Notes under the pieces: generated by a model | The model's database searches: none | Seen by the model: only the letters and a program-made list of their open reading frames with translations | Told to the model about the DNA's origin: nothing | Made by a program: the position numbers and the translations under genes | DNA from: Subtercola boreus | Lineage (GTDB): Bacteria > Actinomycetota > Actinomycetes > Actinomycetales > Microbacteriaceae | Direction: 5' to 3' | Assembly: GCF_003399645.1 (NCBI RefSeq) | Contig: NZ_NBXD01000002.1 | Span: 310,001-374,000, forward strand | DNA: 64,000 bases | In this document: in pieces, positions 1 to 64,000 of the stretch | Numbering within the stretch: position 1 is the first letter of the stretch | Layout: each line of letters begins with the position of its first letter

Positions 1-21
1 GTCTTTGCCGTTCATCAACAT
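1..21 (-). CDS. Start of a further gene, cut by the window edge
   Basis: On the minus strand an AAGGAG ribosome binding site (about positions 33-38) precedes an ATG at 21, giving MLMNGKD before the window ends; a second in-frame ATG is at 15. It lies 55 bases downstream of the sugar permease and on the same strand, so it could be the next gene of that operon, for example a sugar-processing enzyme. Seven codons do not allow a product call. Confidence 0.3.
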
Positions 22-76
22 AGCTGGTTGTTCTCCTTAATAGGGGTGGTGCGGGGGGAGGGTGAAAACGAAGGGG

Positions 77-997
77 TCAGCTCTTCACGGAGCCGGAGGT
101 GAGTCCGCCTATGAAGTAGCGCTGAAAGACGAGGAAGAGAAGCAGAACCGGGATGCTGCCCATGATCGAGATGGCCATCATCTGGTTCCACTCGTAGGAG
201 TTCTGCCCGATCAGCAGCTGGATGCCGACGGGAACGGTCCGCAGGTCATTGGTTCGCGTCAGGGTGAGCGCGAACAGGTACTCGTTCCACGAGATCATGA
301 ACGTGTAGACGGCGACCGAGACGATACCGGGCACTGAGATCGGCACCAGGATGCGCCAGAGGGCCGTCCAGGCGCCGGCGCCATCCACCTTCACCGCCTC
401 GTCGAGCTCCTTCGGGAGGGTGTTGAAGTAGGCGGTCATCATGATGATCGCGTAGGGGAGCGTGAACACGATGTAGGTCAGGATCAGGCCCGCATAGGTG
501 TTGTACAGACCGAGCGAGACCATCAGCCCGAAGAACGGGATAATCAGGGCGATCGGTGGCACGGCCTGGGTGCCGATGATGATCACGTTCATGATGCGCT
601 TGCCGCGGAACTCGTACCGGCTGAACGCGTAGGCCGCCAGAATGGCGAACAGCACGGTCAGCGCGGTCACCGACAGGGCCACCACGTAGCTGTTGATGAA
701 GAACCGGATCTCCTCCGGGTCGTTCAGTACGGCGAGGTAGGCATCGAAACTGAACCCCTGCGTGATGATCTGCGGTGGGTACGCGAAGATCTCGGTGTTC
801 GTCTTGAAGCTGCTGATGAGCATCCAGAACACCGGGAAGCCGGCGAACACGGCACCGACCAGCAGACCGATGACGAGCGCGATGCGCAGGCCGATCTTGC
901 GGGGCGCGCGGTGGATCGCGAGTGCATCGGCGCGGTTCGCGGCCCGGGCCTTCGGAACGGCCCTGGCGGGTGTGCGGGTGATGATGGCGTCGGCCAT
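77..997 (-). CDS. Carbohydrate ABC transporter permease (MalG-like)
   Basis: Inner-membrane permease of a CUT1-type sugar importer, 306 aa, the usual family length. A charged N-terminal stretch of about 35 residues is followed by six hydrophobic segments, the first near residues 36-58. The cytoplasmic EAA loop that docks on the ATPase is visible as EAVKVDGAGAWTALWRIL in the C-terminal third. It begins 2 bases after the stop of the partner permease, so the two are co-translated. The operon order, minus strand, is binding protein, MalF-like, MalG-like; no ATPase gene is present, so a shared MsmK/UgpC-type ATPase encoded elsewhere must serve it. The sugar cannot be told from sequence. Confidence 0.9.
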   Translation of the reverse strand: MADAIITRTPARAVPKARAANRADALAIHRAPRKIGLRIALVIGLLVGAVFAGFPVFWMLISSFKTNTEIFAYPPQIITQGFSFDAYLAVLNDPEEIRFFINSYVVALSVTALTVLFAILAAYAFSRYEFRGKRIMNVIIIGTQAVPPIALIIPFFGLMVSLGLYNTYAGLILTYIVFTLPYAIIMMTAYFNTLPKELDEAVKVDGAGAWTALWRILVPISVPGIVSVAVYTFMISWNEYLFALTLTRTNDLRTVPVGIQLLIGQNSYEWNQMMAISIMGSIPVLLLFLVFQRYFIGGLTSGSVKS

Positions 998-999
998 GA

Positions 1000-1920
1000 T
1001 CAGCTCTCCGATCGTTGCGAGCGTACGTAGAAGATGGCGACGATGAGCGAGAAGACCAGAACGATCACGGCGCTCGCCGAGGCCATCGAGAAATCGAAGC
1101 CCGTGAACGCGAGCTTGTAGGTGAAGGTGCTCAGCATCTCGGTGACGCTGATCGGCCCGCCGCCGGTGGTGAGCCAGATGAGGGCGAACTGCTGCGTGGT
1201 CCAGAGCACATCGAGCATCGCCATCGAGATGATGATCGGACGCAGCTGCGGCAGCGTCACGTTGAGGAACTGCTGCCAGGGCGACGCCCCGTCGACCCGA
1301 GCCGCCTCGTAGAGGTCTGCGGGCACACCCTGCAGGCCTGCCAGCAGGCTGATCATGAAGAACGGATAGCCGGCCCAGATGTTCATGACCGTCACCGCGA
1401 GCAGTGCCGTGCCCGGGTCGCCGAACCAGGCGACGGGGCTGTCAGTGAGATGCACCGACTGCAACAGGTAGTTGATGACGCCCTGCGGGTCGAGCAGCAA
1501 CCGCCAGAGCACCGCGATGATAGCGGCGGTGAACAGCCACGGGAGGATGTAGATGACGCGGAAGAAGGCCCGCGGTACCGATCCGATGAGCTTCGAGTTC
1601 AGCATCATCGAGAAGCCGAGGCCGATGAGCAGGTGGGCGACCACACTCGAGACCGTGAAGATGAGCGTGTTGAGCGCCGCGTTCCAGAACTCCGGGTCCG
1701 TCAGCAGTGTGACGTAGTTGGTGAGACCGGCGAACGAGGCGTTCTTGGTGGTGATCGCACCGTCTGAGACCGAGTAGCCGATCACCAGGATGATCGGCAC
1801 CACCATCAGGGCGATGAGGAGAATCGCGGTGGGGGCGACGAACCCGTAGGGAGTGCCCTTGCGCGCCAGCCGGGTGGAGCCGAACCGGGACAGGGGGCGT
1901 CCCGCTCGAAGAGCAGTCAT
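1000..1920 (-). CDS. Carbohydrate ABC transporter permease (MalF/UgpA-like)
   Basis: First permease of the CUT1 sugar importer, 306 aa. The basic N-terminus (about 25 residues) leads into a hydrophobic segment around residues 27-50, and five more follow. The EAA signature reads YEAARVDGASPWQQF, which contacts the ATPase. It pairs with the MalG-like permease only 2 bases downstream. About 96 bases separate it from the solute-binding protein gene upstream, with no obvious terminator, so one transcript from the promoter region near 3307-3425 is likely. The family assignment is secure; the substrate is unknown. Confidence 0.9.
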   Translation of the reverse strand: MTALRAGRPLSRFGSTRLARKGTPYGFVAPTAILLIALMVVPIILVIGYSVSDGAITTKNASFAGLTNYVTLLTDPEFWNAALNTLIFTVSSVVAHLLIGLGFSMMLNSKLIGSVPRAFFRVIYILPWLFTAAIIAVLWRLLLDPQGVINYLLQSVHLTDSPVAWFGDPGTALLAVTVMNIWAGYPFFMISLLAGLQGVPADLYEAARVDGASPWQQFLNVTLPQLRPIIISMAMLDVLWTTQQFALIWLTTGGGPISVTEMLSTFTYKLAFTGFDFSMASASAVIVLVFSLIVAIFYVRSQRSES

Positions 1921-2016
1921 GGTGGTCCTTCTTTCTTACAGCGGATGGGGCCGCGCCGCGGTGGTGTCTCGGCCGTGGCGCGGCCCGCTGGGTGCACGTG
2001 TGGTGTCAGTGCCCGC

Positions 2017-3306
2017 CTAGAAGGCTTTCTTCCAGCTGTCCTGGGTGCTGCTGAGCATGTCGCCCACGCTCCCGTCGCCGTTCAGTGTCTTCTGGAAGTT
2101 GGTGTCGAAGTCGCGCATCAGCTGGTCGGAGGTCGGCAGTCCGACGAACTCGTTGGCGGGGTATCCGGCCTGGTAGATCTTGAACGCCTCTTCGTAGAGG
2201 GGGTCGGATCCGGTGAAGTCGGGCGTCGCCGTGCTGTTCGCCGGGAAGCCGTGGGCGAGGCTGGAGATGTTCGCGTTGACGTCTTTGCTCATCATGTACT
2301 GCACGAACTTCCACGCTTCGGCCTTGTGCTCGGACTTGTCGGAGACGCCGATGCCCCAGGAGGCGAACGGGATGCCACGCTTGCCGGTGTAGCTGTCCGC
2401 CGCGGGAACGGCAGAGATGCTGAACTTCAGGTCGGGGTTGGCCTTCCGGATGGTGGTGATGTGGGCGAGCGAGTCGACCATCATGCCGACCTGGCCGTTC
2501 GTGAACTGGGTCACCTTGTCGGGCTCCTGCAGCGTGAAGGTGCCGTCGGCCACGACCTTGGCGTCATAGAGCGACTTCACGTAGTCGACCGCGCTCTTCA
2601 CGCCGTCGTTGGTGAGGTCGGGTTGGCCGTCCTTCAGCATGCTTCCGCCGGAAGCCCAGAGCCACGACATCACGTCGTTCTGCACGCCGTTGGGGTTGGT
2701 CGTGCCAAGCGGAAGGATCCAGCCCTTGGCCGAGGTCTTCTCTGTTATCGCCTTGGCATCGGTGAGGAACTCGCTGCGCGTGGCCGGGGGAGTGGTGACG
2801 CCGGCCTGTGCGAGCAGGTCGTCGTTCGTGAAGAGGGGGTAGACGAAGTTGACCACCGGGATGGCGTAGGTGGAGCCGTCGATCTGCACCTGGCTCGAGA
2901 GCTGGCTGGCGTCGTAGTTCGTCGACGTCATCTCGGTGCTGAGGTTGTCGAGGGCGCCCTGCTTGACCAGGTTGTTGACCCAGGCGCCGTCGAGGCCGAC
3001 CACGTCGGCCAGGGTTCCGGAGACACCGGCGGTGGTCGTCTGGTCCTGCAGGGAGGAGTAGGGCTGCGTCAGGAGTTTGACGGTGACGTTCGGGTTCTCG
3101 GCCTGGAAGCCGTCGACGATCTTCTGCAGGTCGCCGTCGGGGAGTTCGGAGCCCCACCACTGCGAGAACTCGATCGTGACCTTGCCGTCTGCGCTGGTGG
3201 AACTGCTGCTGCCGCTGCAGGCAGAGGTGAGAAGAACCGCGGTCGTCGCGAGGACGACCCCGGCGAGTCTGACCTTACGGTTTCGAGCAACGTTGCTCAT
3301 GTTCAT
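2017..3306 (-). CDS. Sugar ABC transporter solute-binding lipoprotein
   Basis: Extracellular family-1 solute-binding protein, 429 aa. Residues 1-30 form a lipoprotein signal peptide: a basic start, a hydrophobic core and the lipobox LTSAC with Cys30 as the lipidated residue, followed by a serine-rich linker. The mature part has the typical ITIEFSQWWG-like opening strand (here VTIEFSQWWGSE) and aromatic residues expected in a sugar pocket. It is the first gene of the operon and diverges from a DeoR-family regulator across 187 bases that hold an inverted repeat, so it is probably repressed by that regulator until a phosphorylated sugar accumulates. Ligand not identifiable. Confidence 0.92.
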   Translation of the reverse strand: MNMSNVARNRKVRLAGVVLATTAVLLTSACSGSSSSTSADGKVTIEFSQWWGSELPDGDLQKIVDGFQAENPNVTVKLLTQPYSSLQDQTTTAGVSGTLADVVGLDGAWVNNLVKQGALDNLSTEMTSTNYDASQLSSQVQIDGSTYAIPVVNFVYPLFTNDDLLAQAGVTTPPATRSEFLTDAKAITEKTSAKGWILPLGTTNPNGVQNDVMSWLWASGGSMLKDGQPDLTNDGVKSAVDYVKSLYDAKVVADGTFTLQEPDKVTQFTNGQVGMMVDSLAHITTIRKANPDLKFSISAVPAADSYTGKRGIPFASWGIGVSDKSEHKAEAWKFVQYMMSKDVNANISSLAHGFPANSTATPDFTGSDPLYEEAFKIYQAGYPANEFVGLPTSDQLMRDFDTNFQKTLNGDGSVGDMLSSTQDSWKKAF

Positions 3307-3398
3307 CCAATCTTCGGTGATTGCGTTCGTGATGGTGCGGGAGGTGTTGCTTGATGCGTATATGTTGAGAACTACTGCGACTTTATGCGCTTCTCTGC

Positions 3399-3420
3399 GC
3401 GTATTGGAATGCTAATACGC
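3399..3420. promoter_or_regulatory. Inverted-repeat operator between sugar operon and DeoR-type gene
   Basis: GCGTATT (3399-3405) and AATACGC (3414-3420) are a perfect 7-bp inverted repeat with an 8-bp spacer. A further half-site ATGCGTAT lies at 3354-3361. Both sit in the divergent intergenic region, between the lipoprotein start (3306) and the regulator start (3494). This is where a DeoR-family repressor controlling both directions would bind; the link to that protein is inferred from position. Confidence 0.55.
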
Positions 3421-3493
3421 ATGAACCTTGACGTCAATGCTAAAAACAGCACGAATGCGCTCTTGTTCGCATCGGTCTGCTACAACTGGTTCT

Positions 3494-4327
3494 GTGAAAG
3501 ACAGCAGTGCACGAAAGAACGGGCAACTCGTGCGTCTTCCGGCGGGTCGAAAGGCCGAGATCGCCGCGTTCGTTGCCGAGTCTGAGCAGGTCACCGTCGC
3601 CGTGCTCTCGGAGCGTTTCGGGGTGTCGAGCGACACCATCCGGCGTGACCTCGACCAGCTCGACGCTGACGGCATCCTGGTTCGAACGCACGGCGGGGCG
3701 GTCAGTCGGTCGGCCATGGTCGTCACCGAGAAGAAGCTCGACGTGCGGCTGCAGCTGCACACCACAGCGAAGGAGAAGATCGGGGCTCTCGCGGCGACGC
3801 TCGTCGACGACGCCTCGGTCATCATGATCAACGCCGGCACGACGTCGCTGGCGCTGGCCAGGCATCTGCGTGATCACCGGGAACTCACCATCGCCACCAA
3901 CAACCTGCGCATTCCAGCGGAGGTGTCGCCGAAGGCTGTCAACGACCTCTACATCTTCGGCGGTGCGGTGCGGTTCGCCGGGCAGTCGACGATCGGCCCC
4001 ATCAACTTCCGTGTCGCCGGCCGCAGCGGCGACCTCGAGCTCCGGTGCGACCTGGCGTTGATCTCGGTCGGTGCGGTGTCGGCCGATGTGGGGTACTCGA
4101 CGAGCAACGTGGGCGAGGCCGTGATGATGGGGGAGATGATCTCGCGGGCGTCGCGGGTCGCGATTCTCGCCGACTCGTCGAAGTTCGGTCCGCCGCTCTT
4201 CGCGCAGGTCGCCGAGCTCGGCACCGCCGACTACCTCATCACGGAGGAGGCGCCGCCGCCCGAACTCGCGGCCGCGCTGAAGCGCAACGGGGTGCAGGTG
4301 CTTCTGCCGCCCGACCGGGTGGGGTGA
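3494..4327 (+). CDS. DeoR/GlpR-family transcriptional regulator
   Basis: DNA-binding repressor of sugar metabolism, 277 aa from the GTG at 3494. The N-terminal winged helix-turn-helix is typical of the family (LSERFGVSSDTIRRDLDQL), and the C-terminal sugar-phosphate-isomerase-like sensor domain contains the conserved MINAGTTSLALARHL segment. The frame stays open upstream to a TTG at 3428, but the family homology begins only at RKAEIAAFV, so the GTG start is preferred. It diverges from the sugar ABC operon and probably represses it, with a phosphorylated sugar as inducer. The effector is not predictable. Confidence 0.9.
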   Translation: MKDSSARKNGQLVRLPAGRKAEIAAFVAESEQVTVAVLSERFGVSSDTIRRDLDQLDADGILVRTHGGAVSRSAMVVTEKKLDVRLQLHTTAKEKIGALAATLVDDASVIMINAGTTSLALARHLRDHRELTIATNNLRIPAEVSPKAVNDLYIFGGAVRFAGQSTIGPINFRVAGRSGDLELRCDLALISVGAVSADVGYSTSNVGEAVMMGEMISRASRVAILADSSKFGPPLFAQVAELGTADYLITEEAPPPELAAALKRNGVQVLLPPDRVG

Positions 4328-4426
4328 GTGTGCGGAGGGGTTGAGCCTGCGGAAGGTCGCGCGTGCGGAAGGATCTGAGTGCGCGGAGTGGGGTGACGGC
4401 GCACCGACGGGTCGACGTGGCGGCAT

Positions 4427-4462
4427 ATTCCCCGCGCGGAGTCACATTCCCGGCGCGGCGTC
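4427..4462 (+). repeat. 17-bp imperfect direct repeat in a gene-free stretch
   Basis: Positions 4427-4443 and 4446-4462 match at 15 of 17 bases (ATTCCCCGCGCGGAGTC in the first copy), with a 19-bp period. They lie about 80 bases before the next start codon. The spacing of nearly two helical turns fits a tandem protein-binding site, but GC-rich low complexity is an alternative. Confidence 0.35.
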
Positions 4463-4543
4463 GACGCATCTGCGGGATACTGGATGTCAGACGTCGGTGT
4501 TCGTTTTCGCATCGGGGACTTCTCACGACCGGAAGGATGCCGC

Positions 4544-5035
4544 ATGCTGAGTGCCAAACCCTTCCGAGCGGCGCGTGAGGGCCTCGAGGCCGCCCGCGTC
4601 GGGCTGGAGACGGCTCGCGTCGGCCTCGAATCGGCCCGCGTGGGTTTCGAATCCGCCCGTGTGGGGCTCGAAGCGGGCCACCTCCCCAGCCCGGCCGCCG
4701 TCGCTGCGCTCGGCCTGAGTTGCGCCCACCAGCTGCGGGATGCTGCGCCCCTCGTTCTGCTCTCCCTCACCCGGGCGCTGCCGCACGCCGTCGAGCCGGC
4801 GTGCGTCGCCTGTGAACCCGTGCCGCGCACCTGCCACGTCACCATCCACGAATGGGACCTCGGCCGCTGGTTCGTCGTCGACGAGCAGCTCGGGATGCTG
4901 GGGGAGATCGAGCACGTCGCATCCGGTTATCGAGTGCTGCACACCGCCGACGCCAAGGGCGCCGTGCTCGGCTTCGACACCCTCCCCCTCGCCACCGTCT
5001 ACTTCGAGGACTACGCCGAGGCACTGGCCCTCTGA
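4544..5035 (+). CDS. Uncharacterised protein with five 7-residue ARVGLES repeats
   Basis: A 163-aa protein I do not recognise. The ATG at 4544 is preceded by GGAAGGA at good spacing and is chosen over the ATG at 4484. Residues 10-44 are five near-identical 7-mers (AREGLEA, ARVGLET, ARVGLES, ARVGFES, ARVGLEA), which should form one long amphipathic helix with alternating Arg/Glu and Val/Leu faces. A hydrophobic helix-rich part follows (about 50-85), then a small globular C-terminus (CHVTIHEWDLGRWFVVDE...) containing two Cys. Helix repeats of this kind occur in lipid-surface or polymer-binding proteins; no function is proven. It may be co-transcribed with the monooxygenase-fold gene 64 bases downstream. 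Confidence 0.7.
   Translation: MLSAKPFRAAREGLEAARVGLETARVGLESARVGFESARVGLEAGHLPSPAAVAALGLSCAHQLRDAAPLVLLSLTRALPHAVEPACVACEPVPRTCHVTIHEWDLGRWFVVDEQLGMLGEIEHVASGYRVLHTADAKGAVLGFDTLPLATVYFEDYAEALAL
4571..4675 (+). repeat. Five tandem 21-bp units inside the coding sequence
   Basis: Five in-frame 21-bp units encode the 7-residue repeat of the surrounding gene. Copies differ mainly at third codon positions (GTC/GTG, GGG/GGC/GGT), so the protein repeat is being kept while DNA identity decays. Confidence 0.8.
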
Positions 5036-5099
5036 CCCCCACCGCCCCGCCGTTCCGCTGCCGGTTCGGTTGCGGGCATCCGTTTTTTCAAGGAGAACA

Positions 5100-5393
5100 A
5101 TGATCACCGCCCTGCTCGAACTGCGCATCAAGCCCGAATCTGTGGATGGCGCGCTCGGCGTCATCACCGAGGTGCTGGCCGCCACCCGCGCCCGCGAGGG
5201 CAACCTCGGAGTGGAGGTTCTGGTCGATGCTGCCGACGAGTCCCACATCACCATCGTCGAGCACTGGGAGTCGATCGAGGCCGACAACGCGTACCGCGCC
5301 TGGCGTGCCACCGATGAGGGTAAGAGCGCTCTCGGTACGATCGTCGCGTCGGCCCCCGTGCTGACGGTCAACACCACCGCTGCGACCCTGTAA
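5100..5393 (+). CDS. Small antibiotic-biosynthesis-monooxygenase (ABM) fold protein
   Basis: A 97-aa protein starting at an ATG with a strong AAGGAG 6 bases upstream. The opening ITALLELRIKPESVDGALGVI, the central GNLGVEVLVDAADESHITIVEHWES and the final helix are the layout of the ABM/YgiN ferredoxin-like dimeric fold. Members are cofactor-free quinol or polyketide monooxygenases or haem-degrading enzymes; the substrate here is unknown. It follows the repeat protein on the same strand after 64 bases. Confidence 0.7.
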   Translation: MITALLELRIKPESVDGALGVITEVLAATRAREGNLGVEVLVDAADESHITIVEHWESIEADNAYRAWRATDEGKSALGTIVASAPVLTVNTTAATL

Positions 5394-5419
5394 CCGCCGC
5401 CGCCGCCCCCCTCCGCGCT

Positions 5420-7288
5420 TCAAGGGAGGCGGGGGGAGGCGGCGAGCAGGCTCTGGGTGTAGTCGTGGGCGGGGTGGGCGAAGACGTCGGCCGCAGAGCC
5501 CTGCTCGACGATGCGGCCGGCGCGCATGACGGCGACCGTGTCGCTCATGTGCTGCACGACGCCGAGGTCGTGCGAAATGAAGAGATAGCTCAGGCCACGT
5601 TCGCGCTGCAGGTCGTCGAGCAGGTCGAGCACCTGCGCCTGCACCGAGACGTCGAGCGCCGACACAGGCTCGTCGCAGATGAGGATGTCGGGGCGCGGCG
5701 CGAGCGCACGGGCGATGGCTGTGCGCTGGCGCTGTCCGCCCGAGAGGTGCAGCGGGCGACGATCGGCGAGCGAGAGCGGCAGGCCCACGGCGTCGAGCAG
5801 CTCGGTGAGGGCTCGAGTCTCCGCACGGCTCCGGATGCTGCGACCGAAGGTGAGCGCGTCGGTGAGGATCTCGCGCACCGTCCACCGCGGGTCGAAGGAG
5901 CCGAGCGGATCCTGGTACACCGCCCCGATCCGCCGCCGGAGCGGGCGACGTTCGCGCTCGGTGAGGGCACTCCACGGCTGGGCGTCGAGGGTCACTGTTC
6001 CGGCGTCGGGTGCGGTGATGCCGAGCACCAGCCGCGCGACGGTGGTCTTGCCCGAACCCGACTCGCCGACGAGTCCGAGGGTGCGTCCGCGCTCCAGCAC
6101 CACCGAGACGTCGTCCACCACGCTGCGGCTGCCGCCGTCGGCGCCCGCATACCTCTTCACGAGCCCCCGCGCCTCGAGCACCACGTCGCGCCCGCCCGCG
6201 CGTCCGCGCTCCTCTGCGCCTGCGCCCGCACCCGCGCCCTCGGGAGGCATCGAAGGGGCCGATATCGTTCCACCCCGGGAGGGTTGCCACGATATGGGCC
6301 CCTTCGTGGGCGTGGGCGTGGGCGTGGGTGTGGGCGTGGGTGTGGGTGCGGGGGGTGCGGGTGCGGGGGTGAGGGGGGTGGGCGCGGGTACGGGTGCGGG
6401 GGGTGGCGTCAGGCGGGCACCGCGGGGGCGACCCGCGGGAACTGCGCGGATGAGGCGCCTGGTGTACTCGTGCCGGGGCGCCCCGAGCACCTCTGCCGCG
6501 GGGCCCTGCTCGACGATGCGGCCGCCCGTCATGACCGCGATCGTGTCGGCGATGCGTGCGACCACCGCCAGGTCGTGGCTGATGAGCAGCACCGCGGTTC
6601 CCTCCCGCTTCAGCCGTTCGAGCAGCCGCAGAATCTGCTCCTGCACGGTCGTGTCGAGCGCCGTGGTGGGCTCGTCGGCAATTAGCAGCGGCGGATCCAG
6701 CGCGATCGCCGACGCTATGAGGGCACGCTGGCGCAGTCCGCCCGAGAGCTCGCCCGAGCGCTGCCCGGCGCGGAACGCCGGCTCCGGCACGCCCGCGTCA
6801 GCCAGCAGTTCGACGACACGTGCCCTCCGCGCCAACGGGGTCATGCGTGTGTGCAGCCGCAGGGCATCCGCTATCTCGCGCCCTACCGGGCGGAGCGGAT
6901 CGAGCGAGACGAGGGCATCCTGCAGCACCAGCCCGGCGGAGGCGCCGCGCAGGGCGCGGAGCTTCGAGGGCGTGAGCTCGAGCACGTCTGCCCCGTTCAC
7001 GCGGAGGCATTCGGCGCTCGTCACGGCACTGTCGCCCGCCAGGCCCAGGATGCTGCGGGCCGTCACGCTCTTGCCCGACCCCGATTCGCCCACCAGCGCG
7101 AGGCACTGCCCCGGCGCGAGCGCGAAGGTGACGCCCTCGACAACGGTGGTGAGCTCGCGGCCGGAACGGAACGCGACACGGAGGTTCCGCACGTCGAGCA
7201 CCGGCGCAGAGGTCGCCGCGCCCGCGGGCGCGGGCGCAGGCGTGGGCGTGGGCACGTCAGGCGCGGGCGCGGCATCTGGTTCGCTCAT
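5420..7288 (-). CDS. Fused double ATPase of a peptide/nickel-type ABC importer (DppD-DppF)
   Basis: Energises import through the two permeases encoded upstream. It is a 622-aa fusion of two ABC ATPases normally encoded separately. Domain 1 has Walker A GESGSGKS, signature LSGGLRQRA and Walker B LLIADEPTTALD; domain 2 has GESGSGKT, LSGGQRQRT and LICDEPVSALD. A linker of roughly 80 residues rich in Pro, Ala and Thr, with a PT dipeptide run, joins them. The ATG at 7288 overlaps the permease stop (ATGA), which favours it over the frame's earlier start at 7486. The N-terminus is also Pro/Ala-rich. No solute-binding protein gene lies in this operon. Confidence 0.9.
   Translation of the reverse strand: MSEPDAAPAPDVPTPTPAPAPAGAATSAPVLDVRNLRVAFRSGRELTTVVEGVTFALAPGQCLALVGESGSGKSVTARSILGLAGDSAVTSAECLRVNGADVLELTPSKLRALRGASAGLVLQDALVSLDPLRPVGREIADALRLHTRMTPLARRARVVELLADAGVPEPAFRAGQRSGELSGGLRQRALIASAIALDPPLLIADEPTTALDTTVQEQILRLLERLKREGTAVLLISHDLAVVARIADTIAVMTGGRIVEQGPAAEVLGAPRHEYTRRLIRAVPAGRPRGARLTPPPAPVPAPTPLTPAPAPPAPTPTPTPTPTPTPTKGPISWQPSRGGTISAPSMPPEGAGAGAGAEERGRAGGRDVVLEARGLVKRYAGADGGSRSVVDDVSVVLERGRTLGLVGESGSGKTTVARLVLGITAPDAGTVTLDAQPWSALTERERRPLRRRIGAVYQDPLGSFDPRWTVREILTDALTFGRSIRSRAETRALTELLDAVGLPLSLADRRPLHLSGGQRQRTAIARALAPRPDILICDEPVSALDVSVQAQVLDLLDDLQRERGLSYLFISHDLGVVQHMSDTVAVMRAGRIVEQGSAADVFAHPAHDYTQSLLAASPRLP
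6306..6347. repeat. Hexanucleotide (GTGGGC/T) run encoding a Pro-Thr linker
   Basis: Seven tandem hexamers GTGGGC or GTGGGT on the plus strand read as a PT repeat in the minus-strand ABC fusion. The run is expected to vary in length by slippage, changing the linker between the two ATPase domains without a frameshift. Confidence 0.75.
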
Positions 7289-8226
7289 CAGCGCTCCCGG
7301 TTGCGGCGTTGGAGGCTGCGGCCGAGCACGGTCGCCGCTGCGGCGCTCAGCACCACGAACGCACCCGGAAAGAAGGTCAGCCACCACGCAAGAGAGATGT
7401 AGGTACGCCCGGCCGACAGCATCGCGCCCCATTCGGCAGCGGGCGGCACCGCCCCGAGTCCGAGGAAGCTGAGCGCCGATGCCCACACGATGGCCTGCCC
7501 GACCCCGAGTGTGGCGAGCGCGAACAGACCTGCCGCCACGTTCGGCAGGATGTTGCGGCGGAAGATCTGCGCGGGGCTCCGCCCGAGCACCACGGCCGCC
7601 TCGATGTGCCCCGACAACCGGATCGACCGGATCTCCGACCGGATGATGCGCGCGTACCCGGGCGCGGTCGCCAGCCCCACCGCTACCGTTGCGCTTGTCA
7701 CGCCGACTCCGAAGATCGTGATGAAGACGAGCGCGAGCAGCAGTCCCGGGAACGCGAAGAGCACTTCGAGCAGCCGGTTGACCCCGAAATCGACGGGCCG
7801 CGGGCCGAGCCCGGCGAGCGATCCGAGCAGGAGGGCAAGAAGCATCCCGATCGCCGTCGCGCAGAGGCCGATGAGCAGAGAGGTGCGCGCGCCGTAGATG
7901 ACGCGGGTGAAGATGTCGCGGCCCGATTCGTCGGTACCGAACCAGTGCCCGGGCGAGGGCGGAGTGAAGGCGCTGGCAGGCGCGATCGCGAGGGGATCGG
8001 TGGCCGTGAACAGCTGCGGCGCGAGGGCAGCGGCGACCAGCAGTATCAGAATGACGGCCGAGACGACCTCGGCCGGTCGCGGTCGCGGTCGCCCGAGGCT
8101 CCGGATGCCGGCACCCGCCTCCCGCAACGACGGTTCGCCAGGCGCCCGCACCGGCGCCGAGCCGCGGCCGGTGCGCGCCGCACCAGCCGAGCCGGGCAGC
8201 AGCGGCGCCCCCGCCGAGCCGCTCAC
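7288..8226 (-). CDS. Peptide-type ABC transporter permease (DppC-like)
   Basis: Second permease of a PepT-family importer, 312 aa. The first 50 or so residues are a Gly/Pro/Arg-rich cytoplasmic extension, followed by a hydrophobic segment (VVSAVILILLVAAALAP) and the family hallmark HWFGTDESGRDIFTRVIYGARTSLLIG. The C-terminal half carries the permease loop (EAAVVLGRSPAQIFRRNILPN). It overlaps the upstream permease by 4 bases and the ATPase gene by 4 bases, so the three are translationally coupled. The N-terminal extension is longer than usual. Confidence 0.9.
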   Translation of the reverse strand: MSGSAGAPLLPGSAGAARTGRGSAPVRAPGEPSLREAGAGIRSLGRPRPRPAEVVSAVILILLVAAALAPQLFTATDPLAIAPASAFTPPSPGHWFGTDESGRDIFTRVIYGARTSLLIGLCATAIGMLLALLLGSLAGLGPRPVDFGVNRLLEVLFAFPGLLLALVFITIFGVGVTSATVAVGLATAPGYARIIRSEIRSIRLSGHIEAAVVLGRSPAQIFRRNILPNVAAGLFALATLGVGQAIVWASALSFLGLGAVPPAAEWGAMLSAGRTYISLAWWLTFFPGAFVVLSAAAATVLGRSLQRRNRER

Positions 8227-9191
8227 CGGCCGCGCAATCGCGGGTCGGCGATCCGGTCGGCGAGATCTGTCGCGATCGTCACGACGATGTACACCAGCGC
8301 CACCACCATCACTACGCCGATGACGACGGGAACGTCCCTGATCAACACCGCGTTCAGCAGGGTACGGCCTAGCCCGGGCCGGGCGAACACCGTCTCCACC
8401 ACCACCGCAGAGCTGATGAGCGATCCGAACGCCCAGCCCGAGAGACTGATCGCGGGCAGGGCGGCGTGCCGCAGGGCATGGATCAGCCGAACCCCGGTCT
8501 CGCTCTCACCCCGCGCGCGCGCCGAGACCACGAACGGGGCATCCAGAGCGTTCAGCACCGACTCGCGCATGAGCTGCCCCAGGAAACCGGCCAGCGGAAC
8601 CGCCAGCGTCAGCACGGGCAGCACCAGGCCCGGGATGCCCGGGGTGCTGATCGCCGGCAGCCACCCCAGCGCCACGCTGAACACCAGGATGAGGATCGTT
8701 CCGAGCCAGAAGTTGGGCACGGCCGCCGCAACGATCTCGAGCACCGTCGACACGGCGCCCGCGACCCGCCCACCCCGAGTCGCCCACAGCGCGAGTGCGA
8801 TCGCGAGCAGCCACGCCACCGCGAGCGACGCGATGGCCAGCACGAGCGTGTTGCCCAACCCGTCGAGGAGCACCTGGGCCACCGGCACCTTCAGTGCATA
8901 CGACGTACCGAAGTCGAAAGAGGCGAGCCGGCCGAGTTCGTGCAGGTACTGGGTGAGGAGCGGCTGATCGAGACCGAACTCGGCGCGGGCCTGGGCCAGC
9001 GCCTCGGGCGTCGCACGCGATCCCGGTCCACCGAGAATCGCTTCGGCCGGGTCCCCGGGAATGAGCCTGATGCCGAAGAAGATGAGCGTGGCGACCGCCC
9101 ACAGTACGAACAGCGCCCCGGCGAGACGGCTGCCCACCCAGGTCAGCGCGCCGAGCGGCCTCCGGGGCGGGGCGCTGGCGAGGGTCGTCAC
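8223..9191 (-). CDS. Peptide-type ABC transporter permease (DppB-like)
   Basis: First permease of the same importer, 322 aa, GTG start. Typical features are the FFGIRLIPGDPAEAILGGPGS opening, the FGLDQPLLTQYLHEL segment, six hydrophobic segments and the loop ARARGESETGVRLIHALRHAALPAI. The start codon lies 6 bases after a TAGGCT hexamer, so the message is probably leaderless and this is the first gene. It diverges from deoC. Without a linked solute-binding protein the substrate (peptide, nickel, opine or sugar) stays open. Confidence 0.9.
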   Translation of the reverse strand: MTTLASAPPRRPLGALTWVGSRLAGALFVLWAVATLIFFGIRLIPGDPAEAILGGPGSRATPEALAQARAEFGLDQPLLTQYLHELGRLASFDFGTSYALKVPVAQVLLDGLGNTLVLAIASLAVAWLLAIALALWATRGGRVAGAVSTVLEIVAAAVPNFWLGTILILVFSVALGWLPAISTPGIPGLVLPVLTLAVPLAGFLGQLMRESVLNALDAPFVVSARARGESETGVRLIHALRHAALPAISLSGWAFGSLISSAVVVETVFARPGLGRTLLNAVLIRDVPVVIGVVMVVALVYIVVTIATDLADRIADPRLRGR

Positions 9192-9197
9192 GTGACG

Positions 9198-9203
9198 AGC
9201 CTA
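9198..9203 (-). promoter_or_regulatory. -10 hexamer of a probable leaderless promoter (peptide ABC operon)
   Basis: On the minus strand TAGGCT fits TANNNT and ends 6 bases before the GTG at 9191, the spacing expected when transcription begins at the start codon. Confidence 0.5.
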
Positions 9204-9260
9204 GGCGCTCCCACCCGCACCGCCCCAGCCGTCTGGCCGCCGCATTCCCAGCCGCAGCCG

Positions 9261-9290
9261 TTGCGGCTTCCCCAAGCCGATGGGTATAAC
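9261..9290 (+). promoter_or_regulatory. Promoter of deoC operon
   Basis: TTGCGG (9261-9266), an 18-base spacer and TATAAC (9285-9290) form a good vegetative promoter. Transcription would start near 9297, so the ATG at 9280 cannot be used and the ATG at 9319 must be the deoC start. Confidence 0.6.
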
Positions 9291-9318
9291 GTCGTTGTTC
9301 GAGATGCTTGGAGAAGCC

Positions 9319-10323
9319 ATGACGATAGACACCCTCCCGGCCGGCACGCTGGCCCGCGACCTGGTCGGCGGTGAGCTGACCGATTCGAACCTCCGCCGCT
9401 ACCTCGAGGGCATCCCGGGTGTCGATGCGGTCGGGCTCGAGCAGCGCGCGGCGTCGCTCGGAACCCGCTCGATCAAGACGTCGTCCAAAGCGTGGGCGCT
9501 CGACCGCATCATCCAGCTCATCGACCTCACCACGCTCGAGGGTGCCGACACCCCGGGCAAGGTGCGCTCGCTCGTCGCCAAGGCGATGGTTCCGGATGCT
9601 GCCGACCCCACCACCCCGCGGGTGGCCGCTGTGTGCGTGTACGGCGACATGGTCGGTGACGCGGTGGCCGCGCTCGGGGCCTCGCACGGCGACCCCGACC
9701 AGGGCGGAATCAGCGTTGCGGCCGTCGCCACCGCATTCCCCAGCGGGCGCGCGTCGCTCGCGGTGAAGCTGGCCGACACCGCCGACGCCGTTTCGGCCGG
9801 CGCCGACGAGATCGACATGGTGATCGACCGCGGCGCATTCCTCTCCGGTCGCTACGGGCTCGTCCACGACCAGATCGTCGCGGTCAAAGACGCCTGCCGC
9901 CGCGCTGACGGCAGTTTCGCGAACCTCAAGGTGATTCTCGAGACGGGCGAACTGAACACCTACGACAACGTGCGCCGGGCATCCTGGCTCTCGATCCTCG
10001 CCGGTGGCGACTTCATCAAGACGTCGACCGGAAAGGTCGCACCGGCCGCAACGCTGCCCGTCACGCTGTCGATGCTCGAGGTGGTTCGCGACTGGCACCG
10101 TCTGACCGGCGTGAAGATCGGTGTGAAGCCGGCCGGCGGCATCCGTTCGTCGAAAGACGCGATCAAGTACCTCGTGACCGTCGCCGAGACCGTGGGCGAG
10201 GAGTGGCTGACGCCGCACCTGTTCCGTTTCGGAGCGTCGAGCCTGCTCAATGACGTGCTGTTGCAGCGTCAGAAGCTCACCTCCGGCCACTATTCGGGCG
10301 CTGACTACGTCACCATCGACTGA
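9319..10323 (+). CDS. deoC: Deoxyribose-phosphate aldolase
   Basis: Cleaves 2-deoxyribose 5-phosphate to glyceraldehyde 3-phosphate and acetaldehyde in deoxynucleoside catabolism. The protein is 334 aa, the longer type seen in many actinobacteria and eukaryotes. The Schiff-base lysine is in GGDFIKTSTGK, the proton-relay lysine in GVKPAGGI and the catalytic Asp in ADEIDMVIDRGA. The ATG at 9319 has GGAGA 8 bases upstream and lies downstream of the promoter at 9261-9290. The next gene, an aldehyde dehydrogenase, follows 16 bases later and would oxidise the acetaldehyde released. The family assignment is firm. Confidence 0.95.
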   Translation: MTIDTLPAGTLARDLVGGELTDSNLRRYLEGIPGVDAVGLEQRAASLGTRSIKTSSKAWALDRIIQLIDLTTLEGADTPGKVRSLVAKAMVPDAADPTTPRVAAVCVYGDMVGDAVAALGASHGDPDQGGISVAAVATAFPSGRASLAVKLADTADAVSAGADEIDMVIDRGAFLSGRYGLVHDQIVAVKDACRRADGSFANLKVILETGELNTYDNVRRASWLSILAGGDFIKTSTGKVAPAATLPVTLSMLEVVRDWHRLTGVKIGVKPAGGIRSSKDAIKYLVTVAETVGEEWLTPHLFRFGASSLLNDVLLQRQKLTSGHYSGADYVTID

Positions 10324-10339
10324 CTCTGCTAGGAACACC

Positions 10340-12157
10340 ATGACTTTTCTCGAGTACGCACCCGCCCCCGAATCGACCGGCCTGCTGAGCCTCAGGGAGG
10401 CCTACGGCCTCTTCATCGACGGTGAGTTCGTCGACGGCCGCGGTGAGTCGTTCGCCACCATCTCGCCGGCCACCGAGAAGACCATCGCAGAGATCTCGAC
10501 CGCCTCCGACGAGGATGTGGATGCTGCGGTCGCCGCCGCGCGGCGCGCCTACGACACGACGTGGTCACGCCTGTCGGGCCGCGACCGGGGCAAATACCTC
10601 TTTCGCATCGCTCGGCTGGTGCAGGAGCGTGCGCGCGAACTCGCGGTCGCCGAGACGCTCGACAACGGCAAGCCGATCAAGGAGAGCCGCGACTTCGACA
10701 TCCCCACGGTCGCGGCCTGGTTCTTCTACTACGCCGGCTGGGCCGACAAGCTCGACCACGCGGGGCTCGGTGCCAACCCGGCCGCGCTGGGGGTGGCCGC
10801 CCAGGTCATCCCGTGGAACTTCCCGCTGATGATGCTGGCGTGGAAGGTCGCGCCGGCGCTCGCCGCGGGCAACACGGTGGTGCTGAAGCCGGCCGAGACG
10901 ACGTCGCTGACGGCTTTGCTGTTCGCCGAGATCCTGCAGCAGGCCGACCTCCCGGCCGGTGTGGTCAACATCATCACGGGGGCCGGGGCGACCGGGCGCG
11001 CGCTGGTGAACCATCCGGATGTCAACAAGGTCGCGTTCACCGGCTCGACGGCGGTCGGCCGCGAGATCGCGCGCTCACTCGCCGGAACATCGAAGAAGAT
11101 CACCCTCGAGCTGGGTGGCAAGGCGGCGAACATCGTGTTCGACGACGCTCCCATCGACCAGGCGATCGAGGGGATCGTGAACGGCATCTTCTTCAACCAG
11201 GGCCAGGTGTGCTGCGCAGGGTCACGGCTGTTGGTGCAGGAGAACGTGCACGACGAGGTCGTCGCGCGACTCAAGGAACGGCTGTCGACACTCCGGGTGG
11301 GCGATCCGCTCGACAAGAACACCGACGTGGGCGCGATCAACAGTGCGGCGCAGCTCGCGCGCATCACCGAACTGACGGCGGCCGGCGAGGCCGAGGGCGC
11401 AGAGCGGTGGAGCCCCCCCTGCGATCTCCCGGCGGAGGGATTCTGGTTCGCGCCGACGATCTTCACGAACGTGCAGGCCAGTCACCGCATCGCCCGTGAC
11501 GAGATCTTCGGGCCGGTGCTGTCTGTGTTGACGTTCCGCACGCCGGCAGAGGCGATCGCCAAGGCGAACAACACCCCCTACGGCCTGTCGGCCGGCATCT
11601 GGAGCGACAAGGGCAGCCGGGTGCTGGCGGTGGCCGACAAGCTGCGCGCCGGGGTGGTGTGGGCGAACACGTTCAACAAGTTCGATCCGTCTTCGCCGTT
11701 CGGCGGGTACAAGGAGTCGGGTTACGGCCGCGAGGGCGGTCGGCCCGGGCTGGCCGCGTACCTGAAGCCGGCACCGCTCGGCGGCAGCGTTGGCGAGCCT
11801 GCCGCGCCTGCCGCGCCTGCGATGTACGCCGGCGCTCCGGCCACGTGGGTCGAGGGCAGTGCGACTCCGATGTACGTGCCGGAGGCCGCCAGCCTCCGGG
11901 TGCACGCGAATGCCACGGCATCCGAGTCCGACGTCGGTGCCGCCATCGGTGCGGCCGCCGACGGCACCGCGTCTGCGGGAGAGGCCACCGCCGCCGCGGC
12001 GGCGACGTCTGCTACCACCGCCAGCACTGCGGTGCCCTCCGCCCCATCCGACACCGCGGCGCCATCTGCCGCCACTGCGGTGCCCTCCGCCGCCTCCGAC
12101 ACCGCGGCATCCTCCGCCGCCACCCGACGTTCCGCCCGGAAGAAGGCCGACAAGTGA
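10340..12157 (+). CDS. Aldehyde dehydrogenase with a long low-complexity C-terminal tail
   Basis: NAD(P)-dependent aldehyde dehydrogenase, probably acting on the acetaldehyde made by DeoC. The 605-aa protein starts at the ATG after TAGGAACACC. Residues 1-470 are a complete enzyme: PWNFPLMMLAWK, nucleotide-site FTGST, general-base Glu in LELGGK and catalytic Cys291 in FNQGQVC. About 135 extra residues follow, rich in Ala, Ser, Thr and Pro, ending in the basic RRSARKKADK; the family normally ends near residue 480-500. The tail contains a 16-residue tandem duplication. Its stop overlaps the start of the next gene (GTGA), so the two products are made together. Confidence 0.92.
   Translation: MTFLEYAPAPESTGLLSLREAYGLFIDGEFVDGRGESFATISPATEKTIAEISTASDEDVDAAVAAARRAYDTTWSRLSGRDRGKYLFRIARLVQERARELAVAETLDNGKPIKESRDFDIPTVAAWFFYYAGWADKLDHAGLGANPAALGVAAQVIPWNFPLMMLAWKVAPALAAGNTVVLKPAETTSLTALLFAEILQQADLPAGVVNIITGAGATGRALVNHPDVNKVAFTGSTAVGREIARSLAGTSKKITLELGGKAANIVFDDAPIDQAIEGIVNGIFFNQGQVCCAGSRLLVQENVHDEVVARLKERLSTLRVGDPLDKNTDVGAINSAAQLARITELTAAGEAEGAERWSPPCDLPAEGFWFAPTIFTNVQASHRIARDEIFGPVLSVLTFRTPAEAIAKANNTPYGLSAGIWSDKGSRVLAVADKLRAGVVWANTFNKFDPSSPFGGYKESGYGREGGRPGLAAYLKPAPLGGSVGEPAAPAAPAMYAGAPATWVEGSATPMYVPEAASLRVHANATASESDVGAAIGAAADGTASAGEATAAAAATSATTASTAVPSAPSDTAAPSAATAVPSAASDTAASSAATRRSARKKADK
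12026..12121 (+). repeat. Tandem 48-bp duplication in the aldehyde dehydrogenase tail
   Basis: Two 48-bp copies (12026-12073 and 12074-12121) encode 16-residue units beginning TAVPSA. They differ at only a few bases, so the duplication is recent. Confidence 0.7.
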
Positions 12158-13014
12158 CCCACCTCGCCATACCGAAGACCTACAAGCTGTACATCGGCGG
12201 GGCCTTTCCCCGAAGCGAGTCGGGGTATACGACAGAGGTTCGGAGTGCATCCGGAGCCTTCATCGCCAACGCGGCGAAGGCGTCGCGCAAAGACGCCCGG
12301 GATGCGGTCGTCGCGGCCCGCGCCGCCGTCTCGAAGTGGTCGGGCGCGACCGCGTACAACCGCGGACAGGTGCTCTACCGCATCGCCGAGGTGCTCGAGG
12401 GGCGCCGGGCGCAGTTCGTCGACGAGATCGTGCAGGCCGAGAACGTGTCGAGCCAGGATGCCGGTGCCCAGGTCGACGAGGCCATCGACCGCTGGGTCTG
12501 GTACGCCGGCTGGTGCGACAAGTACGCGCAGGTGGCGGGCAACGCGAACCCCGTCGCGGGGCCGTACTTCAACATCTCGGTGCCAGAGCCGACGGGGGTG
12601 GTGGCGATCGTCGCCCCGCAGGACACCTCGCTGCTCGGCTTCGTCAGCGCGCTGGCGCCCGCGCTGGTCAGCGGGAACACTGTCGTGATTCTGGCGAGCG
12701 AGCGCTTTCCGCTCTCGTCCATCAGCTTCGCCGAGGTGCTCGCGACGAGTGATGTGCCGGGTGGGGTCGTGAACATCCTCACCGGATCGGTCGCCCAGAT
12801 CGCGCCGTGGCTCGCCTCGCACGCCGACGTGAATGCGCTCGACCTGGTGGGTGCCGGTTCGGTCGACTGGGTGTCGCTCGAGATCCAGGCGGCCGAGACC
12901 CTGAAGCGCGTGCTCCCGCCCGAGGGCGGGCCGGATGCCGCGGCCCCCGCCCTCGCCCGCATCACCGCGTTCACCGAGACGAAGACGGTCTGGCACACGA
13001 AGAGCCTGCTCTAG
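12154..13014 (+). CDS. C-terminally truncated aldehyde dehydrogenase-like protein without catalytic Cys
   Basis: A 286-aa protein of the aldehyde dehydrogenase superfamily. It has the N-terminal and NAD-binding regions (YKLYIGGAFPRSES, PEPTGVVAIVAPQDTSLLGF, GNTVVILASERFPLSSI, DVPGGVVNILTG) but jumps from there to a C-terminal KTVWHTKSLL. The LELGG glutamate and the GQxC cysteine of active enzymes are missing, and the length is about 60% of normal. The reading frame is clean and begins at a GTG overlapping the stop of the full-length enzyme, so this looks like a maintained partner rather than decay. A structural or regulatory subunit of the DeoC/ALDH pathway is my inference. Confidence 0.8.
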   Translation: MTHLAIPKTYKLYIGGAFPRSESGYTTEVRSASGAFIANAAKASRKDARDAVVAARAAVSKWSGATAYNRGQVLYRIAEVLEGRRAQFVDEIVQAENVSSQDAGAQVDEAIDRWVWYAGWCDKYAQVAGNANPVAGPYFNISVPEPTGVVAIVAPQDTSLLGFVSALAPALVSGNTVVILASERFPLSSISFAEVLATSDVPGGVVNILTGSVAQIAPWLASHADVNALDLVGAGSVDWVSLEIQAAETLKRVLPPEGGPDAAAPALARITAFTETKTVWHTKSLL

Positions 13015-13075
13015 CCCCACCCGCCGCGCTCCGCGGCGCCGCGCGGCCCTCCGCCGCGCTCCGCCGCGCCGAGCA

Positions 13076-13142
13076 CGAACGGACACGATTCCGGTCATCC
13101 CCGACGTTATCCGCCGGGGATCTCCAGAACCGTGTCCGTTCG
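13076..13142. terminator. Long imperfect stem-loop between convergent genes
   Basis: CGAACGGACACG (13076-13087) pairs perfectly with CGTGTCCGTTCG (13131-13142), and the arms continue inwards with partial pairing (ATCCCCG with CGGGGAT). It lies between the ends of the truncated aldehyde dehydrogenase gene and dctA, so it probably terminates both transcripts. There is no U-tract. Confidence 0.5.
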
Positions 13143-13159
13143 CTGCGTGGAGGCCGCCG

Positions 13160-14623
13160 CTAGCGGCGGCGGGTGCCGACCGGGCCTTCGACGATGGCCG
13201 CGATCTCCGAGGTGGAGACGCGCGGGTCGTGGGGTGCGCCGTCGGCCGCACCCGCGGCATCCGGAGCACCTGCATCAGCACTCGTGCCGACGCCCGTGCC
13301 CGCATCGACAGCAGGGTCGGCGTCTTCGGTGCTCATCGTCGCCTCGTCGAAGGGGAGCTGGCGCGAGAGCACGGCCCGCACACGGTCACGGTCGATCTGG
13401 TGCGTCCAGGTGCCGATCAGGATGGTCGCCACGGCGTTCCCGGTGAAGTTCGTCAGAGCGCGGGCCTCCGACATGAAGCGGTCGATGCCGACGATCACGC
13501 CGACACCGTTCACGAGGTCGGGGCGGTGCGCCTGCAGGCCGCCGGCGAGGGTCGCGATTCCGGCGCCGGAGACCCCGGCCGCACCCTTCGACGCGATCAT
13601 CATGAACAGCAGCAGCGAGATCTGCTCGCCGATGCTGAGCGGAGTTCCCATCGCGTTGGCGATGAACAGCGACGACATGGTGAGGTAGATCGCGGTGCCG
13701 TCGAGGTTGAACGAGTACCCGGTCGGAACCGTGATGCCGACAACGGACTTCGTCACGCCAACGTGCTCCATCTTCGCGATGAGGCGGGGCAGCGCGACCT
13801 CGCTCGACGACGTCGACACGATGAGCAGGTACTCCCGCCCGAGGTAGCGCATCAGCGAGAAGATGTTGGTGCGGGCCGACAGCCACAGGATGCCGCCCAG
13901 AATCACCACGATGAACAGTGCGCAGGTGATGTAGAACGCGATCATCAGCGTTCCGAGGCTCACGAGTGCCGCGGCCCCGCTCGAACCGACGACCGCGGCG
14001 ATGGCGCCGAAGGCACCGATCGGTGCCACCCACATGATCATCGACAGGATGCGGAACACCAGAACCTGGATCTGCCCGATGGCCGTCAGAATCGGTTTTC
14101 CCTTCGCGCCCAGGTGCTGCAGCGCGAACCCGACCAGCAGGGCCACGAACAGCACCTGCAGGATGTTTCCGGCCGTCAGCGACGACAGCAGCGATGTCGG
14201 GATGATACCCAGGATGAACTGCGTCGAATCCGCCGGCGCCAGGGCCGAGGTGTCGTAGGTCGAGTTCGCGATGTTCAGGCCCTCACCGGGGTGGATGATG
14301 TTGCCCACGACGAGCCCGATGCCGAGCGCGAACGTCGACATGACGATGAAGTAACCGAGCGCGAGCCCGCCGATGCGGCCGACCGTCGCCGCCTTCGCGA
14401 TGGATCCGACGCCCAGCACGATCGTGCAGAAGATGATGGGCGCGATCATCATCTTGATCAAGCTCACGAACCCGTCACCGAGCGGCTTCAGCCCTTTCGC
14501 GAATTCGGGGGCGAGGAGCCCCACGGCGATACCCGCCGCGACAGCGACGATGACCGCGAGGTAGAGGTAGTGTGCGCGGTCGAGGCGCCGTCTGGTGCCG
14601 ACCGGGTGGGGCGTCTTTGCCAT
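13160..14623 (-). CDS. dctA: C4-dicarboxylate/proton (or sodium) symporter, DctA-like
   Basis: Imports succinate, fumarate or malate with cations (DAACS family). The protein is 487 aa from the ATG at 14623, which follows GAAAGGG; earlier in-frame starts up to 14803 lack homology. Diagnostic stretches are KMMIAPIIFCTIVLGVGS, the substrate/cation motif PTGYSFNLDGTAIYLT and SSSEVALPRLIAKME. The C-terminal 70 residues are a family-untypical Ala/Gly/Asp-rich cytoplasmic tail. The divergent neighbours encode a DctB/DcuS-type kinase and its response regulator, so succinate-type induction is likely. dctP-type and citrate carriers are excluded by the motifs. Confidence 0.92.
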   Translation of the reverse strand: MAKTPHPVGTRRRLDRAHYLYLAVIVAVAAGIAVGLLAPEFAKGLKPLGDGFVSLIKMMIAPIIFCTIVLGVGSIAKAATVGRIGGLALGYFIVMSTFALGIGLVVGNIIHPGEGLNIANSTYDTSALAPADSTQFILGIIPTSLLSSLTAGNILQVLFVALLVGFALQHLGAKGKPILTAIGQIQVLVFRILSMIMWVAPIGAFGAIAAVVGSSGAAALVSLGTLMIAFYITCALFIVVILGGILWLSARTNIFSLMRYLGREYLLIVSTSSSEVALPRLIAKMEHVGVTKSVVGITVPTGYSFNLDGTAIYLTMSSLFIANAMGTPLSIGEQISLLLFMMIASKGAAGVSGAGIATLAGGLQAHRPDLVNGVGVIVGIDRFMSEARALTNFTGNAVATILIGTWTHQIDRDRVRAVLSRQLPFDEATMSTEDADPAVDAGTGVGTSADAGAPDAAGAADGAPHDPRVSTSEIAAIVEGPVGTRRR

Positions 14624-14675
14624 GGGTTTTCCCTTTCGAAGGTCGCCGCACTGCTTTGTGGGCGCTTGTCGTTGC

Positions 14676-14691
14676 CACAGTCTGTGACAGA
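14676..14691. promoter_or_regulatory. Overlapping palindromes in the dctA/sensor kinase intergenic region
   Basis: CACAGTCTGTG (14676-14686) and TCTGTGACAGA (14681-14691) are two overlapping perfect palindromes with single-base centres. They lie 53 bases upstream of dctA, a likely site for the neighbouring response regulator. The role is inferred. Confidence 0.45.
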
Positions 14692-14808
14692 ACAACAGAC
14701 GGTCGGGGGTTGTGTTCATACTGTTCGCGAGCATCCGGAAGCCCGCCGGTCTACCCTGAGGTGACCGACTGGCCCGCACCGCCGCGAGCAGAGAGCAGGG
14801 CACGCCGC

Positions 14809-16737
14809 ATGATCGCCTGGATCCGCCGCTGGAGCATCTCCCGCCGGCTCTTCGCGCTGCAGTTCGTGTTCGTCGTGGTGCTCACGGTGGCCGCTCTCGC
14901 CTGGCTCTACAACGACGCCCGGGGCATCGTCGAGCAGGGCGCCGCCGACCACAGCCTGTCGGTGGCGACGTCGATCGCCGACAATCCGTTCGTGGTCGAA
15001 GCGCTCGAGACTGCGGGCCCGGATGCCGCGGGGTCTGCCGGCAGCGGAGTCGCCGGGGCCGACGCGAGCCTCGTTCTCGAGCCGTACGCGCAGAAGCTGA
15101 TGACCGACACCGCCACCGACTTCATCACGATCATGGCTCCCGACCGCACGCGTTTCACGCATCCGAACCCCGCCGAGATCGGGCGTCCCTTCGTCGGCAC
15201 CGTCGAGCCCGCGCTCGAGGGGCGGGTGTTCACCGAGACCTACACCGGCACTCTGGGGCCGTCGGTGCGGGCGGTCGTGCCCATCCTGAACCAGCAGGGG
15301 AACGTCATCGCGCTGGTGGCGGCGGGCGTGACAGTGGCGAAGGTGTCGGGGGCGCTCGGCGAGCGGCTGCCGCTGGTCTTCGGATTCGCCGGGCTGACGC
15401 TGCTGTTCGGCGCGCTCGCCTCGTGGCTGCTGAGCCGGTACCTGCGGCGGGTCACCTGGGGGCGGGGGCCCGAGGAGCTCGGGCGCATGTTCCTGTACTA
15501 CGAAGGCGTGCTGCACTCGGTGCGCGAAGGGCTGGTGCTGGTGGATGCCCGCGGGCGGTTGGTGCTGCACAACGACCGGGCGGCCGAGTTGCTCGGCCTT
15601 CCGCCGTCGGGTGGAGCGCCGGTTGCCGTGAATGGGTTGCAGATTCCGGATGCTCTGCGGAGCCTGCTCGCCGGGGGTGCCCGTGCGGTCGACGAGATCT
15701 TCGTCACGGAGAACCGGGTGCTCGTGGTGAACCAGGAGCCGGCGGTCAGTGTGCCCGCGGGGGCTGAGCGCGGTGCGGCTGGTGCGCGCGGCCCGAAGCG
15801 CGGAGCGCGGGATCCGGTGGGCGGGCGTGCAGCGGCTGCGGGCGTGCGGGCCGGAGGCGCGGCCCGGGTGATGGGAACCGTCACCACCCTGCGCGACCAC
15901 ACCGACCTGCTGCGCATCTCGGGGGAGCTGCAGAACATGCGCACGCTCTCCGATGCCCTGCGCTCGCAGACGCACGAGCACGCAAACCGGCTGCACACGA
16001 TCGTCGCGCTGATCGAACTGGGGCGACCGGAGGAGGCGATCGCGCTGGCCGCCGGCGAGCTCGATCGCGGGCAGAACCTCGCCGACCAGCTCGTCGAGGC
16101 GATCGAGGAGCCGGTGCTGGCGGCCCTCCTGGTGGGCAAATCGGCGGAGGCCCGGGAGCGCGGGGTGGCTCTGGGCCTCGAGGTCGATCCGGCGCTCGGC
16201 GCTCTCGGCGTGCCGGCCGACGACCTCATCACGATCGTGGGAAACCTCGTCGACAATGCGCTCGATGCGGCTGCCGGCGCAGCGTCCGCCGGAACCTCTG
16301 CCGCAGCGTCGGCGGGAACCTCCGAATGGACACGGTTACCCGCATCCGCCGGGGCTGGCGAGGAGGATGCCCGGGAACGTGTCGATTCTGACCCCGGGGG
16401 CGTGGCGCTGCGCGGCGAGGCGAGGGTGGACGTGTCGGTCGGCGGCGGCGAGGGTGGTTCTGTTGTCATCCGCGTCGCCGACACCGGCCCGGGGATCGCG
16501 GATGTCGCCCAGGCGTTCGAGCGCGGATACTCCTCGAAGCCCGCCGGTCCGCACGGCCGGGGCATCGGCCTGGCTCTGGTGGGGCAGAGCGTTCGGCGAC
16601 TCGGCGGCACGATCGAGGTCGACGACGACGGCGGCGCCGTGGTCACCGTGACCCTCCCGCGCCCCCTCGGCGGAGCGCAGCTCGGGGGAGCGCTCGCCGG
16701 GACGGGTGCCGCCGAGCGGAACGGGGTGCGCCGATGA
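14809..16737 (+). CDS. Sensor histidine kinase, DcuS/CitA/DctB type
   Basis: Membrane sensor for extracellular C4-dicarboxylates or citrate, 642 aa. A first membrane segment at about residues 15-38 and a second near 185-210 bracket a periplasmic PAS-like sensor. A cytoplasmic PAS segment (HSVREGLVLVDARGRLVLHN) follows, then the phospho-acceptor region RSQTHEHANRLHTIVALIELG and the ATPase domain (NLVDNALDAA, VADTGPGI, GRGIGLALV). Poorly conserved Ala/Gly-rich insertions near residues 320-350 and 485-530 lengthen it. Its stop overlaps the response regulator start (ATGA). It faces dctA, so the pair probably activates dctA. Confidence 0.92.
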   Translation: MIAWIRRWSISRRLFALQFVFVVVLTVAALAWLYNDARGIVEQGAADHSLSVATSIADNPFVVEALETAGPDAAGSAGSGVAGADASLVLEPYAQKLMTDTATDFITIMAPDRTRFTHPNPAEIGRPFVGTVEPALEGRVFTETYTGTLGPSVRAVVPILNQQGNVIALVAAGVTVAKVSGALGERLPLVFGFAGLTLLFGALASWLLSRYLRRVTWGRGPEELGRMFLYYEGVLHSVREGLVLVDARGRLVLHNDRAAELLGLPPSGGAPVAVNGLQIPDALRSLLAGGARAVDEIFVTENRVLVVNQEPAVSVPAGAERGAAGARGPKRGARDPVGGRAAAAGVRAGGAARVMGTVTTLRDHTDLLRISGELQNMRTLSDALRSQTHEHANRLHTIVALIELGRPEEAIALAAGELDRGQNLADQLVEAIEEPVLAALLVGKSAEARERGVALGLEVDPALGALGVPADDLITIVGNLVDNALDAAAGAASAGTSAAASAGTSEWTRLPASAGAGEEDARERVDSDPGGVALRGEARVDVSVGGGEGGSVVIRVADTGPGIADVAQAFERGYSSKPAGPHGRGIGLALVGQSVRRLGGTIEVDDDGGAVVTVTLPRPLGGAQLGGALAGTGAAERNGVRR

Positions 16738-17540
16738 GTCCGGAGCTGGCGCGCGGCGCAGCTCCGGTGCGCACGCTGGTGGTCGACGACGAGGAGATCA
16801 CCGCCAGCGCCCACGCCGCCTACCTCGGCCGCGTCGGTGGATTCGAGGTGGCTGGTATTGCGCACACCGGTCGGGAGGCGGTGCGCCAGCTGCGCGTTGC
16901 ACTCGGCGATTCGGCTGGCAGTGTTCCTGCTCGCGACGATCCGGTGCCCGATTCCGCATCGCGGGCTCTGGCGACGCCGGCTCCGGATGATCGGCCGGCA
17001 GGCATCGACCTGGTGCTCCTCGACATGAACCTGCCCGACTTGCACGGGCTCGACCTGTGCCGGCAGATCCGCAGTGCGGGGCTCGAGACCGACGTCATCG
17101 CCATCACCGCTGTTCGCGAAGTGGGGGTGGTGCGGGCATCCCTCTCGCTGGGAATCGTGCAGTACCTGATCAAGCCGTTCACCTACGCCACATTCGCCGA
17201 CCGGCTTCGCACCTACCTCGACTTTCGGCGCGGGTTCGGCGACGACCGGTTGCTCGCCACTCAGGGCGAGGTCGATGACACGTTCGTGCGGATGCGTTCG
17301 GTCGCCCCGGCGGCCTACGAGAAGGGTCTGTCTGAGGGAACCCTGCAGCTCGTGGTGCAGGCACTCGCGGGGGCGCCGCACGCGCTTTCGGCGACCGAGC
17401 TCAGCGACGCGGCGGCGGTGTCGCGGGTGACAGCGCGGCGTTACCTCGAGCATCTCGTGGCCACGGGTGTCGCAGCGAAGAGTTCACGCTACGGAGCCCC
17501 GGGCCGCCCCGAGGTGGAGTACCGGCTCACCGGTCGCTGA
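16734..17540 (+). CDS. Response regulator, CitB/DcuR type
   Basis: Transcription activator paired with the kinase just upstream, 268 aa. The receiver domain has the acidic pocket VVDDEE (near residue 18), phospho-acceptor Asp97 in LVLLDMNLPD, and the conserved Lys in IKPFTYATF. The C-terminal helix-turn-helix (LSATELSDAAAVSRVTARRYLEHL) is that of the CitB family. Residues 58-90 are an insertion of about 30 hydrophilic residues between the second helix and third strand, which places the phospho-Asp about 40 residues later than usual. dctA is the likely target. Confidence 0.92.
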   Translation: MSPELARGAAPVRTLVVDDEEITASAHAAYLGRVGGFEVAGIAHTGREAVRQLRVALGDSAGSVPARDDPVPDSASRALATPAPDDRPAGIDLVLLDMNLPDLHGLDLCRQIRSAGLETDVIAITAVREVGVVRASLSLGIVQYLIKPFTYATFADRLRTYLDFRRGFGDDRLLATQGEVDDTFVRMRSVAPAAYEKGLSEGTLQLVVQALAGAPHALSATELSDAAAVSRVTARRYLEHLVATGVAAKSSRYGAPGRPEVEYRLTGR

Positions 17541-17913
17541 CGCCGGCCCCCGCCCCGGACTGCGCCGCCCCGCCCCGCGGGTCGCCCGATTACCGTCCGG
17601 CCGGAACTGGGCCACATCGACGCTCTCTGGGCGTTGTTTTCGCCCTGCTCCGCCCGGGTGGTCGACCCCGGATGCCCGGGTACCTGATCGACCGGAGGCA
17701 GCTGTCCTCGACCGGAGGCGCCGCGCCTGCGCTTGGTCGACCCGCCGCCGCGCCCGCAACATACCGCGCCGCAAGCGGGTGACGAGCCGGAAACTGGTTC
17801 AGGCAGGACAACCTTTCATGAACTCGGACGTGTCGACCTGAACTCCGTGTGAAGCCCAGACGACGCCTTCGACGGCGATCCCGATTGCCCCGTTTCGACC
17901 GTGAGGCCCCGAA
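17541..17913. other. Gene-free stretch before the glycerophosphodiester operon
   Basis: No credible coding sequence in any frame: the open frames have no ribosome binding site or family signature. It holds the direct repeat listed separately, two GGTCGACC palindromes and, at its right end, the promoter of the operon. Confidence 0.5.
17688..17719 (+). repeat. 12-bp direct repeat with 20-bp period
   Basis: TCGACCGGAGGC occurs exactly at 17688-17699 and 17708-17719, a spacing of about two helical turns, some 200 bases upstream of the ABC operon promoter. It could be a tandem regulator site; no binding protein is known. Confidence 0.4.
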
Positions 17914-17919
17914 TACCAT
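17914..17919 (+). promoter_or_regulatory. -10 hexamer of a probable leaderless promoter (ABC/GDPD operon)
   Basis: TACCAT fits TANNNT. Seven bases later a GTG at 17927 opens a 7-codon mini-ORF, so transcription probably begins at or next to that GTG. Confidence 0.5.
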
Positions 17920-17926
17920 CGCCCTT

Positions 17927-17950
17927 GTGCAAAAAACGAAGGCAGCCTGA
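17927..17950 (+). CDS. Seven-codon upstream mini-ORF
   Basis: GTG CAA AAA ACG AAG GCA GCC TGA encodes MQKTKAA. It starts 7 bases after a -10 hexamer (leaderless) and stops 4 bases before the permease ATG at 17955, with GGAG forming the gap. Ribosomes finishing it would be placed for re-initiation on the permease gene, whose own ribosome binding site is too close to the start to work well. Role inferred from the layout only. Confidence 0.4.
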   Translation: MQKTKAA

Positions 17951-17954
17951 GGAG

Positions 17955-18941
17955 ATGACGTCGACAGCGACGCGACCCGCGCGAATCGAGCCGGACCAGA
18001 GGGCGAAGACCCGGGTCATCCCGACCCCGGCCGAGCAGGCGAGGGCCCGAAAGGTTCGCTCGCGTCGCACCCGCCGGCACAACCGGCTATTGTTCGCCCT
18101 GCTCGCGGGCCCCAACATCGCCCTGCTCATCGCCTTCACCTACAAGCCGCTGCTGCAGTCGTTCTACTACTCCACCCTGCAGTGGAACATCGGTTCCCAG
18201 CGTGCCATCTCGGTGGGGTTCCGCAACTACACGGACTGGTTCACCGACTCCGAGACCCCACACGTCATCGGGGTGACCGTCGTCTTCACCCTCGCCACGG
18301 TGGGCGGGGGCATGGTGATCGGCTTGGCGCTGGCCGTACTGCTCAACCGCAAGCTCAAGCTGCGCGGGCCTGCGCGAACGATTGTCGTCGCCCCCTATGT
18401 GCTGTCGGGCGTCGCGGTCGGGCTGCTGTGGCTCTTCGTCTTCGACCCGAACTTCGGTATCGTCGCCGCAGCGCTGGGAGCGGTTGGACTGCCCTCACCC
18501 GCCTGGTACAACGACCCGCAGTGGGCGCTCGTGATGGTGATCATCGTGCAGCTCTGGAAGAACGTGGGCTACATCGCCCTGATCTACCTGGCGGGGCTGC
18601 AGGCGATTCCGCAGGACGTGCTCGAGGCGGCCGCGCTCGACGGCGCGGGTCCGGCCCGAACGTTCCGGCGCGTCATCCTGCCCCTGCTCAGCCCGACCTC
18701 CTTCTTTCTGAGCGTGACGACGCTGCTCAGTTCGCTGCAGAGCTTCGACATCATCCAGGCGATGACGAAGGGCGGCCCGCTCGAGGGCACGACCACGATG
18801 ATGTACGAGATCTACCGTGATGGCTTCGTCGCCGGCCGGGCCGGGTACTCCTCGGCGGTCGCCACCATCCTCTTCGTCGTGCTGCTCATCGTGACGCTCG
18901 TTCAACTGCGCTTCGTCGAACGAAAGGTGCATTACGCATGA
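17955..18941 (+). CDS. ABC transporter permease, UgpA/MalF-like
   Basis: First permease of a CUT1-type importer, 328 aa. A 45-residue basic N-terminal segment precedes the first hydrophobic segment (LLFALLAGPNIALLIAFTY); the EAA loop reads LEAAALDGAGPARTFRRVILP. The ATG at 17955 directly follows GGAG; the in-frame GTG at 17901 lies upstream of the likely transcription start. The operon contains a second permease, a Tat-type binding protein and a glycerophosphodiester phosphodiesterase, which suggests uptake of glycerol 3-phosphate or glycerophosphodiesters. No ATPase gene is included. Confidence 0.88.
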   Translation: MTSTATRPARIEPDQRAKTRVIPTPAEQARARKVRSRRTRRHNRLLFALLAGPNIALLIAFTYKPLLQSFYYSTLQWNIGSQRAISVGFRNYTDWFTDSETPHVIGVTVVFTLATVGGGMVIGLALAVLLNRKLKLRGPARTIVVAPYVLSGVAVGLLWLFVFDPNFGIVAAALGAVGLPSPAWYNDPQWALVMVIIVQLWKNVGYIALIYLAGLQAIPQDVLEAAALDGAGPARTFRRVILPLLSPTSFFLSVTTLLSSLQSFDIIQAMTKGGPLEGTTTMMYEIYRDGFVAGRAGYSSAVATILFVVLLIVTLVQLRFVERKVHYA

Positions 18942-19759
18942 TCCGCAGATTTCCGCTCGGGGGGTACATCGCCCTGGCGATCGCCGTCGTCGTCATGGTT
19001 CTTCCGCTGGTGTGGATGCTGCTGGCCAGTTTCAAGGGACAGAGCGAGATCTACTCCCTGCCGATCCAGTGGCTCCCGTCGTCTTTCGCTCCGACGAACT
19101 ACACCGATGCGCTCGACGTGGTGCCGTTCGGCTCGTTCTTTGTGAACAGCGCCATCACCACCGTCTTCGGGGCCGGGATCAAGATCATCCTGGGCCTGAT
19201 GACGGCCTATGCGCTGGTCTTCATCGAGGTGCCGTTCAAGAAGGTGTTCTTCGGCATCGTGATCTTCGCGCTGCTCGTTCCGCAGCAGATCGTGATCATT
19301 CCGAACTACACGCTCATCGCGAGCCTCGGTTGGCTGAACACCTACCAGGGCATCATCGTGCCCGGGCTGGCGAGTGCGTTCGGCACCTTCCTGTTCCGGC
19401 AGCACTTTCTGTCGTTGCCGCCCTCCGTGCTCGAGGCGGCCGCGCTCGACGGCGCCGGGCACCTGCGCAGGCTCTGGGCGTTCGTGCTGCCGATGTCGAC
19501 GCCGACCATCGCCGCCGTGGCGCTGGTCTCGGTTGTGACCGAGTGGAACGAATACCTCTGGCCGCTGCTCGTCGTCGACCGGCCGAACATGATGACGCTG
19601 CCCATCGGGCTCACCCTCCTGCAGAACACCGATGGCATCACGAACTGGGGCGTGCTGATGGCGGGCACCGTGCTCGTGACGCTGCCGATCCTGATCGTGT
19701 TCTTCGTGATGCAGCGCAAGATCGTGGCCGGGCTCACCGCCGGCGCGGTCACCGGCTAG
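18938..19759 (+). CDS. ABC transporter permease, UgpE/MalG-like
   Basis: Second permease of the importer, 273 aa, the normal length. Six hydrophobic segments are visible, the first at residues 8-29 (IALAIAVVVMVLPLVWMLLA). The EAA loop is LEAAALDGAGHLRRLWAFVLP. The start overlaps the upstream stop by 4 bases (ATGA), showing translational coupling and a fixed 1:1 partnership. Confidence 0.9.
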   Translation: MIRRFPLGGYIALAIAVVVMVLPLVWMLLASFKGQSEIYSLPIQWLPSSFAPTNYTDALDVVPFGSFFVNSAITTVFGAGIKIILGLMTAYALVFIEVPFKKVFFGIVIFALLVPQQIVIIPNYTLIASLGWLNTYQGIIVPGLASAFGTFLFRQHFLSLPPSVLEAAALDGAGHLRRLWAFVLPMSTPTIAAVALVSVVTEWNEYLWPLLVVDRPNMMTLPIGLTLLQNTDGITNWGVLMAGTVLVTLPILIVFFVMQRKIVAGLTAGAVTG

Positions 19760-19878
19760 GCGAACGTCAGCGCGCTTCACCGCGTGGTTCCGGATGCACG
19801 GCAGCCGGTCATCCACAACCCGAACTCTTCTCCTCCCCACCCGTGCCCCACCCGTTCCCGACCAGGAAGACCAGATCC

Positions 19879-21255
19879 ATGACGCCTCGATTCGACCTCT
19901 CCCACGCCTTTCCGAACGGCGTGACCCGCCGCAACGTTCTCGCGTTCGGCGCCGCCCTCTCGGGCACCGCACTGCTCGCGGCCTGCGCCGGGCCGTCCGT
20001 CGGCGGTGACGTCGGAGCCGTTTCGTCCACACCCTTGCAGGACTGGACGAACATCAAGCCCGCTTCATCCATCACCTGGTGGACCAACCACCCCGGCAAC
20101 TCGATGGCCACCGAACAGGCCATGATCGACGGCTTCCAGAAGGCCAACCCGGGCATCGTGGTCAACATGGTGACCGCGGGTGCGAACTACGACGAGATCG
20201 CGCAGAAGTTCCAGGCGGCCTCCGGCACCGACAGTGTGCCCGACCTGGTCGGCGCGAGCGACGTGTGGTGGTTCCGCTACATGATCAACCAGCAGATCAT
20301 TCCGCTCGACGACCTGGCTGCGCACCTGAACGCGAACACCGACGACTTCAACACGACGCTCTACGACGACTACAAGTACAACGACAGCCACTGGGCGATG
20401 CCGTACGCCCGGTCGACGCCGCTGTTCTACTACAACCGGTCGCTGTGGACGGCTGCGGGCCTGCCCGACCGCGCACCCGAGACCTGGGACGAGTTCGACG
20501 AGTGGGCGCCGAAACTCAGTGCGGTGATGAACGGTGCAGCTCCGCTCGGCATCGGCAAGGGCACCTCGTGGGCTGCGTGGTGGTTCTGCAACATCATGTG
20601 GGGCAAGGGCGGGGCGTACTCCGACCAGTGGACGACCAAGCTCGACATGCCCGAGACGATCGAGGCCGGCGAGTACCTGCGCGCGATGATCAACGAGAAC
20701 AAGAGCGCGGCGGTGTCTGCGACCGACTCGGCCGCAGACTTCGGGGCCGGGTTGAGCGCCTGCACGGTGGCCTCGACCGGTGCGCTGACGGGCATCCTGA
20801 AGTCGGCGACGTTCGACGTGGGCACGGGCTTTCTGCCGGCCGGGCCGAAGGGCGCGTTCACGCCGACCGGCGGTACGGGTATGGCGATCGCCTCGGGCAA
20901 GAGCCCGGAGCAGCAGCTTGCGGCAGGGATGTTCCTGAAGTACCTGACGGATGCCGACCAGACCGCGACCTTCTCTGCCGCGACGGGCTACATGCCGGTG
21001 CGCACCTCGGCAATGGACGGTGCGACGATGAGCGCGATCTACACCCAGAAGCCGCAGTTCCGCACGGCCGTCGACCAGCTGAAGAACGCGCGCTCGCAGG
21101 ATTGGGCCCGCGCCTTCGTTCCGTCGGGCGACAAATACCTCACAACCGCCCTCGAGCAGATCATGCTGCAGAACTCGGCGGCGGCCGACGCGTTCCCGAA
21201 GGCTGCGGCCGACATCACCACGTCGTACGATCAGAACGTGAAAGCGTACCTGTGA
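19879..21255 (+). CDS. ABC transporter solute-binding lipoprotein, Tat-type signal
   Basis: Family-1 extracellular binding protein, 458 aa. The signal peptide carries twin arginines (TRRNVLAFGAAL, residues 16-27) and a lipobox LAAC with Cys36, so it is probably folded inside, exported by Tat and lipid-anchored. The mature domain has SITWWTNHPGNSMATEQAMIDGFQ and several aromatic residues typical of UgpB-like proteins. It lies 119 bases after the second permease. Neighbouring phosphodiesterase suggests a glycerophosphodiester or glycerol-phosphate ligand, but a sugar ligand is possible. Confidence 0.9.
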   Translation: MTPRFDLSHAFPNGVTRRNVLAFGAALSGTALLAACAGPSVGGDVGAVSSTPLQDWTNIKPASSITWWTNHPGNSMATEQAMIDGFQKANPGIVVNMVTAGANYDEIAQKFQAASGTDSVPDLVGASDVWWFRYMINQQIIPLDDLAAHLNANTDDFNTTLYDDYKYNDSHWAMPYARSTPLFYYNRSLWTAAGLPDRAPETWDEFDEWAPKLSAVMNGAAPLGIGKGTSWAAWWFCNIMWGKGGAYSDQWTTKLDMPETIEAGEYLRAMINENKSAAVSATDSAADFGAGLSACTVASTGALTGILKSATFDVGTGFLPAGPKGAFTPTGGTGMAIASGKSPEQQLAAGMFLKYLTDADQTATFSAATGYMPVRTSAMDGATMSAIYTQKPQFRTAVDQLKNARSQDWARAFVPSGDKYLTTALEQIMLQNSAAADAFPKAAADITTSYDQNVKAYL

Positions 21256-22169
21256 CGATGGGGAATGCACGGGGTGCCGCGGGCGGCGGCGCTCCCAGCG
21301 CGGGCGGCGGGCCTCGGGTGGACGAGAATCTGCCGCGGGTGATCGCGCACCGCGGCAACTCGTCGGAAGCGCCAGAGAACACCCTCGCCGCATTCGAGGC
21401 CGCGCTCGCCGCGGGCGCCGACGCGATCGAGGTCGACCTGCAGCCCACCTCCGACGGTGTCGCCGTGGTGATCCATGACGATCGGCTCGACCGCACGACC
21501 GACCTGGTCGGCGAGGTCGGTCAGACGGATGCCGCGACCATCGCCTCGGCCGACGCCGGATCGTGGTTCGCGAACCCCTTCGCCGGCATCCGGGTGCCCA
21601 CGTTCGACGACCTGATCGCCTGGGGCCGGGCGAACCCGGGCATCCATTGGCTGCTGGAGTTCAAGGGTCGCTGGAACGGGGCTCTGCTCGCCCCCGAGCT
21701 CGAGAAGCTGCGGGCGGCCGGTATGGTCTCGCGCGCCGTCGTGCAGAGCTTCGATGTCGAGACGGTGCGGGCACTCAGCGCGGTCGGCCCCGACTTCAGG
21801 CGCGAGCTGCTCGTCGCGGAGCTGCCGGGGGTGCCCGCGGTGCGGGAGTGGATGACCGGGGCCGAAGTCGATGCCGCCCAGTCGGCCCTCGCCTCCGTCG
21901 ACCCCGAGATGGTGCGTCAGGGGATCGGCCAGCTCCTCGAGCTGCTCCGTGAGGTTGGTGCCGTGGGGTGCAACCCCCACGGGATGCTGCCGGTCGAGCA
22001 TCCTGCGCTCGTTTCCGCGCTGCACGCAGAAGGTTTCACCCTCAGCGTGTGGACGATCGACGAGCCCGCGCACTGGCAGCTCGCCGTCGAGGCAGGGGTC
22101 GACGCCATCATCACGAACCGCCCGCTTGAACTTGCGACGTGGTTGGCGCGCGAGGTGGCCGCGGTCTGA
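21252..22169 (+). CDS. Glycerophosphodiester phosphodiesterase
   Basis: Hydrolyses glycerophosphodiesters to glycerol 3-phosphate and an alcohol. The 305-aa protein has the family motifs AHRGNSSEAPENTLAAF (catalytic His and metal-binding Glu), EVDLQPTSDGVAVVIHDDRLDRTT and the late LEFKG. No signal peptide is present, so it acts in the cytoplasm, like UgpQ. The GTG at 21252 overlaps the binding-protein stop (GTGA); an ATG two codons later is an alternative. Being last in the operon, it probably processes the imported substrate. Confidence 0.92.
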   Translation: MTMGNARGAAGGGAPSAGGGPRVDENLPRVIAHRGNSSEAPENTLAAFEAALAAGADAIEVDLQPTSDGVAVVIHDDRLDRTTDLVGEVGQTDAATIASADAGSWFANPFAGIRVPTFDDLIAWGRANPGIHWLLEFKGRWNGALLAPELEKLRAAGMVSRAVVQSFDVETVRALSAVGPDFRRELLVAELPGVPAVREWMTGAEVDAAQSALASVDPEMVRQGIGQLLELLREVGAVGCNPHGMLPVEHPALVSALHAEGFTLSVWTIDEPAHWQLAVEAGVDAIITNRPLELATWLAREVAAV

Positions 22170-22245
22170 GGCGTCGGGCCGGCTGCCGCGAACCCCGCGC
22201 TGCAGAGTGCGGCGTGAGCGACCCCGGTCGTGGGAGGGTGGAGCG

Positions 22246-24120
22246 GTGACGGAACTGCTGATTGCCGGAGTGCTGGCCCTGCTGGGCATTGCCGCGGCTG
22301 CGCTGCTCGGGCCGAAGGTTCGCGTCGCGTCGCCGCTGGTGCTGGTGGCGCTCGGGATCGCGGTCAGTTTTCTGCCGTTCGTGCCGGCGGTGCGGGTGGA
22401 GCCCGAGCTGATTCTCGCCGGGGTGCTTCCTCCGCTTCTGTACTCGGCGTCTGTCTCGATGCCGGCCATGAACTTCCGGCGCGAGTTCGCCGCGATCAGT
22501 GGGCTGTCGATCGTGCTGGTGATCGCGTCGTCGGTGGTGCTGGGGCTCTTCTTCGCCTGGGTGATTCCGGGGCTGGGGCTCTGGTGGGGAATCGCGCTCG
22601 GCGCGATCGTCAGCCCCACGGATGCCGTCGCCACCTCGATCGTCAAGAGATCGCCGGTCTCCTCCCGCGCTGTGGCCATTCTCGAGGGCGAGAGCCTTCT
22701 GAACGATGCGACCGCCCTCGTGCTGCTGCGCACGGCCATCGCCGGAGCTGCGGCAGCGGTCTCGGTCTGGGGCACGATCGGCGGGTTCGTGTTCGCGGTC
22801 GTCATCGCCGCAGCACTCGGGTTCGCGGTGGGGCGGCTCAATCTGTTCGTGCGGGCACGCATCCCGAACGCGACCGTCGGTACGGTGATCTCGTTCACGG
22901 TGCCGTTCCTGGCATCGATTCCGGCGGAGCTGCTCGGCGCCTCAGGGCTGGTCGCGGCGGTGGTCGCCGGGCTCGTGACCGGGCGGCTGGCCCCGCGGAT
23001 GCTGTCGCCCCAGAGCCGGCAGTCGGATGCCCAGAACTGGAGCACGGTCGAGATGGTCCTCGAGGGTGCCGTCTTCCTGCTGATGGGGCTGGAACTGTCA
23101 TCGATCGTCGGCGACGTGGGCCAGGAGCAGGAGGGAATCGCCCCGACCCTGCTGATCGCGCTGGGTGCCCTGCTGCTGACGGTGCTCGTGCGGGCGGCGT
23201 ATGTGGCTCCACTGCTTCGGGGGCTCGCACGGCGCGCTGCCCGCACGGCGAAGATGAAGCCGCGGCTGACCGTGATGCAGGAGCGGCTCGCCGACCCGAC
23301 GGCCGCCGTGGAACGGGCTGCGGCGAACCCCACCGACTGGTACCGCCCGTCGCCCGAACTCGAGCGGGGCGGGGTGGATGCCGGCCGGCCCTCCCGCCCG
23401 AAGCCCGGGGCGGGCCGCGGTGACGACGACGGAGTACTCCGCGCGGAACTCAGCGAGCGTGCCCGCCGGCGCATCCGTCGGCGGGTGAGTCGGCGCCGCA
23501 CACCGACCGTCGCCGACATGACGCGTTTCACCACCCGCGTCACGCGCACGCTCGCGGACATCGACTATCTGGTGCAGGCGCCCCTGGGCTGGCGCGAAGG
23601 CGGCGTCGTCGTCTGGGCCGGCATGCGCGGGGCGGTGACGGTCGCGGCCGCCCAGACGCTCCCGGCCGACACGCCGAACCGTTCGCTGCTCGTGCTGGTC
23701 GCGTTCGCGGTGGCGGCGCTGTCGCTGCTCATCCAGGGCGGAACGCTGCCGCTGGTCATCCGTCTGCTGAAACTGACGCCCACCGACCCTCTGCTCGCGC
23801 ACGCCGAGCGGGAGCGCATCTTCACCCTGCTCAGCGACGTGACCATGGCCGAGCACGCCGCCGCGCTGGAGGGTGCCGGGGTCAATGACGGCCCCGCGCC
23901 GGGCGACGCCGCCGCCCTGGAGGCCACGACGGGAGGCGTCCCCACGCACCCCGCGACCACGCCGAAGCAGGATGCGCTCGCCCTCATCGCCGCGAAGCGC
24001 ACCGCGCTGCTCGACGCGCGTGACGACGGAACGTTCAACGCCGACACCCTCGATGCCGTGCTGCGCGCCCTCGACGCCGAGCAGGTCGCCCTCCAGCTTC
24101 AGGGCGACCCCGACCGCTGA
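22246..24120 (+). CDS. Na+(K+)/H+ antiporter, CPA1 family
   Basis: Cation/proton exchange across the membrane for pH and salt homeostasis. The 624-aa protein begins at a GTG after GGGAGGG. Twelve or so hydrophobic segments lie in residues 1-330, with the ion-site motifs GAIVSPTDAVATSIV and EGESLLNDATALVL. A hydrophilic stretch of about 100 residues (345-435) separates the last helices, beginning with GGVVVWAGMRGAVTVAAAQTLP, from the core. The C-terminal 115 residues are a soluble regulatory tail. It stands alone behind the GDPD gene. Confidence 0.88.
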   Translation: MTELLIAGVLALLGIAAAALLGPKVRVASPLVLVALGIAVSFLPFVPAVRVEPELILAGVLPPLLYSASVSMPAMNFRREFAAISGLSIVLVIASSVVLGLFFAWVIPGLGLWWGIALGAIVSPTDAVATSIVKRSPVSSRAVAILEGESLLNDATALVLLRTAIAGAAAAVSVWGTIGGFVFAVVIAAALGFAVGRLNLFVRARIPNATVGTVISFTVPFLASIPAELLGASGLVAAVVAGLVTGRLAPRMLSPQSRQSDAQNWSTVEMVLEGAVFLLMGLELSSIVGDVGQEQEGIAPTLLIALGALLLTVLVRAAYVAPLLRGLARRAARTAKMKPRLTVMQERLADPTAAVERAAANPTDWYRPSPELERGGVDAGRPSRPKPGAGRGDDDGVLRAELSERARRRIRRRVSRRRTPTVADMTRFTTRVTRTLADIDYLVQAPLGWREGGVVVWAGMRGAVTVAAAQTLPADTPNRSLLVLVAFAVAALSLLIQGGTLPLVIRLLKLTPTDPLLAHAERERIFTLLSDVTMAEHAAALEGAGVNDGPAPGDAAALEATTGGVPTHPATTPKQDALALIAAKRTALLDARDDGTFNADTLDAVLRALDAEQVALQLQGDPDR

Positions 24121-24163
24121 CGCGCGAGGCGACGACCGCTGACGCGCGCGGCGCGGCGCCCTC

Positions 24164-25561
24164 TCAGAGACCGGCCGCGACCACTCCAGCCCCCGCGCCG
24201 ACGCGGTACTGCGCCCCGAGATGCTCGGCCGGCAGCCGGTCGCCCCGCCCGTGCAGTTTATTGCGCAGGGTTCCGGGCTGGTAGTCGGTGGGGTACGCCC
24301 CGCGCGCCTGCAGCTCCGGAATCACGTAGGTCACCACATCTTCGAACGTGCCGGGCGTGATCGCGTAGGCGAGGTTGAATCCGTCGACGTCGGTCTCCTC
24401 CACCCACTCCTGTAGATGATCGGCGATCTCCGATGGCGACCCCACGATGAACGGCCCCAGCCCCCCGATGGCTCCCAGGCGTGCGATGTCGCGCACCTTC
24501 CACTCCTCGCCCCCGTTGCTTGCGCCCTGGAAGTTCGCCACGGCCGACTGGATGGCGTTGCTCTTCACATTGCCGATCGGCTCGTCGAGGTCGTACTGCG
24601 AGAGGTCGACGCCCATCCAGCCCGACATGAACACCAGGGCTCCCTCCTCGCTGGCATACGACAGGTAGTCCCGGTGCTTCGCGTGGGCCTTCTCGCTGGT
24701 CTCGTCGGTGATGATGGTCAGCAGCGTGTAGATCTTCGCCGCGTACCGATCGCGCCCGGCCTCCTCGAGGGCGTCCCTGATGCGTTTGACCGTGCCCGCG
24801 AGCAGCTCCTTCGTCGGTGCAGCCACGAAGATCGCCTCCGCATTGCCCGCAGCGAACTGGATGCCGCGGGGCGACGCCCCAGCCTGGTAGATCACGGGCG
24901 AGCGCTGCAGAGACGGTTCAGACAGATGGATGCCCGGCACGGTGTAGTTCTTGCCGTAGTGCCCGATCTCGTGCACCTTCGCCGGGTCGGTGAACACTCC
25001 GGTCTCGCGATTGCGCACAACCGCGTCGTCCTCCCACGACCCCTCCCACAGCTTGTAGAGAACCTCGAGGTACTCGTCAGCCACGTCGTACCGGTCGTCG
25101 TGCTCGAGCTGGTCGTCGTGGCCCATGTTGCGGGCGGCGCTCGGCAGGTATCCGGTCACGACATTCCAGCCCACCCGACCCTTCGTGAGGTGGTCGAGCG
25201 TCGACATGCGCCGTGCGAACGGGTACGGATGCTCGTAGGCCGTGCCGGCGGTGATGCCGAACCCGAGGTTCTCGGTGACGGCCGCCATCGCGCTGACCAG
25301 CAGCACCGGGTCGTTCACCGGAACCTGCGCACCGTGCCGGATCGCCGCCTCGTTCGACCCGCCGTAGACGTCGTACGTTCCGAGCACATCCGCGATGAAG
25401 ATGCCGTCGAATCTGCCGCGCTCGAGCAGTTTCGCCAGCTCCGTCCAGTACGACAACTCCTTGTACCGAAAGGACTGGTCATCGGGGTGTCGCCACATGC
25501 CCGATGACTGGTGGGCGACGCAGTTCATGTCGAAGGCGTTGAAACGGATCTGCTTGGTCAT
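24164..25561 (-). CDS. FMN-dependent monooxygenase, NtaA/SnaA/DszA type
   Basis: Luciferase-like two-component flavin monooxygenase, 465 aa, that uses FMNH2 from a separate reductase to oxidise sulfur or nitrogen compounds or xenobiotics. Characteristic stretches are FDGIFIADVLGTYDVYGGS, the EHPYPFARRMSTLDHLTKGRVGWNVVTGY loop and SPVIYQAGASPRGIQFA. The ATG at 25561 is chosen over one 8 codons upstream because the homologous KQIRFNAFDMNCVAHQSSGMWRHP segment starts here. It is a single gene without neighbouring transporter, so the substrate is open. Confidence 0.9.
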   Translation of the reverse strand: MTKQIRFNAFDMNCVAHQSSGMWRHPDDQSFRYKELSYWTELAKLLERGRFDGIFIADVLGTYDVYGGSNEAAIRHGAQVPVNDPVLLVSAMAAVTENLGFGITAGTAYEHPYPFARRMSTLDHLTKGRVGWNVVTGYLPSAARNMGHDDQLEHDDRYDVADEYLEVLYKLWEGSWEDDAVVRNRETGVFTDPAKVHEIGHYGKNYTVPGIHLSEPSLQRSPVIYQAGASPRGIQFAAGNAEAIFVAAPTKELLAGTVKRIRDALEEAGRDRYAAKIYTLLTIITDETSEKAHAKHRDYLSYASEEGALVFMSGWMGVDLSQYDLDEPIGNVKSNAIQSAVANFQGASNGGEEWKVRDIARLGAIGGLGPFIVGSPSEIADHLQEWVEETDVDGFNLAYAITPGTFEDVVTYVIPELQARGAYPTDYQPGTLRNKLHGRGDRLPAEHLGAQYRVGAGAGVVAAGL

Positions 25562-25682
25562 CCCTCCATCCTGCGGTGCGCGCACCGTCCGCGCCCGGGT
25601 GGACGTTACACGGCGTCACATTCACGGCGGGCCGGTGCGTGGCCGGCGCACGACGGGCGCGACGCGAGCGGATGCCTGTCGG

Positions 25683-25919
25683 TCAGCTCCCGATCTCACC
25701 CGCGGCGATGGCATCCGCGTACTTGCGCACGTCGGGGCCGGGCTTGTAGTCGATGAACCGGCCCTTCAGCCGTTCATTGAGTGCCGCGTAGATCTCATCG
25801 GACGACTTCTCCTGCATCGTCCCGTTCAACTCCACGACGGCATCGCGCAGCACCCGGTCGGCGTCGTCGAGCACCTTGGCGCGGGCTTCATCATTCCAGC
25901 GGATCTCAGATTCGTTCAT
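25683..25919 (-). CDS. Small uncharacterised acidic protein
   Basis: A 78-aa soluble protein with no recognised domain; it is mostly predicted helix, with regularly spaced acidic and hydrophobic residues. The ATG start is followed by NESEIRWNDEARAKVLDD. It is on the same strand as the monooxygenase, 119 bases upstream of it. Codon use resembles its neighbours, which supports it being a gene. Confidence 0.6.
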   Translation of the reverse strand: MNESEIRWNDEARAKVLDDADRVLRDAVVELNGTMQEKSSDEIYAALNERLKGRFIDYKPGPDVRKYADAIAAGEIGS

Positions 25920-26066
25920 GCCTCGACGCTATCCCGATCGCCCGCCCCGACGAGAGGCCTTGCGCTCCGGCCCGGCACCCTTCAAGCTGTGGCCCCTGCC
26001 CGGCCCTGCCGTGACCCTGCCCGGCCCCTGCTGGCGGCGGGCCCGGTGCGCGACTACGGTGGCCTG

Positions 26067-26444
26067 ATGGATGACCGAGGGCAGCTCGACGCAGCCGCAG
26101 CGGTCGTAGCGGCAGAGCTCCGGCTGCTCGACCCCGAGGTGCGGCAGGATGCCGCCGCCGTCGACGGGTTGCTCGACCCGGCGTTCCGCGAGATCGGACA
26201 GTCGGGGCGGCTGTGGTCACGGCAGGACATGGTCGAGGCGCTCGCCGACGCAGCGATGTCGGACACCCTGGGGGCACCAGTCGTGTCGCAGGCGACCGTC
26301 GAGCAGCTGGCCCCGGGCACGTACCTGCTGACCTACCTGCTCGCCAGCGGATCGGGCCTCACCCGGCGTTCCTCGATCTGGCGCGCCACCGCCGGAGGGT
26401 GGCGCTGCGTCTTCCACCAGGGGACTCGCGCCGAGGACGGCTAG
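26067..26444 (+). CDS. DUF4440 / NTF2-like small protein
   Basis: A 125-aa protein of the NTF2-like (cone-shaped barrel) superfamily, DUF4440 group. The sequence LLDPAFREIGQSGRLWSRQDMVEAL followed by the strand pattern VEQLAPGTYLLTYLL and SSIWRATAGGWRCVFHQGT is typical. Members bind small ligands or act as ketosteroid-isomerase-like enzymes. The ATG at 26067 begins the homology. Its stop codon overlaps that of the convergent lipid kinase gene (CTAG). Confidence 0.8.
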   Translation: MDDRGQLDAAAAVVAAELRLLDPEVRQDAAAVDGLLDPAFREIGQSGRLWSRQDMVEALADAAMSDTLGAPVVSQATVEQLAPGTYLLTYLLASGSGLTRRSSIWRATAGGWRCVFHQGTRAEDG

Positions 26445-27508
26445 CCGCCGAGCGCCTGCGATGCCGGGGTCGCCGGCTCGGTAAGAGCCCTGCCGCCCAG
26501 GGAGCCGCGCACGCGCAGGGCGCCCGGCTCGATCCAGGCGCGGGCGCTCAACACCTTTCCGAGGTACTCGCCGTCGATCTCGAAGTCCTGCGCCGTGCCG
26601 ACCGACAGGGTCACCGCACGGGCGCGGGCGTGCTGCACGGCGGCCGAGTCCACCGGCACCGAGCCGTCTGCCGCCGCCCGTGCGGCGGGGCGCCTCGGCA
26701 GGTAGGTGGTGTTCGTTCGCCAGAACCACTGGATCGCGCGCGCCCACTCGCCGGCACCCAGCGGGCGAAGCAGCACCACGTCGAGCAGACCGTCGTCGAT
26801 GAGGGCGCCGGGAATCATCCGGATGCCTGCCGGCAGCACCCCGCCGTTGCCGAGCACGATCGTGTGGGCCGGTGTCTCGGGCTCTGCGGTGTCGTCGAGC
26901 GAGTACGTGAGGTCGAAGCGGCGGTTGCGCACGAAGGATTCCATGATGGCCGAGACGTAGCCCGTCCAGCCGAGCGTGTCCTTGCCCCTCGGCGACGTGT
27001 TGACGACCATCTGCGCATCGACACCCATGCCGGCCATCACCGTGAAGGCTCGTTCGATCGTCTCGCCGCTGTCGAGCACGGCCTCCACCCGGCCGACGTC
27101 GACGGTGCGGATCGTGTCGCTGAAGGCCGCCCGCAGGGCCTTCCGTTCGTTGACGTACGGCAGCCCGATCACGCCGAGCGGAAGCCCGAGGGCGCGGGCG
27201 AAGAGGTTGGTCGTGCCCGACGGCAGGATGCCCAGCGGCACGGCTTGGTGGCGAAGCGCCTGGGCGACAGAGCTCACTGTGCCGTCACCGCCGGCCGCGA
27301 TCACCACGTCGGGCGCTTCGTTTAGCAGCTGGAGCGTCACGCCCTCGCCGGAGTCATTGACCGTGGTCGCCGCCCAGAGGGATGGGCCCCACGACTTCTC
27401 GGCCTCCACTGCCCTGACCATCGAGCGCAGCCGCTTGACGTCGACCTTCGTCGGGTTGTAGACGATGGCAGCGCGTGGCTGCGGCGGCGTGACCCCCGGA
27501 GTCGGCAT
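26441..27508 (-). CDS. Diacylglycerol kinase family lipid kinase
   Basis: Phosphorylates a lipid alcohol such as diacylglycerol, or here possibly alkyl-acylglycerol, with ATP. The 355-aa protein has the nucleotide motif GGDGTV at residues 73-78, PLGILPSGTTNLFARAL, and the C-terminal EIDGEYLG strand of the DagK/YegS/LCB5 fold. It lies 8 bases after the ferritin-like gene, so they share a transcript within the ether-lipid cluster. A role in returning diradylglycerol to the phospholipid pool fits the context; the true substrate is untested. Confidence 0.9.
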   Translation of the reverse strand: MPTPGVTPPQPRAAIVYNPTKVDVKRLRSMVRAVEAEKSWGPSLWAATTVNDSGEGVTLQLLNEAPDVVIAAGGDGTVSSVAQALRHQAVPLGILPSGTTNLFARALGLPLGVIGLPYVNERKALRAAFSDTIRTVDVGRVEAVLDSGETIERAFTVMAGMGVDAQMVVNTSPRGKDTLGWTGYVSAIMESFVRNRRFDLTYSLDDTAEPETPAHTIVLGNGGVLPAGIRMIPGALIDDGLLDVVLLRPLGAGEWARAIQWFWRTNTTYLPRRPAARAAADGSVPVDSAAVQHARARAVTLSVGTAQDFEIDGEYLGKVLSARAWIEPGALRVRGSLGGRALTEPATPASQALGG

Positions 27509-27516
27509 CGTGAACG

Positions 27517-28329
27517 CTAGACCGCTGCGATGCCCTGGGCGTCGAACGCATCGGCGACCACGCTGAGACCGGAGAGCCCGGGCATCTTCGCGATGTGGGC
27601 ATCGATGGCGTTGATCGCCTTGCGGCCGTCGATACCGGCGAAGATGTGGTTCATGACGTATTTGACCTCGGTCTGGTCCATGATCGTCGAGCCAACGGGC
27701 CCCCAGAACTTCCCCAGCGCGAAACGGGCGAACTTCTGGGCGAGAACACTCTTGCCGAGGCGCTCACGGGCCTGGGTCGCGTAGAACGCCACGTGCCGGG
27801 CCTCCTGCATCGCGATGCGCTTCAGCAGCTCGGCGAGCACCGGGTGACCCTCGATCTCGGCGAGGCGCTTGTAGGCGGCGACGGCCGACCACTCATTGGC
27901 GGCTCCCCAGATCATGTGCACGGCGATGAAGTCCTTGCCCACGAGGTTCGAGAGCACCGACTGCTTCACCGGGTCGATGCGATCCTTCCAACCGAGCTTG
28001 AGGCGCTTCGACTTGAGTTCGTCGAATTCGAGCTCGATGTTGTGCATGCGCAGAACGTCGGCGAGCGCCTCGCCGTGCCAGAACTCCTCGCGGTTCCACA
28101 TGGTCATGAAGCCGGTGACGTCGCGATCGCGGTGCGAGGGGGTGACGAGCATGTCGCGCATGTAGCAGACGGTGTGGTACTCCACGTCGGCCATGTAGCG
28201 GATGACCCGCAGCGTGTCGTCGGGGAGGGGATTCGTCTTGAAGTCTTCGAAGTCGAGGTCTTCCCAGGCGACGTTCTTCGACGTCTTCGTGTAGTTGTCG
28301 ATATCGAAGGCCATGGGCGCTTGAGACAC
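27517..28329 (-). CDS. Ferritin-like di-iron protein (acyl-ACP-desaturase-like), complete ligand set
   Basis: A 270-aa soluble helical-bundle protein. Its ligand pattern is that of O2-activating di-iron enzymes: Glu50, Glu82-x-x-His85 (EFWHGE), Glu146, Glu176-x-x-His179 (QEARH). Acyl-ACP desaturases, AurF-type oxygenases and ribonucleotide reductase R2 use this arrangement. The gene sits between a PlsC-like acyltransferase and a lipid kinase, in a cluster with alkyl-DHAP synthase, so an oxidase or desaturase acting on fatty acyl or alkyl-ether lipid is likely; making the plasmalogen vinyl ether is one option. The start may be GTG 28329 or ATG 28314. A paralogue lies at 33048-33923. Confidence 0.8.
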   Translation of the reverse strand: MSQAPMAFDIDNYTKTSKNVAWEDLDFEDFKTNPLPDDTLRVIRYMADVEYHTVCYMRDMLVTPSHRDRDVTGFMTMWNREEFWHGEALADVLRMHNIELEFDELKSKRLKLGWKDRIDPVKQSVLSNLVGKDFIAVHMIWGAANEWSAVAAYKRLAEIEGHPVLAELLKRIAMQEARHVAFYATQARERLGKSVLAQKFARFALGKFWGPVGSTIMDQTEVKYVMNHIFAGIDGRKAINAIDAHIAKMPGLSGLSVVADAFDAQGIAAV

Positions 28330-28347
28330 ACACGGGGGTGTGTCTCA
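28322..28347. promoter_or_regulatory. Perfect 10-bp inverted repeat over the start of the di-iron gene
   Basis: TGAGACACAC (28322-28331) and GTGTGTCTCA (28338-28347) flank six bases. In mRNA this would be a stem-loop whose 3' arm contains the GTG start; an AGGAGG lies just upstream of it. As DNA it also has the look of a TetR-type operator. Which level it acts on cannot be told. Confidence 0.55.
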
Positions 28348-28449
28348 TCCTCCTGTTTCTGAAATGCCGGATGCTGATGGTGGGCTGTACTGACTATTCT
28401 GCTGTGTCTGGCTGAAAAATTCTGCCGCGCCGGTCGAACATCAGGGCTC

Positions 28450-29139
28450 TCACCGCCACACCCGCCGCCTGGCGTGGCCGGCAGGTGTTGCTGTGGCCTG
28501 CCAGACGCGGCGCCAGTCGGCCGCCGCGCCGTCCTCCCGGGGGAGTTCGGTCTGGTCTGCCTGCGACCGCAGGGCTCCGTACCAGCCGAGTGTCTCCTCG
28601 GCCAGCCCGGCGGTGATCGCTTTCACGATGCTCCCGGTCACTGCAGAGAGTTCGGCGCCCCGCCCCGCGTGGATTGGTCGCGCGAACACGACGGCGACCC
28701 GTGGGCGGCCGGGCAGGGCCGACGTGCGCCACGGCGGCAGCGCTCGGAACGTGCCCTGCAGCGTCACCGGCACGATTGGCACGCCGGTGCGGATACCCAG
28801 CGCCGCTGCCCCGAGATCGAACTCTCCGAGCGTTCCGTCGTCGGGGTGCGTGCGCTCGGCGAAGAGCAGAACGCTTGTCCCGCTGGCGAGCAGAGCCGCC
28901 AGGCGGGTCGCCGAACGAAGGCTCAGGGCCCGGTCGAGAAGGCCCCGGATGCCTCGCCGGGGGTCGACCGCCACAGACACCAGCCGCGGAGCGACGTCGG
29001 CCAGAGCATCCCTCACCAGCGCCTCGTCGAGGGCGCTCGGGTGGTTCGCCACGAAGATGAACGGACCCTTCGCCTCCGTGACGTACTCGAGCCCGTGCAC
29101 CGAGGGGGTGACCGCGAGCCGCATGGCGAGACGGGGCAT
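28450..29139 (-). CDS. Divergent PlsC-type acyltransferase
   Basis: Acyl transfer to a glycerol-phosphate-type lipid, 229 aa. The HX4D catalytic motif is intact (NHPSALD, His33, Asp38), but the phosphate-binding FPEGTR motif is changed to FAERTH, losing the Gly and Arg. The protein may thus use an unphosphorylated or unusual acceptor. It overlaps the LarA-like gene stop by 4 bases (ATGA). The C-terminal 40 residues are Arg/Ala-rich. It is one of two acyltransferases in the ether-lipid region. Confidence 0.78.
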   Translation of the reverse strand: MPRLAMRLAVTPSVHGLEYVTEAKGPFIFVANHPSALDEALVRDALADVAPRLVSVAVDPRRGIRGLLDRALSLRSATRLAALLASGTSVLLFAERTHPDDGTLGEFDLGAAALGIRTGVPIVPVTLQGTFRALPPWRTSALPGRPRVAVVFARPIHAGRGAELSAVTGSIVKAITAGLAEETLGWYGALRSQADQTELPREDGAAADWRRVWQATATPAGHARRRVWR

Positions 29140-30701
29140 CAGCTCACCTCGGAGATGCTCACCGGTGCTCCGTGAACATAGGTGATCGACGGATGAAGGC
29201 CCACCGAGTCCGAGGCCATCTCGAGGGCGTCGGTCAGCGTCGTCGCCGACTTGAAGCCCAGCCGACGGGTCGATTCATGGTCGCCGCCGACGAAGATGAC
29301 CTCGCCGAGGTGCTCGATCGCGGGCGCCGCCGAGTACCAGGCGTGGAACGGGTGCAGCGCGTGGTTCGCGTAACTGGTCTGGTAGACGTGCCGGTACCAC
29401 GGGTCGGCGGCGAACTTCTCCTCGAAGTCGGTCGAGATGGCCGCCGGATCGGTGCCCCGGCTCAGCACCTCTGCGAAGAAGTCGATGTAGGCGGGGTCGT
29501 ACAGCGGGTGGAACCACGGGGTCAGCGGGTGGTAGAAGATCGCGGTGCCGCCGGCGCGAACGACGGGTTCGGCGGCCTGGCCGTTGAAGATCTGGCCGAG
29601 ACCGAGGGCGGCTGCTGTCACCGGGTTGAGGCTCGACCCGATCGAGCCGGGGTTCGGAATACCGAACAGCGCGACATCGGCGGGGTTGTCGAACTGGCCG
29701 ACCTGCTGCTGGGCCAGAAAGGCCTCGGTGAGCGGATGCACGGAGCTTGGTCGCCCCGCAACCACCGACGTGACCCCGTAGCCGACCCCGGAGACCTGTG
29801 CCAGACCGACACGGGCTCGCTTGGGCAGGATGCGCGTGGCGGCCTGCAGCCCGGCGGAGAGGGCGCGGTCGGTGATGCTCCACTCCCGCTCGCGTTTGCT
29901 GAGGAACGCGGAGGCCGGGCCGGTGGGCTCGGGCGTGAGGGTGACGTCGACCGTGAACACGCGGGCACGCTCGCCGATGGAGTCGACGAGGTCGTCGAAC
30001 GGGTCTCGGGCCGTCGAACCGGCCCGGTCGGTGCCGGCCCCGCCGCGTGCGGCGAAGGCACCACGGGCCCTGGCCGTCCGAGCACCGATCAGCTTGGTCG
30101 CGACCGCTGCCGCCCCTTCGTTGCCGACCGCTGTGGCCAGCCGCACCGAGATCACGAGGTCGCTCGACGCGACCCGCCCGTTGACCTCGATCGGGGTTCC
30201 GTCGGCGAGTTCACCGACGCTCACGAGGGCTTCGTCTTCTGCGTCGTGGCTGCGCACATGATCCGGAGCGAACGACGCGTAGACCCGCTCGCCGAGCACC
30301 CGCTGCAGGTCGTGCGCGGTGAGCCGGCGCCGGAGGCCGGTGGCCGCGATCAGCTCGACATCGTCGACACCGGCGGCGGCCGCACGCTCGAGCACATGTT
30401 CGATGACGCGCTGCCGAACATCCGGAGCCGTACGGCTCGTGATCGGCTGCGAGAGGTCTTCGAACACGATCGTCACGCGGGAACCGCGCGCCAACAGCAC
30501 ACCGAGCGGCTCGGAATCGACGGGCGCATCGAGGGCGTGCTCGATGGCCGCATCCAGCGACGGGATGCCCGGCAGCGCGTCGGGCGGGTAGAGCACGCTC
30601 GTCTCGAAGGGAAGCCGCTCGAGCAGCACCTTCTCGCCCTGGAAGACGACGAGGGGCGGGGTCTGGGCATCGACGCTCAGAACGAAGCCTGGTCTACTCA
30701 T
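29139..30701 (-). CDS. LarA-like (DUF2088) protein with altered active site
   Basis: A 520-aa protein of the lactate-racemase LarA superfamily, longer than LarA itself (about 425 aa). N-terminal DUF2088 features are VTIVFEDLSQPITSRTAPDVRQ and ELIAATGLRRRLTAHDL. In LarA the motif is ATGxHR; here the His is Arg124. The segment around the Lys that binds the nickel-pincer cofactor reads AVATKLIG, so Lys203 may correspond, but the usual nearby His is absent. It overlaps the fatty acyl reductase gene by 8 bases. Lactate racemase activity is unlikely; its role in the lipid cluster is unknown. No lar cofactor genes are in the window. Confidence 0.75.
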   Translation of the reverse strand: MSRPGFVLSVDAQTPPLVVFQGEKVLLERLPFETSVLYPPDALPGIPSLDAAIEHALDAPVDSEPLGVLLARGSRVTIVFEDLSQPITSRTAPDVRQRVIEHVLERAAAAGVDDVELIAATGLRRRLTAHDLQRVLGERVYASFAPDHVRSHDAEDEALVSVGELADGTPIEVNGRVASSDLVISVRLATAVGNEGAAAVATKLIGARTARARGAFAARGGAGTDRAGSTARDPFDDLVDSIGERARVFTVDVTLTPEPTGPASAFLSKREREWSITDRALSAGLQAATRILPKRARVGLAQVSGVGYGVTSVVAGRPSSVHPLTEAFLAQQQVGQFDNPADVALFGIPNPGSIGSSLNPVTAAALGLGQIFNGQAAEPVVRAGGTAIFYHPLTPWFHPLYDPAYIDFFAEVLSRGTDPAAISTDFEEKFAADPWYRHVYQTSYANHALHPFHAWYSAAPAIEHLGEVIFVGGDHESTRRLGFKSATTLTDALEMASDSVGLHPSITYVHGAPVSISEVS

Positions 30702-33051
30702 GAGTGCTGCTTTCCGTGGGTCGTGAGGTGGTCGTGTCGCCGCGCAGCAGCTCGCTGATGGTCTCGATGCGGCTGTGGTTGTGGTCGCTCCACTGGTGGA
30801 TGCGCCAGTGCTTCGTCGTGGCGTGCTGAAAGAGAGCGGCGTCGGGGTTGACCGCCTGCGGATTGCCCGCGAGCTCGAGCCAGGCGCGGTCGGCGATGCT
30901 GTCACCGTAGGCGTACGACTTCGCCAGGTCGATGCCCTCCCGCACGGCATAGAGCCGCAACCAGGCGGCGCGCGCTTCGTCGACGAGCGGCGGCTTGGAG
31001 AGGTGGCCCGTCCAGATGCCGTTGTCGGCGTGCATGTGGCTCGAGACGACGTCGTCGAAAAGCGTGACGAAGGGCTCGACGAGCACGTCGATCGCTCCGG
31101 TGACGAGCACGGTCCTGTGGCCCGCCTCGCGGTGCTTGCGAATCTGGCGCACGGCCTCGGGACGGATGCGCTGCAGCAGCACGTCACCGACTGTGTCGTG
31201 GATCAGCTCGCGGAGCGCCTGCTCATCGACGCCCTCATAGCGCCGGTAGAACGTGCGGATGAACTCGCCGCGGTCGCGCCGGTCGGCCGCGATGTAGCGG
31301 GGCAGCGAGCTGAACAGGTTCGCCAGCTCCTTCGGCCACTTCGACCTGTCGAGGCTGGCGAGGCGCACCCAGAGGTACTGCTCGATGATGTTCGACGCGA
31401 GAACGGTGCCCTCGAGGTCGAAGATCGCGGCAGCATCCGGGTTGACGGGAAGCGGCTTCTCCTTCTGCACCTTCGCCCGGGGGCGCGAACTGAACGTGCG
31501 CATCAGCGTCGTGACGGCCGGGAAGTGCACCTCCTGCAGGTAGTCGTCCCAGTCGATCTCGGTGGCATCGAATCCGTACGTCTGGCGGGCAGAAGGCGGC
31601 AGCTGGTCGTTCAGAGCCGCCGTGCGGGAGTCGTCGTAGATGATCTCGGCCTGCGTGTAGTTCTGGTACAGATCGCTGTACGCGCGCAGCAGTTCGAGGT
31701 CGGTCTGGCGGGCCGAGGCCTGCCGCATGAACGTGCGGGTGGTCTTCGTGGAGGGCAGGCGAAGCAGGGTGCGCTGCAGCAGCTGGTTCGTGCGCTCGCC
31801 GGTGCGGAGGCTCCGGGCGATCGCCCGGGCGCCCGGAAAGTCCCAGTAGGGCGTGCGGATGTGGCCCCGCTGGTCATCCGGGATCGGATTCGCCCGAAAG
31901 TACTTCAGCACGTTCTCGTAGATCTCGCGGAAGGTCAGCGGGTTACGGCCGCCGGAGGAGAGGTGGTAGTACTTCGGGTCGGAGGCGGCCGGTGGGTTCG
32001 CGGCCACCGCGAGCGTCGCGTTCACCACGATGTCGACGGGGATGATGTCGAGGATGCTGTCGGGCAGCCCGGGAAACTCGGGAACGAGGCCCCGGCCGTA
32101 GGCGATGATGAGCGGATCGGCCACCTTGAAGCCGTCGATCCAGCCCGGGAACGGGTGCTTCAGCGCACTCTCGATGATGGCGGGTCGCACCACAGACAGG
32201 CGGTGGCCGTTGCCGGCCCACAGCTCTTCGGCGACGCGCTCGCTCATCGACTTGGTGAACGAGTACACGTCGGCCCAGCCGACGCTCTGCGCGCGCGTGC
32301 GGCCGTAGTCGACGAGCCGCTTCGTGACCCACTCGGTGCGGCCGACCTCTGCGGCGATGGCGACGGCGTGCGGGCCGACCTTGCCGTTGTCGAGCTTCGC
32401 GTCGGCGATCAGCTTGCGCAGAACCTCGGGGCGCCGGGAGGAGGCCTCGACCGTCGCCCGGGCGGAGAGGGCCGCAGCCATCTCGTCGCGCCACTGGATG
32501 GAGTGCTTCAGGCTCTCCTCAACGACCGTGCCTTTGTTGACGCCGCCGACGTAGGCCGTCGAGACGTGCACGACGTGCGGATCGCTGCCGGTGGCGAGCA
32601 GGGCCTCATAGAGGCCGACCGCACCACCGACGTTCGTCTTGAACGCATCGTCGATCGGCGGGTCGAACGAGACGGTCGACGCGCTGTGGATCAGCACATC
32701 GAGGTCGGCAGGGAGGCCGGCGACCGACCCCATGCTCGACTCGATGACACTGATGCGCTCCGTCATCGCGCGGTCGACCTCCTCTTGCCCCACGCGCTCG
32801 CGCCACTTCGAGAACACCGGCTTGCGCAGCAGGCTCTTCAGGCGGGCCTGGCCGGTGAGCGAACCCTTCGGCCTGATCAGCAGCGTCATGCGGGTCGTCG
32901 GGTAGTCGGCGAGGAGCTTCTCGAGGATGGCCTGTCCCACGAAGCCTGTCGCGCCGGTCAGCATGATGTGCTGGCTCTCGAGGGGAGAGAAGGCCGACAG
33001 GGCGCCTGGCTCTGCGGCCCCGGTGTCGGGCGCGGTGTCGGGCGCGGTCAC
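30694..33051 (-). CDS. Fatty acyl reductase fused to a HAD-superfamily hydrolase
   Basis: A 785-aa fusion. Residues 25-515 are a NAD(P)H-dependent fatty acyl reductase of the extended SDR type: nucleotide motif LTGATGFVGQ (31-40), catalytic YSFTK (Tyr263, Lys267), then a C-terminal FAR domain. It would reduce acyl-CoA or acyl-ACP to fatty alcohol. Residues 540-770 are a HAD-IB hydrolase: motif I IFDLEGT, motif II VTGAIDV, motif III GDSIADRAW. Motif I has Glu where most phosphatases have Asp at the +2 position. Fatty alcohol is the second substrate of the alkyl-DHAP synthase encoded nearby. It overlaps its neighbours by 4 and 8 bases. Confidence 0.88.
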   Translation of the reverse strand: MTAPDTAPDTGAAEPGALSAFSPLESQHIMLTGATGFVGQAILEKLLADYPTTRMTLLIRPKGSLTGQARLKSLLRKPVFSKWRERVGQEEVDRAMTERISVIESSMGSVAGLPADLDVLIHSASTVSFDPPIDDAFKTNVGGAVGLYEALLATGSDPHVVHVSTAYVGGVNKGTVVEESLKHSIQWRDEMAAALSARATVEASSRRPEVLRKLIADAKLDNGKVGPHAVAIAAEVGRTEWVTKRLVDYGRTRAQSVGWADVYSFTKSMSERVAEELWAGNGHRLSVVRPAIIESALKHPFPGWIDGFKVADPLIIAYGRGLVPEFPGLPDSILDIIPVDIVVNATLAVAANPPAASDPKYYHLSSGGRNPLTFREIYENVLKYFRANPIPDDQRGHIRTPYWDFPGARAIARSLRTGERTNQLLQRTLLRLPSTKTTRTFMRQASARQTDLELLRAYSDLYQNYTQAEIIYDDSRTAALNDQLPPSARQTYGFDATEIDWDDYLQEVHFPAVTTLMRTFSSRPRAKVQKEKPLPVNPDAAAIFDLEGTVLASNIIEQYLWVRLASLDRSKWPKELANLFSSLPRYIAADRRDRGEFIRTFYRRYEGVDEQALRELIHDTVGDVLLQRIRPEAVRQIRKHREAGHRTVLVTGAIDVLVEPFVTLFDDVVSSHMHADNGIWTGHLSKPPLVDEARAAWLRLYAVREGIDLAKSYAYGDSIADRAWLELAGNPQAVNPDAALFQHATTKHWRIHQWSDHNHSRIETISELLRGDTTTSRPTESSTHE

Positions 33052-33923
33052 GCGGTGGCCTTCACGCCGTAGCGCCGGGCGGCCCGCGACATCACGGCGA
33101 GGCCCCGGAGGCCCGGCAGCGAATCGACGACGCTGTCGATCCGAGCGATGCCGGCGTGCCCTTCGGCATCACTGAACAGGTTCGTCATCATCAATCGGGT
33201 CTCCTGGATCGGTTGCTCGTGCGTGCCCGTCGGCGCCCACGACCGCTTGAGCGACGACCGGGTGAGCGTGCGAGCCGACACCGATTCTTCCAGTCTCCTC
33301 AGGCTTTCGCCCGCAAAAAAGTGCAAGTGGCGATCCCGAAGCAGCTGGAAGCCGTTCAGAACCTCCTCGAGCGCCGGGTTCGGGTCGTGCAGGGCGAGCT
33401 GGGAGTACGTCACCCGGCTCACCAATTCGTCGATGTAGCCCCGCGTCACGTGGATGGAGATGAAGTCCTCGCCGATCAGGTTCGACCGCAGGGCCGTGAC
33501 GATCGGCGAGACGCGGTCGATCGCTTCGCGTGCGAAACGGATGACCCGTGGCCGGCTGCGAATGGCCGCGGGCGTGAAGTCCGGGTGGGCGTTCAGGATG
33601 CGATCGAAGGCATCCGCGATCCAGAACTTCTCGTACGCCCAGGTGGCGAGAAAGGCCGTGAGCCGGGCGTCCTTGTGGCTCGGGGTCACCAGAACGTCGC
33701 GCATGTGATGCATGGTGAAGTCTTCGAGGTCACGCAGATAGTCCAGTGCCATGAGCGTCCGGTTGCTGAGCGGATGCTCGGCGAACGCCTCCAGCGGCAG
33801 GGTCTTCTCATGGCTGCCCGCCGCCGTGCGCGTGTACTCGCGAATGTCGAAGTCGTCGGTCACGGGGGGCCTTCCATCGGGTGCGGGCAAAGGTGAGAAT
33901 TCATAGAACGGTGCGTCTGTCAT
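33048..33923 (-). CDS. Ferritin-like paralogue lacking most iron ligands
   Basis: A 291-aa homologue of the di-iron protein at 27517-28329; both share MRDxLVTPSHxD and the same helix pattern. Here the ligand positions have changed: EFWH has become KFWI (Lys99, Ile102) and QEARH has become LRDRH (Arg196), while Glu166 and His199 remain. It is therefore unlikely to hold a di-iron centre and may be a non-catalytic partner or scaffold. It is the first gene of the minus-strand unit, and its ATG is only 27 bases from the divergent SDR start. The paired arrangement suggests a hetero-oligomer with the active paralogue. Confidence 0.78.
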   Translation of the reverse strand: MTDAPFYEFSPLPAPDGRPPVTDDFDIREYTRTAAGSHEKTLPLEAFAEHPLSNRTLMALDYLRDLEDFTMHHMRDVLVTPSHKDARLTAFLATWAYEKFWIADAFDRILNAHPDFTPAAIRSRPRVIRFAREAIDRVSPIVTALRSNLIGEDFISIHVTRGYIDELVSRVTYSQLALHDPNPALEEVLNGFQLLRDRHLHFFAGESLRRLEESVSARTLTRSSLKRSWAPTGTHEQPIQETRLMMTNLFSDAEGHAGIARIDSVVDSLPGLRGLAVMSRAARRYGVKATA

Positions 33924-33937
33924 TCGTCAGGGTCCCG

Positions 33938-33943
33938 TATCGT
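33938..33943 (+). promoter_or_regulatory. -10 hexamer of a probable leaderless promoter (SDR operon)
   Basis: TATCGT fits TANNNT and ends 7 bases before the ATG at 33951. Because the divergent gene starts at 33923, promoters in the two directions must overlap or lie in each other's coding regions. Confidence 0.5.
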
Positions 33944-33950
33944 GATTGCC

Positions 33951-34721
33951 ATGGTTCTGGCAATGGTCACCGGCGGCACATCGGGAATCGGTGCAGCCTT
34001 CGCGCGCGCACTGGCGAACAGGGGCGACGATCTGGTCATCGTCGCCCGAGACCAGGCCAGACTCGACGAGACCGCCCTGGCGCTCCGCACAGAGTACGGG
34101 GTGGAGGTCGAGATCATCTCGGCCGACCTCGCCGACCGCGCTGATGTGGTGCGGGTCGCCGCGCGGCTGTCAGACGCCACCCGGCCGGTCGGCCTGCTCG
34201 TGAACAACGCGGGGTTCGGAGTGCACACCTCGTTGCTCGCCGAAGACACGACGCCGCACGAGCGTGCGCTCGACGTCATGGTGCGCGCCGTGCTGATGCT
34301 GGGCGCGGCCGCCGGGCGCGCGATGCGCACGCGCGGAACAGGCAGCATCATCAATGTCTCCAGCGTCGCCGGGTTCATCACCATGGGCAGCTATTCTGCC
34401 GTCAAGGCGTGGGTCGCGTCGTACAGCCAGGGGCTGGCCGTCGAGCTTGCGGGCTCGGGCGTGCGGGTGACGACCCTGTGTCCCGGCTGGGTTCGCACAG
34501 AGTTCCACTCGCGGGCGGGCATCCGCGAGTCGTCCATCCCCGAGTTCCTCTGGGTCGACGTCGACGAGCTCGTCGCGGCGTGCCTGGCCGACGCGGCGAA
34601 GGGCAAGGTCATGTCTGTTCCTTCGCGTCGGTTCAAGTTTCTGATGTTCGTGATCAAGCACGCGCCCCGGGGCGGAATCCGCTGGGCGTCGGGCCGCATC
34701 TCGTCGAGTCGCAAAGACTAA
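33951..34721 (+). CDS. Short-chain dehydrogenase, candidate alkyl/acyl-DHAP reductase
   Basis: NAD(P)H-dependent reductase, 256 aa, classical SDR. Visible are VTGGTSGIG (residues 6-14), NNAG (85-88), the catalytic Ser in INVSSVAG, Tyr148 and Lys152 (SYSAVK), and PGWVRTEF. Mammalian and yeast acyl/alkyl-DHAP reductases are SDRs of this type, and the gene is in one operon with an acyltransferase and an alkyl-DHAP synthase, so reduction of the 1-alkyl-DHAP ketone is the natural role. That is inference from context. The ATG at 33951 is preferred over the GTG at 33942, which overlaps the -10 hexamer. Confidence 0.85.
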   Translation: MVLAMVTGGTSGIGAAFARALANRGDDLVIVARDQARLDETALALRTEYGVEVEIISADLADRADVVRVAARLSDATRPVGLLVNNAGFGVHTSLLAEDTTPHERALDVMVRAVLMLGAAAGRAMRTRGTGSIINVSSVAGFITMGSYSAVKAWVASYSQGLAVELAGSGVRVTTLCPGWVRTEFHSRAGIRESSIPEFLWVDVDELVAACLADAAKGKVMSVPSRRFKFLMFVIKHAPRGGIRWASGRISSSRKD

Positions 34722-34766
34722 ATCGTACCGGCCCGCCCGTCGTTTCGGTTCCTCAGGGAGTGTGGG

Positions 34767-34772
34767 TACGCT
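34767..34772 (+). promoter_or_regulatory. -10 hexamer of a probable leaderless promoter (acyltransferase)
   Basis: TACGCT fits TANNNT and ends 6 bases before the GTG at 34779, which has no ribosome binding site. It suggests an internal promoter for the acyltransferase and alkyl-DHAP synthase. Confidence 0.5.
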
Positions 34773-34778
34773 GGGCAG

Positions 34779-35552
34779 GTGGAATTCGGCAACAGATATA
34801 CGTCGCGGGCCCAGGCAGGTGCACGCTTCGTCGCCCAGCGCCTGCTGCTGAAACCTGTCATCTGGTCGATGGTGAAGGTGCACATCACGGGCAGGCCCCT
34901 TCTCAAAGAGGTCAAGGGTCCGTTCATCGTCGTGGCGAACCATTCGAGCCACCTGGATGCCCCGCTCATTCTCGGCTCTCTGCCGAGCCGCCTCTCGCGC
35001 TACCTGGCAGCGGCCGCCGCCGCCGACTACTTCTTCGACGTGTGGTGGAGAAAGGGCCTGACGGCTCTGTTCTTCAATGCCTTCCCGGTCGACCGCAGCG
35101 CGAACGCCAAGTCGAACGGCTTCACCGGCAAGCTGCTCAAGGCCGGTGTTCCGCTCCTGGTCTTCCCCGAGGGCACCCGGTCGAAAGACGGCACGATCGC
35201 CCCGTTCAAGGCCGGTGCCGCAGCGCTGTGCATGAAGGCGAACATCCCGTGCATCCCGATGGCCCTCGTCGGCGCGACACAGGCGATGCCCCGCGGCCGC
35301 AACTGGCCCGTTCCCGGCCGACCGCCGGTGCGCGTCTCCTTCGGCGAGCCGCTCCGCGCGGCCGAGGGTGAGACCGTCATCGAGTTCAACGAACGCATCG
35401 AGAAGGTCGTGCGGGGGATGCATGCCGCCGAGTTGGCGCTGTACCTCACCGACACCGGCGCGAACATCCGCAACCACCCCACCATCGGCACCACCTCCGG
35501 CACTACCGCCACGGGCGACTCCGACGAACACCCCCGTGAAGGAGCCGCATGA
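34779..35552 (+). CDS. 1-acyl-glycerol-3-phosphate acyltransferase (PlsC family)
   Basis: Transfers an acyl chain to a glycerol-phosphate or DHAP-type acceptor at the membrane. The 257-aa protein has intact motifs: NHSSHLD (His55, Asp60), the NAFPVDRS segment, FPEGTRS near residue 130 and the late PCIPMAL. A hydrophobic segment precedes the first motif. Its stop overlaps the alkyl-DHAP synthase start (ATGA), so the two are co-translated: it may make acyl-DHAP, the substrate of that enzyme, or acylate position 2 of the ether lipid. Start GTG 34779. Confidence 0.88.
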   Translation: MEFGNRYTSRAQAGARFVAQRLLLKPVIWSMVKVHITGRPLLKEVKGPFIVVANHSSHLDAPLILGSLPSRLSRYLAAAAAADYFFDVWWRKGLTALFFNAFPVDRSANAKSNGFTGKLLKAGVPLLVFPEGTRSKDGTIAPFKAGAAALCMKANIPCIPMALVGATQAMPRGRNWPVPGRPPVRVSFGEPLRAAEGETVIEFNERIEKVVRGMHAAELALYLTDTGANIRNHPTIGTTSGTTATGDSDEHPREGAA

Positions 35553-37219
35553 CCGACGTCAAGCACATGAAATGGTGGGGCTGGGGCGTCGAGGGTGTGG
35601 GTTTCCACCACGAAGACAAACCCGGTTTCGCACCATTCGTGGTCAATGCCGTCGGAATCGACGTCTGGCGCGAATCCGTGCCGCCCGTCGACTTCTCCGA
35701 GCTGAACGTTCCGGCCTCTCAGGCTCCGGATGAGTTGTTCGGGGCCCTCACGACGATCGTCGGCCCCGAGTATGCAACGAAAGACGACGAAGAGCGGGTC
35801 GTGCACACGTACGGCAAGAGCATCCGGGATCTGATCCGTGTTCGCGCGAGCGACTTCCCCCGCACGCCCGACGTCGTGGTCTACCCGGCCGACGAGAGCG
35901 CCGTTCAGCGCATCGTCGACCTGGCCGTGGCTTCTGACGCCGTCATCATCCCGTTCGGTGGCGGCAGCAACATCGTCGGTTCGCTCGAGCCCATGCCCGC
36001 CGAGACCCGGCCCGTCATCTCGCTCGACATGGGGCGGATGTCGCGGGTGCTCGACATCGACGAGTACTCCGGTCTCGCGGTCATCCAGGCCGGTGTGCTC
36101 GGGCCCGACATGGAAGAGCAGCTGCAGGCCCGCGGGTGGACCATGGGGCACCAGCCCGACAGCTTCACCCACTCGACCCTCGGCGGCTGGATCGCGACCC
36201 GCTCCTCGGGCATGCAGAGCGACAAGTACGGCGACATCGCCGAGATCACGAAGGGCCTGCGGGTCGTGCAGCCCGGCAAGCTGCTGGTCGTTCGGCCCAT
36301 CCCGTCGTCGGCCACCGGGCCGAGCGTGCGGGAGGCCATCCTCGGCAGTGAGGGACGTCTCGGCGTCATCACCGAGGCGACCGTACAGGTGCACCGCCTG
36401 CCCGAGAAGCGCGAGATCATCGGCTACCTCTTCCGCGACTGGGAGTCGGGCCTCGCCGCCATGCACGACATCAACAAGAGCGATGCCACCCCCTCCATCA
36501 CGAGGGTCTCGGATGCCCGGGAGACCGCGTTCTCCTTCTCCACGTCGAAGGCATCGCACGGCATCAGCGGCCAGGTGCAGAAGGCTCTCTTCGCTTTTCT
36601 GCAGAAGCGCGGCTGGAACCTCGACGAGGTCTGCCTCTCGTTCATCGGCTACGAGGGGTCGCCCGCGAACGTGTCCTACCAGAAGGGCATCGTCGGCGGC
36701 ATCCTGAAGAAGCACGGCGCGATCACACTGGGCAAGGGCCCGGGCGCTCTGTACGACCAGAAGAAGTTCGACACCCCGTACCTGCGAGACTTCCTGCTCG
36801 ACCGGGGCGCTGCCGCAGACGTGTCGGAGACGGCGGCACCGTGGTCGCGCCTCAAGCCGCTCTACGACAACGTCTTCGCGGCCGCGAACAAGGCCTACGC
36901 CTCGCTCGGTGAAAGCGGCTGGATCATGTGCCACCTCTCGCACTCGATGCACTCGGGAGCCTGCCTGTACTTCACGTTCGCGTTCACCCACGACGGGGTC
37001 GACCCGATCGCGCAGTACGACGTCGTGAAATCGGCCATCCAGCAGGCCTTCCTCGACTCGGGCGGAACGCTCTCACACCACCACAGCGTGGGTGTGGAGC
37101 ACTCGCAGTGGACGGAAGAGGACATCTCCGTGGCCGGGGCCGACCTCATCCAGGGGATGTTCACGGCGGTCGACCCGGGCAAGCACCTCAACCCGGGAAA
37201 GATCCTGCGGCGCAACTGA
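35549..37219 (+). CDS. Alkyldihydroxyacetonephosphate synthase (ether-lipid forming), FAD-dependent
   Basis: Exchanges the acyl chain of acyl-DHAP for a fatty alcohol, creating the glycerol ether bond. The 556-aa protein matches the mammalian enzyme along its length: N-terminal MKWWGWG motif, FAD site IPFGGGSNIVG (134-144), STLGGWIATRSSGM (209-222), GSEGRLGVITEA, SGACLYFTFAF with Tyr474 at the position of the essential mammalian Tyr578, and the HHH triplet (510-512) in GGTLSHHHSVG. A plain glycolate/lactate oxidase of the same FAD family would lack the N-terminal motif and HHH triplet. It is last in its operon, just before a strong terminator. Peroxisomal targeting is naturally absent. Confidence 0.93.
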   Translation: MTDVKHMKWWGWGVEGVGFHHEDKPGFAPFVVNAVGIDVWRESVPPVDFSELNVPASQAPDELFGALTTIVGPEYATKDDEERVVHTYGKSIRDLIRVRASDFPRTPDVVVYPADESAVQRIVDLAVASDAVIIPFGGGSNIVGSLEPMPAETRPVISLDMGRMSRVLDIDEYSGLAVIQAGVLGPDMEEQLQARGWTMGHQPDSFTHSTLGGWIATRSSGMQSDKYGDIAEITKGLRVVQPGKLLVVRPIPSSATGPSVREAILGSEGRLGVITEATVQVHRLPEKREIIGYLFRDWESGLAAMHDINKSDATPSITRVSDARETAFSFSTSKASHGISGQVQKALFAFLQKRGWNLDEVCLSFIGYEGSPANVSYQKGIVGGILKKHGAITLGKGPGALYDQKKFDTPYLRDFLLDRGAAADVSETAAPWSRLKPLYDNVFAAANKAYASLGESGWIMCHLSHSMHSGACLYFTFAFTHDGVDPIAQYDVVKSAIQQAFLDSGGTLSHHHSVGVEHSQWTEEDISVAGADLIQGMFTAVDPGKHLNPGKILRRN

Positions 37220-37232
37220 GGCTGGGTTGATA

Positions 37233-37267
37233 GAAGGGGACGCCTTTGGGCGTCCCCTTCTTTTGTT
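37233..37267 (+). terminator. Intrinsic terminator after the alkyl-DHAP synthase gene
   Basis: GAAGGGGACGCC (37233-37244) pairs perfectly over 12 bp with GGCGTCCCCTTC (37249-37260), with a TTTG loop, and TTTTGTT follows. It is among the clearest Rho-independent terminators in the window and closes the SDR-acyltransferase-synthase unit. Confidence 0.92.
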
Positions 37268-37322
37268 GCCTCTCGGGTTCGGCCCTGCTTCATGCGATAT
37301 GTCGTCGGCCAACATGGTGTGG

Positions 37323-37348
37323 GCTATAGTTACTGAGCAATACTCAGC
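37323..37348 (+). promoter_or_regulatory. Promoter/operator element shared with the second propeller gene
   Basis: A TATAGT -10 hexamer (37325-37330) is followed at once by CTGAG-N5-CTCAG (37333-37347). The same pattern, GCTATnGTTnCnGAGnAnTACTCAGC, recurs at 40020-40045 before the other LASTG protein gene. The inverted repeat covers the expected transcription start, so a repressor site is likely. Confidence 0.6.
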
Positions 37349-37371
37349 CATACTATTTCTGCGAGGAACCC

Positions 37372-39015
37372 ATGCCCCATTCGTCTCGAACCTCTCATCG
37401 ACTCCTCCGGGCCATCACGGTAGTCGCCGTTGTCGGTGCGTTCGGCGCGGTAGGTATCTTCTCGCTCGAAACAGCCACCGCGGCTCTACCTGTTGCGGGT
37501 GAGACAGTGATGACGAGCGTCGACACCTCATCTCCGCCTGCAAGGGCCAACGCGGGTGCTGGGCAGAGTTCGCTCTCGTCGGATGGTCGCTATGTAGCCT
37601 TTTCGTCCGCGTCGAGCAACCTGGTCTCAGTCGGCAATCACGCAACAACACAGATCTACAAGCGCGATCTGCTCACCGGAGCCACGGAGTTGGTCAGCGT
37701 CGTGCCTGCCGGCGCAGATTCGGGTGACAAGCCGTCGACAGACCCGTCGATCTCAGCCGATGGGCGATTCGTGGCATTCACCTCGAGAGCAACCAACCTC
37801 ACGCTTCCGGCCGACCTCACCAACTCCTTCTCGCAGGTTTACGTGAGGGACACGACAGGAGGGCTGACCAGAAAACTGAGCCTGACGCCGGGTCTGGTTC
37901 TCGGGGGCAACGAGAATTCCAATACGCCCTCGATCTCGGCTGACGGCTCCCTCGTGGCATTCCAATCCGGGGCCAACAACCTCGTCAACGGTCTGACCCC
38001 AACGACCTATCAGGTGTACCTGGCGAGCAATGCGGTCGACCCGATGGTCAGGCTGGTCAGCGCCCGAAACGGTACAGCCAGCGGGCTCCCGGACGGAGCG
38101 GCGGTACAGCCGTCGATTTCCGGTGATGGCGCGACGGTGGTGTTCGTGTCCGGCTCGAGCGATCTAGCCGGTGTCTCGGGCGCCGGAAACGGCCAAATCT
38201 ACGCTCGAAGTCTGGCCACCGCTACGACCAGACTTCTGACGCTCGACCGATCGAATGCGTCTGTCGCCGGAGACAACGCGTCAGGTGAACCGGTTGTTTC
38301 GTTTGACGGCTCGCGAGTGGCCTATACCTCCAAAGCGAGCAACCTTGTTCCCCAGCCGCTCGGGTCCGCCACTCAGATCCTCCTGTTCGACCGAGCGACA
38401 GGGCAGAACTCACTCGTCAGTGCCGCACTCGTCAGCGGCAACGGCGCGAGTGGCGAATCGAAGCAACCATCGATTTCAGCCGACGGGCAGAAGGTCGTCT
38501 TTCCTTCCACACCGGGAAACCTGAGCAGCACTCCCGCCAATGGCTTCGAGCAGGTCTTCCTCCGTGATCTCGTCACGGCGACAACCAGGATGGTGAGTAC
38601 CCTTCCTGGCCTGCCGATATCAGGATGCCTGGAGGACTGCTTCGATGCGTCGCTGTCTGCCGACGCGAGATTCGTTGCCTTCACGTCTAATTCACCAGGC
38701 CTCTCCGCCACTCCCGCGACCGGGGGCTTTCTCCAAACGTACGTTCGTTCTCTCGTTGCCGAGGAGCCGACGCCGACACCAAGCGCCACCGCGCCCATGC
38801 CGCCGACCGGGGGCACAGTCACACCCGTGGCGACACAGGAGGCGGTTGTGGCCGGTCAGGGCGGATCGGGCCCCACAAGGGGTCGGCTGGCATCTACCGG
38901 TGTCTCGCCGATGCAGATCCTGGCCGCAGGCCTGGGTGGTGCGATGTTGGCGCTTGTCGGGGGATCAGTTCTCTACGGCTCCGGGCACGTTCGTAGCCGG
39001 AGAAGCCGAGCCTAG
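37372..39015 (+). CDS. Wall-anchored seven-bladed beta-propeller protein with LASTG signal
   Basis: A secreted 547-aa surface protein. Residues 1-38 form a signal peptide ending ATAALP. The body contains seven copies of a TolB/PD40-like blade motif (S-x-DGRYVAFSSASSNLV and variants), which predicts a seven-bladed propeller. A Pro/Thr linker leads to LASTG (506-510), a hydrophobic span and the basic tail RSRRSRA: a complete cell-wall sorting signal of the LAXTG kind used by class E sortases. The protein is a paralogue of the product at 40129-41925. Codon use is less GC-extreme than its neighbours. The ligand is unknown. Confidence 0.88.
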   Translation: MPHSSRTSHRLLRAITVVAVVGAFGAVGIFSLETATAALPVAGETVMTSVDTSSPPARANAGAGQSSLSSDGRYVAFSSASSNLVSVGNHATTQIYKRDLLTGATELVSVVPAGADSGDKPSTDPSISADGRFVAFTSRATNLTLPADLTNSFSQVYVRDTTGGLTRKLSLTPGLVLGGNENSNTPSISADGSLVAFQSGANNLVNGLTPTTYQVYLASNAVDPMVRLVSARNGTASGLPDGAAVQPSISGDGATVVFVSGSSDLAGVSGAGNGQIYARSLATATTRLLTLDRSNASVAGDNASGEPVVSFDGSRVAYTSKASNLVPQPLGSATQILLFDRATGQNSLVSAALVSGNGASGESKQPSISADGQKVVFPSTPGNLSSTPANGFEQVFLRDLVTATTRMVSTLPGLPISGCLEDCFDASLSADARFVAFTSNSPGLSATPATGGFLQTYVRSLVAEEPTPTPSATAPMPPTGGTVTPVATQEAVVAGQGGSGPTRGRLASTGVSPMQILAAGLGGAMLALVGGSVLYGSGHVRSRRSRA

Positions 39016-39055
39016 GTAGCGGGCCACCCGTGTAGTTACACGCCCGTGCTTCATG

Positions 39056-39091
39056 CACAGGCGGGGATAGCCACGTGCATCCCCGCCTGTG
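39056..39091. terminator. Bidirectional stem-loop between convergent genes
   Basis: CACAGGCGGGGAT (39056-39068) pairs over 13 bp with ATCCCCGCCTGTG (39079-39091) around a 10-base loop. It lies between the ends of the propeller gene and the phosphatase-family gene and can serve both. Confidence 0.8.
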
Positions 39092-39109
39092 TCGTCGTGC
39101 CGTCTGTGC

Positions 39110-39898
39110 TTACTCGACGCCGTCGAAGACCGGATTGTGCGGGTCGGTGTCGGCATCCTGGGTCTCGGCCGCCTCATGGCGGGCCGGGCGGTTCAGAACC
39201 TCGGCCGTGATGAGAATCGGGCGGTGGTCGGAGAGGCCCTTCGGCAGCGTCTCGACGAGCTGCACATCCATGCCCTTCGACGTCGCGAAGTCGAAGTGGT
39301 ACGCGACCGACTTGGAGTAGTAGTAGGTGGGGCCGTCGCTGAGCGACAGGCTGTAACCCGACTTCTCGACCTCTTTGATGAGCTTGCTGCGCAACAGCGG
39401 GTAGTTGAAGTCGCCCGTCATCACCGTGGGCACGTCGTCGCCGGCGAGCTCGGTGAGGTGCAGGTGCGCCTGGGCGATCTGGCGACGCCGAAGAAGGTTC
39501 GTCGCAGAGAGAGGCGAGGCGTGGAAAGACGCGAGCTGAACATCCTGGCCCGACTGCAGGTCGACGAGGCGCGTTGTGAGCAGACGCTCGATGCCGGGGA
39601 GCAGAACGCGGTCGTGCATGGCCTTGTGCAGTGTGAAGGCGTGCGAGTCGAGAGCCGTGAAGCGGTCGGGCCGGTAGTAGATGGCCAGGCCGAGCTCGCT
39701 TTTGAAGGTCGCCGCAGCGAGCTGCAGGTCGCCGATCTCGGCGGGCATGCGAACACCGTCGCCCTCCTGCAGGCACAGTGCGTCGACGGGGTACTGCTCA
39801 ACCATGTCGACCAGTTCGGCGACTGCCGCGTGGCGGCGCAGGTTGTAGCTCAAGATCTTCAGAACGAACCACCCAACTGTTGCACCCCTGTCTGTCAC
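39110..39898 (-). CDS. Endonuclease/exonuclease/phosphatase family protein
   Basis: A Mg-dependent phosphodiesterase or nuclease, 262 aa, from the GTG at 39898. Family residues are present: Asn in LSYNLR, Glu in LCLQEGD, TGDFNYP and the terminal catalytic pair LSDHRPI. Substrates in the family include DNA, inositol phosphates and sphingolipids, so the role is open. The frame remains open to 40018, but homology starts at LKILSYN. A TAGAAT hexamer 4 bases upstream of the GTG hints at a very short leader. No signal peptide is seen. Confidence 0.82.
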   Translation of the reverse strand: MTDRGATVGWFVLKILSYNLRRHAAVAELVDMVEQYPVDALCLQEGDGVRMPAEIGDLQLAAATFKSELGLAIYYRPDRFTALDSHAFTLHKAMHDRVLLPGIERLLTTRLVDLQSGQDVQLASFHASPLSATNLLRRRQIAQAHLHLTELAGDDVPTVMTGDFNYPLLRSKLIKEVEKSGYSLSLSDGPTYYYSKSVAYHFDFATSKGMDVQLVETLPKGLSDHRPILITAEVLNRPARHEAAETQDADTDPHNPVFDGVE

Positions 39899-40019
39899 CA
39901 GTATTCTAACCAGCTTCGCTGAGGGGCTCGTGCGAGCACTCGGCTGCACGGCGGTACGTATTCGGAGGGGGCGGTCCCGTCGGTTTGGTGACGCCGGGTT
40001 GCGTCGGCGAGGGATCATC

Positions 40020-40045
40020 GCTATGGTTGCCGAGTATTACTCAGC
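40020..40045 (+). promoter_or_regulatory. Promoter/operator element, second copy
   Basis: TATGGT (40022-40027, TANNNT) is followed by the palindrome GAGTATTACTC (40032-40042). It aligns with the element at 37323-37348, so both LASTG genes are probably under one regulator. Here the untranslated leader would be about 95 bases. Confidence 0.55.
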
Positions 40046-40128
40046 TTCGGCTGAATGCGCGCTTTCCGACCCACCTACTCACCTCCCGTATTCACTCCGT
40101 CTGACCCTGACTCACCGCTGAGGAACCC

Positions 40129-41925
40129 ATGCCCCACCTTGCTCTCCCCCGCCCCCGCTCGGCCGTCGCGCTCGGCGTCGCCGCTCTCGCGCTGGGCGCA
40201 GCGGGACTTCTCGCTTCCGGGTCGGCGTTCGCCGCACTGCCGGCGCCCGACACCACGGCGATGGTGAGTGTCACCCCACTCGTGCCGTCGACCGCGGGCA
40301 ACAACATCTCTAATGAGGTAAGCGTCTCCGGTGACGGAAGGTTCGTGGCATTCACCTCCCTCGCCGATAACCTGGTGGGCATCGGAAGTCACGACAAGAG
40401 CCAGGTCTACAAGCGAGACCTGCTGACCGGAACCACAACTCTGGTTAGCGCCGCCCTCATCGGCGTTGATTCGGGGACCGATGACTCGACGGATCCATCG
40501 ATCTCGGCCGACGGACGGTACGTATCGTTCACATCCATGGCCCTTAACCTTGGCCCCTCCGACGACCCACGAAACGTGCACAACCAGATCTTCGTTCGGG
40601 ACACGCTTCTCGGTACGACGCGTGAGTTGAGTCTGATTCCTGGGGGGCTCACTGGCGGCGACGACGATTCCACGAGTTCCTCGATCTCCGCCGACGGTTC
40701 AAAGGTCGCCTTCCAGTCTGCGGCCACAGATCTTCTCGTGGGAGTCACCACGACCGACACGCAGGTCTACCTCGCTCCGAACGTGGCCGACCCCGTCATT
40801 CAGGCGGTGAGTCTCCGGGACGGCGCCTCGTTGCGTCTCCCTGACGACGATTCACTCCAGCCCGCGATCTCGGGAGACGGCAACACTGTCGCGTTCGTGT
40901 CTGCGGCCAGCAATCTGGCAGCTGTTCCCGGCAACGGTAGTACTCAGGTCTACACCCGCACCCTCTCGACGTCGACGACCAAGCTTCTGAGCTTCACCAG
41001 TACCGACAAGACGATGGCTGCGCACAACATCTCCGCTGGCCCCTCGGTTTCCTTCGACGGCAGTCGTGTCGCCTACCAGTCCAAGGCGGCTGACCTCATA
41101 CCAGAGAGCGCGGGTATCGCCACCCAGGTCATTGTCTTCGACCGGAGTCTTGACGCCAACTCCCTCGTCAGCTTCAACCGGGCGAACACTGGTGCCGGCA
41201 CCGGTATTTCGGGCCAGCCTTCAATCAGTGCTGACGGCAACGCCGTAGCCTTCGCGTCCCTCTCCGACCTCACCGCTGTTCCCGGCGGTGGACTGTCGCA
41301 GGTCTATCGGCGCGATCTCCGCACAAAGACCACGACCATCGTCAGCGTCCAGGCCGGCACCGCGCTCGCGGCAGGCACCCGGGATTCTCTGGCACCGGCC
41401 CTCTCCGGTGACGGAAACTTCGTCGGGTTCACCTCGAGCGCCCCCTCGCTGACGGACATCGCCACTCGTCCCATTCAGACGCAGACGTACCTGCGCGCGG
41501 CGGGTGCCGCTGCTCCGCCCACCGCACCGGCTACTCCGACGGCGACAACCACCCCGGCGCCGCCTGCGACGGGTACCCCGGGTACCGGTGGGAGCACGGG
41601 CTCTGGGCAGGGCGGCTCCGGGTCGGGCGGGTCCGGCTCGGGCGGCGCCGGTGGGTCCGGCAGCGGTCACCTCGCGTCCACAGGGATGAGCCAGGCACCG
41701 ATCATGGCGGCCGGGGTGAGTGCGGCAGTGCTGGCGCTGGTCGGCGGGTCGATCCTGTTCGGTGCCCGAGCGGCCAGGCGTCGGAGGCTGGCGCTGGGTT
41801 CCGCAGGTGGCTCTGGCTCGGTAGGTGGCGCTGACGCGGCGGGTGTGGCCGAGTCGATCGGCGACTCCGGGCCCACGCCATCACCCCGCTCCACCGAGCA
41901 CCCCACGACCGGGGCGGACGAATAG
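40129..41925 (+). CDS. Wall-anchored seven-bladed beta-propeller protein with LASTG signal and cytoplasmic tail
   Basis: A 598-aa paralogue of the product at 37372-39015. A signal peptide (ending near SAFAALPAP) is followed by seven blade motifs such as SGDGRFVAFTSLADNLV and SADGSKVAFQSAATDLL. A Pro/Thr stretch and a Gly/Ser-rich spacer then reach LASTG (515-519), the hydrophobic span and RRRR. Unlike normal sorting signals it continues for about 45 more Gly/Ser/Pro/Asp-rich residues after the arginines. That tail would be removed by sortase cleavage or would keep the uncleaved protein in the membrane. Function unknown; surface recognition or wall structure is likely. Confidence 0.88.
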   Translation: MPHLALPRPRSAVALGVAALALGAAGLLASGSAFAALPAPDTTAMVSVTPLVPSTAGNNISNEVSVSGDGRFVAFTSLADNLVGIGSHDKSQVYKRDLLTGTTTLVSAALIGVDSGTDDSTDPSISADGRYVSFTSMALNLGPSDDPRNVHNQIFVRDTLLGTTRELSLIPGGLTGGDDDSTSSSISADGSKVAFQSAATDLLVGVTTTDTQVYLAPNVADPVIQAVSLRDGASLRLPDDDSLQPAISGDGNTVAFVSAASNLAAVPGNGSTQVYTRTLSTSTTKLLSFTSTDKTMAAHNISAGPSVSFDGSRVAYQSKAADLIPESAGIATQVIVFDRSLDANSLVSFNRANTGAGTGISGQPSISADGNAVAFASLSDLTAVPGGGLSQVYRRDLRTKTTTIVSVQAGTALAAGTRDSLAPALSGDGNFVGFTSSAPSLTDIATRPIQTQTYLRAAGAAAPPTAPATPTATTTPAPPATGTPGTGGSTGSGQGGSGSGGSGSGGAGGSGSGHLASTGMSQAPIMAAGVSAAVLALVGGSILFGARAARRRRLALGSAGGSGSVGGADAAGVAESIGDSGPTPSPRSTEHPTTGADE

Positions 41926-41937
41926 TCCGCTTCCCTC

Positions 41938-41970
41938 AGACCGAGGCGGACGAATCGTCCGCCTCGGTCT
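41938..41970 (+). terminator. Sixteen-base-pair perfect stem-loop after the propeller gene
   Basis: AGACCGAGGCGGACGA (41938-41953) and TCGTCCGCCTCGGTCT (41955-41970) are perfect complements around one central base. No U-tract follows, but position and stability fit a terminator. A smaller repeat, GCGGAC-GAATA-GTCCGC (41914-41930), spans the stop codon. Confidence 0.75.
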
Positions 41971-42029
41971 AGGCTCTCGCGGCCGTCGTCTACACCCCCC
42001 CTTGGATGGCGGCCGCGAGTGTTGGAACG

Positions 42030-42068
42030 CACCCTGACCCGCCAGAACGGTGGCGGGTCAGGGTGTTT
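42030..42068 (+). terminator. Second intrinsic terminator directly before the MOSC gene
   Basis: CACCCTGACCCGCCA (42030-42044) pairs over 15 bp with TGGCGGGTCAGGGTG (42051-42065), followed by TTTT. It ends 12 bases before the MOSC start, and its T-run merges with that gene's -10 hexamer. Confidence 0.85.
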
Positions 42069-42074
42069 TACGAT
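42069..42074 (+). promoter_or_regulatory. -10 hexamer of a probable leaderless promoter (MOSC gene)
   Basis: TACGAT fits TANNNT and ends 6 bases before the ATG at 42081. Transcription would begin right after the preceding terminator, which shields the gene from read-through. Confidence 0.55.
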
Positions 42075-42080
42075 TGTCCG

Positions 42081-42668
42081 ATGGGCGATGCGGGTGACGA
42101 GCACGGGAGCGAGTTGGCCTACCGGTACGACGTCGCGATCGCCCACCTCCTGGCGTCACCGGTGCACCGGTACGAGGGGCGACCCACCGATGGCCCCCGG
42201 GGGTTGCCGGCGGGCACCGCGGCCGAGTCGCGCGAACGCATCGAGGTGCGGGCGCACCTGGGTGTGGTCGGTGACCGGCACTTCGGGCACGCGGCGCACC
42301 GCACCGCATCCGTCACGGTCATGGCACTGGAGTCGGTCGAGCACGTGCAGCGTGTACTCGGGCTCGAGGCCCCGCTTGATCCTTACGCGACGAGGCGCAA
42401 CATCCTGATTCGCGGAATCGACGTCGACCTGCTGAAGAGGGCGCGATTCAGCCTCGATTCGGGGCAGGGGGCGGTCGGATTCCAGGGGCATCGTCCCGCG
42501 AACCCGTGTGCCTGGATGAACGTGACGCTCGCCGAGGGAGCCCACCAGGCGCTCCGCGGTCGGGGCGGGGTGCGGTGCGAGCCGCTCACGAGCGGAACCC
42601 TGGCCCTGGGCCCGGCAGTGCTCCGATCATCCATCCCCCTCGAACAGAACGGCGCCGTACTGTTCTGA
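42081..42668 (+). CDS. MOSC domain protein
   Basis: A 195-aa MOSC-fold protein (molybdenum cofactor sulfurase C-terminal domain). The signature region is RRNILIRGIDVDLLKRARFSL, then NPCAWMNVTLAEGAHQALRGRGGVRCEPLTSG, in which Cys143 is the conserved residue thought to handle sulfur or bind the cofactor. Stand-alone MOSC proteins such as YiiM reduce N-hydroxylated compounds or carry sulfur. A molybdopterin-type oxidoreductase gene lies 3 kb away. The ATG at 42081 follows the leaderless promoter; the frame has no better start. Confidence 0.82.
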   Translation: MGDAGDEHGSELAYRYDVAIAHLLASPVHRYEGRPTDGPRGLPAGTAAESRERIEVRAHLGVVGDRHFGHAAHRTASVTVMALESVEHVQRVLGLEAPLDPYATRRNILIRGIDVDLLKRARFSLDSGQGAVGFQGHRPANPCAWMNVTLAEGAHQALRGRGGVRCEPLTSGTLALGPAVLRSSIPLEQNGAVLF

Positions 42669-42719
42669 GCTCCCGCCCGGGCGGATTGTACTCGCGGAGC
42701 GGGGCGGCGGTTCGGCGGG

Positions 42720-42748
42720 TTGACACTCCCGTCATGAGGGCGAAATGT
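42720..42748 (+). promoter_or_regulatory. Promoter of the F420-type oxidoreductase gene
   Basis: TTGACA (42720-42725), 17 bases, then AAATGT (42743-42748). The -35 is perfect and the -10 weak. The ATG at 42779 follows with a good AGGAGG site between. Confidence 0.5.
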
Positions 42749-42778
42749 GGACAGTACGACCACTACGCAGGAGGAATC

Positions 42779-43753
42779 ATGACCCGCTTCGGATACACGC
42801 TGATGACCGAGCAGAGCGGCCCGAAGGAGCTGGTGAAGTACGCGGTCGACGCCGAGAACGCGGGGTTCGACTTCGAGGTCTCGAGCGACCACTACTCCCC
42901 GTGGCTGACGTCGCAGGGGCACGCCTCCTACGCCTGGACCATGCTCGGCGCCGTCGCACAGGCGACCTCGCGGGTTGAGCTCGCTACCTACGTGACGTGC
43001 CCGACTGTGCGTTATCACCCCGCGATCGTCGCCCAGAAAGCCGCGACTCTGCAGTTACTGTCCGATGGTCGCTTCATCCTGGGCCTCGGCGCGGGCGAGA
43101 ACCTGAACGAGCACGTCGTCGGCGAGGGCTGGCCGATGGTGGATGCCCGGCAGGACATGCTCGAAGAAGCGGTTCAGATCATCCGCGAACTGCACAAGGG
43201 TGAGCTCGTGACGTGGGAGGGTGAGTACTTTCGTGTCGACTCCGCCCGCATCTGGGACCTGCCGGAGGGTGGCGTCCCGATCGGGCTGGCGGTCTCGGGA
43301 CCGAAATCGATCGAGCGCTTCGCTCCTCTGGGCGATCACCTGATCTCGACCGAGCCCGAGGCCGACCTGATCACCGGCTGGAACGATGCCCGGGGCAGCG
43401 GGGCGCCGGCATCCCGCTCGATCGGCCAGATCCCGATCTGCTGGGGGCCTGACAAAGACGAGGCGATCGAGCTCGCGTACGACCAGTTCCGGTGGTTCGC
43501 CGGCGGGTGGTCGGTCAACGCCGATCTGCCCACGACCGCCGGGTTCGCCGGGGCCAGCCAGTTCGTGCGCCCGGAAGACGTGGCAGACAGCATCGCCTGC
43601 GGCCCTGACCTCGACGAGCTCGCCGAGAGCGTCAGGCCGTTCCTGGAGGCCGGCTACACCGATGTCGCGCTGGTGCAGGTCGGCGACCGCCGCCAGCAGG
43701 AGTTCCTCGACACGGTCGCCGAGCCCCTGCTCGAGAAGCTCCGCTCCCTCTAA
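42779..43753 (+). CDS. LLM-class, probably F420-dependent, oxidoreductase (TIGR03557-like)
   Basis: A 324-aa luciferase-like barrel protein related to F420-dependent glucose-6-phosphate dehydrogenase. Stretches such as MTRFGYTLMTEQSGPKELVKYA, FEVSSDHYSPWLTSQGHASYAWTMLGA, VELATYVTCPTVRYHPAIVAQKAATL and GRFILGLGAGENLNEHVVGEGWP are typical. It would transfer hydride between F420 and an unknown substrate. A strong AGGAGG 5 bases upstream fixes the ATG at 42779. It is flanked by its own promoter and a stem-loop. Confidence 0.88.
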   Translation: MTRFGYTLMTEQSGPKELVKYAVDAENAGFDFEVSSDHYSPWLTSQGHASYAWTMLGAVAQATSRVELATYVTCPTVRYHPAIVAQKAATLQLLSDGRFILGLGAGENLNEHVVGEGWPMVDARQDMLEEAVQIIRELHKGELVTWEGEYFRVDSARIWDLPEGGVPIGLAVSGPKSIERFAPLGDHLISTEPEADLITGWNDARGSGAPASRSIGQIPICWGPDKDEAIELAYDQFRWFAGGWSVNADLPTTAGFAGASQFVRPEDVADSIACGPDLDELAESVRPFLEAGYTDVALVQVGDRRQQEFLDTVAEPLLEKLRSL

Positions 43754-43786
43754 TACTTCAGGCACCGCAATTCAGGCGGTAGTGGC

Positions 43787-43814
43787 TGGTGACGCGGAAT
43801 ACACTGCGTCACCA
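43787..43814 (+). terminator. Stem-loop after the F420-type oxidoreductase gene
   Basis: TGGTGACGC (43787-43795) pairs with GCGTCACCA (43806-43814), and an outer pair TTCAGG/CCTGAA (43757-43762 and 43822-43827) could extend it. No U-tract. Confidence 0.55.
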
Positions 43815-43875
43815 CGACGTACCTGAAATGAAGTGCAACGCGGTGGAGGCTGTGGGTGGTAGCGGGCAGCGCGGG

Positions 43876-43881
43876 TAGGCT
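43876..43881 (+). promoter_or_regulatory. -10 hexamer of a probable leaderless promoter (dienelactone hydrolase)
   Basis: TAGGCT fits TANNNT and ends 6 bases before the ATG at 43888, which has no ribosome binding site. Confidence 0.55.
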
Positions 43882-43887
43882 CAGCCC

Positions 43888-44640
43888 ATGACTGCACCGG
43901 ATGCGCCCACCGTCAGCGACATCGACCTCACCGGCCAAGCGCTGCCCGGCATGAGCCCCGGGTTGCACGGGGTGCTCGCGGTTCCCGCAGGGGAGGGCCC
44001 GTGGCCGGCCGTCGTCATGGTGCACGAGGCGTTCGGCCTCACCGAGGTGATGCGGCGACAGGTCGAGCGGATGGCCGCCGCCGGCTTCCTCGTGCTGATG
44101 CCCGACCTCTTCGTCGACGGCGGCGCGCGCAAGTGCCTTCGAGCGACCTTCCAGGCCATCTCGACCGGACAGGGCCGCGCCTGGGTCGACGTCGAGGCAG
44201 CGAGGGCCGCCCTCGTCGCCCGCGCGGACTGCACCGGCCGGGTCGGCGTGCTCGGGTTCTGCATGGGCGGCGGTTTCGCGCTCGTCGCGGCCGCCGACCG
44301 GGGCTTCGACGCCGCTTCGGTGAACTACGGGCGCCTCCCGAGCGACATGGACACGGCGCTCGCTGGCGCCTGCCCGATCGTCGGCAGCTACGGCGGCCGA
44401 GACAACTCCCTCCGCGGCGCGGCGGCCAAGCTCGACGCGGAACTCGCCAAGCGCGACATCCCGCGCGACGTGAAGGAGTACCCCACCGCCGGCCACTCGT
44501 TCCTCAATGACGCCCCCACGGGTCCCGCGTGGATGCGCCCGGTCATGAAGGCCATCCTCGGCGCCGGGCCCGAACCCATTGCCGCGGCTGACGCCTGGGC
44601 GCGCATCGACGCCTTCTTCCACACCCATCTCGCGGCCTGA
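43888..44640 (+). CDS. Dienelactone hydrolase family protein
   Basis: An alpha/beta hydrolase with a cysteine nucleophile, 250 aa. The triad is visible: Cys125 in GFCMGGG, Asp172 in GGRD and His203 in TAGHSF; Glu47 in VHEAFGL is the residue that activates the Cys in true dienelactone hydrolases. Its role may be lactone opening in aromatic catabolism or general ester hydrolysis; no aromatic-degradation genes are adjacent. It stands alone with a leaderless-type promoter and a strong terminator. Confidence 0.9.
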   Translation: MTAPDAPTVSDIDLTGQALPGMSPGLHGVLAVPAGEGPWPAVVMVHEAFGLTEVMRRQVERMAAAGFLVLMPDLFVDGGARKCLRATFQAISTGQGRAWVDVEAARAALVARADCTGRVGVLGFCMGGGFALVAAADRGFDAASVNYGRLPSDMDTALAGACPIVGSYGGRDNSLRGAAAKLDAELAKRDIPRDVKEYPTAGHSFLNDAPTGPAWMRPVMKAILGAGPEPIAAADAWARIDAFFHTHLAA

Positions 44641-44648
44641 CCCCCGCC

Positions 44649-44702
44649 CGTTTTGCGCAAAAGCACCCAAACCGCAGGAGTTGGGTGCTTTTGCGCAAAA
44701 CG
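44649..44702. terminator. Twenty-two-base-pair perfect stem-loop between convergent genes
   Basis: Positions 44649-44670 and 44681-44702 are perfect complements with a 10-base loop. The stem contains TTTTGCGCAAAA, so both strands have T-runs, making a strong bidirectional terminator for the hydrolase and flavin reductase genes. Confidence 0.88.
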
Positions 44703-44719
44703 CAAGCGCGCGCGGGGGG

Positions 44720-45508
44720 TCAGGCGCCGCCGAAGCGCTCCGTGAAGATGCACTCGGCGGGGTGGCCGAGCGCGAGCAACCACTGCGAGACGCTCTCGAC
44801 GAAGCTGTTGGGGCCGCAGAGGTAGGTGGTGGGCGAGGCTGAGGCGGGCAGGGCGAGCGTCGAGAGTTCCTCGAGCGTCAGTCGCCCGACAGAACGGTCC
44901 GCGCCGGCCGGCGCCGTTCGCGTGTACACGTAGTCGACCGTCACCGCCCCGCCCGATGCCGCCGCGATCCGTTGCAATTCCTCGGCGTAGAACGCGAACT
45001 GCGGCCCGCGCACCGAGTACAGCAGGCGCATTGGCGACGGATGCCCGGCAGCGGCATGGGTGCGCAGCATCGACATCAGCGGCACGACCCCCGACCCGCC
45101 GGCAATGAGTTGCACGGGTTCGGTCTGCGACGGCTGCCAGACGAAGTATCCGCCGACGGGACCGCGCACCTCGAGGTGGTCCCCGACCTCCAGCCCCCGC
45201 ACCAGATACGGCGACACCTCCCCGTCGTCGAGCTCTTCGACCGACAGCTCGACATTGACCCCGGAGTCGGGCATCGCCGGCAGGTCGGGGGGCGGAGCAT
45301 CCACCTCGCCCGACGCGATCGAGTACTCACGCGAGGCCGTGTACCCGTCGGGCGCCGTGACGCGCACGTCGACGTGCTGCCCCGCGAGGTGCCCGGGCCA
45401 GCCCGGGATGTCGAAGACCAGCGTGCGAGCCGTCGCGGTCTCGTCGTGAGCGGCGACGAGTCGGGCGGCCTGCCACTCAGGAATAGCGCTCCTCCTTCCA
45501 CGGGTCAC
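44720..45508 (-). CDS. Ferredoxin-NADP+ reductase-type flavoprotein
   Basis: FAD/NAD(P)-binding reductase, 262 aa. The FAD-binding barrel has GQHVDVRV and REYSIAS (RxYS motif); the nucleotide-binding half has LIAGGSGVVPLMSMLR, LYSVRG and the late YLCGPNSFVESV. It follows a molybdopterin-type oxidoreductase on the same strand with overlapping ends, so it probably passes electrons to or from that enzyme. The GTG at 45508 gives a 32-base overlap and lacks a ribosome binding site. A GGAGG inside the overlap instead points at an ATT codon at 45484, where family homology starts. Confidence 0.85.
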   Translation of the reverse strand: MTRGRRSAIPEWQAARLVAAHDETATARTLVFDIPGWPGHLAGQHVDVRVTAPDGYTASREYSIASGEVDAPPPDLPAMPDSGVNVELSVEELDDGEVSPYLVRGLEVGDHLEVRGPVGGYFVWQPSQTEPVQLIAGGSGVVPLMSMLRTHAAAGHPSPMRLLYSVRGPQFAFYAEELQRIAAASGGAVTVDYVYTRTAPAGADRSVGRLTLEELSTLALPASASPTTYLCGPNSFVESVSQWLLALGHPAECIFTERFGGA

Positions 45509-46070
45509 CGATGTCGTGGTACCCGTACTGCTCCCAGAAACCGAGCTCGTGGTGGTCCATCAGCGTGATGCGGTTGATCCACTTCGCGCTCTTCCAGAGG
45601 TAGAGGTGTGGAACCAGCAGCCGCGCGGGGCCGCCGTGCGCGGGGGCGAGGTCTTCGCCGTCGAACTGGAACGCGATCCAGGCCTTGCTGCCGACGAGGT
45701 CGGTCGTCTGCATGTTGGTCGTGTATCCGCCGTAGCTGGACGCCATCGCGAACTGCGCCGACGTGTCGACGCCCTCGAACAGATGGTCGAGCGAGACGCC
45801 CCGCCAGCCCATGCCGAACTGCGACCACCGGGTGACGCAGTGCAGGTCGACCGTGATGTCGTCGATCGGGTTCTGCATCAGCGTCGCCCAGTTCCACGCC
45901 TTCACCGAGCCGTCCTGAGCGCGGATCGACAGCGCCCAGTCGTCTTTCGTGACCTTCGGTGTGGGCCCTGCCGAGAGAACCGGGAAGTTGGTGACCTCGT
46001 ACTGGCCCGGCGGCAGCAGCGGGTTGGCGTCTCGCCGCCGCCCGACGAAGCCCGGTGAGAATATGCCCAT
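45477..46070 (-). CDS. Sulfite oxidase-like molybdopterin oxidoreductase
   Basis: A 197-aa protein of the sulfite oxidase/MsrP (YedY) molybdopterin-binding fold. The Mo-ligand cysteine is Cys78 in VDLHCVTRWSQFGMGWRG, and GGPARLLVPHLYLWKSAKWI is the other conserved cofactor segment. No Tat signal is present, so it is cytoplasmic, unlike MsrP. It forms an operon with the flavin reductase whose start it overlaps, giving a plausible two-component system for reducing or oxidising an S- or N-oxide. ATG 46070 has AGGG upstream. Confidence 0.88.
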   Translation of the reverse strand: MGIFSPGFVGRRRDANPLLPPGQYEVTNFPVLSAGPTPKVTKDDWALSIRAQDGSVKAWNWATLMQNPIDDITVDLHCVTRWSQFGMGWRGVSLDHLFEGVDTSAQFAMASSYGGYTTNMQTTDLVGSKAWIAFQFDGEDLAPAHGGPARLLVPHLYLWKSAKWINRITLMDHHELGFWEQYGYHDIGDPWKEERYS

Positions 46071-46166
46071 ACGATAGCCCTTTCACGAAGGTGGTACTGA
46101 CGGGATGGTGCCGGCGCGATCTAAAATCAATCTAGCGCCGCGAGGCGAGAAGTGGGGAGGCGTGGC

Positions 46167-47258
46167 GTGACGCTCTTCGACTTCGATTCGCTCGAGGGCG
46201 GGCAGGGTGCAGACGGACAGTGGATGCCGGAGGGCGATGCTCCGCCACCGCGAAGCCGGGCATCCGTCATTCTCCGGCGCATCGCGCTGATCGCCGTGAT
46301 CGTCATCATCATCGGTGTGCCGACCGCCGCCGTGGGCTGGGGTTTTCTGCACCAGCGCATCGGCGACCAGCTCGCGGTGTGGCAGTACGACCCCAGCGCC
46401 GATGTCGCGGGCATGGCAGCGGACTCGGGTATGAACGACGAGGGCCGCTTCTACTTCTATGCCAGCTCGCCGACCGTCGAGAATGCAGCCGACTTTCAGA
46501 CGGTCTGCGGCTCGTCGAGCGACGATTTCGTGCTCCTCGGCTGCTACACCGGGTCGAGCATCCACGTCTTCAATGTGTCGGATGCCCGGCTGAGCGGCAT
46601 CCGCGGCGTGACGGCCGCACACGAGATGTTGCACGCGGTCTATGCGCGGCTCAGTGACTCCGACCGGGTCGAGATCGACCGCGAGCTCGAGGCGCAGTAC
46701 GAAGCGGTGAAGGACGACCCCGGGCTGGCAGCCCGCATGGCCAGCTACGCGACGACCGAACCGGGCGAGCGCGACAATGAGTTGCATTCGATCTTCGGCA
46801 CGGAGCTGGCGAGCCTCAGCCCGGAGCTCGAGGCGCACTACGCGAAGTACTTCGCCGACCGGTCGAAGGTGGTCGCGCTGAACACCTCGTTCGAGGCAGT
46901 CTTCGACCAGCTGCACTCGCAGGAGGATGCGCTGGCCGTTCAGCTGACAGCCGCGGGTGACGCGATCGAGCACGAGAGCGCGACCTACACGTCCGACAGC
47001 GACACGCTGGGTGCCGATGTCGCCGACTTCAACGGGAGGGCGGACTCGGGCGGCTTCGACACCCAGGAGCAGTTCGACCGCGAGAGGTCGGCACTCGAAG
47101 ACCGGCAGGCCGAGTTGCAGACGCGGTACGACAGCATCCAAAAGGACATCGCCGGCTACGACGATCTGCGCCACCAGCTCGAGGCGCTCGACTCGCAGGC
47201 GTCCGAGCTCAACCGCAGCCTCGACAGCACCCTGCAGGCACCGCCCTCCGCGGGCTGA
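46167..47258 (+). CDS. Membrane-anchored protein with HExxH motif and coiled-coil C-terminus
   Basis: A 363-aa protein from the GTG at 46167. A 37-residue cytoplasmic N-terminus and one membrane segment (38-60) are followed by an extracytoplasmic domain. TAAHEMLHAVYARL holds HExxH (His152, Glu153, His156), a zinc metalloprotease motif; Cys114 and Cys126 flank a possible disulfide loop. From about residue 235 on the sequence is heptad-like and rich in Glu, Gln, Asp and Leu. A wall- or membrane-protein processing protease is possible, but the third zinc ligand is not evident, so activity is unproven. Confidence 0.75.
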   Translation: MTLFDFDSLEGGQGADGQWMPEGDAPPPRSRASVILRRIALIAVIVIIIGVPTAAVGWGFLHQRIGDQLAVWQYDPSADVAGMAADSGMNDEGRFYFYASSPTVENAADFQTVCGSSSDDFVLLGCYTGSSIHVFNVSDARLSGIRGVTAAHEMLHAVYARLSDSDRVEIDRELEAQYEAVKDDPGLAARMASYATTEPGERDNELHSIFGTELASLSPELEAHYAKYFADRSKVVALNTSFEAVFDQLHSQEDALAVQLTAAGDAIEHESATYTSDSDTLGADVADFNGRADSGGFDTQEQFDRERSALEDRQAELQTRYDSIQKDIAGYDDLRHQLEALDSQASELNRSLDSTLQAPPSAG

Positions 47259-47271
47259 GGCCCGCCCGCCC

Positions 47272-48672
47272 CTACAGACCCTTGATCGTTTCGTACGCTG
47301 CGAGCGCGCGCTTGCGCGACTCACCCAGGTCGACGATCGGCTCGGGATAGGCGGGCGTTCCCACCTCGGGCACGTACTGGTTGATGTATTCGCCGTGCCC
47401 GTCGAACTTCTTCGCCTGCAACTCGGGGTTGAACACGCGGAAGTACGGTGCGGCATCCGCCCCGGAACCGGCGACCCACTGCCAGTTCATGGTGTTGGAG
47501 GCCGGGTCGGCGTCGACCAGTGTGTCCCAGAACCAGGCCTCGCCGAGCCGCCAGTCGAGCAGCAGGTTCTTGATGAGGAACGATGCCGTCACCATGCGGA
47601 TGCGGTTGTGCATCACGCCCGTCTGCCACAGCTCGCGCATGCCGGCGTCGACGAGCGGGATGCCCGTCTGGCCCTGCTGCCAGCGACCCAGAACCTCGGG
47701 GTCGGGATCGTTCCACGGAAAGGAGTCGAAGGCCGGCTTCATGTTGTCGATGCCGAGCCTCGGCCAGTGGAACAGCAGGTGGTAGGCGAACTCGCGCCAG
47801 CCGACCTCACGGAGGAAGGAAGCGGCACCCTCCTTCGACGACGCGTCACGCACGCCGTGCCAGACCTGGAACGGGCTCAGCTCGCCCCAGCGGAGGCGTG
47901 CGGAGAGCCGGGAGGTGACATCCTGAGCCGGAAAGTCGCGCTGTTTCTGGTAGTCGCCCAGCCCATCTTTCTCGAACGAGATCATGTCGGCGTGCGCAGC
48001 CTTCTCCCCGGGGGTCCAGGTGTCGCGTATTCCCGCGGCCCAGTCGGGCCTCGTCGGCAGGAACTGCCAGTCGGCCAGGTCGTCGGACGCAAGCGAGGCC
48101 CCGTCGAACCCCGTGACGTCGTCAGCCGCGGGAGCGGGCAGCGGATGCCGCGGGGCAGGTGTCGACAGGCACGCCCGCCAGAACGGCGTGAAGACCCGGA
48201 ACGGAGCGCCCTGGCCGGTCTGTACGGTCCACGGTTCGAACAGCAGGTTGGCCTGGAAACTCTTCGCCTCGACGCCGAGCTCTTTCAGTGAAGCTTTGAT
48301 CGCGGTGTCGAGCTCGCGCTCGGCAAGGCCGTACCGGCGGTTCCAGTACACGGCGCCGGCCTCGCTCTCGCGCTGGAGGTCGGCCATGACGGTGGCCGCG
48401 GGGCCGGAACGGAGCGTCAGGGTGAGACCCCGGGCAGCCAACTCGCCCGCCAGGGCCTCGAGCGAGTGGTGCAACCACCACTTCGCCGCCCCACCGAGCG
48501 GCCGGATACCGGGAGAGTTCTCGCTGAAGACGTCGGTGTCTGTGTAGTCGGTCTGCTCGTCGAAGATGTAGACGCACGCGATGGGTTCGCCGCGCTCGAC
48601 GGCGGCGTGGAGGGCCGGATGATCGGCCACCCTCAGGTCGTCGCGAAACCAGACGATGCTGGGCGACGTCAT
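47272..48672 (-). CDS. phr: Deoxyribodipyrimidine photo-lyase
   Basis: Repairs cyclobutane pyrimidine dimers with blue light, FAD and an antenna pigment. The 466-aa protein has the N-terminal antenna domain (SIVWFRDDLRVADHPALHAAV) and the FAD-binding domain with EVGWREFAYHLLFHWP, GIPLVDAGMRELWQTGVMHNRIRMVTASFLIKNLLLDWRLGEAWF and DADPASNTMNWQWVAGSGADAAPYFRVFNP. That is a class I CPD photolyase, not a cryptochrome, although the two are hard to separate. The ATG overlaps the stop of the upstream MarR gene (ATGA), tying repair to that regulator. Confidence 0.93.
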   Translation of the reverse strand: MTSPSIVWFRDDLRVADHPALHAAVERGEPIACVYIFDEQTDYTDTDVFSENSPGIRPLGGAAKWWLHHSLEALAGELAARGLTLTLRSGPAATVMADLQRESEAGAVYWNRRYGLAERELDTAIKASLKELGVEAKSFQANLLFEPWTVQTGQGAPFRVFTPFWRACLSTPAPRHPLPAPAADDVTGFDGASLASDDLADWQFLPTRPDWAAGIRDTWTPGEKAAHADMISFEKDGLGDYQKQRDFPAQDVTSRLSARLRWGELSPFQVWHGVRDASSKEGAASFLREVGWREFAYHLLFHWPRLGIDNMKPAFDSFPWNDPDPEVLGRWQQGQTGIPLVDAGMRELWQTGVMHNRIRMVTASFLIKNLLLDWRLGEAWFWDTLVDADPASNTMNWQWVAGSGADAAPYFRVFNPELQAKKFDGHGEYINQYVPEVGTPAYPEPIVDLGESRKRALAAYETIKGL

Positions 48673-49175
48673 CAGGTGCCCGCCGTCTCGACCACGCAGT
48701 CGTCGGCAGCACCGCCGGTGCCGCCCGTCACGCCGAGGCGCAGCTTGTCGCAGAGTTCCTTCAACTGCGCGAGCTCGTCGTCGGAGAGCGCCTTCGTCAT
48801 CTGGCCGGTGATCGAACGCCCGTGGGTGCGCGCGGCGGTGCGGTAGACGCTGTAGCCCTCGTCGGTGAGCGTGACGACGGTGCCGCGGCCGTCGGCCGGG
48901 TCGACGGACTTCTCGAGCATGCCGCGAGCGGTGAGTCTGTCGACCAGCCGCGAGACGCTCGGTTGGGTGAGCAGGGTGCGAACGTTCAGGTCGCGGATGC
49001 GCATGCGGCGGGAGGGCTGGGTGGAGAGGGTGTAGAGCACGTCGTACTCGGTGAGCGAGATGGTCTGCGACGGGAAGTCGGCCGAGAGCGTGCGGATCAC
49101 CGTCACCTGGGCCCGGAACAGGGCCTCCCATGCAGCGATGGGCAACACCTTCGTCGCCGGTTGTGCGTCAGTCAT
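48672..49175 (-). CDS. MarR-family transcriptional regulator
   Basis: A 167-aa winged-helix regulator with the MarR layout: TISLTEYDVLYTLST, recognition helix LLTQPSVSRLVDRLTARGMLEK, and the wing DPADGRGTVVTLTDEG. An RBS GGAGAGGA precedes the ATG. It is co-translated with the photolyase, and a TAACAGGTTA palindrome in its promoter suggests autoregulation. The ligand is unknown; a stress or light-related signal would fit the partner gene. Confidence 0.9.
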   Translation of the reverse strand: MTDAQPATKVLPIAAWEALFRAQVTVIRTLSADFPSQTISLTEYDVLYTLSTQPSRRMRIRDLNVRTLLTQPSVSRLVDRLTARGMLEKSVDPADGRGTVVTLTDEGYSVYRTAARTHGRSITGQMTKALSDDELAQLKELCDKLRLGVTGGTGGAADDCVVETAGT

Positions 49176-49195
49176 GCCTGTCCTCTCCGTGTGAG

Positions 49196-49205
49196 TAACA
49201 GGTTA
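49196..49205. promoter_or_regulatory. Short palindrome in the MarR-photolyase promoter
   Basis: TAACAGGTTA (TAAC-N2-GTTA) lies 21 bases upstream of the MarR start and overlaps a possible -10 hexamer TAACCT on the minus strand. It is a candidate autoregulatory site. Confidence 0.4.
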
Positions 49206-49251
49206 GTCGGCACCGCCGACACGGGCCCGGTGCGGGGCCGCTTAAACAGAC

Positions 49252-49285
49252 AAGAGCCGGTCGTAGAGGCTAACGACCGGCTCTT
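49252..49285 (-). terminator. Intrinsic stem-loop between formaldehyde dehydrogenase and MarR genes
   Basis: AAGAGCCGGTCGT (49252-49264) and ACGACCGGCTCTT (49273-49285) pair over 13 bp with an 8-base loop. On the minus strand it is followed by GTCTGTTT, so it terminates the dehydrogenase transcript before the MarR operon. Confidence 0.75.
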
Positions 49286-49453
49286 TCCCTTGCACCAAGA
49301 GTGTCCTGCAATCACATTCCGCGCTTCGCTGCCACAGCAAACAACTAACGCTCTTGAACTATATAACGGTTGCGTAACGGAGCGCTAGTTACCAAAACGT
49401 TATTTTCCCAAGAGTTTGCCCAGAGGACACTTTCGGCGGTCAGGCCGGCCGGA
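49286..49453. other. AT-richer gene-free stretch
   Basis: About 170 bases that are clearly poorer in G and C than the flanks, including CTATATAACGG and AACGTTATTTTCC. ATAACG (49363-49368) and CGTTAT (49398-49403) are inverted. No ORF is supported. Confidence 0.4.
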
Positions 49454-50677
49454 TCAGGCCGCGTCGAGGTATCCGTTCGGGTTCAGCACGTACTTCGTGG
49501 CCGCGCCGGCATCGAACTCGGCGTAACCCCGGGGGGCGTCGTCGAGGCTGATCGCCTTGGCGTTGACGTTCTTGGCGATGTGCACGCGATCGTGCAGGAT
49601 CGCCTGCATCAGGCCGTGGTTGTACTTCATCACCGGGCACTGCCCTGTGGTGAACGACAGCGACTTCGCCCAGCCGGTACCGAGGCTGAGACTGAGGGAG
49701 CCCTTCTGGGCGGCCTCGTCGACTCCGCCCGGGTCGCCGGTGACGTAGAGCCCGGGAATGCCGAGGGCGCCGCCCGCCGCCGTCACGTCCATCAGTGAAT
49801 TGAGTACCGTCGCCGGCGCTTCTGCAGCGTCGGCACCATGGCCCTGGCCGCGGGCTTCGAACCCCACGGCGTCGACGCCGCAGTCGACCTCGGGCACACC
49901 GAGGATCTGCTCGATCTGGTCGACGATGTCACCCTGGCTGAGATCGATCGTCTCGCATCCGAAGCTCCTGGCCTGCTCGAGACGCCCAGCATTCATGTCG
50001 CCGACGATGACAGCCGCCGCACCGAGAAGCAGAGCGGATGTCGCGGCCGCCAGTCCGACGGGACCGGCACCTGCGACATACACCGTCGAGCCGACGCCGA
50101 CGCCCGCCGTCACGGCACCGTGGAAGCCCGTGGGAAAGATGTCGGAGAGCATGGTCAGGTCGAGGATCTTCTCCAGGGCCTGATCGCGGTCGGGGAACTT
50201 CAGCAGGTTCCAGTCGGCGTAGGGAACGAGCACGAACTCAGCCTGGCCACCGACCCATCCACCCATGTCGACGTAACCGTAGGCGCTGCCCGGGCGGTCG
50301 GGGTTGACGTTCAGGCAGATGCCGGTCTTGCGTTCCTTGCAGTTGCGACAGCGCCCGCAGGAGATGTTGAACGGCACCGAGACGATGTCGCCCACCTTGA
50401 TGAACTCGACACCCGGCCCGACCTCGACGACCTCACCGGTGATTTCGTGGCCGAGCACCAGGTTCACTGGTGCGGTGGTGCGGCCCCGCACCATGTGCTG
50501 GTCGGAACCGCAGATGTTCGTTGCCACGGTTCGGATGATCGCGCCGTGCGGAACCTTGCGACCGACGTTCTCGGGGTTCACCCCCGGCCCGTCCTTCAGC
50601 TCGAACGTCGGATAGTCGATGTCGATGACTTCGACGACGCCCGGAGCCTTGTATGCCACTGCCCTGTTGTCTGCCAC
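49454..50677 (-). CDS. fdhA: Glutathione-independent formaldehyde dehydrogenase, zinc-dependent
   Basis: Oxidises formaldehyde to formate with NAD+ in the cytoplasm, without added glutathione. The 407-aa protein is a medium-chain zinc dehydrogenase: catalytic ligands Cys56 (NICGSDQH) and His77 (GHE), structural-zinc cysteines 107, 110, 113 and 121, NAD site GAGPVGLAAA. The N-terminal AYKAPGVVEVIDIDYPTFELKDGPGVNP and the SDIFPTGFHGAVTAGVGVGSTV segments are typical of Pseudomonas-type FdhA. The GTG start has AAGGAGG upstream. It may also act on other aldehydes or alcohols. Confidence 0.9.
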   Translation of the reverse strand: MADNRAVAYKAPGVVEVIDIDYPTFELKDGPGVNPENVGRKVPHGAIIRTVATNICGSDQHMVRGRTTAPVNLVLGHEITGEVVEVGPGVEFIKVGDIVSVPFNISCGRCRNCKERKTGICLNVNPDRPGSAYGYVDMGGWVGGQAEFVLVPYADWNLLKFPDRDQALEKILDLTMLSDIFPTGFHGAVTAGVGVGSTVYVAGAGPVGLAAATSALLLGAAAVIVGDMNAGRLEQARSFGCETIDLSQGDIVDQIEQILGVPEVDCGVDAVGFEARGQGHGADAAEAPATVLNSLMDVTAAGGALGIPGLYVTGDPGGVDEAAQKGSLSLSLGTGWAKSLSFTTGQCPVMKYNHGLMQAILHDRVHIAKNVNAKAISLDDAPRGYAEFDAGAATKYVLNPNGYLDAA

Positions 50678-50933
50678 GTTGATCCTCCTTGATCGCCCGG
50701 CCCGGTTGGGGCCGGTGACTTCAGACTATGACCCGACCGATTTCGCGGCGAGAGGCTGGACAAACCCACAGCAGACCCATAACGGCACGGTGCAGCACAG
50801 AGGCGGCGGCGCACCCCACGCGGTCGGGGGAAAGCGGCGGCGTGTACGTCGCTTTCCCCGGCCCCCGGGCACTCCGTGCTGTGGCGCGACCTCTCCCGGC
50901 AGTGCGCCGCAGGGCGGCGGCGCACAAATCAAC

Positions 50934-51725
50934 TCAGATGCGGTCGGGGGAGGGGGTGCTGCTCTGCTGCACCGAGACGTCGGCGTGGCGGTCGAAGCGG
51001 TACCCGACACCACGCACGGTGCGCACGATGTCCTCGTAGTCGCCGAGCTTCGCGCGCAGGCGTCGCACGTGCACGTCGATGGTGCGCTCGTTCGGGATGT
51101 CGTCGAGGTCTTCGTCGCCAGCACTCCAGAGCGAACTGATGAGCTCGTGGCGCTCGATAGTGCGGCCTTCGCGCAGCACGAGGTACTGCAGCAGCTCGAA
51201 TTCCTTGTACGTCAGGTTGGCCGACTCGTTGTCGAGCAGCAGGCGCTTGCGCGAGAGGTCGATGACTACGCCGGCGCGCGCTCGGTCCTCGGATGTCGCG
51301 GCCTCGGGGTCTCCCGCCTGGCGGTGCTTCGCGAGGGCGGCCGGGTCTTGCAGGGCCAGGCGAACGACGTCGACATCACGACCACCGGAGCCGCGGGGAG
51401 CCAGGGCGACGGCGGCGTAGGTCTCGGAGCTCGGGGAGAGCCGGGCGACGAGCGCCCGGATCTCGGAGACGATCGAGCCGAGCGAGGTTCCGTCTGCCTC
51501 GGCCTTCTCCTCGTCGACGCCGACGTAAAGAACGAAGCCGCGCGCCTCTGTGCCGGCCGGAACGGCGCGGATGTGCGGGGCCGGGGCGGTCGAGGTCGAC
51601 GCGGTCGTTGCCGGCTCGGTCGTTGCCGGCTCGGTCGATACCGGGGCGGCAACTGCCGACGCGATCGCGACGGGGCCGGTGGTGTACGAGGTGGTGCGGG
51701 GGGTGGTGAGGTGTGCGATGGACAA
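50934..51725 (-). CDS. Winged-helix transcriptional regulator (OmpR-type DNA-binding domain)
   Basis: A 263-aa regulator. The C-terminal 100 residues are an OmpR/PhoB winged helix (LTYKEFELLQYLVLREGRTIERHELISSLW, NERTIDVHVRRLRAKLGDYEDIVRTVRGVGYRF). The N-terminal part (about residues 60-130, GFVLYVGVDEEKAEADGTSLGSIV) is not a receiver and has no phospho-acceptor pocket. Residues 5-50 are a low-complexity Thr/Ala/Pro stretch. I place the start at the TTG 51725, preceded by AAAGGATC; no ATG is suitable. It has a 290-base leader containing a 33-codon upstream ORF. Orphan regulators of this type are common in Microbacteriaceae; the targets are unknown. Confidence 0.82.
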   Translation of the reverse strand: MSIAHLTTPRTTSYTTGPVAIASAVAAPVSTEPATTEPATTASTSTAPAPHIRAVPAGTEARGFVLYVGVDEEKAEADGTSLGSIVSEIRALVARLSPSSETYAAVALAPRGSGGRDVDVVRLALQDPAALAKHRQAGDPEAATSEDRARAGVVIDLSRKRLLLDNESANLTYKEFELLQYLVLREGRTIERHELISSLWSAGDEDLDDIPNERTIDVHVRRLRAKLGDYEDIVRTVRGVGYRFDRHADVSVQQSSTPSPDRI

Positions 51726-51913
51726 GGTCGTGATCCTTTGGATGATGATACTGCGCACCGCGGGCAGCCTCAGGGCTGGGAGGGCGGTGCAGTGAGTCGA
51801 TGCGGCGTGAACCGGGGAACGGCATCCGGGGTGCGGGAGGCCGGGAGTTCGAGGGTGATCGCCCAATGCGAACGGGGGATCAGCGACCTGAACTCAGCGA
51901 GAGGGTGGTCTCG
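51726..51913 (-). other. Leader region between upstream ORF and winged-helix gene
   Basis: With the upstream ORF this fills the gap of about 370 bases between the regulator gene and upp. No further ORF is supported. The region ends with the AAAGGATC ribosome binding site of the TTG start. Confidence 0.4.
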
Positions 51914-52015
51914 TCAGGCACACATTCGACAACGCATGGCGTCGCGGCCGGGCATCATCATGCCGGCGTTCCTCAGAGCCTCGAAGGAGGTTGGGGTGAG
52001 CGCGCTGTCATACAT
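51914..52015 (-). CDS. 33-codon upstream ORF, probably leaderless, with Cys near its end
   Basis: The ATG at 52015 lies 6 bases after a TTTACT -10 hexamer, so the mRNA probably begins with this ORF. It encodes 33 residues ending MMMPGRDAMRCRMCA, with three Met in a row and two Cys in the last five residues. Short leader peptides with end-loaded Cys codons can sense cysteine supply by ribosome stalling; whether this one does is untested. It precedes the winged-helix gene by 188 bases. Confidence 0.5.
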   Translation of the reverse strand: MYDSALTPTSFEALRNAGMMMPGRDAMRCRMCA

Positions 52016-52021
52016 ACCCCG

Positions 52022-52051
52022 AGTAAAGCCGATAATCGGCGTCCCTGTCAA
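52022..52051 (-). promoter_or_regulatory. Strong promoter with a palindrome in its spacer
   Basis: On the minus strand TTGACA (52051-52046), an 18-base spacer and TTTACT (52027-52022). The spacer contains the perfect palindrome GCCGATTATCGGC (52028-52040), placed exactly where a repressor would block RNA polymerase. Confidence 0.7.
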
Positions 52052-52093
52052 TTCTTTTGCGTCAATCCCCGGCATGCACAACGAGAAGCGCGG

Positions 52094-52726
52094 CTAAACC
52101 AGTCCGTAGAGGCGGTCGCCCGCGTCACCCAGGCCGGGCACGATGTAGCCGTTCTCGTTGAGTCGCTGGTCGAGCGCACCGAGTACCAGCGTGACCTCGC
52201 GGCCCGCCGTGCGCTTCTCCAGCGCCGCCACACCCTCGGGGGCGGCCAACAGGCAGATCGCGGTCACGTCGATCGCACCCCGGTCGAAGAGGAAGTCGAT
52301 GGCGGCCCCGAGCGACCCGCCGGTGGCGAGCATCGGGTCGAGCACGAAGCACTGGCGGTCGGAGAGGTCGTCGGGCAGGCGCTCCGCGTAGGTGCTCGGC
52401 TCGAGGGTGTCTTCGTTGCGAACCACGCCGAGAAAGCCGACCTCGGCGGTCGGAACGAGTTTCACCATGCCCTCGAGCATGCCGAGCCCCGCTCGCAGGA
52501 TGGGCACCACCAGAGGACGCGGTTCGCTCAACGCCACGCCGACCGTCGTGGTCACGGGCGTTTCGATGGTGACCTCGTTGACCCGCACCCCGCGGGTGGC
52601 CTCGTAGGCGAGCAGCGTCACGAGTTCCTCGGTGAGTGCTCGGAATGTGGCCGACGGAGTTGTCTTGTCGCGCAGCACGGTCAGTTTGTGCGTGATGAGC
52701 GGGTGGTCGGCAACGTGTACTCGCAT
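52094..52726 (-). CDS. upp: Uracil phosphoribosyltransferase
   Basis: Salvages uracil to UMP with PRPP. The 210-aa protein has the usual length and motifs: [18 protein letters not shown] at the start, RAGLGMLEG, the PRPP-binding [17 protein letters not shown] and the uracil-binding terminal region [20 protein letters not shown]. The ATG lies 6 bases after a TAGATT hexamer, so the message is probably leaderless. It diverges from tadA, a common arrangement in Actinobacteria. Confidence 0.96.
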
Positions 52727-52732
52727 AGGCTC

Positions 52733-52738
52733 AATCTA
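52733..52738 (-). promoter_or_regulatory. -10 hexamer of a probable leaderless promoter (upp)
   Basis: TAGATT on the minus strand fits TANNNT and ends 6 bases before the upp ATG at 52726. Confidence 0.55.
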
Positions 52739-52785
52739 CAGGTGCGCCCGCTGCGGGGCACTCGTCGAACGGAACGGAGGCCGGC

Positions 52786-53265
52786 ATGCCAGGCCTCCCG
52801 CTGCCCGCCTCCGCACAACACGACGAATGGATGATCGAGGCTCTCGCCGAGGCGCGCGCCACCCGCGATTCGGGCGATGTACCCGTCGGGGCGATCGTGC
52901 TCGACGCCTCGGGGGTCGTGATCGGTCGCGGCCACAACGAGCGGGAGCTGCACCACGATCCCACCGCCCACGCCGAAGTCGTCGCGCTGCGGCAGGCCGC
53001 GGCGCGGACGGGTGACTGGCAGCTGCCGGGCAGTACCCTCGTCGTCACCCTCGAACCCTGCGTGATGTGTGCCGGCGCCATCCTGGCCGCACGGGTGCAG
53101 CGCGTCGTCTTCGGCGCATGGGATGACAAGGCCGGCGCCGCGGGATCGATCTACGACCTGTTGCGGGACCGACGCCTGAACCACCGTGTCGAGGTCTTTA
53201 CCGGGGTGCGCTCTGAGGAGTGCGCGGAACTGCTGCGACAGTTCTTCCCGCGGCGCCGACCATAA
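52786..53265 (+). CDS. tadA: tRNA-specific adenosine deaminase
   Basis: Converts adenosine 34 of tRNA-Arg(ACG) to inosine, an essential step for reading CGN codons. The 159-aa protein has the zinc deaminase motifs HAE (His62, Glu64) and PCVMC (Cys92, Cys95), and VPVGAIVLDASGVVIGRGHNERE. The ATG has GGAGG at 5-9 bases upstream. It diverges from upp. Confidence 0.95.
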   Translation: MPGLPLPASAQHDEWMIEALAEARATRDSGDVPVGAIVLDASGVVIGRGHNERELHHDPTAHAEVVALRQAAARTGDWQLPGSTLVVTLEPCVMCAGAILAARVQRVVFGAWDDKAGAAGSIYDLLRDRRLNHRVEVFTGVRSEECAELLRQFFPRRRP

Positions 53266-53429
53266 CCGACGGACCGCCGAATGGTAAGCCCGGCCCCCGA
53301 TAAAAGCTGGGACTGGTGCATCCGCGGCCTCCGGGCTGACAATGGAGGTTCCTAGCAACACCGTCGTGCGCTTCTGTGCGCGGCCCCCGCGGTCGGCTCC
53401 GAATCCGCCCGCAGACAGTGAGTTTCACA

Positions 53430-54965
53430 ATGAACTCGTTGACCGTTGTCGAGCGCGCTTCTGCAACGCCACACTCCGCTGAGGTGCCCGCCACGCCCGA
53501 CTCGATCGTGCCAGCCGGCCGGCTGCACGCTGCCGCAGCCCTCGCCCGCCGTCACCGTTCGTCGATGCTGTGGTCGCTGCCTGTCTTCGTTCTGGGTCTC
53601 ATCGTCACCCTCATCGTGTTCACCGACCGCACAGATCCGTCCACGTTCGGCGGGGCGGCGGTCGCCCTCGCCTGCACTCTGACAGCCGCCCCGCTCGTCT
53701 GGGTTCTCGCGCATCAGCTGCGCATGCCCCGCCCGCTGGCGGCGACCGCCCTGCTCCTCTTTCTTCTCTCCCCGCTCGGGCTCGTGGTGCACACCTCGCC
53801 CTCGGCCGACGCCGTGCCGTTCCTGCTGGCTGGCGCCGTGGTGACGATTTCGCGACGGTCCCGGTGGTTCCGGATGACCGTGGCCGCCCTTTCGGCATCC
53901 GTTCTCGTCGGTGCACTGGCCCTGTGCGCGGCCTTTCCGACCGGCGGGTCGGCGCCGACCGGAGCGTCTGGGTCTGCCTCGGCCGCGGGTGCCGCTCAGG
54001 GGCTGGCCCAGTGGTGGATGCTCGACCCCGCCCTGCTCGTGCTGGGCGCAGCGGCGTCGGTCGTCGCTCTCGCGGTGCAGGGACTGCGGCCGTTCGCGGT
54101 GCTGGCGCTGGGGCTGATCGGTGTGGGCCTGGTGGCTGGCGCCGTGCCGGGGGGTTCCGGGATGCTCGCCGGGGCCGTCGCTGTCTGGCTTCCTCTCGCA
54201 GTCATCCTCCTGGCCGGCGTGGTTCAGGTCGCCGTCGACAACGCGTTCGACGCCGACCCGGCGAGAGTCTGGATCGAGGTGCTCTCGGGCGCGTTCCTGG
54301 TAGCGATCGCGGGGGTGTTCATCTTCGCGGCACCTGCTCTCGCGTCGTCCTATCGCGGTCTTGCGCCGGGATCCGCCGCCGCGGGGGCTGCTCCGGCGGG
54401 TGCTGCGCCGACGGGTGCTGCGCCGACCGCCGTCGCGCCGACCGCCGTCGCGCCGACCGCCGCCGCGCCCAGCTCTGCCGCGCCGCTCGTGCAGCCCCAG
54501 CCGACGGGCGGGGCGTCGGGTGCCGAGACGGGCGCGGCCCGGGAGTCGGCGGCACGGGCATCCGTGGGCCTGGAACTGAGTGCGAACCCGGGTCTCACTC
54601 TGACGCCGAACGCGGCCGCAGAACTCACCGCGGGCTCCGTCGATGTGCGGTCGGTTCTGGCGCTGGGGCAGCTGCTCTCGTCGACCTCTCTGACGGTCGA
54701 TGACTTCCCCGCCCTCGCCGACGGAGGCGGGCAACCGCGACGGCAGATCCTCATCACCCGGCTCGGCAACGATTCGGTCGGAGGCAACGGCGGCAGTGGC
54801 ACGGCCACAGCCGATGACGCGGTGGTGCGAGCCGTCACCTCGTACTTCACGGGCCTTCCGGCTCCGCTGAACGGCGCCAGCGTCGTTCCGACTGCGACCG
54901 GTGCGCTCGTGATCTTTCCCTTCGGTGAGCCACAGAACCTTCTGCCAGCGGGAGTCACGCAATGA
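53430..54965 (+). CDS. Multi-spanning membrane protein with Ala/Pro/Thr linker and extracytoplasmic domain
   Basis: A 511-aa protein I cannot assign to a named family. Residues 45-300 contain about eight hydrophobic segments (for example MLWSLPVFVLGLIVTLIVF). A low-complexity linker with five APTGA/APTAV-type pentapeptides follows (about 320-345), then a soluble domain of some 140 residues (LTPNAAAELTAGSVDVRSVLALGQLLSSTSLTVDDFP...). It forms an operon with a DUF4397 protein and a sortase, so a role in the cell envelope is likely. The start is the ATG at 53430; a GTG four codons earlier is an alternative. Confidence 0.72.
   Translation: MNSLTVVERASATPHSAEVPATPDSIVPAGRLHAAAALARRHRSSMLWSLPVFVLGLIVTLIVFTDRTDPSTFGGAAVALACTLTAAPLVWVLAHQLRMPRPLAATALLLFLLSPLGLVVHTSPSADAVPFLLAGAVVTISRRSRWFRMTVAALSASVLVGALALCAAFPTGGSAPTGASGSASAAGAAQGLAQWWMLDPALLVLGAAASVVALAVQGLRPFAVLALGLIGVGLVAGAVPGGSGMLAGAVAVWLPLAVILLAGVVQVAVDNAFDADPARVWIEVLSGAFLVAIAGVFIFAAPALASSYRGLAPGSAAAGAAPAGAAPTGAAPTAVAPTAVAPTAAAPSSAAPLVQPQPTGGASGAETGAARESAARASVGLELSANPGLTLTPNAAAELTAGSVDVRSVLALGQLLSSTSLTVDDFPALADGGGQPRRQILITRLGNDSVGGNGGSGTATADDAVVRAVTSYFTGLPAPLNGASVVPTATGALVIFPFGEPQNLLPAGVTQ
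54390..54464 (+). repeat. Five tandem 15-bp units in the linker of the membrane protein
   Basis: Five 15-bp units such as GCGCCGACCGCCGTC (54420-54434 and 54435-54449, identical) encode pentapeptides APAGA, APTGA, APTAV, APTAV, APTAA. Copy-number change would alter linker length in frame. Confidence 0.75.
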
Positions 54966-55018
54966 CCCGACCGACCCCGGCCCGAACCTCGACGCGTTTT
55001 TCTGTGAAAGGACCTGCC

Positions 55019-56173
55019 ATGACACTCTCCCCTCACTTCGACACCCCGCGCTGGGCGCGATGGGGCGCCCTCGCCACCCTCGCCGGCGCGGCAGCGGCAC
55101 TCATCGTGGGAGGCGTCGGCGTCAGCGCTGCCTCGGCGGCCGAGACCTCGGCGGCGCCGTCGGCGCTCGTGGCCGGCGAGCAGACGGCGCCGTCGACCAC
55201 GGGCTGGGTTCGGCTCGCGCACCTCTCACCCGACACCACGGCGGTGGATGTGCAGCTCTCCGCACTCGCGGGCGGCACCGTCGTGACCTCGCTGAAGGAC
55301 ATCGGTTACGGCGCGGTCTCGTCGTACATGGCGCTGCCGGCGGGTACTTACGTCGTGGCGATGGTGCCTTCCGGGGGCGCCTTCGCCTCGCCCGTCATCT
55401 CGGCGACGATCTCGGTCGTCGCCGGGGAGCCGCAGACTGTCGCCGCATACGGCAAGAACGCGAGCCTCGCCACAGCGGTCTTCCAAGACGATCTCGCGGC
55501 ACCGGGCGCCGGGCAGTCGCGCGTGCGGGTGGTGCAGGCCTCCACGATCGTGCCGACGGTCAATGTCTCGACATCGACCGGTACGGCGATCGCGAGCAAT
55601 GCCAAGGAGGGCACCGCAACGACCTATGCGAATGTGCCGGCAGGCCAGTGGAAGCTCTCGCTCACCAGTCCGACGGTCACCTCGAGCGCCGATGTGAACC
55701 TGGTGGCGGGTTCGGTGTCCACCCTGTTCGTGCTCGACGACGCCTCGGGCGGGCTGGCTCTGAAGGCGGTGCTCGATTCGTCGAGCGTGGGTGACCTGCC
55801 CACCGGCGGCATCCAGACCGGGGCGGGCGGAACCGCCACGCAGCACATCGGCACGACGGCGACCCCCACCGAGACCGCGGCCGATTCCACCACGTCTGCC
55901 TCCGACACCACACGCCGCGCAATCGACGAGGTGACCGGCTGGGCATTCCTGGCGGCCGGCCTGGTCGCGGTGCTGCTCATCCGCCGCCGCGACGCCCGCA
56001 GCAGCGCCCAGCAGGGCAGCGACGGCCGCAATGGACGCCCCGGCGGTGCGCACCCCGGCGGCGACGGATCGCCTGTCGCCTCCACTACCGCCGTTCCGCG
56101 CACTGGTGCCAGTTCCCCGCGGCACGCCGCACCTCCGCTCGAGCCGCGCGGCACCCTGACGCGCACCCGGTGA
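55019..56173 (+). CDS. Secreted DUF4397-domain protein with C-terminal membrane anchor
   Basis: A 384-aa surface protein. The ATG at 55019 has AAGGA 7 bases upstream and is preferred to the ATG at 54962. A signal peptide (about 1-41, ending SAASAAE) precedes the DUF4397 domain (WVRLAHLSPDTTAVDVQLSALAGG ... RVRVVQASTIVPTVNVS). A DLPTGGIQTGAGG segment and a membrane span (WAFLAAGLVAVLLIRRRD) come next, with a Gly/Pro-rich tail of about 60 residues after the arginines. No standard LPXTG is present. The next gene encodes a sortase, for which this may be a substrate. Confidence 0.82.
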   Translation: MTLSPHFDTPRWARWGALATLAGAAAALIVGGVGVSAASAAETSAAPSALVAGEQTAPSTTGWVRLAHLSPDTTAVDVQLSALAGGTVVTSLKDIGYGAVSSYMALPAGTYVVAMVPSGGAFASPVISATISVVAGEPQTVAAYGKNASLATAVFQDDLAAPGAGQSRVRVVQASTIVPTVNVSTSTGTAIASNAKEGTATTYANVPAGQWKLSLTSPTVTSSADVNLVAGSVSTLFVLDDASGGLALKAVLDSSSVGDLPTGGIQTGAGGTATQHIGTTATPTETAADSTTSASDTTRRAIDEVTGWAFLAAGLVAVLLIRRRDARSSAQQGSDGRNGRPGGAHPGGDGSPVASTTAVPRTGASSPRHAAPPLEPRGTLTRTR

Positions 56174-56985
56174 CGCCCGCCCGGTTGGGCAGCGCACCGG
56201 CGGAGCGCCGCGCCCGAACCCGAACCCGAGCGGCGTTCCGCAGTCGCCCAGTCCGCAGTCGCCCAGTCGCCGGGCGAGTGTTCGGCGCTGCAGTGGCCGT
56301 CGCTGTCGCGGCGGCTGTCGTCACCGGATGCTCGGCCTCCCCGTCGCCCGAAACCGGTGCAGGCGGGGCCGGTCGAGGGGCGGCCGTCGCACCCTCCACG
56401 CTCGCACCCACCGAGCCCCGGGCATCCGGAGCCGCCACCGGAGCCGCCACCGACACGGCCGAAGGGGCGTCCCGCGGATCGGCCGGCGGCTACCAGAACC
56501 CCGATCTCGGCGGCACCGACAGCACCCCCGTCAGCGCCGCCACGCCCGTGAGGGTGCAGATTCCGGCCATCGGAGTGGACTCCGGCCTGGAGTCGCTCTC
56601 GCGGGACGCCGCCGGCTCGATCCTCCCGCCCGTCGACTTCGGCTCGGCGGGCTGGTACAGCCAGGGCGTCGTTCCGGGTCGCATCGGTCCGGCGGTCATC
56701 GCCGGGCACATCGACTCCTCTGTCGGCCCTGCGGTCTTCTTCCGGCTCTCGTCTCTCACGGCCGGCGACGTGATCACAGTCACGCTCTCCGACGGCACCG
56801 AGACGCGCTTCGCCGTCGACAGCTCGATCCAGGTCGCGAAGGCCGATTTTCCGACCGGGCAGGTCTACGGGCCCACTCCCACCGCCCAGCTGCGCCTCGT
56901 GACCTGTGGCGGGGTGTTCGACGACTCCTGGGGTCACTACCTCGACAACGTCGTCGTCTTCGCGAGCCTCAGTCCGACGCCTTGA
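56170..56985 (+). CDS. Sortase, class F-like
   Basis: A transpeptidase-fold protein that anchors surface proteins to peptidoglycan, 271 aa. Catalytic His180 is in VIAGHID and Cys246 in LRLVTCGGVFDDSWGHYLDNVVVFA, a pattern of actinobacterial class F enzymes. No arginine occurs after the Cys, although sortases normally use one. The N-terminal hydrophobic segment ends in VTGC (Cys54), which resembles a lipobox. The GTG start overlaps the DUF4397 stop (GTGA), making that protein the likely partner. The LASTG proteins at 37-42 kb may instead need a class E sortase elsewhere. Confidence 0.85.
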   Translation: MTPARLGSAPAERRARTRTRAAFRSRPVRSRPVAGRVFGAAVAVAVAAAVVTGCSASPSPETGAGGAGRGAAVAPSTLAPTEPRASGAATGAATDTAEGASRGSAGGYQNPDLGGTDSTPVSAATPVRVQIPAIGVDSGLESLSRDAAGSILPPVDFGSAGWYSQGVVPGRIGPAVIAGHIDSSVGPAVFFRLSSLTAGDVITVTLSDGTETRFAVDSSIQVAKADFPTGQVYGPTPTAQLRLVTCGGVFDDSWGHYLDNVVVFASLSPTP

Positions 56986-57931
56986 TCACGATCGCCTCGG
57001 TGGGCATCGCCGGTTCGGCCGGCGGCACGTACACGTCGGGCTCGAGGTAGATCACCCGCGCGATCGGCACCGCCTCGCGGATGCGCGCCTCGACCGCGTT
57101 GATCGTGTTCGCCACGTCGGCCAGCTTCGCCGACGCGGGCAGCGCGATCTTCGCCGCCACCAGCAGCTCCTCCGGCCCGAGGTAGAGCGTCTTCATGTGG
57201 ATGATGCGCTCGACCCCCTCGTCGACCTCGATCGATGCCCTGATCGCCCGGGTGTCGACCTCGCTCGCACCTTCGCCGACCAGCAGGCTCTTCGTCTCGA
57301 TCGCCAGCACGACGGCGACCAGGATGAGCAGCACGCCGATGCCGATTGTTCCGATGCCGTCGAACACGCCGTTGCCCGTGACAACCGCAAGCACGATACC
57401 GACGAATGCGAGCGCAAGCCCGGTGAGCGCGGCGACGTCTTCGAGCAGCACCACAGGCATCTCGGGCGCCTTCGCGCGACGCACGAACTGCACCCACGTC
57501 TGCTTTCCGCGGGTGTGGTTGCTCTCCTTCATCGCCGTGCGCAGCGAGAAGCCCTCCAGAACCATCGCCGCCAGGAGCACCACGATCGGTAGCCACGGGG
57601 TCTCGATGGGGTGCGGTTCGGCGACCTTCTCGATGCCTTCGTACAGCGAGAAGACGCCACCCACCGAGAACAGGATGATCGACACGACGAACGCGTACAC
57701 GTACCGTTCGCGGCCGTAGCCGAACGGGTGATCGATGTCGGCGCTCTTTCGCGACTTGCGCCCGCCCAGCAGCAGCAGCAGCTGGTTGCCGGAGTCGGCG
57801 AGCGAGTGCACGCTCTCGGCGAGCATCGACGACGACCCCGAGAAGACGAACGCGATGAACTTGATCACCGCGATGCCGAGGTTGGCGCCGAGTGCCGCGA
57901 AGATCGCCCTGTTGCCGCCGCCTGTGCTCAC
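56969..57931 (-). CDS. Cation diffusion facilitator family transporter
   Basis: Exports divalent metals (Zn, Co, Mn or Fe) against protons. The 320-aa protein starts at the GTG 57931. Six hydrophobic segments are visible; SMLAESVHSLADSGNQLLLLLG carries the metal-site Asp, HPFGYGRERYVYAF the next conserved loop, and EDVAALTGLALA the second metal site. The sequence is closest to the SLC30A9-like branch. Its end overlaps the sortase gene by 17 bases tail to tail. It follows the potassium transporter genes on the same strand. Confidence 0.9.
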   Translation of the reverse strand: MSTGGGNRAIFAALGANLGIAVIKFIAFVFSGSSSMLAESVHSLADSGNQLLLLLGGRKSRKSADIDHPFGYGRERYVYAFVVSIILFSVGGVFSLYEGIEKVAEPHPIETPWLPIVVLLAAMVLEGFSLRTAMKESNHTRGKQTWVQFVRRAKAPEMPVVLLEDVAALTGLALAFVGIVLAVVTGNGVFDGIGTIGIGVLLILVAVVLAIETKSLLVGEGASEVDTRAIRASIEVDEGVERIIHMKTLYLGPEELLVAAKIALPASAKLADVANTINAVEARIREAVPIARVIYLEPDVYVPPAEPAMPTEAIVIKASD

Positions 57932-57998
57932 GTGGTATCCCCGTCTGGTCGCGTCGCCCCGACCGGTGGCGCCTCGCTCAAGCTTAAGCTGCTCGCCC

Positions 57999-58670
57999 TC
58001 AGCGCGGCAGCCGGGCGAACGCGTCGATGTCGGGCGCCGTGCCCGACACGACGATGAAGTCGCCTTCACCCACCACTGTGTCGGAGCCGGCGTAGACGAA
58101 CGGAGCACCGTGCGATTTCACCCCGACGATGGTGATGCCGAAGCGGCTCCGCAGTGTGAGGCCGGCCAGCGGAGCATCACGAGCCACCACCGGCGGCCGG
58201 AGCTTCGCCAGCGACAGCTCGTCGTCGAACTCGATGAAGTCGAGCACCTGGCCCGAGACGAGGTGGGCGATGCGGTCGCCCGACTCGGCCTCGGGGTAGA
58301 GCACGTGGTTGGCTCCGATGCGCTCGAGGATCTTGCCGTGCGAGCGTGACATCGCCTTGGCCCAGATCTGGGTGACACCGAGGTCGACGAGATTGGCGGT
58401 GATCAGCACGCTGCCCTCGACCGAGGAGCCGACGGCCATGATCGCGGTGTCGAAGTCCTGCCCACCGATCTGCCGCAGGGCATCGAGGTCGGTGGCGTCG
58501 GCCTGCACCACGTGGGTCACGCGGGTCGCCCACTTCTGCACCAGCGTCGCATCGGTGTCGATGACGAGCACCTCCCGCCCGAGCTGCTCGAGCTTGTCGG
58601 CCGCCGCAGCACCGAACCGGCCCAGCCCGATCACGAGCACGGGTGCTCCGGTCGACCTGTCTTTAGCCAA
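57999..58670 (-). CDS. Potassium uptake regulatory protein, TrkA/KtrA type
   Basis: Cytoplasmic gating ring of a potassium channel-like transporter. The 223-aa protein has an RCK N-domain with nucleotide motif VIGLGRFGAAAADKL and IDTDATLVQKW, and a TrkA-C domain (RSRFGITIVGVKSHG, VVGEGDFIVVSGT). It starts at a TTG overlapping the transporter stop by 8 bases, so the two subunits are produced together. ATP/ADP or NAD(H) would control gating. Confidence 0.93.
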   Translation of the reverse strand: MAKDRSTGAPVLVIGLGRFGAAAADKLEQLGREVLVIDTDATLVQKWATRVTHVVQADATDLDALRQIGGQDFDTAIMAVGSSVEGSVLITANLVDLGVTQIWAKAMSRSHGKILERIGANHVLYPEAESGDRIAHLVSGQVLDFIEFDDELSLAKLRPPVVARDAPLAGLTLRSRFGITIVGVKSHGAPFVYAGSDTVVGEGDFIVVSGTAPDIDAFARLPR

Positions 58671-60111
58671 CGATCGGCCTCTCCTCGGGGTTCTGGAACA
58701 GCTGGCGACGCTGGCGGAGGGCCAGCGCGGCAGCGAACGTCACTGTACCAATCCGGCCCATGAACATCGTGGCCGCCATGACGTAGACGCCGACATCCGG
58801 CAGCTCGGCCGTGAGTCCGGTCGACAGGCCTGAAGTGCCGAACGCCGACACCACGTCGAAGAGCACGAGATCGAGAGGGGCCTTCGAGATCTGCAGGATG
58901 ACGATGGCCGAGATCACGATGGTGCTCGCCCCCCACAGCACCACGCTCACCGCGAGCCGCAGGATGTCGACCGGGATGCGCCGACGGAAGGCCTGCACCT
59001 GGTCGTTGCCGCGGGCCTCGGCGAAAGCCGCGAGAAAGAGGATGGCGAGCGTCGTCACCTTGATGCCACCGGCGGTGGAAGCCGAACCCCCACCGATGAA
59101 CATCAGCATGTCGGTCACGAGCATGCTCGACCCGTTCAGCTGGTCGATGGGGATGGTGGAGAACCCGCCCGACCGGGTCATGGTCGAGAGGAAGAGGGAC
59201 TGGAAGCCCTTCTCGAAGCCGTTCATCGGCCCGAAGGTGGCCGGGTTCGCGAACTCCAGCGCGAAGAACAGGACGGCTCCGGCGGCGAGCAGAATGACCG
59301 AGGTCACGAGGGTGAGCTTGACGTGAAGCGACCACTGGTTGCGGCCGGGCGTTCGGAGCGCCCGCGAGAACGCATGGATCACGGGAAAGCCGATGCTGCC
59401 GAGGAACACTCCCACCATCAGGATGGTCAGGAAGTAGTAGTCCGAGGCGTAGGGTGCCAGACCCTCGGCGTTGGGCGTGAACCCCGTGTTGGTGAACGCC
59501 ATCGCCGAGTAGTACAGGCTCTGCAGGGCGGCGCTGCCGGGCGGGATGCCGCCGATGAGCATCCGGGGGAACAGCAGGGCGGCGAGCCCGAGCTCGATCA
59601 CCAGCGCGCTGACCGCCACCGTGGCGAGCAGCCCGCCCACCTCACCGAGCCGCACCGCCTGGCTCGCACCGGCGACGCCGGAGTGTGTGCGTGACGGATC
59701 CGCCTCGCCCGCCGCGAGCAGCCGGGAGCGAAGGCCCAACCGCCTGGACACGACGAGCCCGAGAATGGAGGCCAGGGTCAGCACCCCGAGAGCACCGATC
59801 TGCACCCCGGTGTAGATGATGAGCTCGCCGAAGAACGACCAGTGTGTCGCCATGTCGACGGTCGAGAGCCCAGTCACGCAGATCACGCTGACGGCGGTGA
59901 AGAGGGAGTCGGCGAGTCCGGTGGGGCGCCCGGTCGCGCTGGCGAACGGCAACGAGAGCAGGAAGGTGAACAGAACGATGAGAACGACGAAGACGAGTAC
60001 GGCGAACCGCGATGGCGACCGGCCCGAGAAGTCCTCGACCGCGTCGCGGAAGCGCCGGGTGCTGGTGCGCATTCCATAGCGGGGTTGCCTGATCGGAGTG
60101 CCCTGGCTCAC
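58663..60111 (-). CDS. Potassium transporter membrane subunit, TrkH/KtrB type
   Basis: Forms the K+ pathway, 482 aa. The four P-loop selectivity glycines are recognisable in VTGLSTVD, NTGFTPNA, RSGGFSTIP and TSGLSTGL. The GTG at 60111 has GGAGG 6 bases upstream, so earlier starts up to 60183 are rejected. A basic N-terminus of about 40 residues precedes the first membrane segment (FAVLVFVVLIVLFTFLLSLPF). It is coupled to its TrkA-type partner by an 8-base overlap. Confidence 0.94.
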   Translation of the reverse strand: MSQGTPIRQPRYGMRTSTRRFRDAVEDFSGRSPSRFAVLVFVVLIVLFTFLLSLPFASATGRPTGLADSLFTAVSVICVTGLSTVDMATHWSFFGELIIYTGVQIGALGVLTLASILGLVVSRRLGLRSRLLAAGEADPSRTHSGVAGASQAVRLGEVGGLLATVAVSALVIELGLAALLFPRMLIGGIPPGSAALQSLYYSAMAFTNTGFTPNAEGLAPYASDYYFLTILMVGVFLGSIGFPVIHAFSRALRTPGRNQWSLHVKLTLVTSVILLAAGAVLFFALEFANPATFGPMNGFEKGFQSLFLSTMTRSGGFSTIPIDQLNGSSMLVTDMLMFIGGGSASTAGGIKVTTLAILFLAAFAEARGNDQVQAFRRRIPVDILRLAVSVVLWGASTIVISAIVILQISKAPLDLVLFDVVSAFGTSGLSTGLTAELPDVGVYVMAATMFMGRIGTVTFAAALALRQRRQLFQNPEERPIVG

Positions 60112-60217
60112 GCACACCTCCGACTCGCTCAGGGGCGCGAGCGGTGACGAACCCGGCGCCCGCGGGGAGCACCAGCTTGACACCCGTTCTGCGCTGCCAC
60201 AACCGCGGCCGGGCCAC

Positions 60218-60223
60218 TACCCT
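60218..60223 (+). promoter_or_regulatory. -10 hexamer of a probable leaderless promoter (ArsR gene)
   Basis: TACCCT fits TANNNT and ends 6 bases before the ATG at 60230, which has no ribosome binding site. Confidence 0.55.
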
Positions 60224-60229
60224 GTAGCC

Positions 60230-60772
60230 ATGGCCGACATCTTCTCCGTGATCGCTGACCCCACGCGCCGCCACGTGCTCTCGCTGTTGCTGGAACGCTA
60301 TGTGGGTGCCGACCGCGACGACAGTGAGGCCGGGTCGGGTGTTCTCGCGGGTGCGACGGCGACGGATGCGGCCCATCGCCCCCTCGGGGAGATCAGCGTC
60401 TCCGAGCTGGTTTCCCAGCTCGAACTCAGCCAGCCCACGGTCTCGAAGCATCTGCGGGTCCTGCGCGATGCGGGCCTCGTGAGTGTCAGGGAGGTCGGCC
60501 AACACCGCTACTACGCTCTCGACGCATCGCCTCTCGAAGAGGTGGAGGATTTTGTCATTCCCTTTCTCAGCGCGGACTTCGACGAGCTCGACGACGAGGC
60601 TGGCTCCGGCGTCGAGGGCGAACGGGCGGGCCTTTCGGAGCACGCGAAGTCGCAGGCCTCGCTGGTGGGCGAACGGGTGGGCCAGTCGGTCGCGACGGCA
60701 ACAGGTCGAGCGCGCTCGATTTTCGAAGATGTCACCCGGCGCTTTCCGAACATTTCACGCAGCAGCGATTAG
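60230..60772 (+). CDS. ArsR-type winged-helix regulator with insertion
   Basis: A 180-aa regulator. FSVIADPTRRHVLSLLLERY opens an ArsR-like winged helix and SVSELVSQLELSQPTVSKHLRVLRDAGLVSVREVGQHRYYALD completes it. Between these two parts lies an unusual insertion of about 30 hydrophilic residues (28-55). The C-terminal 80 residues are acidic and helix-forming, without metal-binding Cys, so it is not a metal sensor of the usual sort. It diverges from the potassium transporter genes, which it might control. Confidence 0.85.
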   Translation: MADIFSVIADPTRRHVLSLLLERYVGADRDDSEAGSGVLAGATATDAAHRPLGEISVSELVSQLELSQPTVSKHLRVLRDAGLVSVREVGQHRYYALDASPLEEVEDFVIPFLSADFDELDDEAGSGVEGERAGLSEHAKSQASLVGERVGQSVATATGRARSIFEDVTRRFPNISRSSD

Positions 60773-60816
60773 GCGCACATAACGACCGTTCGCGCGCCAA
60801 ATACGCTGAGTAGGTG

Positions 60817-60851
60817 CTGTGAGCGCAATTTTTCTGTGCGAACTCTCACAG
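60817..60851. promoter_or_regulatory. 7-bp inverted repeat upstream of the subtilase gene
   Basis: CTGTGAG (60817-60823) and CTCACAG (60845-60851) flank an AT-rich 21-base spacer in the 197-base gap between the ArsR gene and the protease gene. A regulator site or weak terminator of the ArsR gene are both possible. Confidence 0.4.
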
Positions 60852-60915
60852 TTAACACAACTGAAACATAGGCACCTCCTGTAGGGCCCTCGAACTGCTT
60901 AGGGTGGTCGAACGA

Positions 60916-60940
60916 GTTCGGGCCGGATCCATGCCCGAAC
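60916..60940 (+). promoter_or_regulatory. Stem-loop in the probable leader of the subtilase gene
   Basis: GTTCGGGC (60916-60923) pairs with GCCCGAAC (60933-60940) around a 9-base loop, 30 bases before the start codon. It overlaps a palindrome CGAACGAGTTCG (60909-60920), so two alternative structures are possible. Confidence 0.4.
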
Positions 60941-60969
60941 GCTGTCCGTTCACAGATAGAGGTTCCTGC

Positions 60970-63900
60970 GTGAGTAGTCTCCGGCGACGTTCTTCCTTGC
61001 CCTTCCCCTTTCCCCGTTCCAGAAGAAGCGCAACGATCGCCGCGGCAGCTGCGATCGTGCTCGCCGTCTCGGGTGCCGCCGGCAGTGCTGCTGCGTTCGC
61101 ACCCCCGTCCGCCGGGTCTGCCGTCTCCACCGGCACCGGCCTAGGGCTGGCCCCGCTGCCCGGTGGCCTGTCGAAGCCGGCCACCGATTTCACTGCGGGC
61201 CGGTACATCGTCACGATGACCAACCCGGCGGTCTCCACCTACTCGGGCGGTATCGGCAGCTTCGCTGCAACGAAGCCCGCCGAGGGTGACCAGATGAACG
61301 CGCGCTCGGCGCCCGTGACGAGCTACAGCAACTTCCTGGCCACCCGCCAGCGCGAAGTCGCTGACAGCGCCGGCGTCTCCATCGGCTACTCCTACACCCT
61401 CGCCCTCAACGCATTCAGCGCGAACCTCACCCCGGAGCAGGCCTCGGCCCTCACGTCGAGCAGAGACGTCGCGCAGGTCACCCCCGACGAGATCAAGCAC
61501 ATCACCGCGGCGGAGCCCTCGACCACCTACCTCGGCCTCGACGGTGCGACCGGAGTCTGGGCCCAGAACGGTGGCGTCTCAGAAGCCGGCAAGGGCATCG
61601 TGATCGGCGATCTCGACACCGGTATCGCTCCGGAGAACCCCTCATTCGCCGGGGCCGCACTCGGAACGACGGCGGGCGATGCGCCCTACCTCACCTCCGA
61701 GGTCGACCCCGAGCATCCTGACACCACCATCCGTTTCGACAAGGCCGACGGTGGAACCTTCTACGGTGCCTGCGTGACGGGCCAGCAGTTCACGGCCAGT
61801 GACTGCTCCACCAAGATCGTCGGCGCGCGGTACTTCGTCGACGGCTTCGGCGCCGACAACATCGGCACCGTGGCGACGGGCGAGTACGTCTCGCCGCGCG
61901 ACGGTGACGGCCACGGCTCGCACACCGCGAGCACCGCGGGCGGCAACAACGCGACCGACGCCACCATCGGTGGCGACAGCTTCGGCAACATCAGCGGTGT
62001 TGCCCCGGCGGCGAAGATCGCGGCCTACAAGGTCTGCTGGTCTGGCCCCGACCCCGTCGCGACCGACGACGACGGATGCTCGACGGCCGACATGCTCGCC
62101 GCCATCGACCAGGCCGTGCTCGACGGCGTCGACGTACTGAACTTCTCCATCGGGGGAAGCTCAGCGCAGACCACGGTGTCGCTCACCGACCAGGCCTTCC
62201 TCGGTGCTGCCTCGGCGGGTATCTTCGTCTCGGCTTCGGCCGGCAACTCGGGCCCCGGTGCCTCGACGCTCGACAACGCCTCGCCGTGGTACACCACCGT
62301 GGCCGCCTCGACCATCCCCAGCTACGAAGCGACCGCCACCCTCGGTGACGGTACGAAGTTCGCCGGTGGATCGATCACGGTGCAGACCGGCGACAAGCCG
62401 GCACTCGAGGGCGACCTCGTTCGCGCCGACCTGGTGAAGCTCGCCAGCGCCTCCGTCGCCGATGCCCTGCTCTGCGCACCCGATTCGCTCGACCCCGCGA
62501 AGGTCGACGGAAAGATCGTCTTCTGCCAGCGCGGTGTCTACGACCGCACAGCGAAGTCTGCCGAGGTCAAGCGGGCCGGCGGAATCGGCATGCTGCTGGT
62601 CAACAAGACCCCCAGTTCCATCGATCTCGATGAGCACTCCGTACCCACCGTGCACCTCGACGCTGCGGCATGGGATGCGACGTATGCGTACGCGGCTGAG
62701 CCCGGCGCGACCGTCACCTTCAGCAAGGGCAACACCGCCGGGCCCTCGCCCGCCGTGCCCGTTCTGGCCGGATTCTCGAGCCACGGGCCCGTCGAGGCCG
62801 ATGGCAGCGACATCCTGAAGCCCGACGTGTCAGCCCCCGGTGTGGCTATTCTCGCCGCCGGTGCGAACGCGGCAGGTGAAGACCCGACATGGGAGTTCCT
62901 CTCGGGAACCTCGATGGCGGCGCCCCACGTCACCGGTCTCGCGGCGCTCTACCTGGGCATCCACCCGAACGCCTCCGTCTCGGAGATCAAGTCGGCCCTG
63001 ATGACCACCGCGACCGACACCGTCGACAACACGGGCGCTCCCGTCGAAGACGTCTTCGGACAGGGCGCCGGCAACGTCGTTCCGACGAAGTACCTCGACG
63101 CCGGGCTGCTCTACCTCAACGACGTTCCTGACTGGCTGGCCTACATCCAGGGCATCGGCTACGACGTCGGCGTGAACCCGATCGATGCCAGCGACCTCAA
63201 CCTCGCCTCCATCGCCATCGGTTCGCTGACCGGCACACAGACCGTCACCCGTACGGTGACCGCGACCGCGGCGGGCAGCTTCACGGTCGCCCCCGTCTCG
63301 ATTCCCGGCATCGACACCGTCGTGACCCCGTCGACGCTCGACTTCTCTGCCGCGGGCGAGTCGAAGAGCTACACGGTGCAGTTCACGCGAACGGATGCTC
63401 CGCTGAACGAGTACACGACCGGATACATGACCTGGTCGAACGGTGACATCGAGGTGCGCAGCCCCATCGCGCTGCAGCCCGTGCCCATCGCTGCTCCGTT
63501 CGAGGTCGACGGCACCGGAACCACCGGCTCGGTCGACATCTCGGTGATCCCCGGCTCCGGCGGCGACATCCCGCTCACGGTCGAAGGTCTGGCCAAGGGC
63601 AACCTGCTCACAGCCGACAACCAGGACCCGAGCATCCCGCTGGACGGACACTCGGCGGTCACGCCGCTCAAGGAGACGGCCGAGTTCGCCGTCACCATTC
63701 CCGAGGGTGTGAGCGAGGCGCGGTTCGACCTGACCTCGATCGCGACCGCCGAGGAGGGCGCCGACCTCGACCTGTTCGTCGACCAGCTCGACGCAGACGG
63801 GGAGGTCGTCGCGACCTACACGTCGGCGACGGGTGCTGCCGACGAGCGGATCGACATCCTGGCGCCGGAGGCCGGTAACTATGCCGTGCGTGCCGACGTG

Positions 63901-64000
63901 TTCGCCCTTCCCGCGGGCCAGGCGAACGGTGCGATGGACCTGAAGGCGTACTACGTGGAGCCTGCGACGGGCGAGGGTGACTTCACGGCACCCGCGACCA
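60970..64000 (+). CDS. Secreted subtilisin-like serine protease (S8), 3' end beyond window
   Basis: A large exported protease; 1010 residues are visible and no stop is reached. A basic N-terminus and hydrophobic core (about 20-45) form the signal peptide. An inhibitor-I9-like propeptide follows (RYIVTMTNPAV... to ITAAEPSTTYLGL). The catalytic domain has Asp216 (GDLDTG), His315 (DGHGSHTAST), Asn426 (SAGNSG) and Ser648 (GTSMAAPH). A protease-associated (PA) domain is inserted at about 445-590, and a fibronectin-III-like region follows the catalytic domain (VTRTVTATAAGSFTV). The GTG at 60970 has AGAGG 10 bases upstream. Function: extracellular protein degradation. Confidence 0.93.
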   Translation, partial: MSSLRRRSSLPFPFPRSRRSATIAAAAAIVLAVSGAAGSAAAFAPPSAGSAVSTGTGLGLAPLPGGLSKPATDFTAGRYIVTMTNPAVSTYSGGIGSFAATKPAEGDQMNARSAPVTSYSNFLATRQREVADSAGVSIGYSYTLALNAFSANLTPEQASALTSSRDVAQVTPDEIKHITAAEPSTTYLGLDGATGVWAQNGGVSEAGKGIVIGDLDTGIAPENPSFAGAALGTTAGDAPYLTSEVDPEHPDTTIRFDKADGGTFYGACVTGQQFTASDCSTKIVGARYFVDGFGADNIGTVATGEYVSPRDGDGHGSHTASTAGGNNATDATIGGDSFGNISGVAPAAKIAAYKVCWSGPDPVATDDDGCSTADMLAAIDQAVLDGVDVLNFSIGGSSAQTTVSLTDQAFLGAASAGIFVSASAGNSGPGASTLDNASPWYTTVAASTIPSYEATATLGDGTKFAGGSITVQTGDKPALEGDLVRADLVKLASASVADALLCAPDSLDPAKVDGKIVFCQRGVYDRTAKSAEVKRAGGIGMLLVNKTPSSIDLDEHSVPTVHLDAAAWDATYAYAAEPGATVTFSKGNTAGPSPAVPVLAGFSSHGPVEADGSDILKPDVSAPGVAILAAGANAAGEDPTWEFLSGTSMAAPHVTGLAALYLGIHPNASVSEIKSALMTTATDTVDNTGAPVEDVFGQGAGNVVPTKYLDAGLLYLNDVPDWLAYIQGIGYDVGVNPIDASDLNLASIAIGSLTGTQTVTRTVTATAAGSFTVAPVSIPGIDTVVTPSTLDFSAAGESKSYTVQFTRTDAPLNEYTTGYMTWSNGDIEVRSPIALQPVPIAAPFEVDGTGTTGSVDISVIPGSGGDIPLTVEGLAKGNLLTADNQDPSIPLDGHSAVTPLKETAEFAVTIPEGVSEARFDLTSIATAEEGADLDLFVDQLDADGEVVATYTSATGAADERIDILAPEAGNYAVRADVFALPAGQANGAMDLKAYYVEPATGEGDFTAPAT

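Follow-up and report, generated by a model that had tools for sequence, protein, structure and literature searches.

Subtercola strains are documented to contain dimethylacetals (DMA; PMC5945732, PMC7472656), with published reports going back to 2000 (Mannisto et al., as cited in PMC7472656). Dimethylacetals are a mark of vinyl ethers. No paper naming genes for the Subtercola acetals was found in the open-licence literature searched, and in the S. vilae genome paper (PMC6518244) a term search found acetal, DMA, plasmalogen, desaturase and ether all absent. The locus at 26441-37219 of the window (the whole 64,000-nucleotide stretch of DNA that was analyzed) raises two questions: whether it encodes an aerobic plasmalogen pathway and, if so, which product forms the vinyl ether.

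Gene content of the locus

An initial sequence-only reading had proposed two divergent units encoding an alkyl-DHAP synthase, a fatty acyl reductase (FAR), two PlsC acyltransferases, an SDR, two ferritin-like proteins, a diacylglycerol (DAG) kinase and a LarA-like protein. This gene content held: all named genes are present as intact reading frames with the families earlier assigned, and they are arranged as two divergent operons (Table 1), with overlaps of 1-8 bases at FerB/FAR, FAR/LarA, LarA/PlsC1 and PlsC2/AGPS. The true starts of FerA and FerB probably lie inside the longest frames, at an ATG at 28314 and a GTG at 33863, as homologues begin near MAFDID and FDIRE, respectively.

Table 1. 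Genes of the putative ether-lipid locus (positions in the window), with profile matches and place in the cluster.
Gene product	Position	Strand	Evidence	Status and candidate role
YegS/DAG-kinase-family lipid kinase	26441..27508	-	PF00781 (1.2e-17)	accessory; Subtercola/Labedella
FerA, di-iron ferritin-like protein	27517..28329	-	ligand conservation, fold, PF03405	core; candidate vinyl-ether desaturase
PlsC1 acyltransferase	28450..29139	-	PF01553 (3.9e-10)	accessory; Subtercola/Labedella
LarA-like protein	29139..30701	-	PF09861 (1.6e-26)	accessory
FAR-HAD fusion	30694..33051	-	PF07993 (2.4e-45, FAR), PF12710 (4.4e-34, HAD)	core
FerB, FerA paralogue	33048..33923	-	metal ligands missing	core in most loci
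SDR	33942..34721	+	PF00106 (2.7e-40)	core; candidate alkyl-DHAP reductase
PlsC2 acyltransferase	34779..35552	+	PF01553 (2.5e-22)	core; candidate DHAP or sn-2 acyltransferase
Alkyl-DHAP synthase (AGPS/ADPS), 556 aa	35549..37219	+	PF01565, PF02913; PDB 2uuu match	core

The last of these genes encodes a convincing member of the alkyl-DHAP synthase family. Its best PDB match is Dictyostelium ADPS (2uuu; E = 3.8e-114, full-length), and mammalian AGPS is matched at E = 1.5e-81 (PDB), whereas the best non-AGPS matches, D-lactate/glycolate enzymes, reach only 3e-18. The HHH triplet of AGPS is catalytic; it is found at residues 510-512 of the window protein, and SHHH is kept in all 25 cluster AGPS relatives checked, out of 59 found. 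The sequence-only reading had named best matches to hydroxyacid oxidases lacking HHH as its refutation; this check was run and the claim held, a glycolate or hydroxyacid oxidase identity being ruled out by 4e-114 (ADPS) against 3e-18 together with the triplet. Membership of the family is thus shown, while the exchange of alkyl for acyl is inferred, without an enzyme assay.

The FAR-HAD fusion comprises a fatty acyl reductase (~1-520) and a HAD-IB hydrolase (~541-738). Its FAR part, for which family membership is likewise shown, matches a fatty acyl-CoA reductase (PDB 7eoz; E = 4e-45 over 23-513) and is inferred to supply the fatty alcohol; the HAD part could possibly act as a lipid-phosphate phosphatase. 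The SDR scores 158 bits against the NCBIfam mycolate reductase model (cut-off 380). The proposal that each step of the ether route has a candidate is supported, with the roles of PlsC2, SDR and HAD being inferred.

A conserved six-gene core

We compared 80 named FerA loci, kept from 237 relatives, a set that does not cover the cluster status of Kineococcus rubinsiae and Frigoribacterium. A core of FAR-HAD, AGPS, SDR, PlsC2, FerA and FerB is complete in 61 of the 80, indicating that the grouping is not due to chance. The window belongs to a Subtercola-like genome (Microbacteriaceae): its FerA groups with Subtercola at 94% identity, and S. vilae DB165 carries the cluster (locus L142); together with the documented DMA, this bears out the link to Subtercola dimethylacetals made in the sequence-only reading. 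The same comparison shows that the LarA-like gene (9/80 loci; Subtercola, Labedella and one MAG), PlsC1 (8/80) and the DAG kinase, which directly follows FerA in 8/80 loci (Subtercola/Labedella), are local additions outside the core, which corrects the cluster membership first proposed. It should be noted that the LarA-like protein scores 491 bits against NCBIfam LarAH14/15/16, under the 740 cut-off, and that an NPN-cofactor role is weakened by the absence of the nickel-insertion maturase LarC (PF01969) from the 8 genomes searched (6/14 controls ring).

The six core genes have also moved as one unit, and we count both their conservation and their joint transfer as shown. A Streptomyces linear plasmid carries all six, flanked on both sides by transposase genes, and among 72,556 plasmid records no other has a FerA match (E up to 1e-10) or an AGPS match above 60% identity. 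A co-occurrence check found FerA with cluster-type AGPS in 53 of 199 family genomes, AGPS alone in 2 and FerA alone in 6; these genomes are related and not independent. All 7 Jiangella genomes and the Naasia genome have a FerA locus without AGPS and carry cluster-type AGPS elsewhere in the genome, adjoined by FAR-HAD, SDR and PlsC2 in the four such loci read (4/4); Jiangella, contrary to our initial view, does not lack the pathway.

FerA, FerB and the known vinyl-ether enzymes

FerA and FerB are paralogues, with 33-34% identity in the window, and AlphaFold gave confident all-helical models for both (FerB pLDDT 90). By profile FerA is weak, with sub-threshold Rubrerythrin and FA_desaturase_2 matches only, while FerB matches nothing in Pfam or NCBIfam; a PADLOC scan of the two gave no match. 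Conservation of the FerA di-iron ligands is shown by alignment: E82, H85, E146, E176 and H179 are present in 51/51 sequences and E50 in 50 (one gap), and the FerA of the Streptomyces plasmid keeps all six. PF03405 scores 16.9 bits on the window FerA, under its curated cut-off of 22.7, and matches 44/51 FerA members at E ≤ 0.01. Among the Foldseek matches of the FerA model, acyl-ACP desaturases rank at the top (TM 0.53-0.61 by query length), with R2-like oxidases and VlmB also recovered; all are weak (best E 1.1e-3, none < 0.001), and those of FerB are weaker (best E 0.17). With fold matches this weak and a sub-cut-off profile score, FerA may resemble the soluble acyl-ACP desaturases (FA_desaturase_2; castor delta-9, Mtb DesA2), with which it shares the ligand pattern E, ExxH, E, ExxH; identity in the fold matches is only 14-18%, and the proposed substrate is different.

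In FerB, E82 is replaced by K, H85 by I/V/L/M and E176 by K/R/D, each in 45/45 sequences. The loss of three of the six ligands suggests that FerB is probably a non-catalytic partner of FerA, an inference from sequence that makes a second oxidase role unlikely and amends the earlier reading of the second ferritin-like protein.

The sequence-only reading had also claimed that known vinyl-ether enzymes are absent, and this held for the two signatures searched. The CarF/PEDS1-type domain PF10520 (Lipid_desat) was found in 0/199 family genomes, including our own; no control rang in that set, and the model rings in 18/396 phylum genomes. PF09989, which we take to be the PlsA/PlsR signature domain in the CoA-enzyme-activase architecture, was found in 0/13 genomes, again including our own (4/14 controls ring). 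PF01869 was rejected as a PlsA/PlsR test as too broad, with matches in all 13 genomes (three without any over cut-off). Membrane desaturases such as PF00487 lie outside this search. FerA is thus a candidate for a new type of vinyl-ether desaturase, which remains an inference, unproven and without biochemical data.

Against this candidacy stands the presence of FerA apart from the pathway. Five genomes (G025, G057, G079, G142 and G102, the last probably L. flava) have FerA and FerB but no FAR, and they lack cluster-type AGPS as well. In an overlapping set, FerA occurs without cluster-type AGPS in 2 Leifsonia, 4 Agromyces, Haloactinopolyspora, Actinopolymorpha (distant AGPS only) and one MAG, with ligands intact in those aligned. 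Since the Leifsonia/Agromyces FerA form one clade within a supported clade that includes cluster-bearing genera, and all AGPS-less rows scored can be explained by three changes, the AGPS-less state looks secondary. Distant FerA relatives in the phylum show no tie to AGPS (2/20 genomes versus 70/396 overall), and few of their loci share neighbours. No lipid genes were seen by eye among the conserved neighbours of lone FerA (Leifsonia/Agromyces/Naasia, Jiangella). Conversely, both FerA and FerB are missing from one draft genome (G101, 85% complete) in which the rest of the core is present.

Proposed pathway and alternative explanations

Taken together, we favor, with a probability of roughly 0.6, the reading that the locus encodes an aerobic route to plasmalogens in which FerA is the vinyl-ether desaturase. 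The order of steps is inferred. FAR would form the fatty alcohol by reducing iso/anteiso acyl-CoA or acyl-ACP, acyl-DHAP would come from a PlsC enzyme, and AGPS would exchange the acyl chain of acyl-DHAP for the alcohol. The SDR would then convert alkyl-DHAP to 1-alkyl-glycerol-3-phosphate, a PlsC would add the second chain, and FerA, with O2 and two electrons and with FerB as non-catalytic partner where present, would desaturate the alkyl chain at C1'-C2' by hydrogen removal to yield the vinyl ether. In S. vilae the phospholipids reported by name are PG and DPG, not PE, suggesting that the desaturase would use a head group other than that of animal PEDS1 or act before head-group addition.

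This scheme shares with the animal peroxisomal/ER pathway (FAR1, GNPAT, AGPS, PexRAP/AGNPR, PEDS1/TMEM189) a FAR, an acyltransferase, AGPS, a reductase and an O2-dependent last step. It differs in that the genes form one pair of bacterial operons, the reported lipids are PG/DPG, and soluble di-iron FerA/FerB is proposed in place of a membrane desaturase, no PF10520 match being found. Myxococcus xanthus (elbA-E, MXAN_1676-1674 and CarF) likewise has AGPS, FAR, acyltransferase, HAD and dehydrogenase genes and makes aerobic plasmalogens from iso-branched chains; there, however, CarF forms the vinyl ether, the main route runs via ElbD, and no ferritin-like protein is named in the relevant sections (PMC9131029). 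The anaerobic PlsA/PlsR synthase also yields bacterial vinyl ethers, but by direct reduction of the sn-1 ester (PMC9702350), and its PF09989 domain was not found in the Subtercola genome.

It is possible that the ether-lipid pathway is real and that FerA(B) acts at another position, as an acyl- or alkyl-chain desaturase or hydroxylase (e.g., giving anteiso-15:1), the vinyl ether arising from an unidentified enzyme elsewhere. The ligand-intact FerAB of AGPS-less Leifsonia, Agromyces and relatives also without FAR, the distant relatives unlinked to AGPS, and a fold whose known enzymes work on acyl chains all speak for this. Against it, the AGPS-less rows look secondary, the six-gene core moved as one unit, and the published DMA fraction requires some vinyl-ether enzyme, of which the known types were not found.

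That the strains make only saturated alkyl ethers, with FerA serving turnover (e.g., as an O2-dependent cleaving oxygenase releasing aldehydes that give DMA on methanolysis), appears unlikely. Free aldehydes would likewise yield DMA, related folds occur among di-iron oxygenases (R2-like oxidases, VlmB), and FerA is genetically separable from the core; yet with i-16:0 DMA alone making up 7-17% of the profile (PMC5945732), the level is high for turnover, and a degradative enzyme would be unexpected in 61/80 synthesis loci. We regard as very unlikely that the AGPS homologue has come to use a different substrate and that the product is no ether lipid (e.g., a wax ester or a secondary metabolite made with FAR). 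There is no biochemistry, and AGPS-type homologues are widespread (near full-length matches in 70/396 phylum genomes). The functions of such homologues are, as far as is known, mostly unproven. The end-to-end match to a proven ADPS, the SHHH kept in all cluster AGPS checked, the co-transfer with FAR, SDR and PlsC, and the DMA chemotype argue against it.

Returning to the plasmalogen reading, the evidence is evenly poised on a bolder form of it. Here FerA, with FerB as dead partner, would be a vinyl-ether-forming enzyme of a third kind with an independent origin, a soluble di-iron desaturase making aerobic plasmalogens from non-PE lipids; it would do so in Microbacteriaceae, Ruania, Jiangellaceae and a Streptomyces that has the genes on a plasmid. 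The six core genes would be a module capable of transfer and would underlie the Subtercola and Agreia dimethylacetals genetically. If true, FerA could be a soluble replacement for the membrane vinyl-ether desaturase.

The cluster is a directly testable gene candidate for the Subtercola acetals; S. vilae DB165, a cluster-bearing sequenced strain, has 17% i-16:0 DMA. In the literature searched, DMA reports were found only for Subtercola, Agreia (low), Kineococcus rubinsiae and Frigoribacterium, and from the cluster plasmalogens are to be expected in many genera. There, acetals may have been recorded by MIDI profiling as 2-hydroxy acids: it labelled a Kineococcus DMA as 14:0 2-OH (PMC7472656), and in Frondihabitans DMA is reported absent and 14:0 2-OH present (PMC5945732).

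Alkyl-DHAP synthase and the conserved gene set

On sequence grounds, the locus very likely encodes an aerobic ether-lipid pathway based on alkyl-DHAP synthase (AGPS). The window AGPS aligned over most of its length with the Dictyostelium alkyl-DHAP synthase (PDB 2uuu; E = 3.8e-114) and with mammalian AGPS (E = 1.5e-81), versus a best value of only 3e-18 for non-AGPS PDB families (D-lactate dehydrogenase, glycolate oxidase), and it carries the HHH triplet at residues 510-512. The sequence-only reading had called this product an alkyl-DHAP synthase and proposed checking it against glycolate oxidases; that identity held. SHHH was present in all 25 relatives checked among the 59 found. In the fatty acyl reductase fusion (FAR-HAD), residues 23-513 match the fatty acyl-CoA reductase 7eoz (E = 4e-45) and the C-terminus is a HAD-IB hydrolase.

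The window spans positions 310001-374000 of its contig in a 3.67-Mb draft genome (98% complete). The cluster forms two divergent operons, in which neighboring genes overlap by 1-8 bases at four junctions. The names FerA and FerB, for the two ferritin-like proteins, were coined in this analysis.

Operons and features of the cluster and its flank (window coordinates)
Feature	Strand	Coordinates
Operon FerB-FAR/HAD-LarA-PlsC1-FerA-DAGK	-	
FerB	-	33048..33923
FAR-HAD	-	30694..33051
LarA-like protein	-	29139-30701
FerA	-	27517..28329
Operon SDR-PlsC2-AGPS	+	
AGPS	+	35549..37219
Repeat protein 1		37372-39015
Repeat protein 2		40129-41925

A FerA scan of named genomes gave 237 relatives, the best 80 loci of which were analyzed. 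AGPS, PlsC2, SDR, a second ferritin-like gene, FAR-HAD, and FerA occur together in 61 of these 80, including Subtercola, Labedella, Herbiconiux, Salinibacterium, Rhodoglobus, Glaciihabitans, Agreia, Galbitalea, Amnibacterium, Ruania, and Phytoactinopolyspora; AGPS is truncated by a contig end in two of the 61 (L156, L174), and two Ruania second ferritin-like genes match FerA better than FerB. The sequence-only reading had also included the LarA-like protein, the DAG kinase, and both PlsC proteins, which held in part: all are present, but the LarA-like protein, PlsC1, and the DAG kinase are additions to the core, because they are found in just 9/80, 8/80, and 8/80 loci, respectively, PlsC1 and a DAG kinase immediately after FerA occurring only in Subtercola or Labedella.

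The LarA-like gene, which adjoins FAR, PlsC, and FerA, is kept in Subtercola, Labedella, and a MAG locus (L170). No LarC maturase was found in the window genome, and a cofactor-independent role is possible. Adjoining the cluster, the two related repeat proteins carry 'SISADGRYVAFTS'-like blocks and a probable C-terminal membrane segment; they look TolB/WD40-like by eye only, with no search behind this. Three actinobacterial loci (L067, L075, L242) pair a DAG-kinase-like gene with a second AGPS type (34-36% identity to the window AGPS), which resembles the mycobacterial Rv2251-Rv2252 arrangement. In two genomes from another family of the phylum (G532, G575; loci L231, L232), an AGPS 59% identical to that of the window has nothing but a PlsC relative in view nearby, and the phylum searches gave no FerA or PF10520 match for either genome; this AGPS might yield saturated alkyl ethers only.

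Published lipid chemistry

Plasmalogen is a likely product of the pathway, because dimethylacetals (DMAs) have been published. The sequence-only reading had placed them in Subtercola, and this held: four Subtercola species have them (i-16:0 DMA, 6.9-17.0%), with low amounts in Agreia and none in Frondihabitans (PMC5945732), and GC-MS confirmation is stated for S. boreus and S. frigoramans (PMC7472656). The same paper established by GC-MS the DMA of Kineococcus rubinsiae, which MIDI had labeled 14:0 2-OH. Lipids of S. vilae comprise PG, DPG, and unidentified glycolipids, phospholipids, and other lipids (PMC5945732); its strain DB165 (L142) carries the full cluster. A 15:0 anteiso aldehyde/DMA is reported in Frigoribacterium adelgis and F. 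faeni, and not in two other species (PMC12823222). One paper describes the ether-lipid genes of myxobacteria and how narrow the range of CarF is (PMC9131029), and Agps homologues were screened in Black Sea genomes, Actinobacteria among them, the relevant sections naming no desaturase (PMC11868695).

FerA as a candidate vinyl-ether desaturase

The absence of CarF/PEDS1-type and PlsA/PlsR routes claimed from sequence alone held at the domain level. PF10520, the one desaturase family searched for genome-wide, had no match in 199 family genomes (no control matched in that search), but the model does match 18/396 phylum genomes; PF09989, which we take to be a PlsA/PlsR signature, matched 0/13 genomes and 4/14 controls. 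We infer that FerA is the best candidate for the vinyl-ether desaturase, unproven and only modestly favored (probability about 0.6).

FerA ligands E82, H85, E146, E176, and H179 are kept in 51/51 aligned sequences and E50 in 50, the remaining one having a gap. FerB differs in 45/45 sequences, with K in place of E82, I/V/L/M in place of H85, and K/R/D in place of E176; from this ligand loss we infer that it is probably a partner without catalytic activity. Jiangella has no FerB at the FerA locus. AlphaFold models (mean pLDDT 87 for FerA, 90 for FerB) gave only weak Foldseek matches. For FerA, soluble acyl-ACP desaturases came on top (TM ~0.6, best E = 1.1e-3, none <0.001), followed by R2-like ligand-binding oxidases; for FerB the best E was 0.17. 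The best natural protein in the FerA profile search was Mtb DesA2 (1.8e-6), below a designed helix bundle. Window FerA falls under the curated PF03405 (FA_desaturase_2) cut-off, and 44/51 FerA members match that model at E up to 0.01.

Across the 199 family genomes, a sample overlapping the named loci, cluster-type AGPS occurs in 55, FerA in 59, and both in 53 (Fisher p = 8e-39; genomes are related, hence not independent). The two with AGPS and no FerA are drafts: in G113 a contig end falls within FAR, and G101 (85% complete) has the remaining core genes and no ferritin-like gene. FerA without cluster-type AGPS occurs in G025, G057, G079, G102, G107 (a draft with SDR, FAR, and FerAB on an 18-kb contig), and G142 (with a distant AGPS instead). 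For the 19/80 named loci lacking the full core, 17 genomes were searched for AGPS (two short-contig loci left out; three additional positive-control genomes all matched). Eight have cluster-type AGPS elsewhere (seven Jiangella, Naasia), adjoined by FAR-HAD, SDR, and PlsC2 in 4/4 loci examined; Actinopolymorpha has a distant AGPS only; and eight have no AGPS at E 1e-40 (Haloactinopolyspora, one MAG, two Leifsonia, four Agromyces).

The role of FerA remains in doubt mainly because Leifsonia, Agromyces, and others retain it without cluster-type AGPS, and because the broader FerA family is not linked to AGPS. The Leifsonia/Agromyces FerA form a single clade (100/98) with those of G025, G057, G079, and G142, nested within a clade with cluster-bearing genera (100/99); window FerA is placed with Subtercola (94% identity to S. 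boreus FerA). AGPS-less rows on the tree need at least three changes; the scoring covered 70 AGPS-bearing and 13 AGPS-less rows, with 18 distant rows and two truncated contigs excluded. Among genomes with distant FerA relatives (28-45% identity) from other parts of the phylum, 2/20 have near-full-length AGPS versus 70/396 overall, so the link to ether lipids is limited to the close FerA clade and does not extend to the wider family. PF10520 likewise lacks a tie to AGPS, which only 1/18 phylum genomes bearing that domain has, and is therefore a broad marker. The scattered relatives at L119-L138 share little common neighborhood and apparently represent an uncharacterized di-iron family.

A plasmid-borne copy of the core

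Among 72,556 plasmid records, the single FerA match at E up to 1e-10 and the single AGPS match above 60% identity lie in the same place, on the linear 2.35-Mb plasmid NZ_CP109481.1 of Streptomyces sp. NBC_01450 (L272, 5592-17690), where all six core genes and 0/3 additions are present. An IS240-type DDE transposase gene lies ~0.4 kb from FerA and, on the opposite flank, an rve/HTH_21 transposase gene lies ~2 kb from AGPS, suggesting horizontal transfer of the six-gene module; such joint transfer is strong evidence that the six genes are a functional unit.
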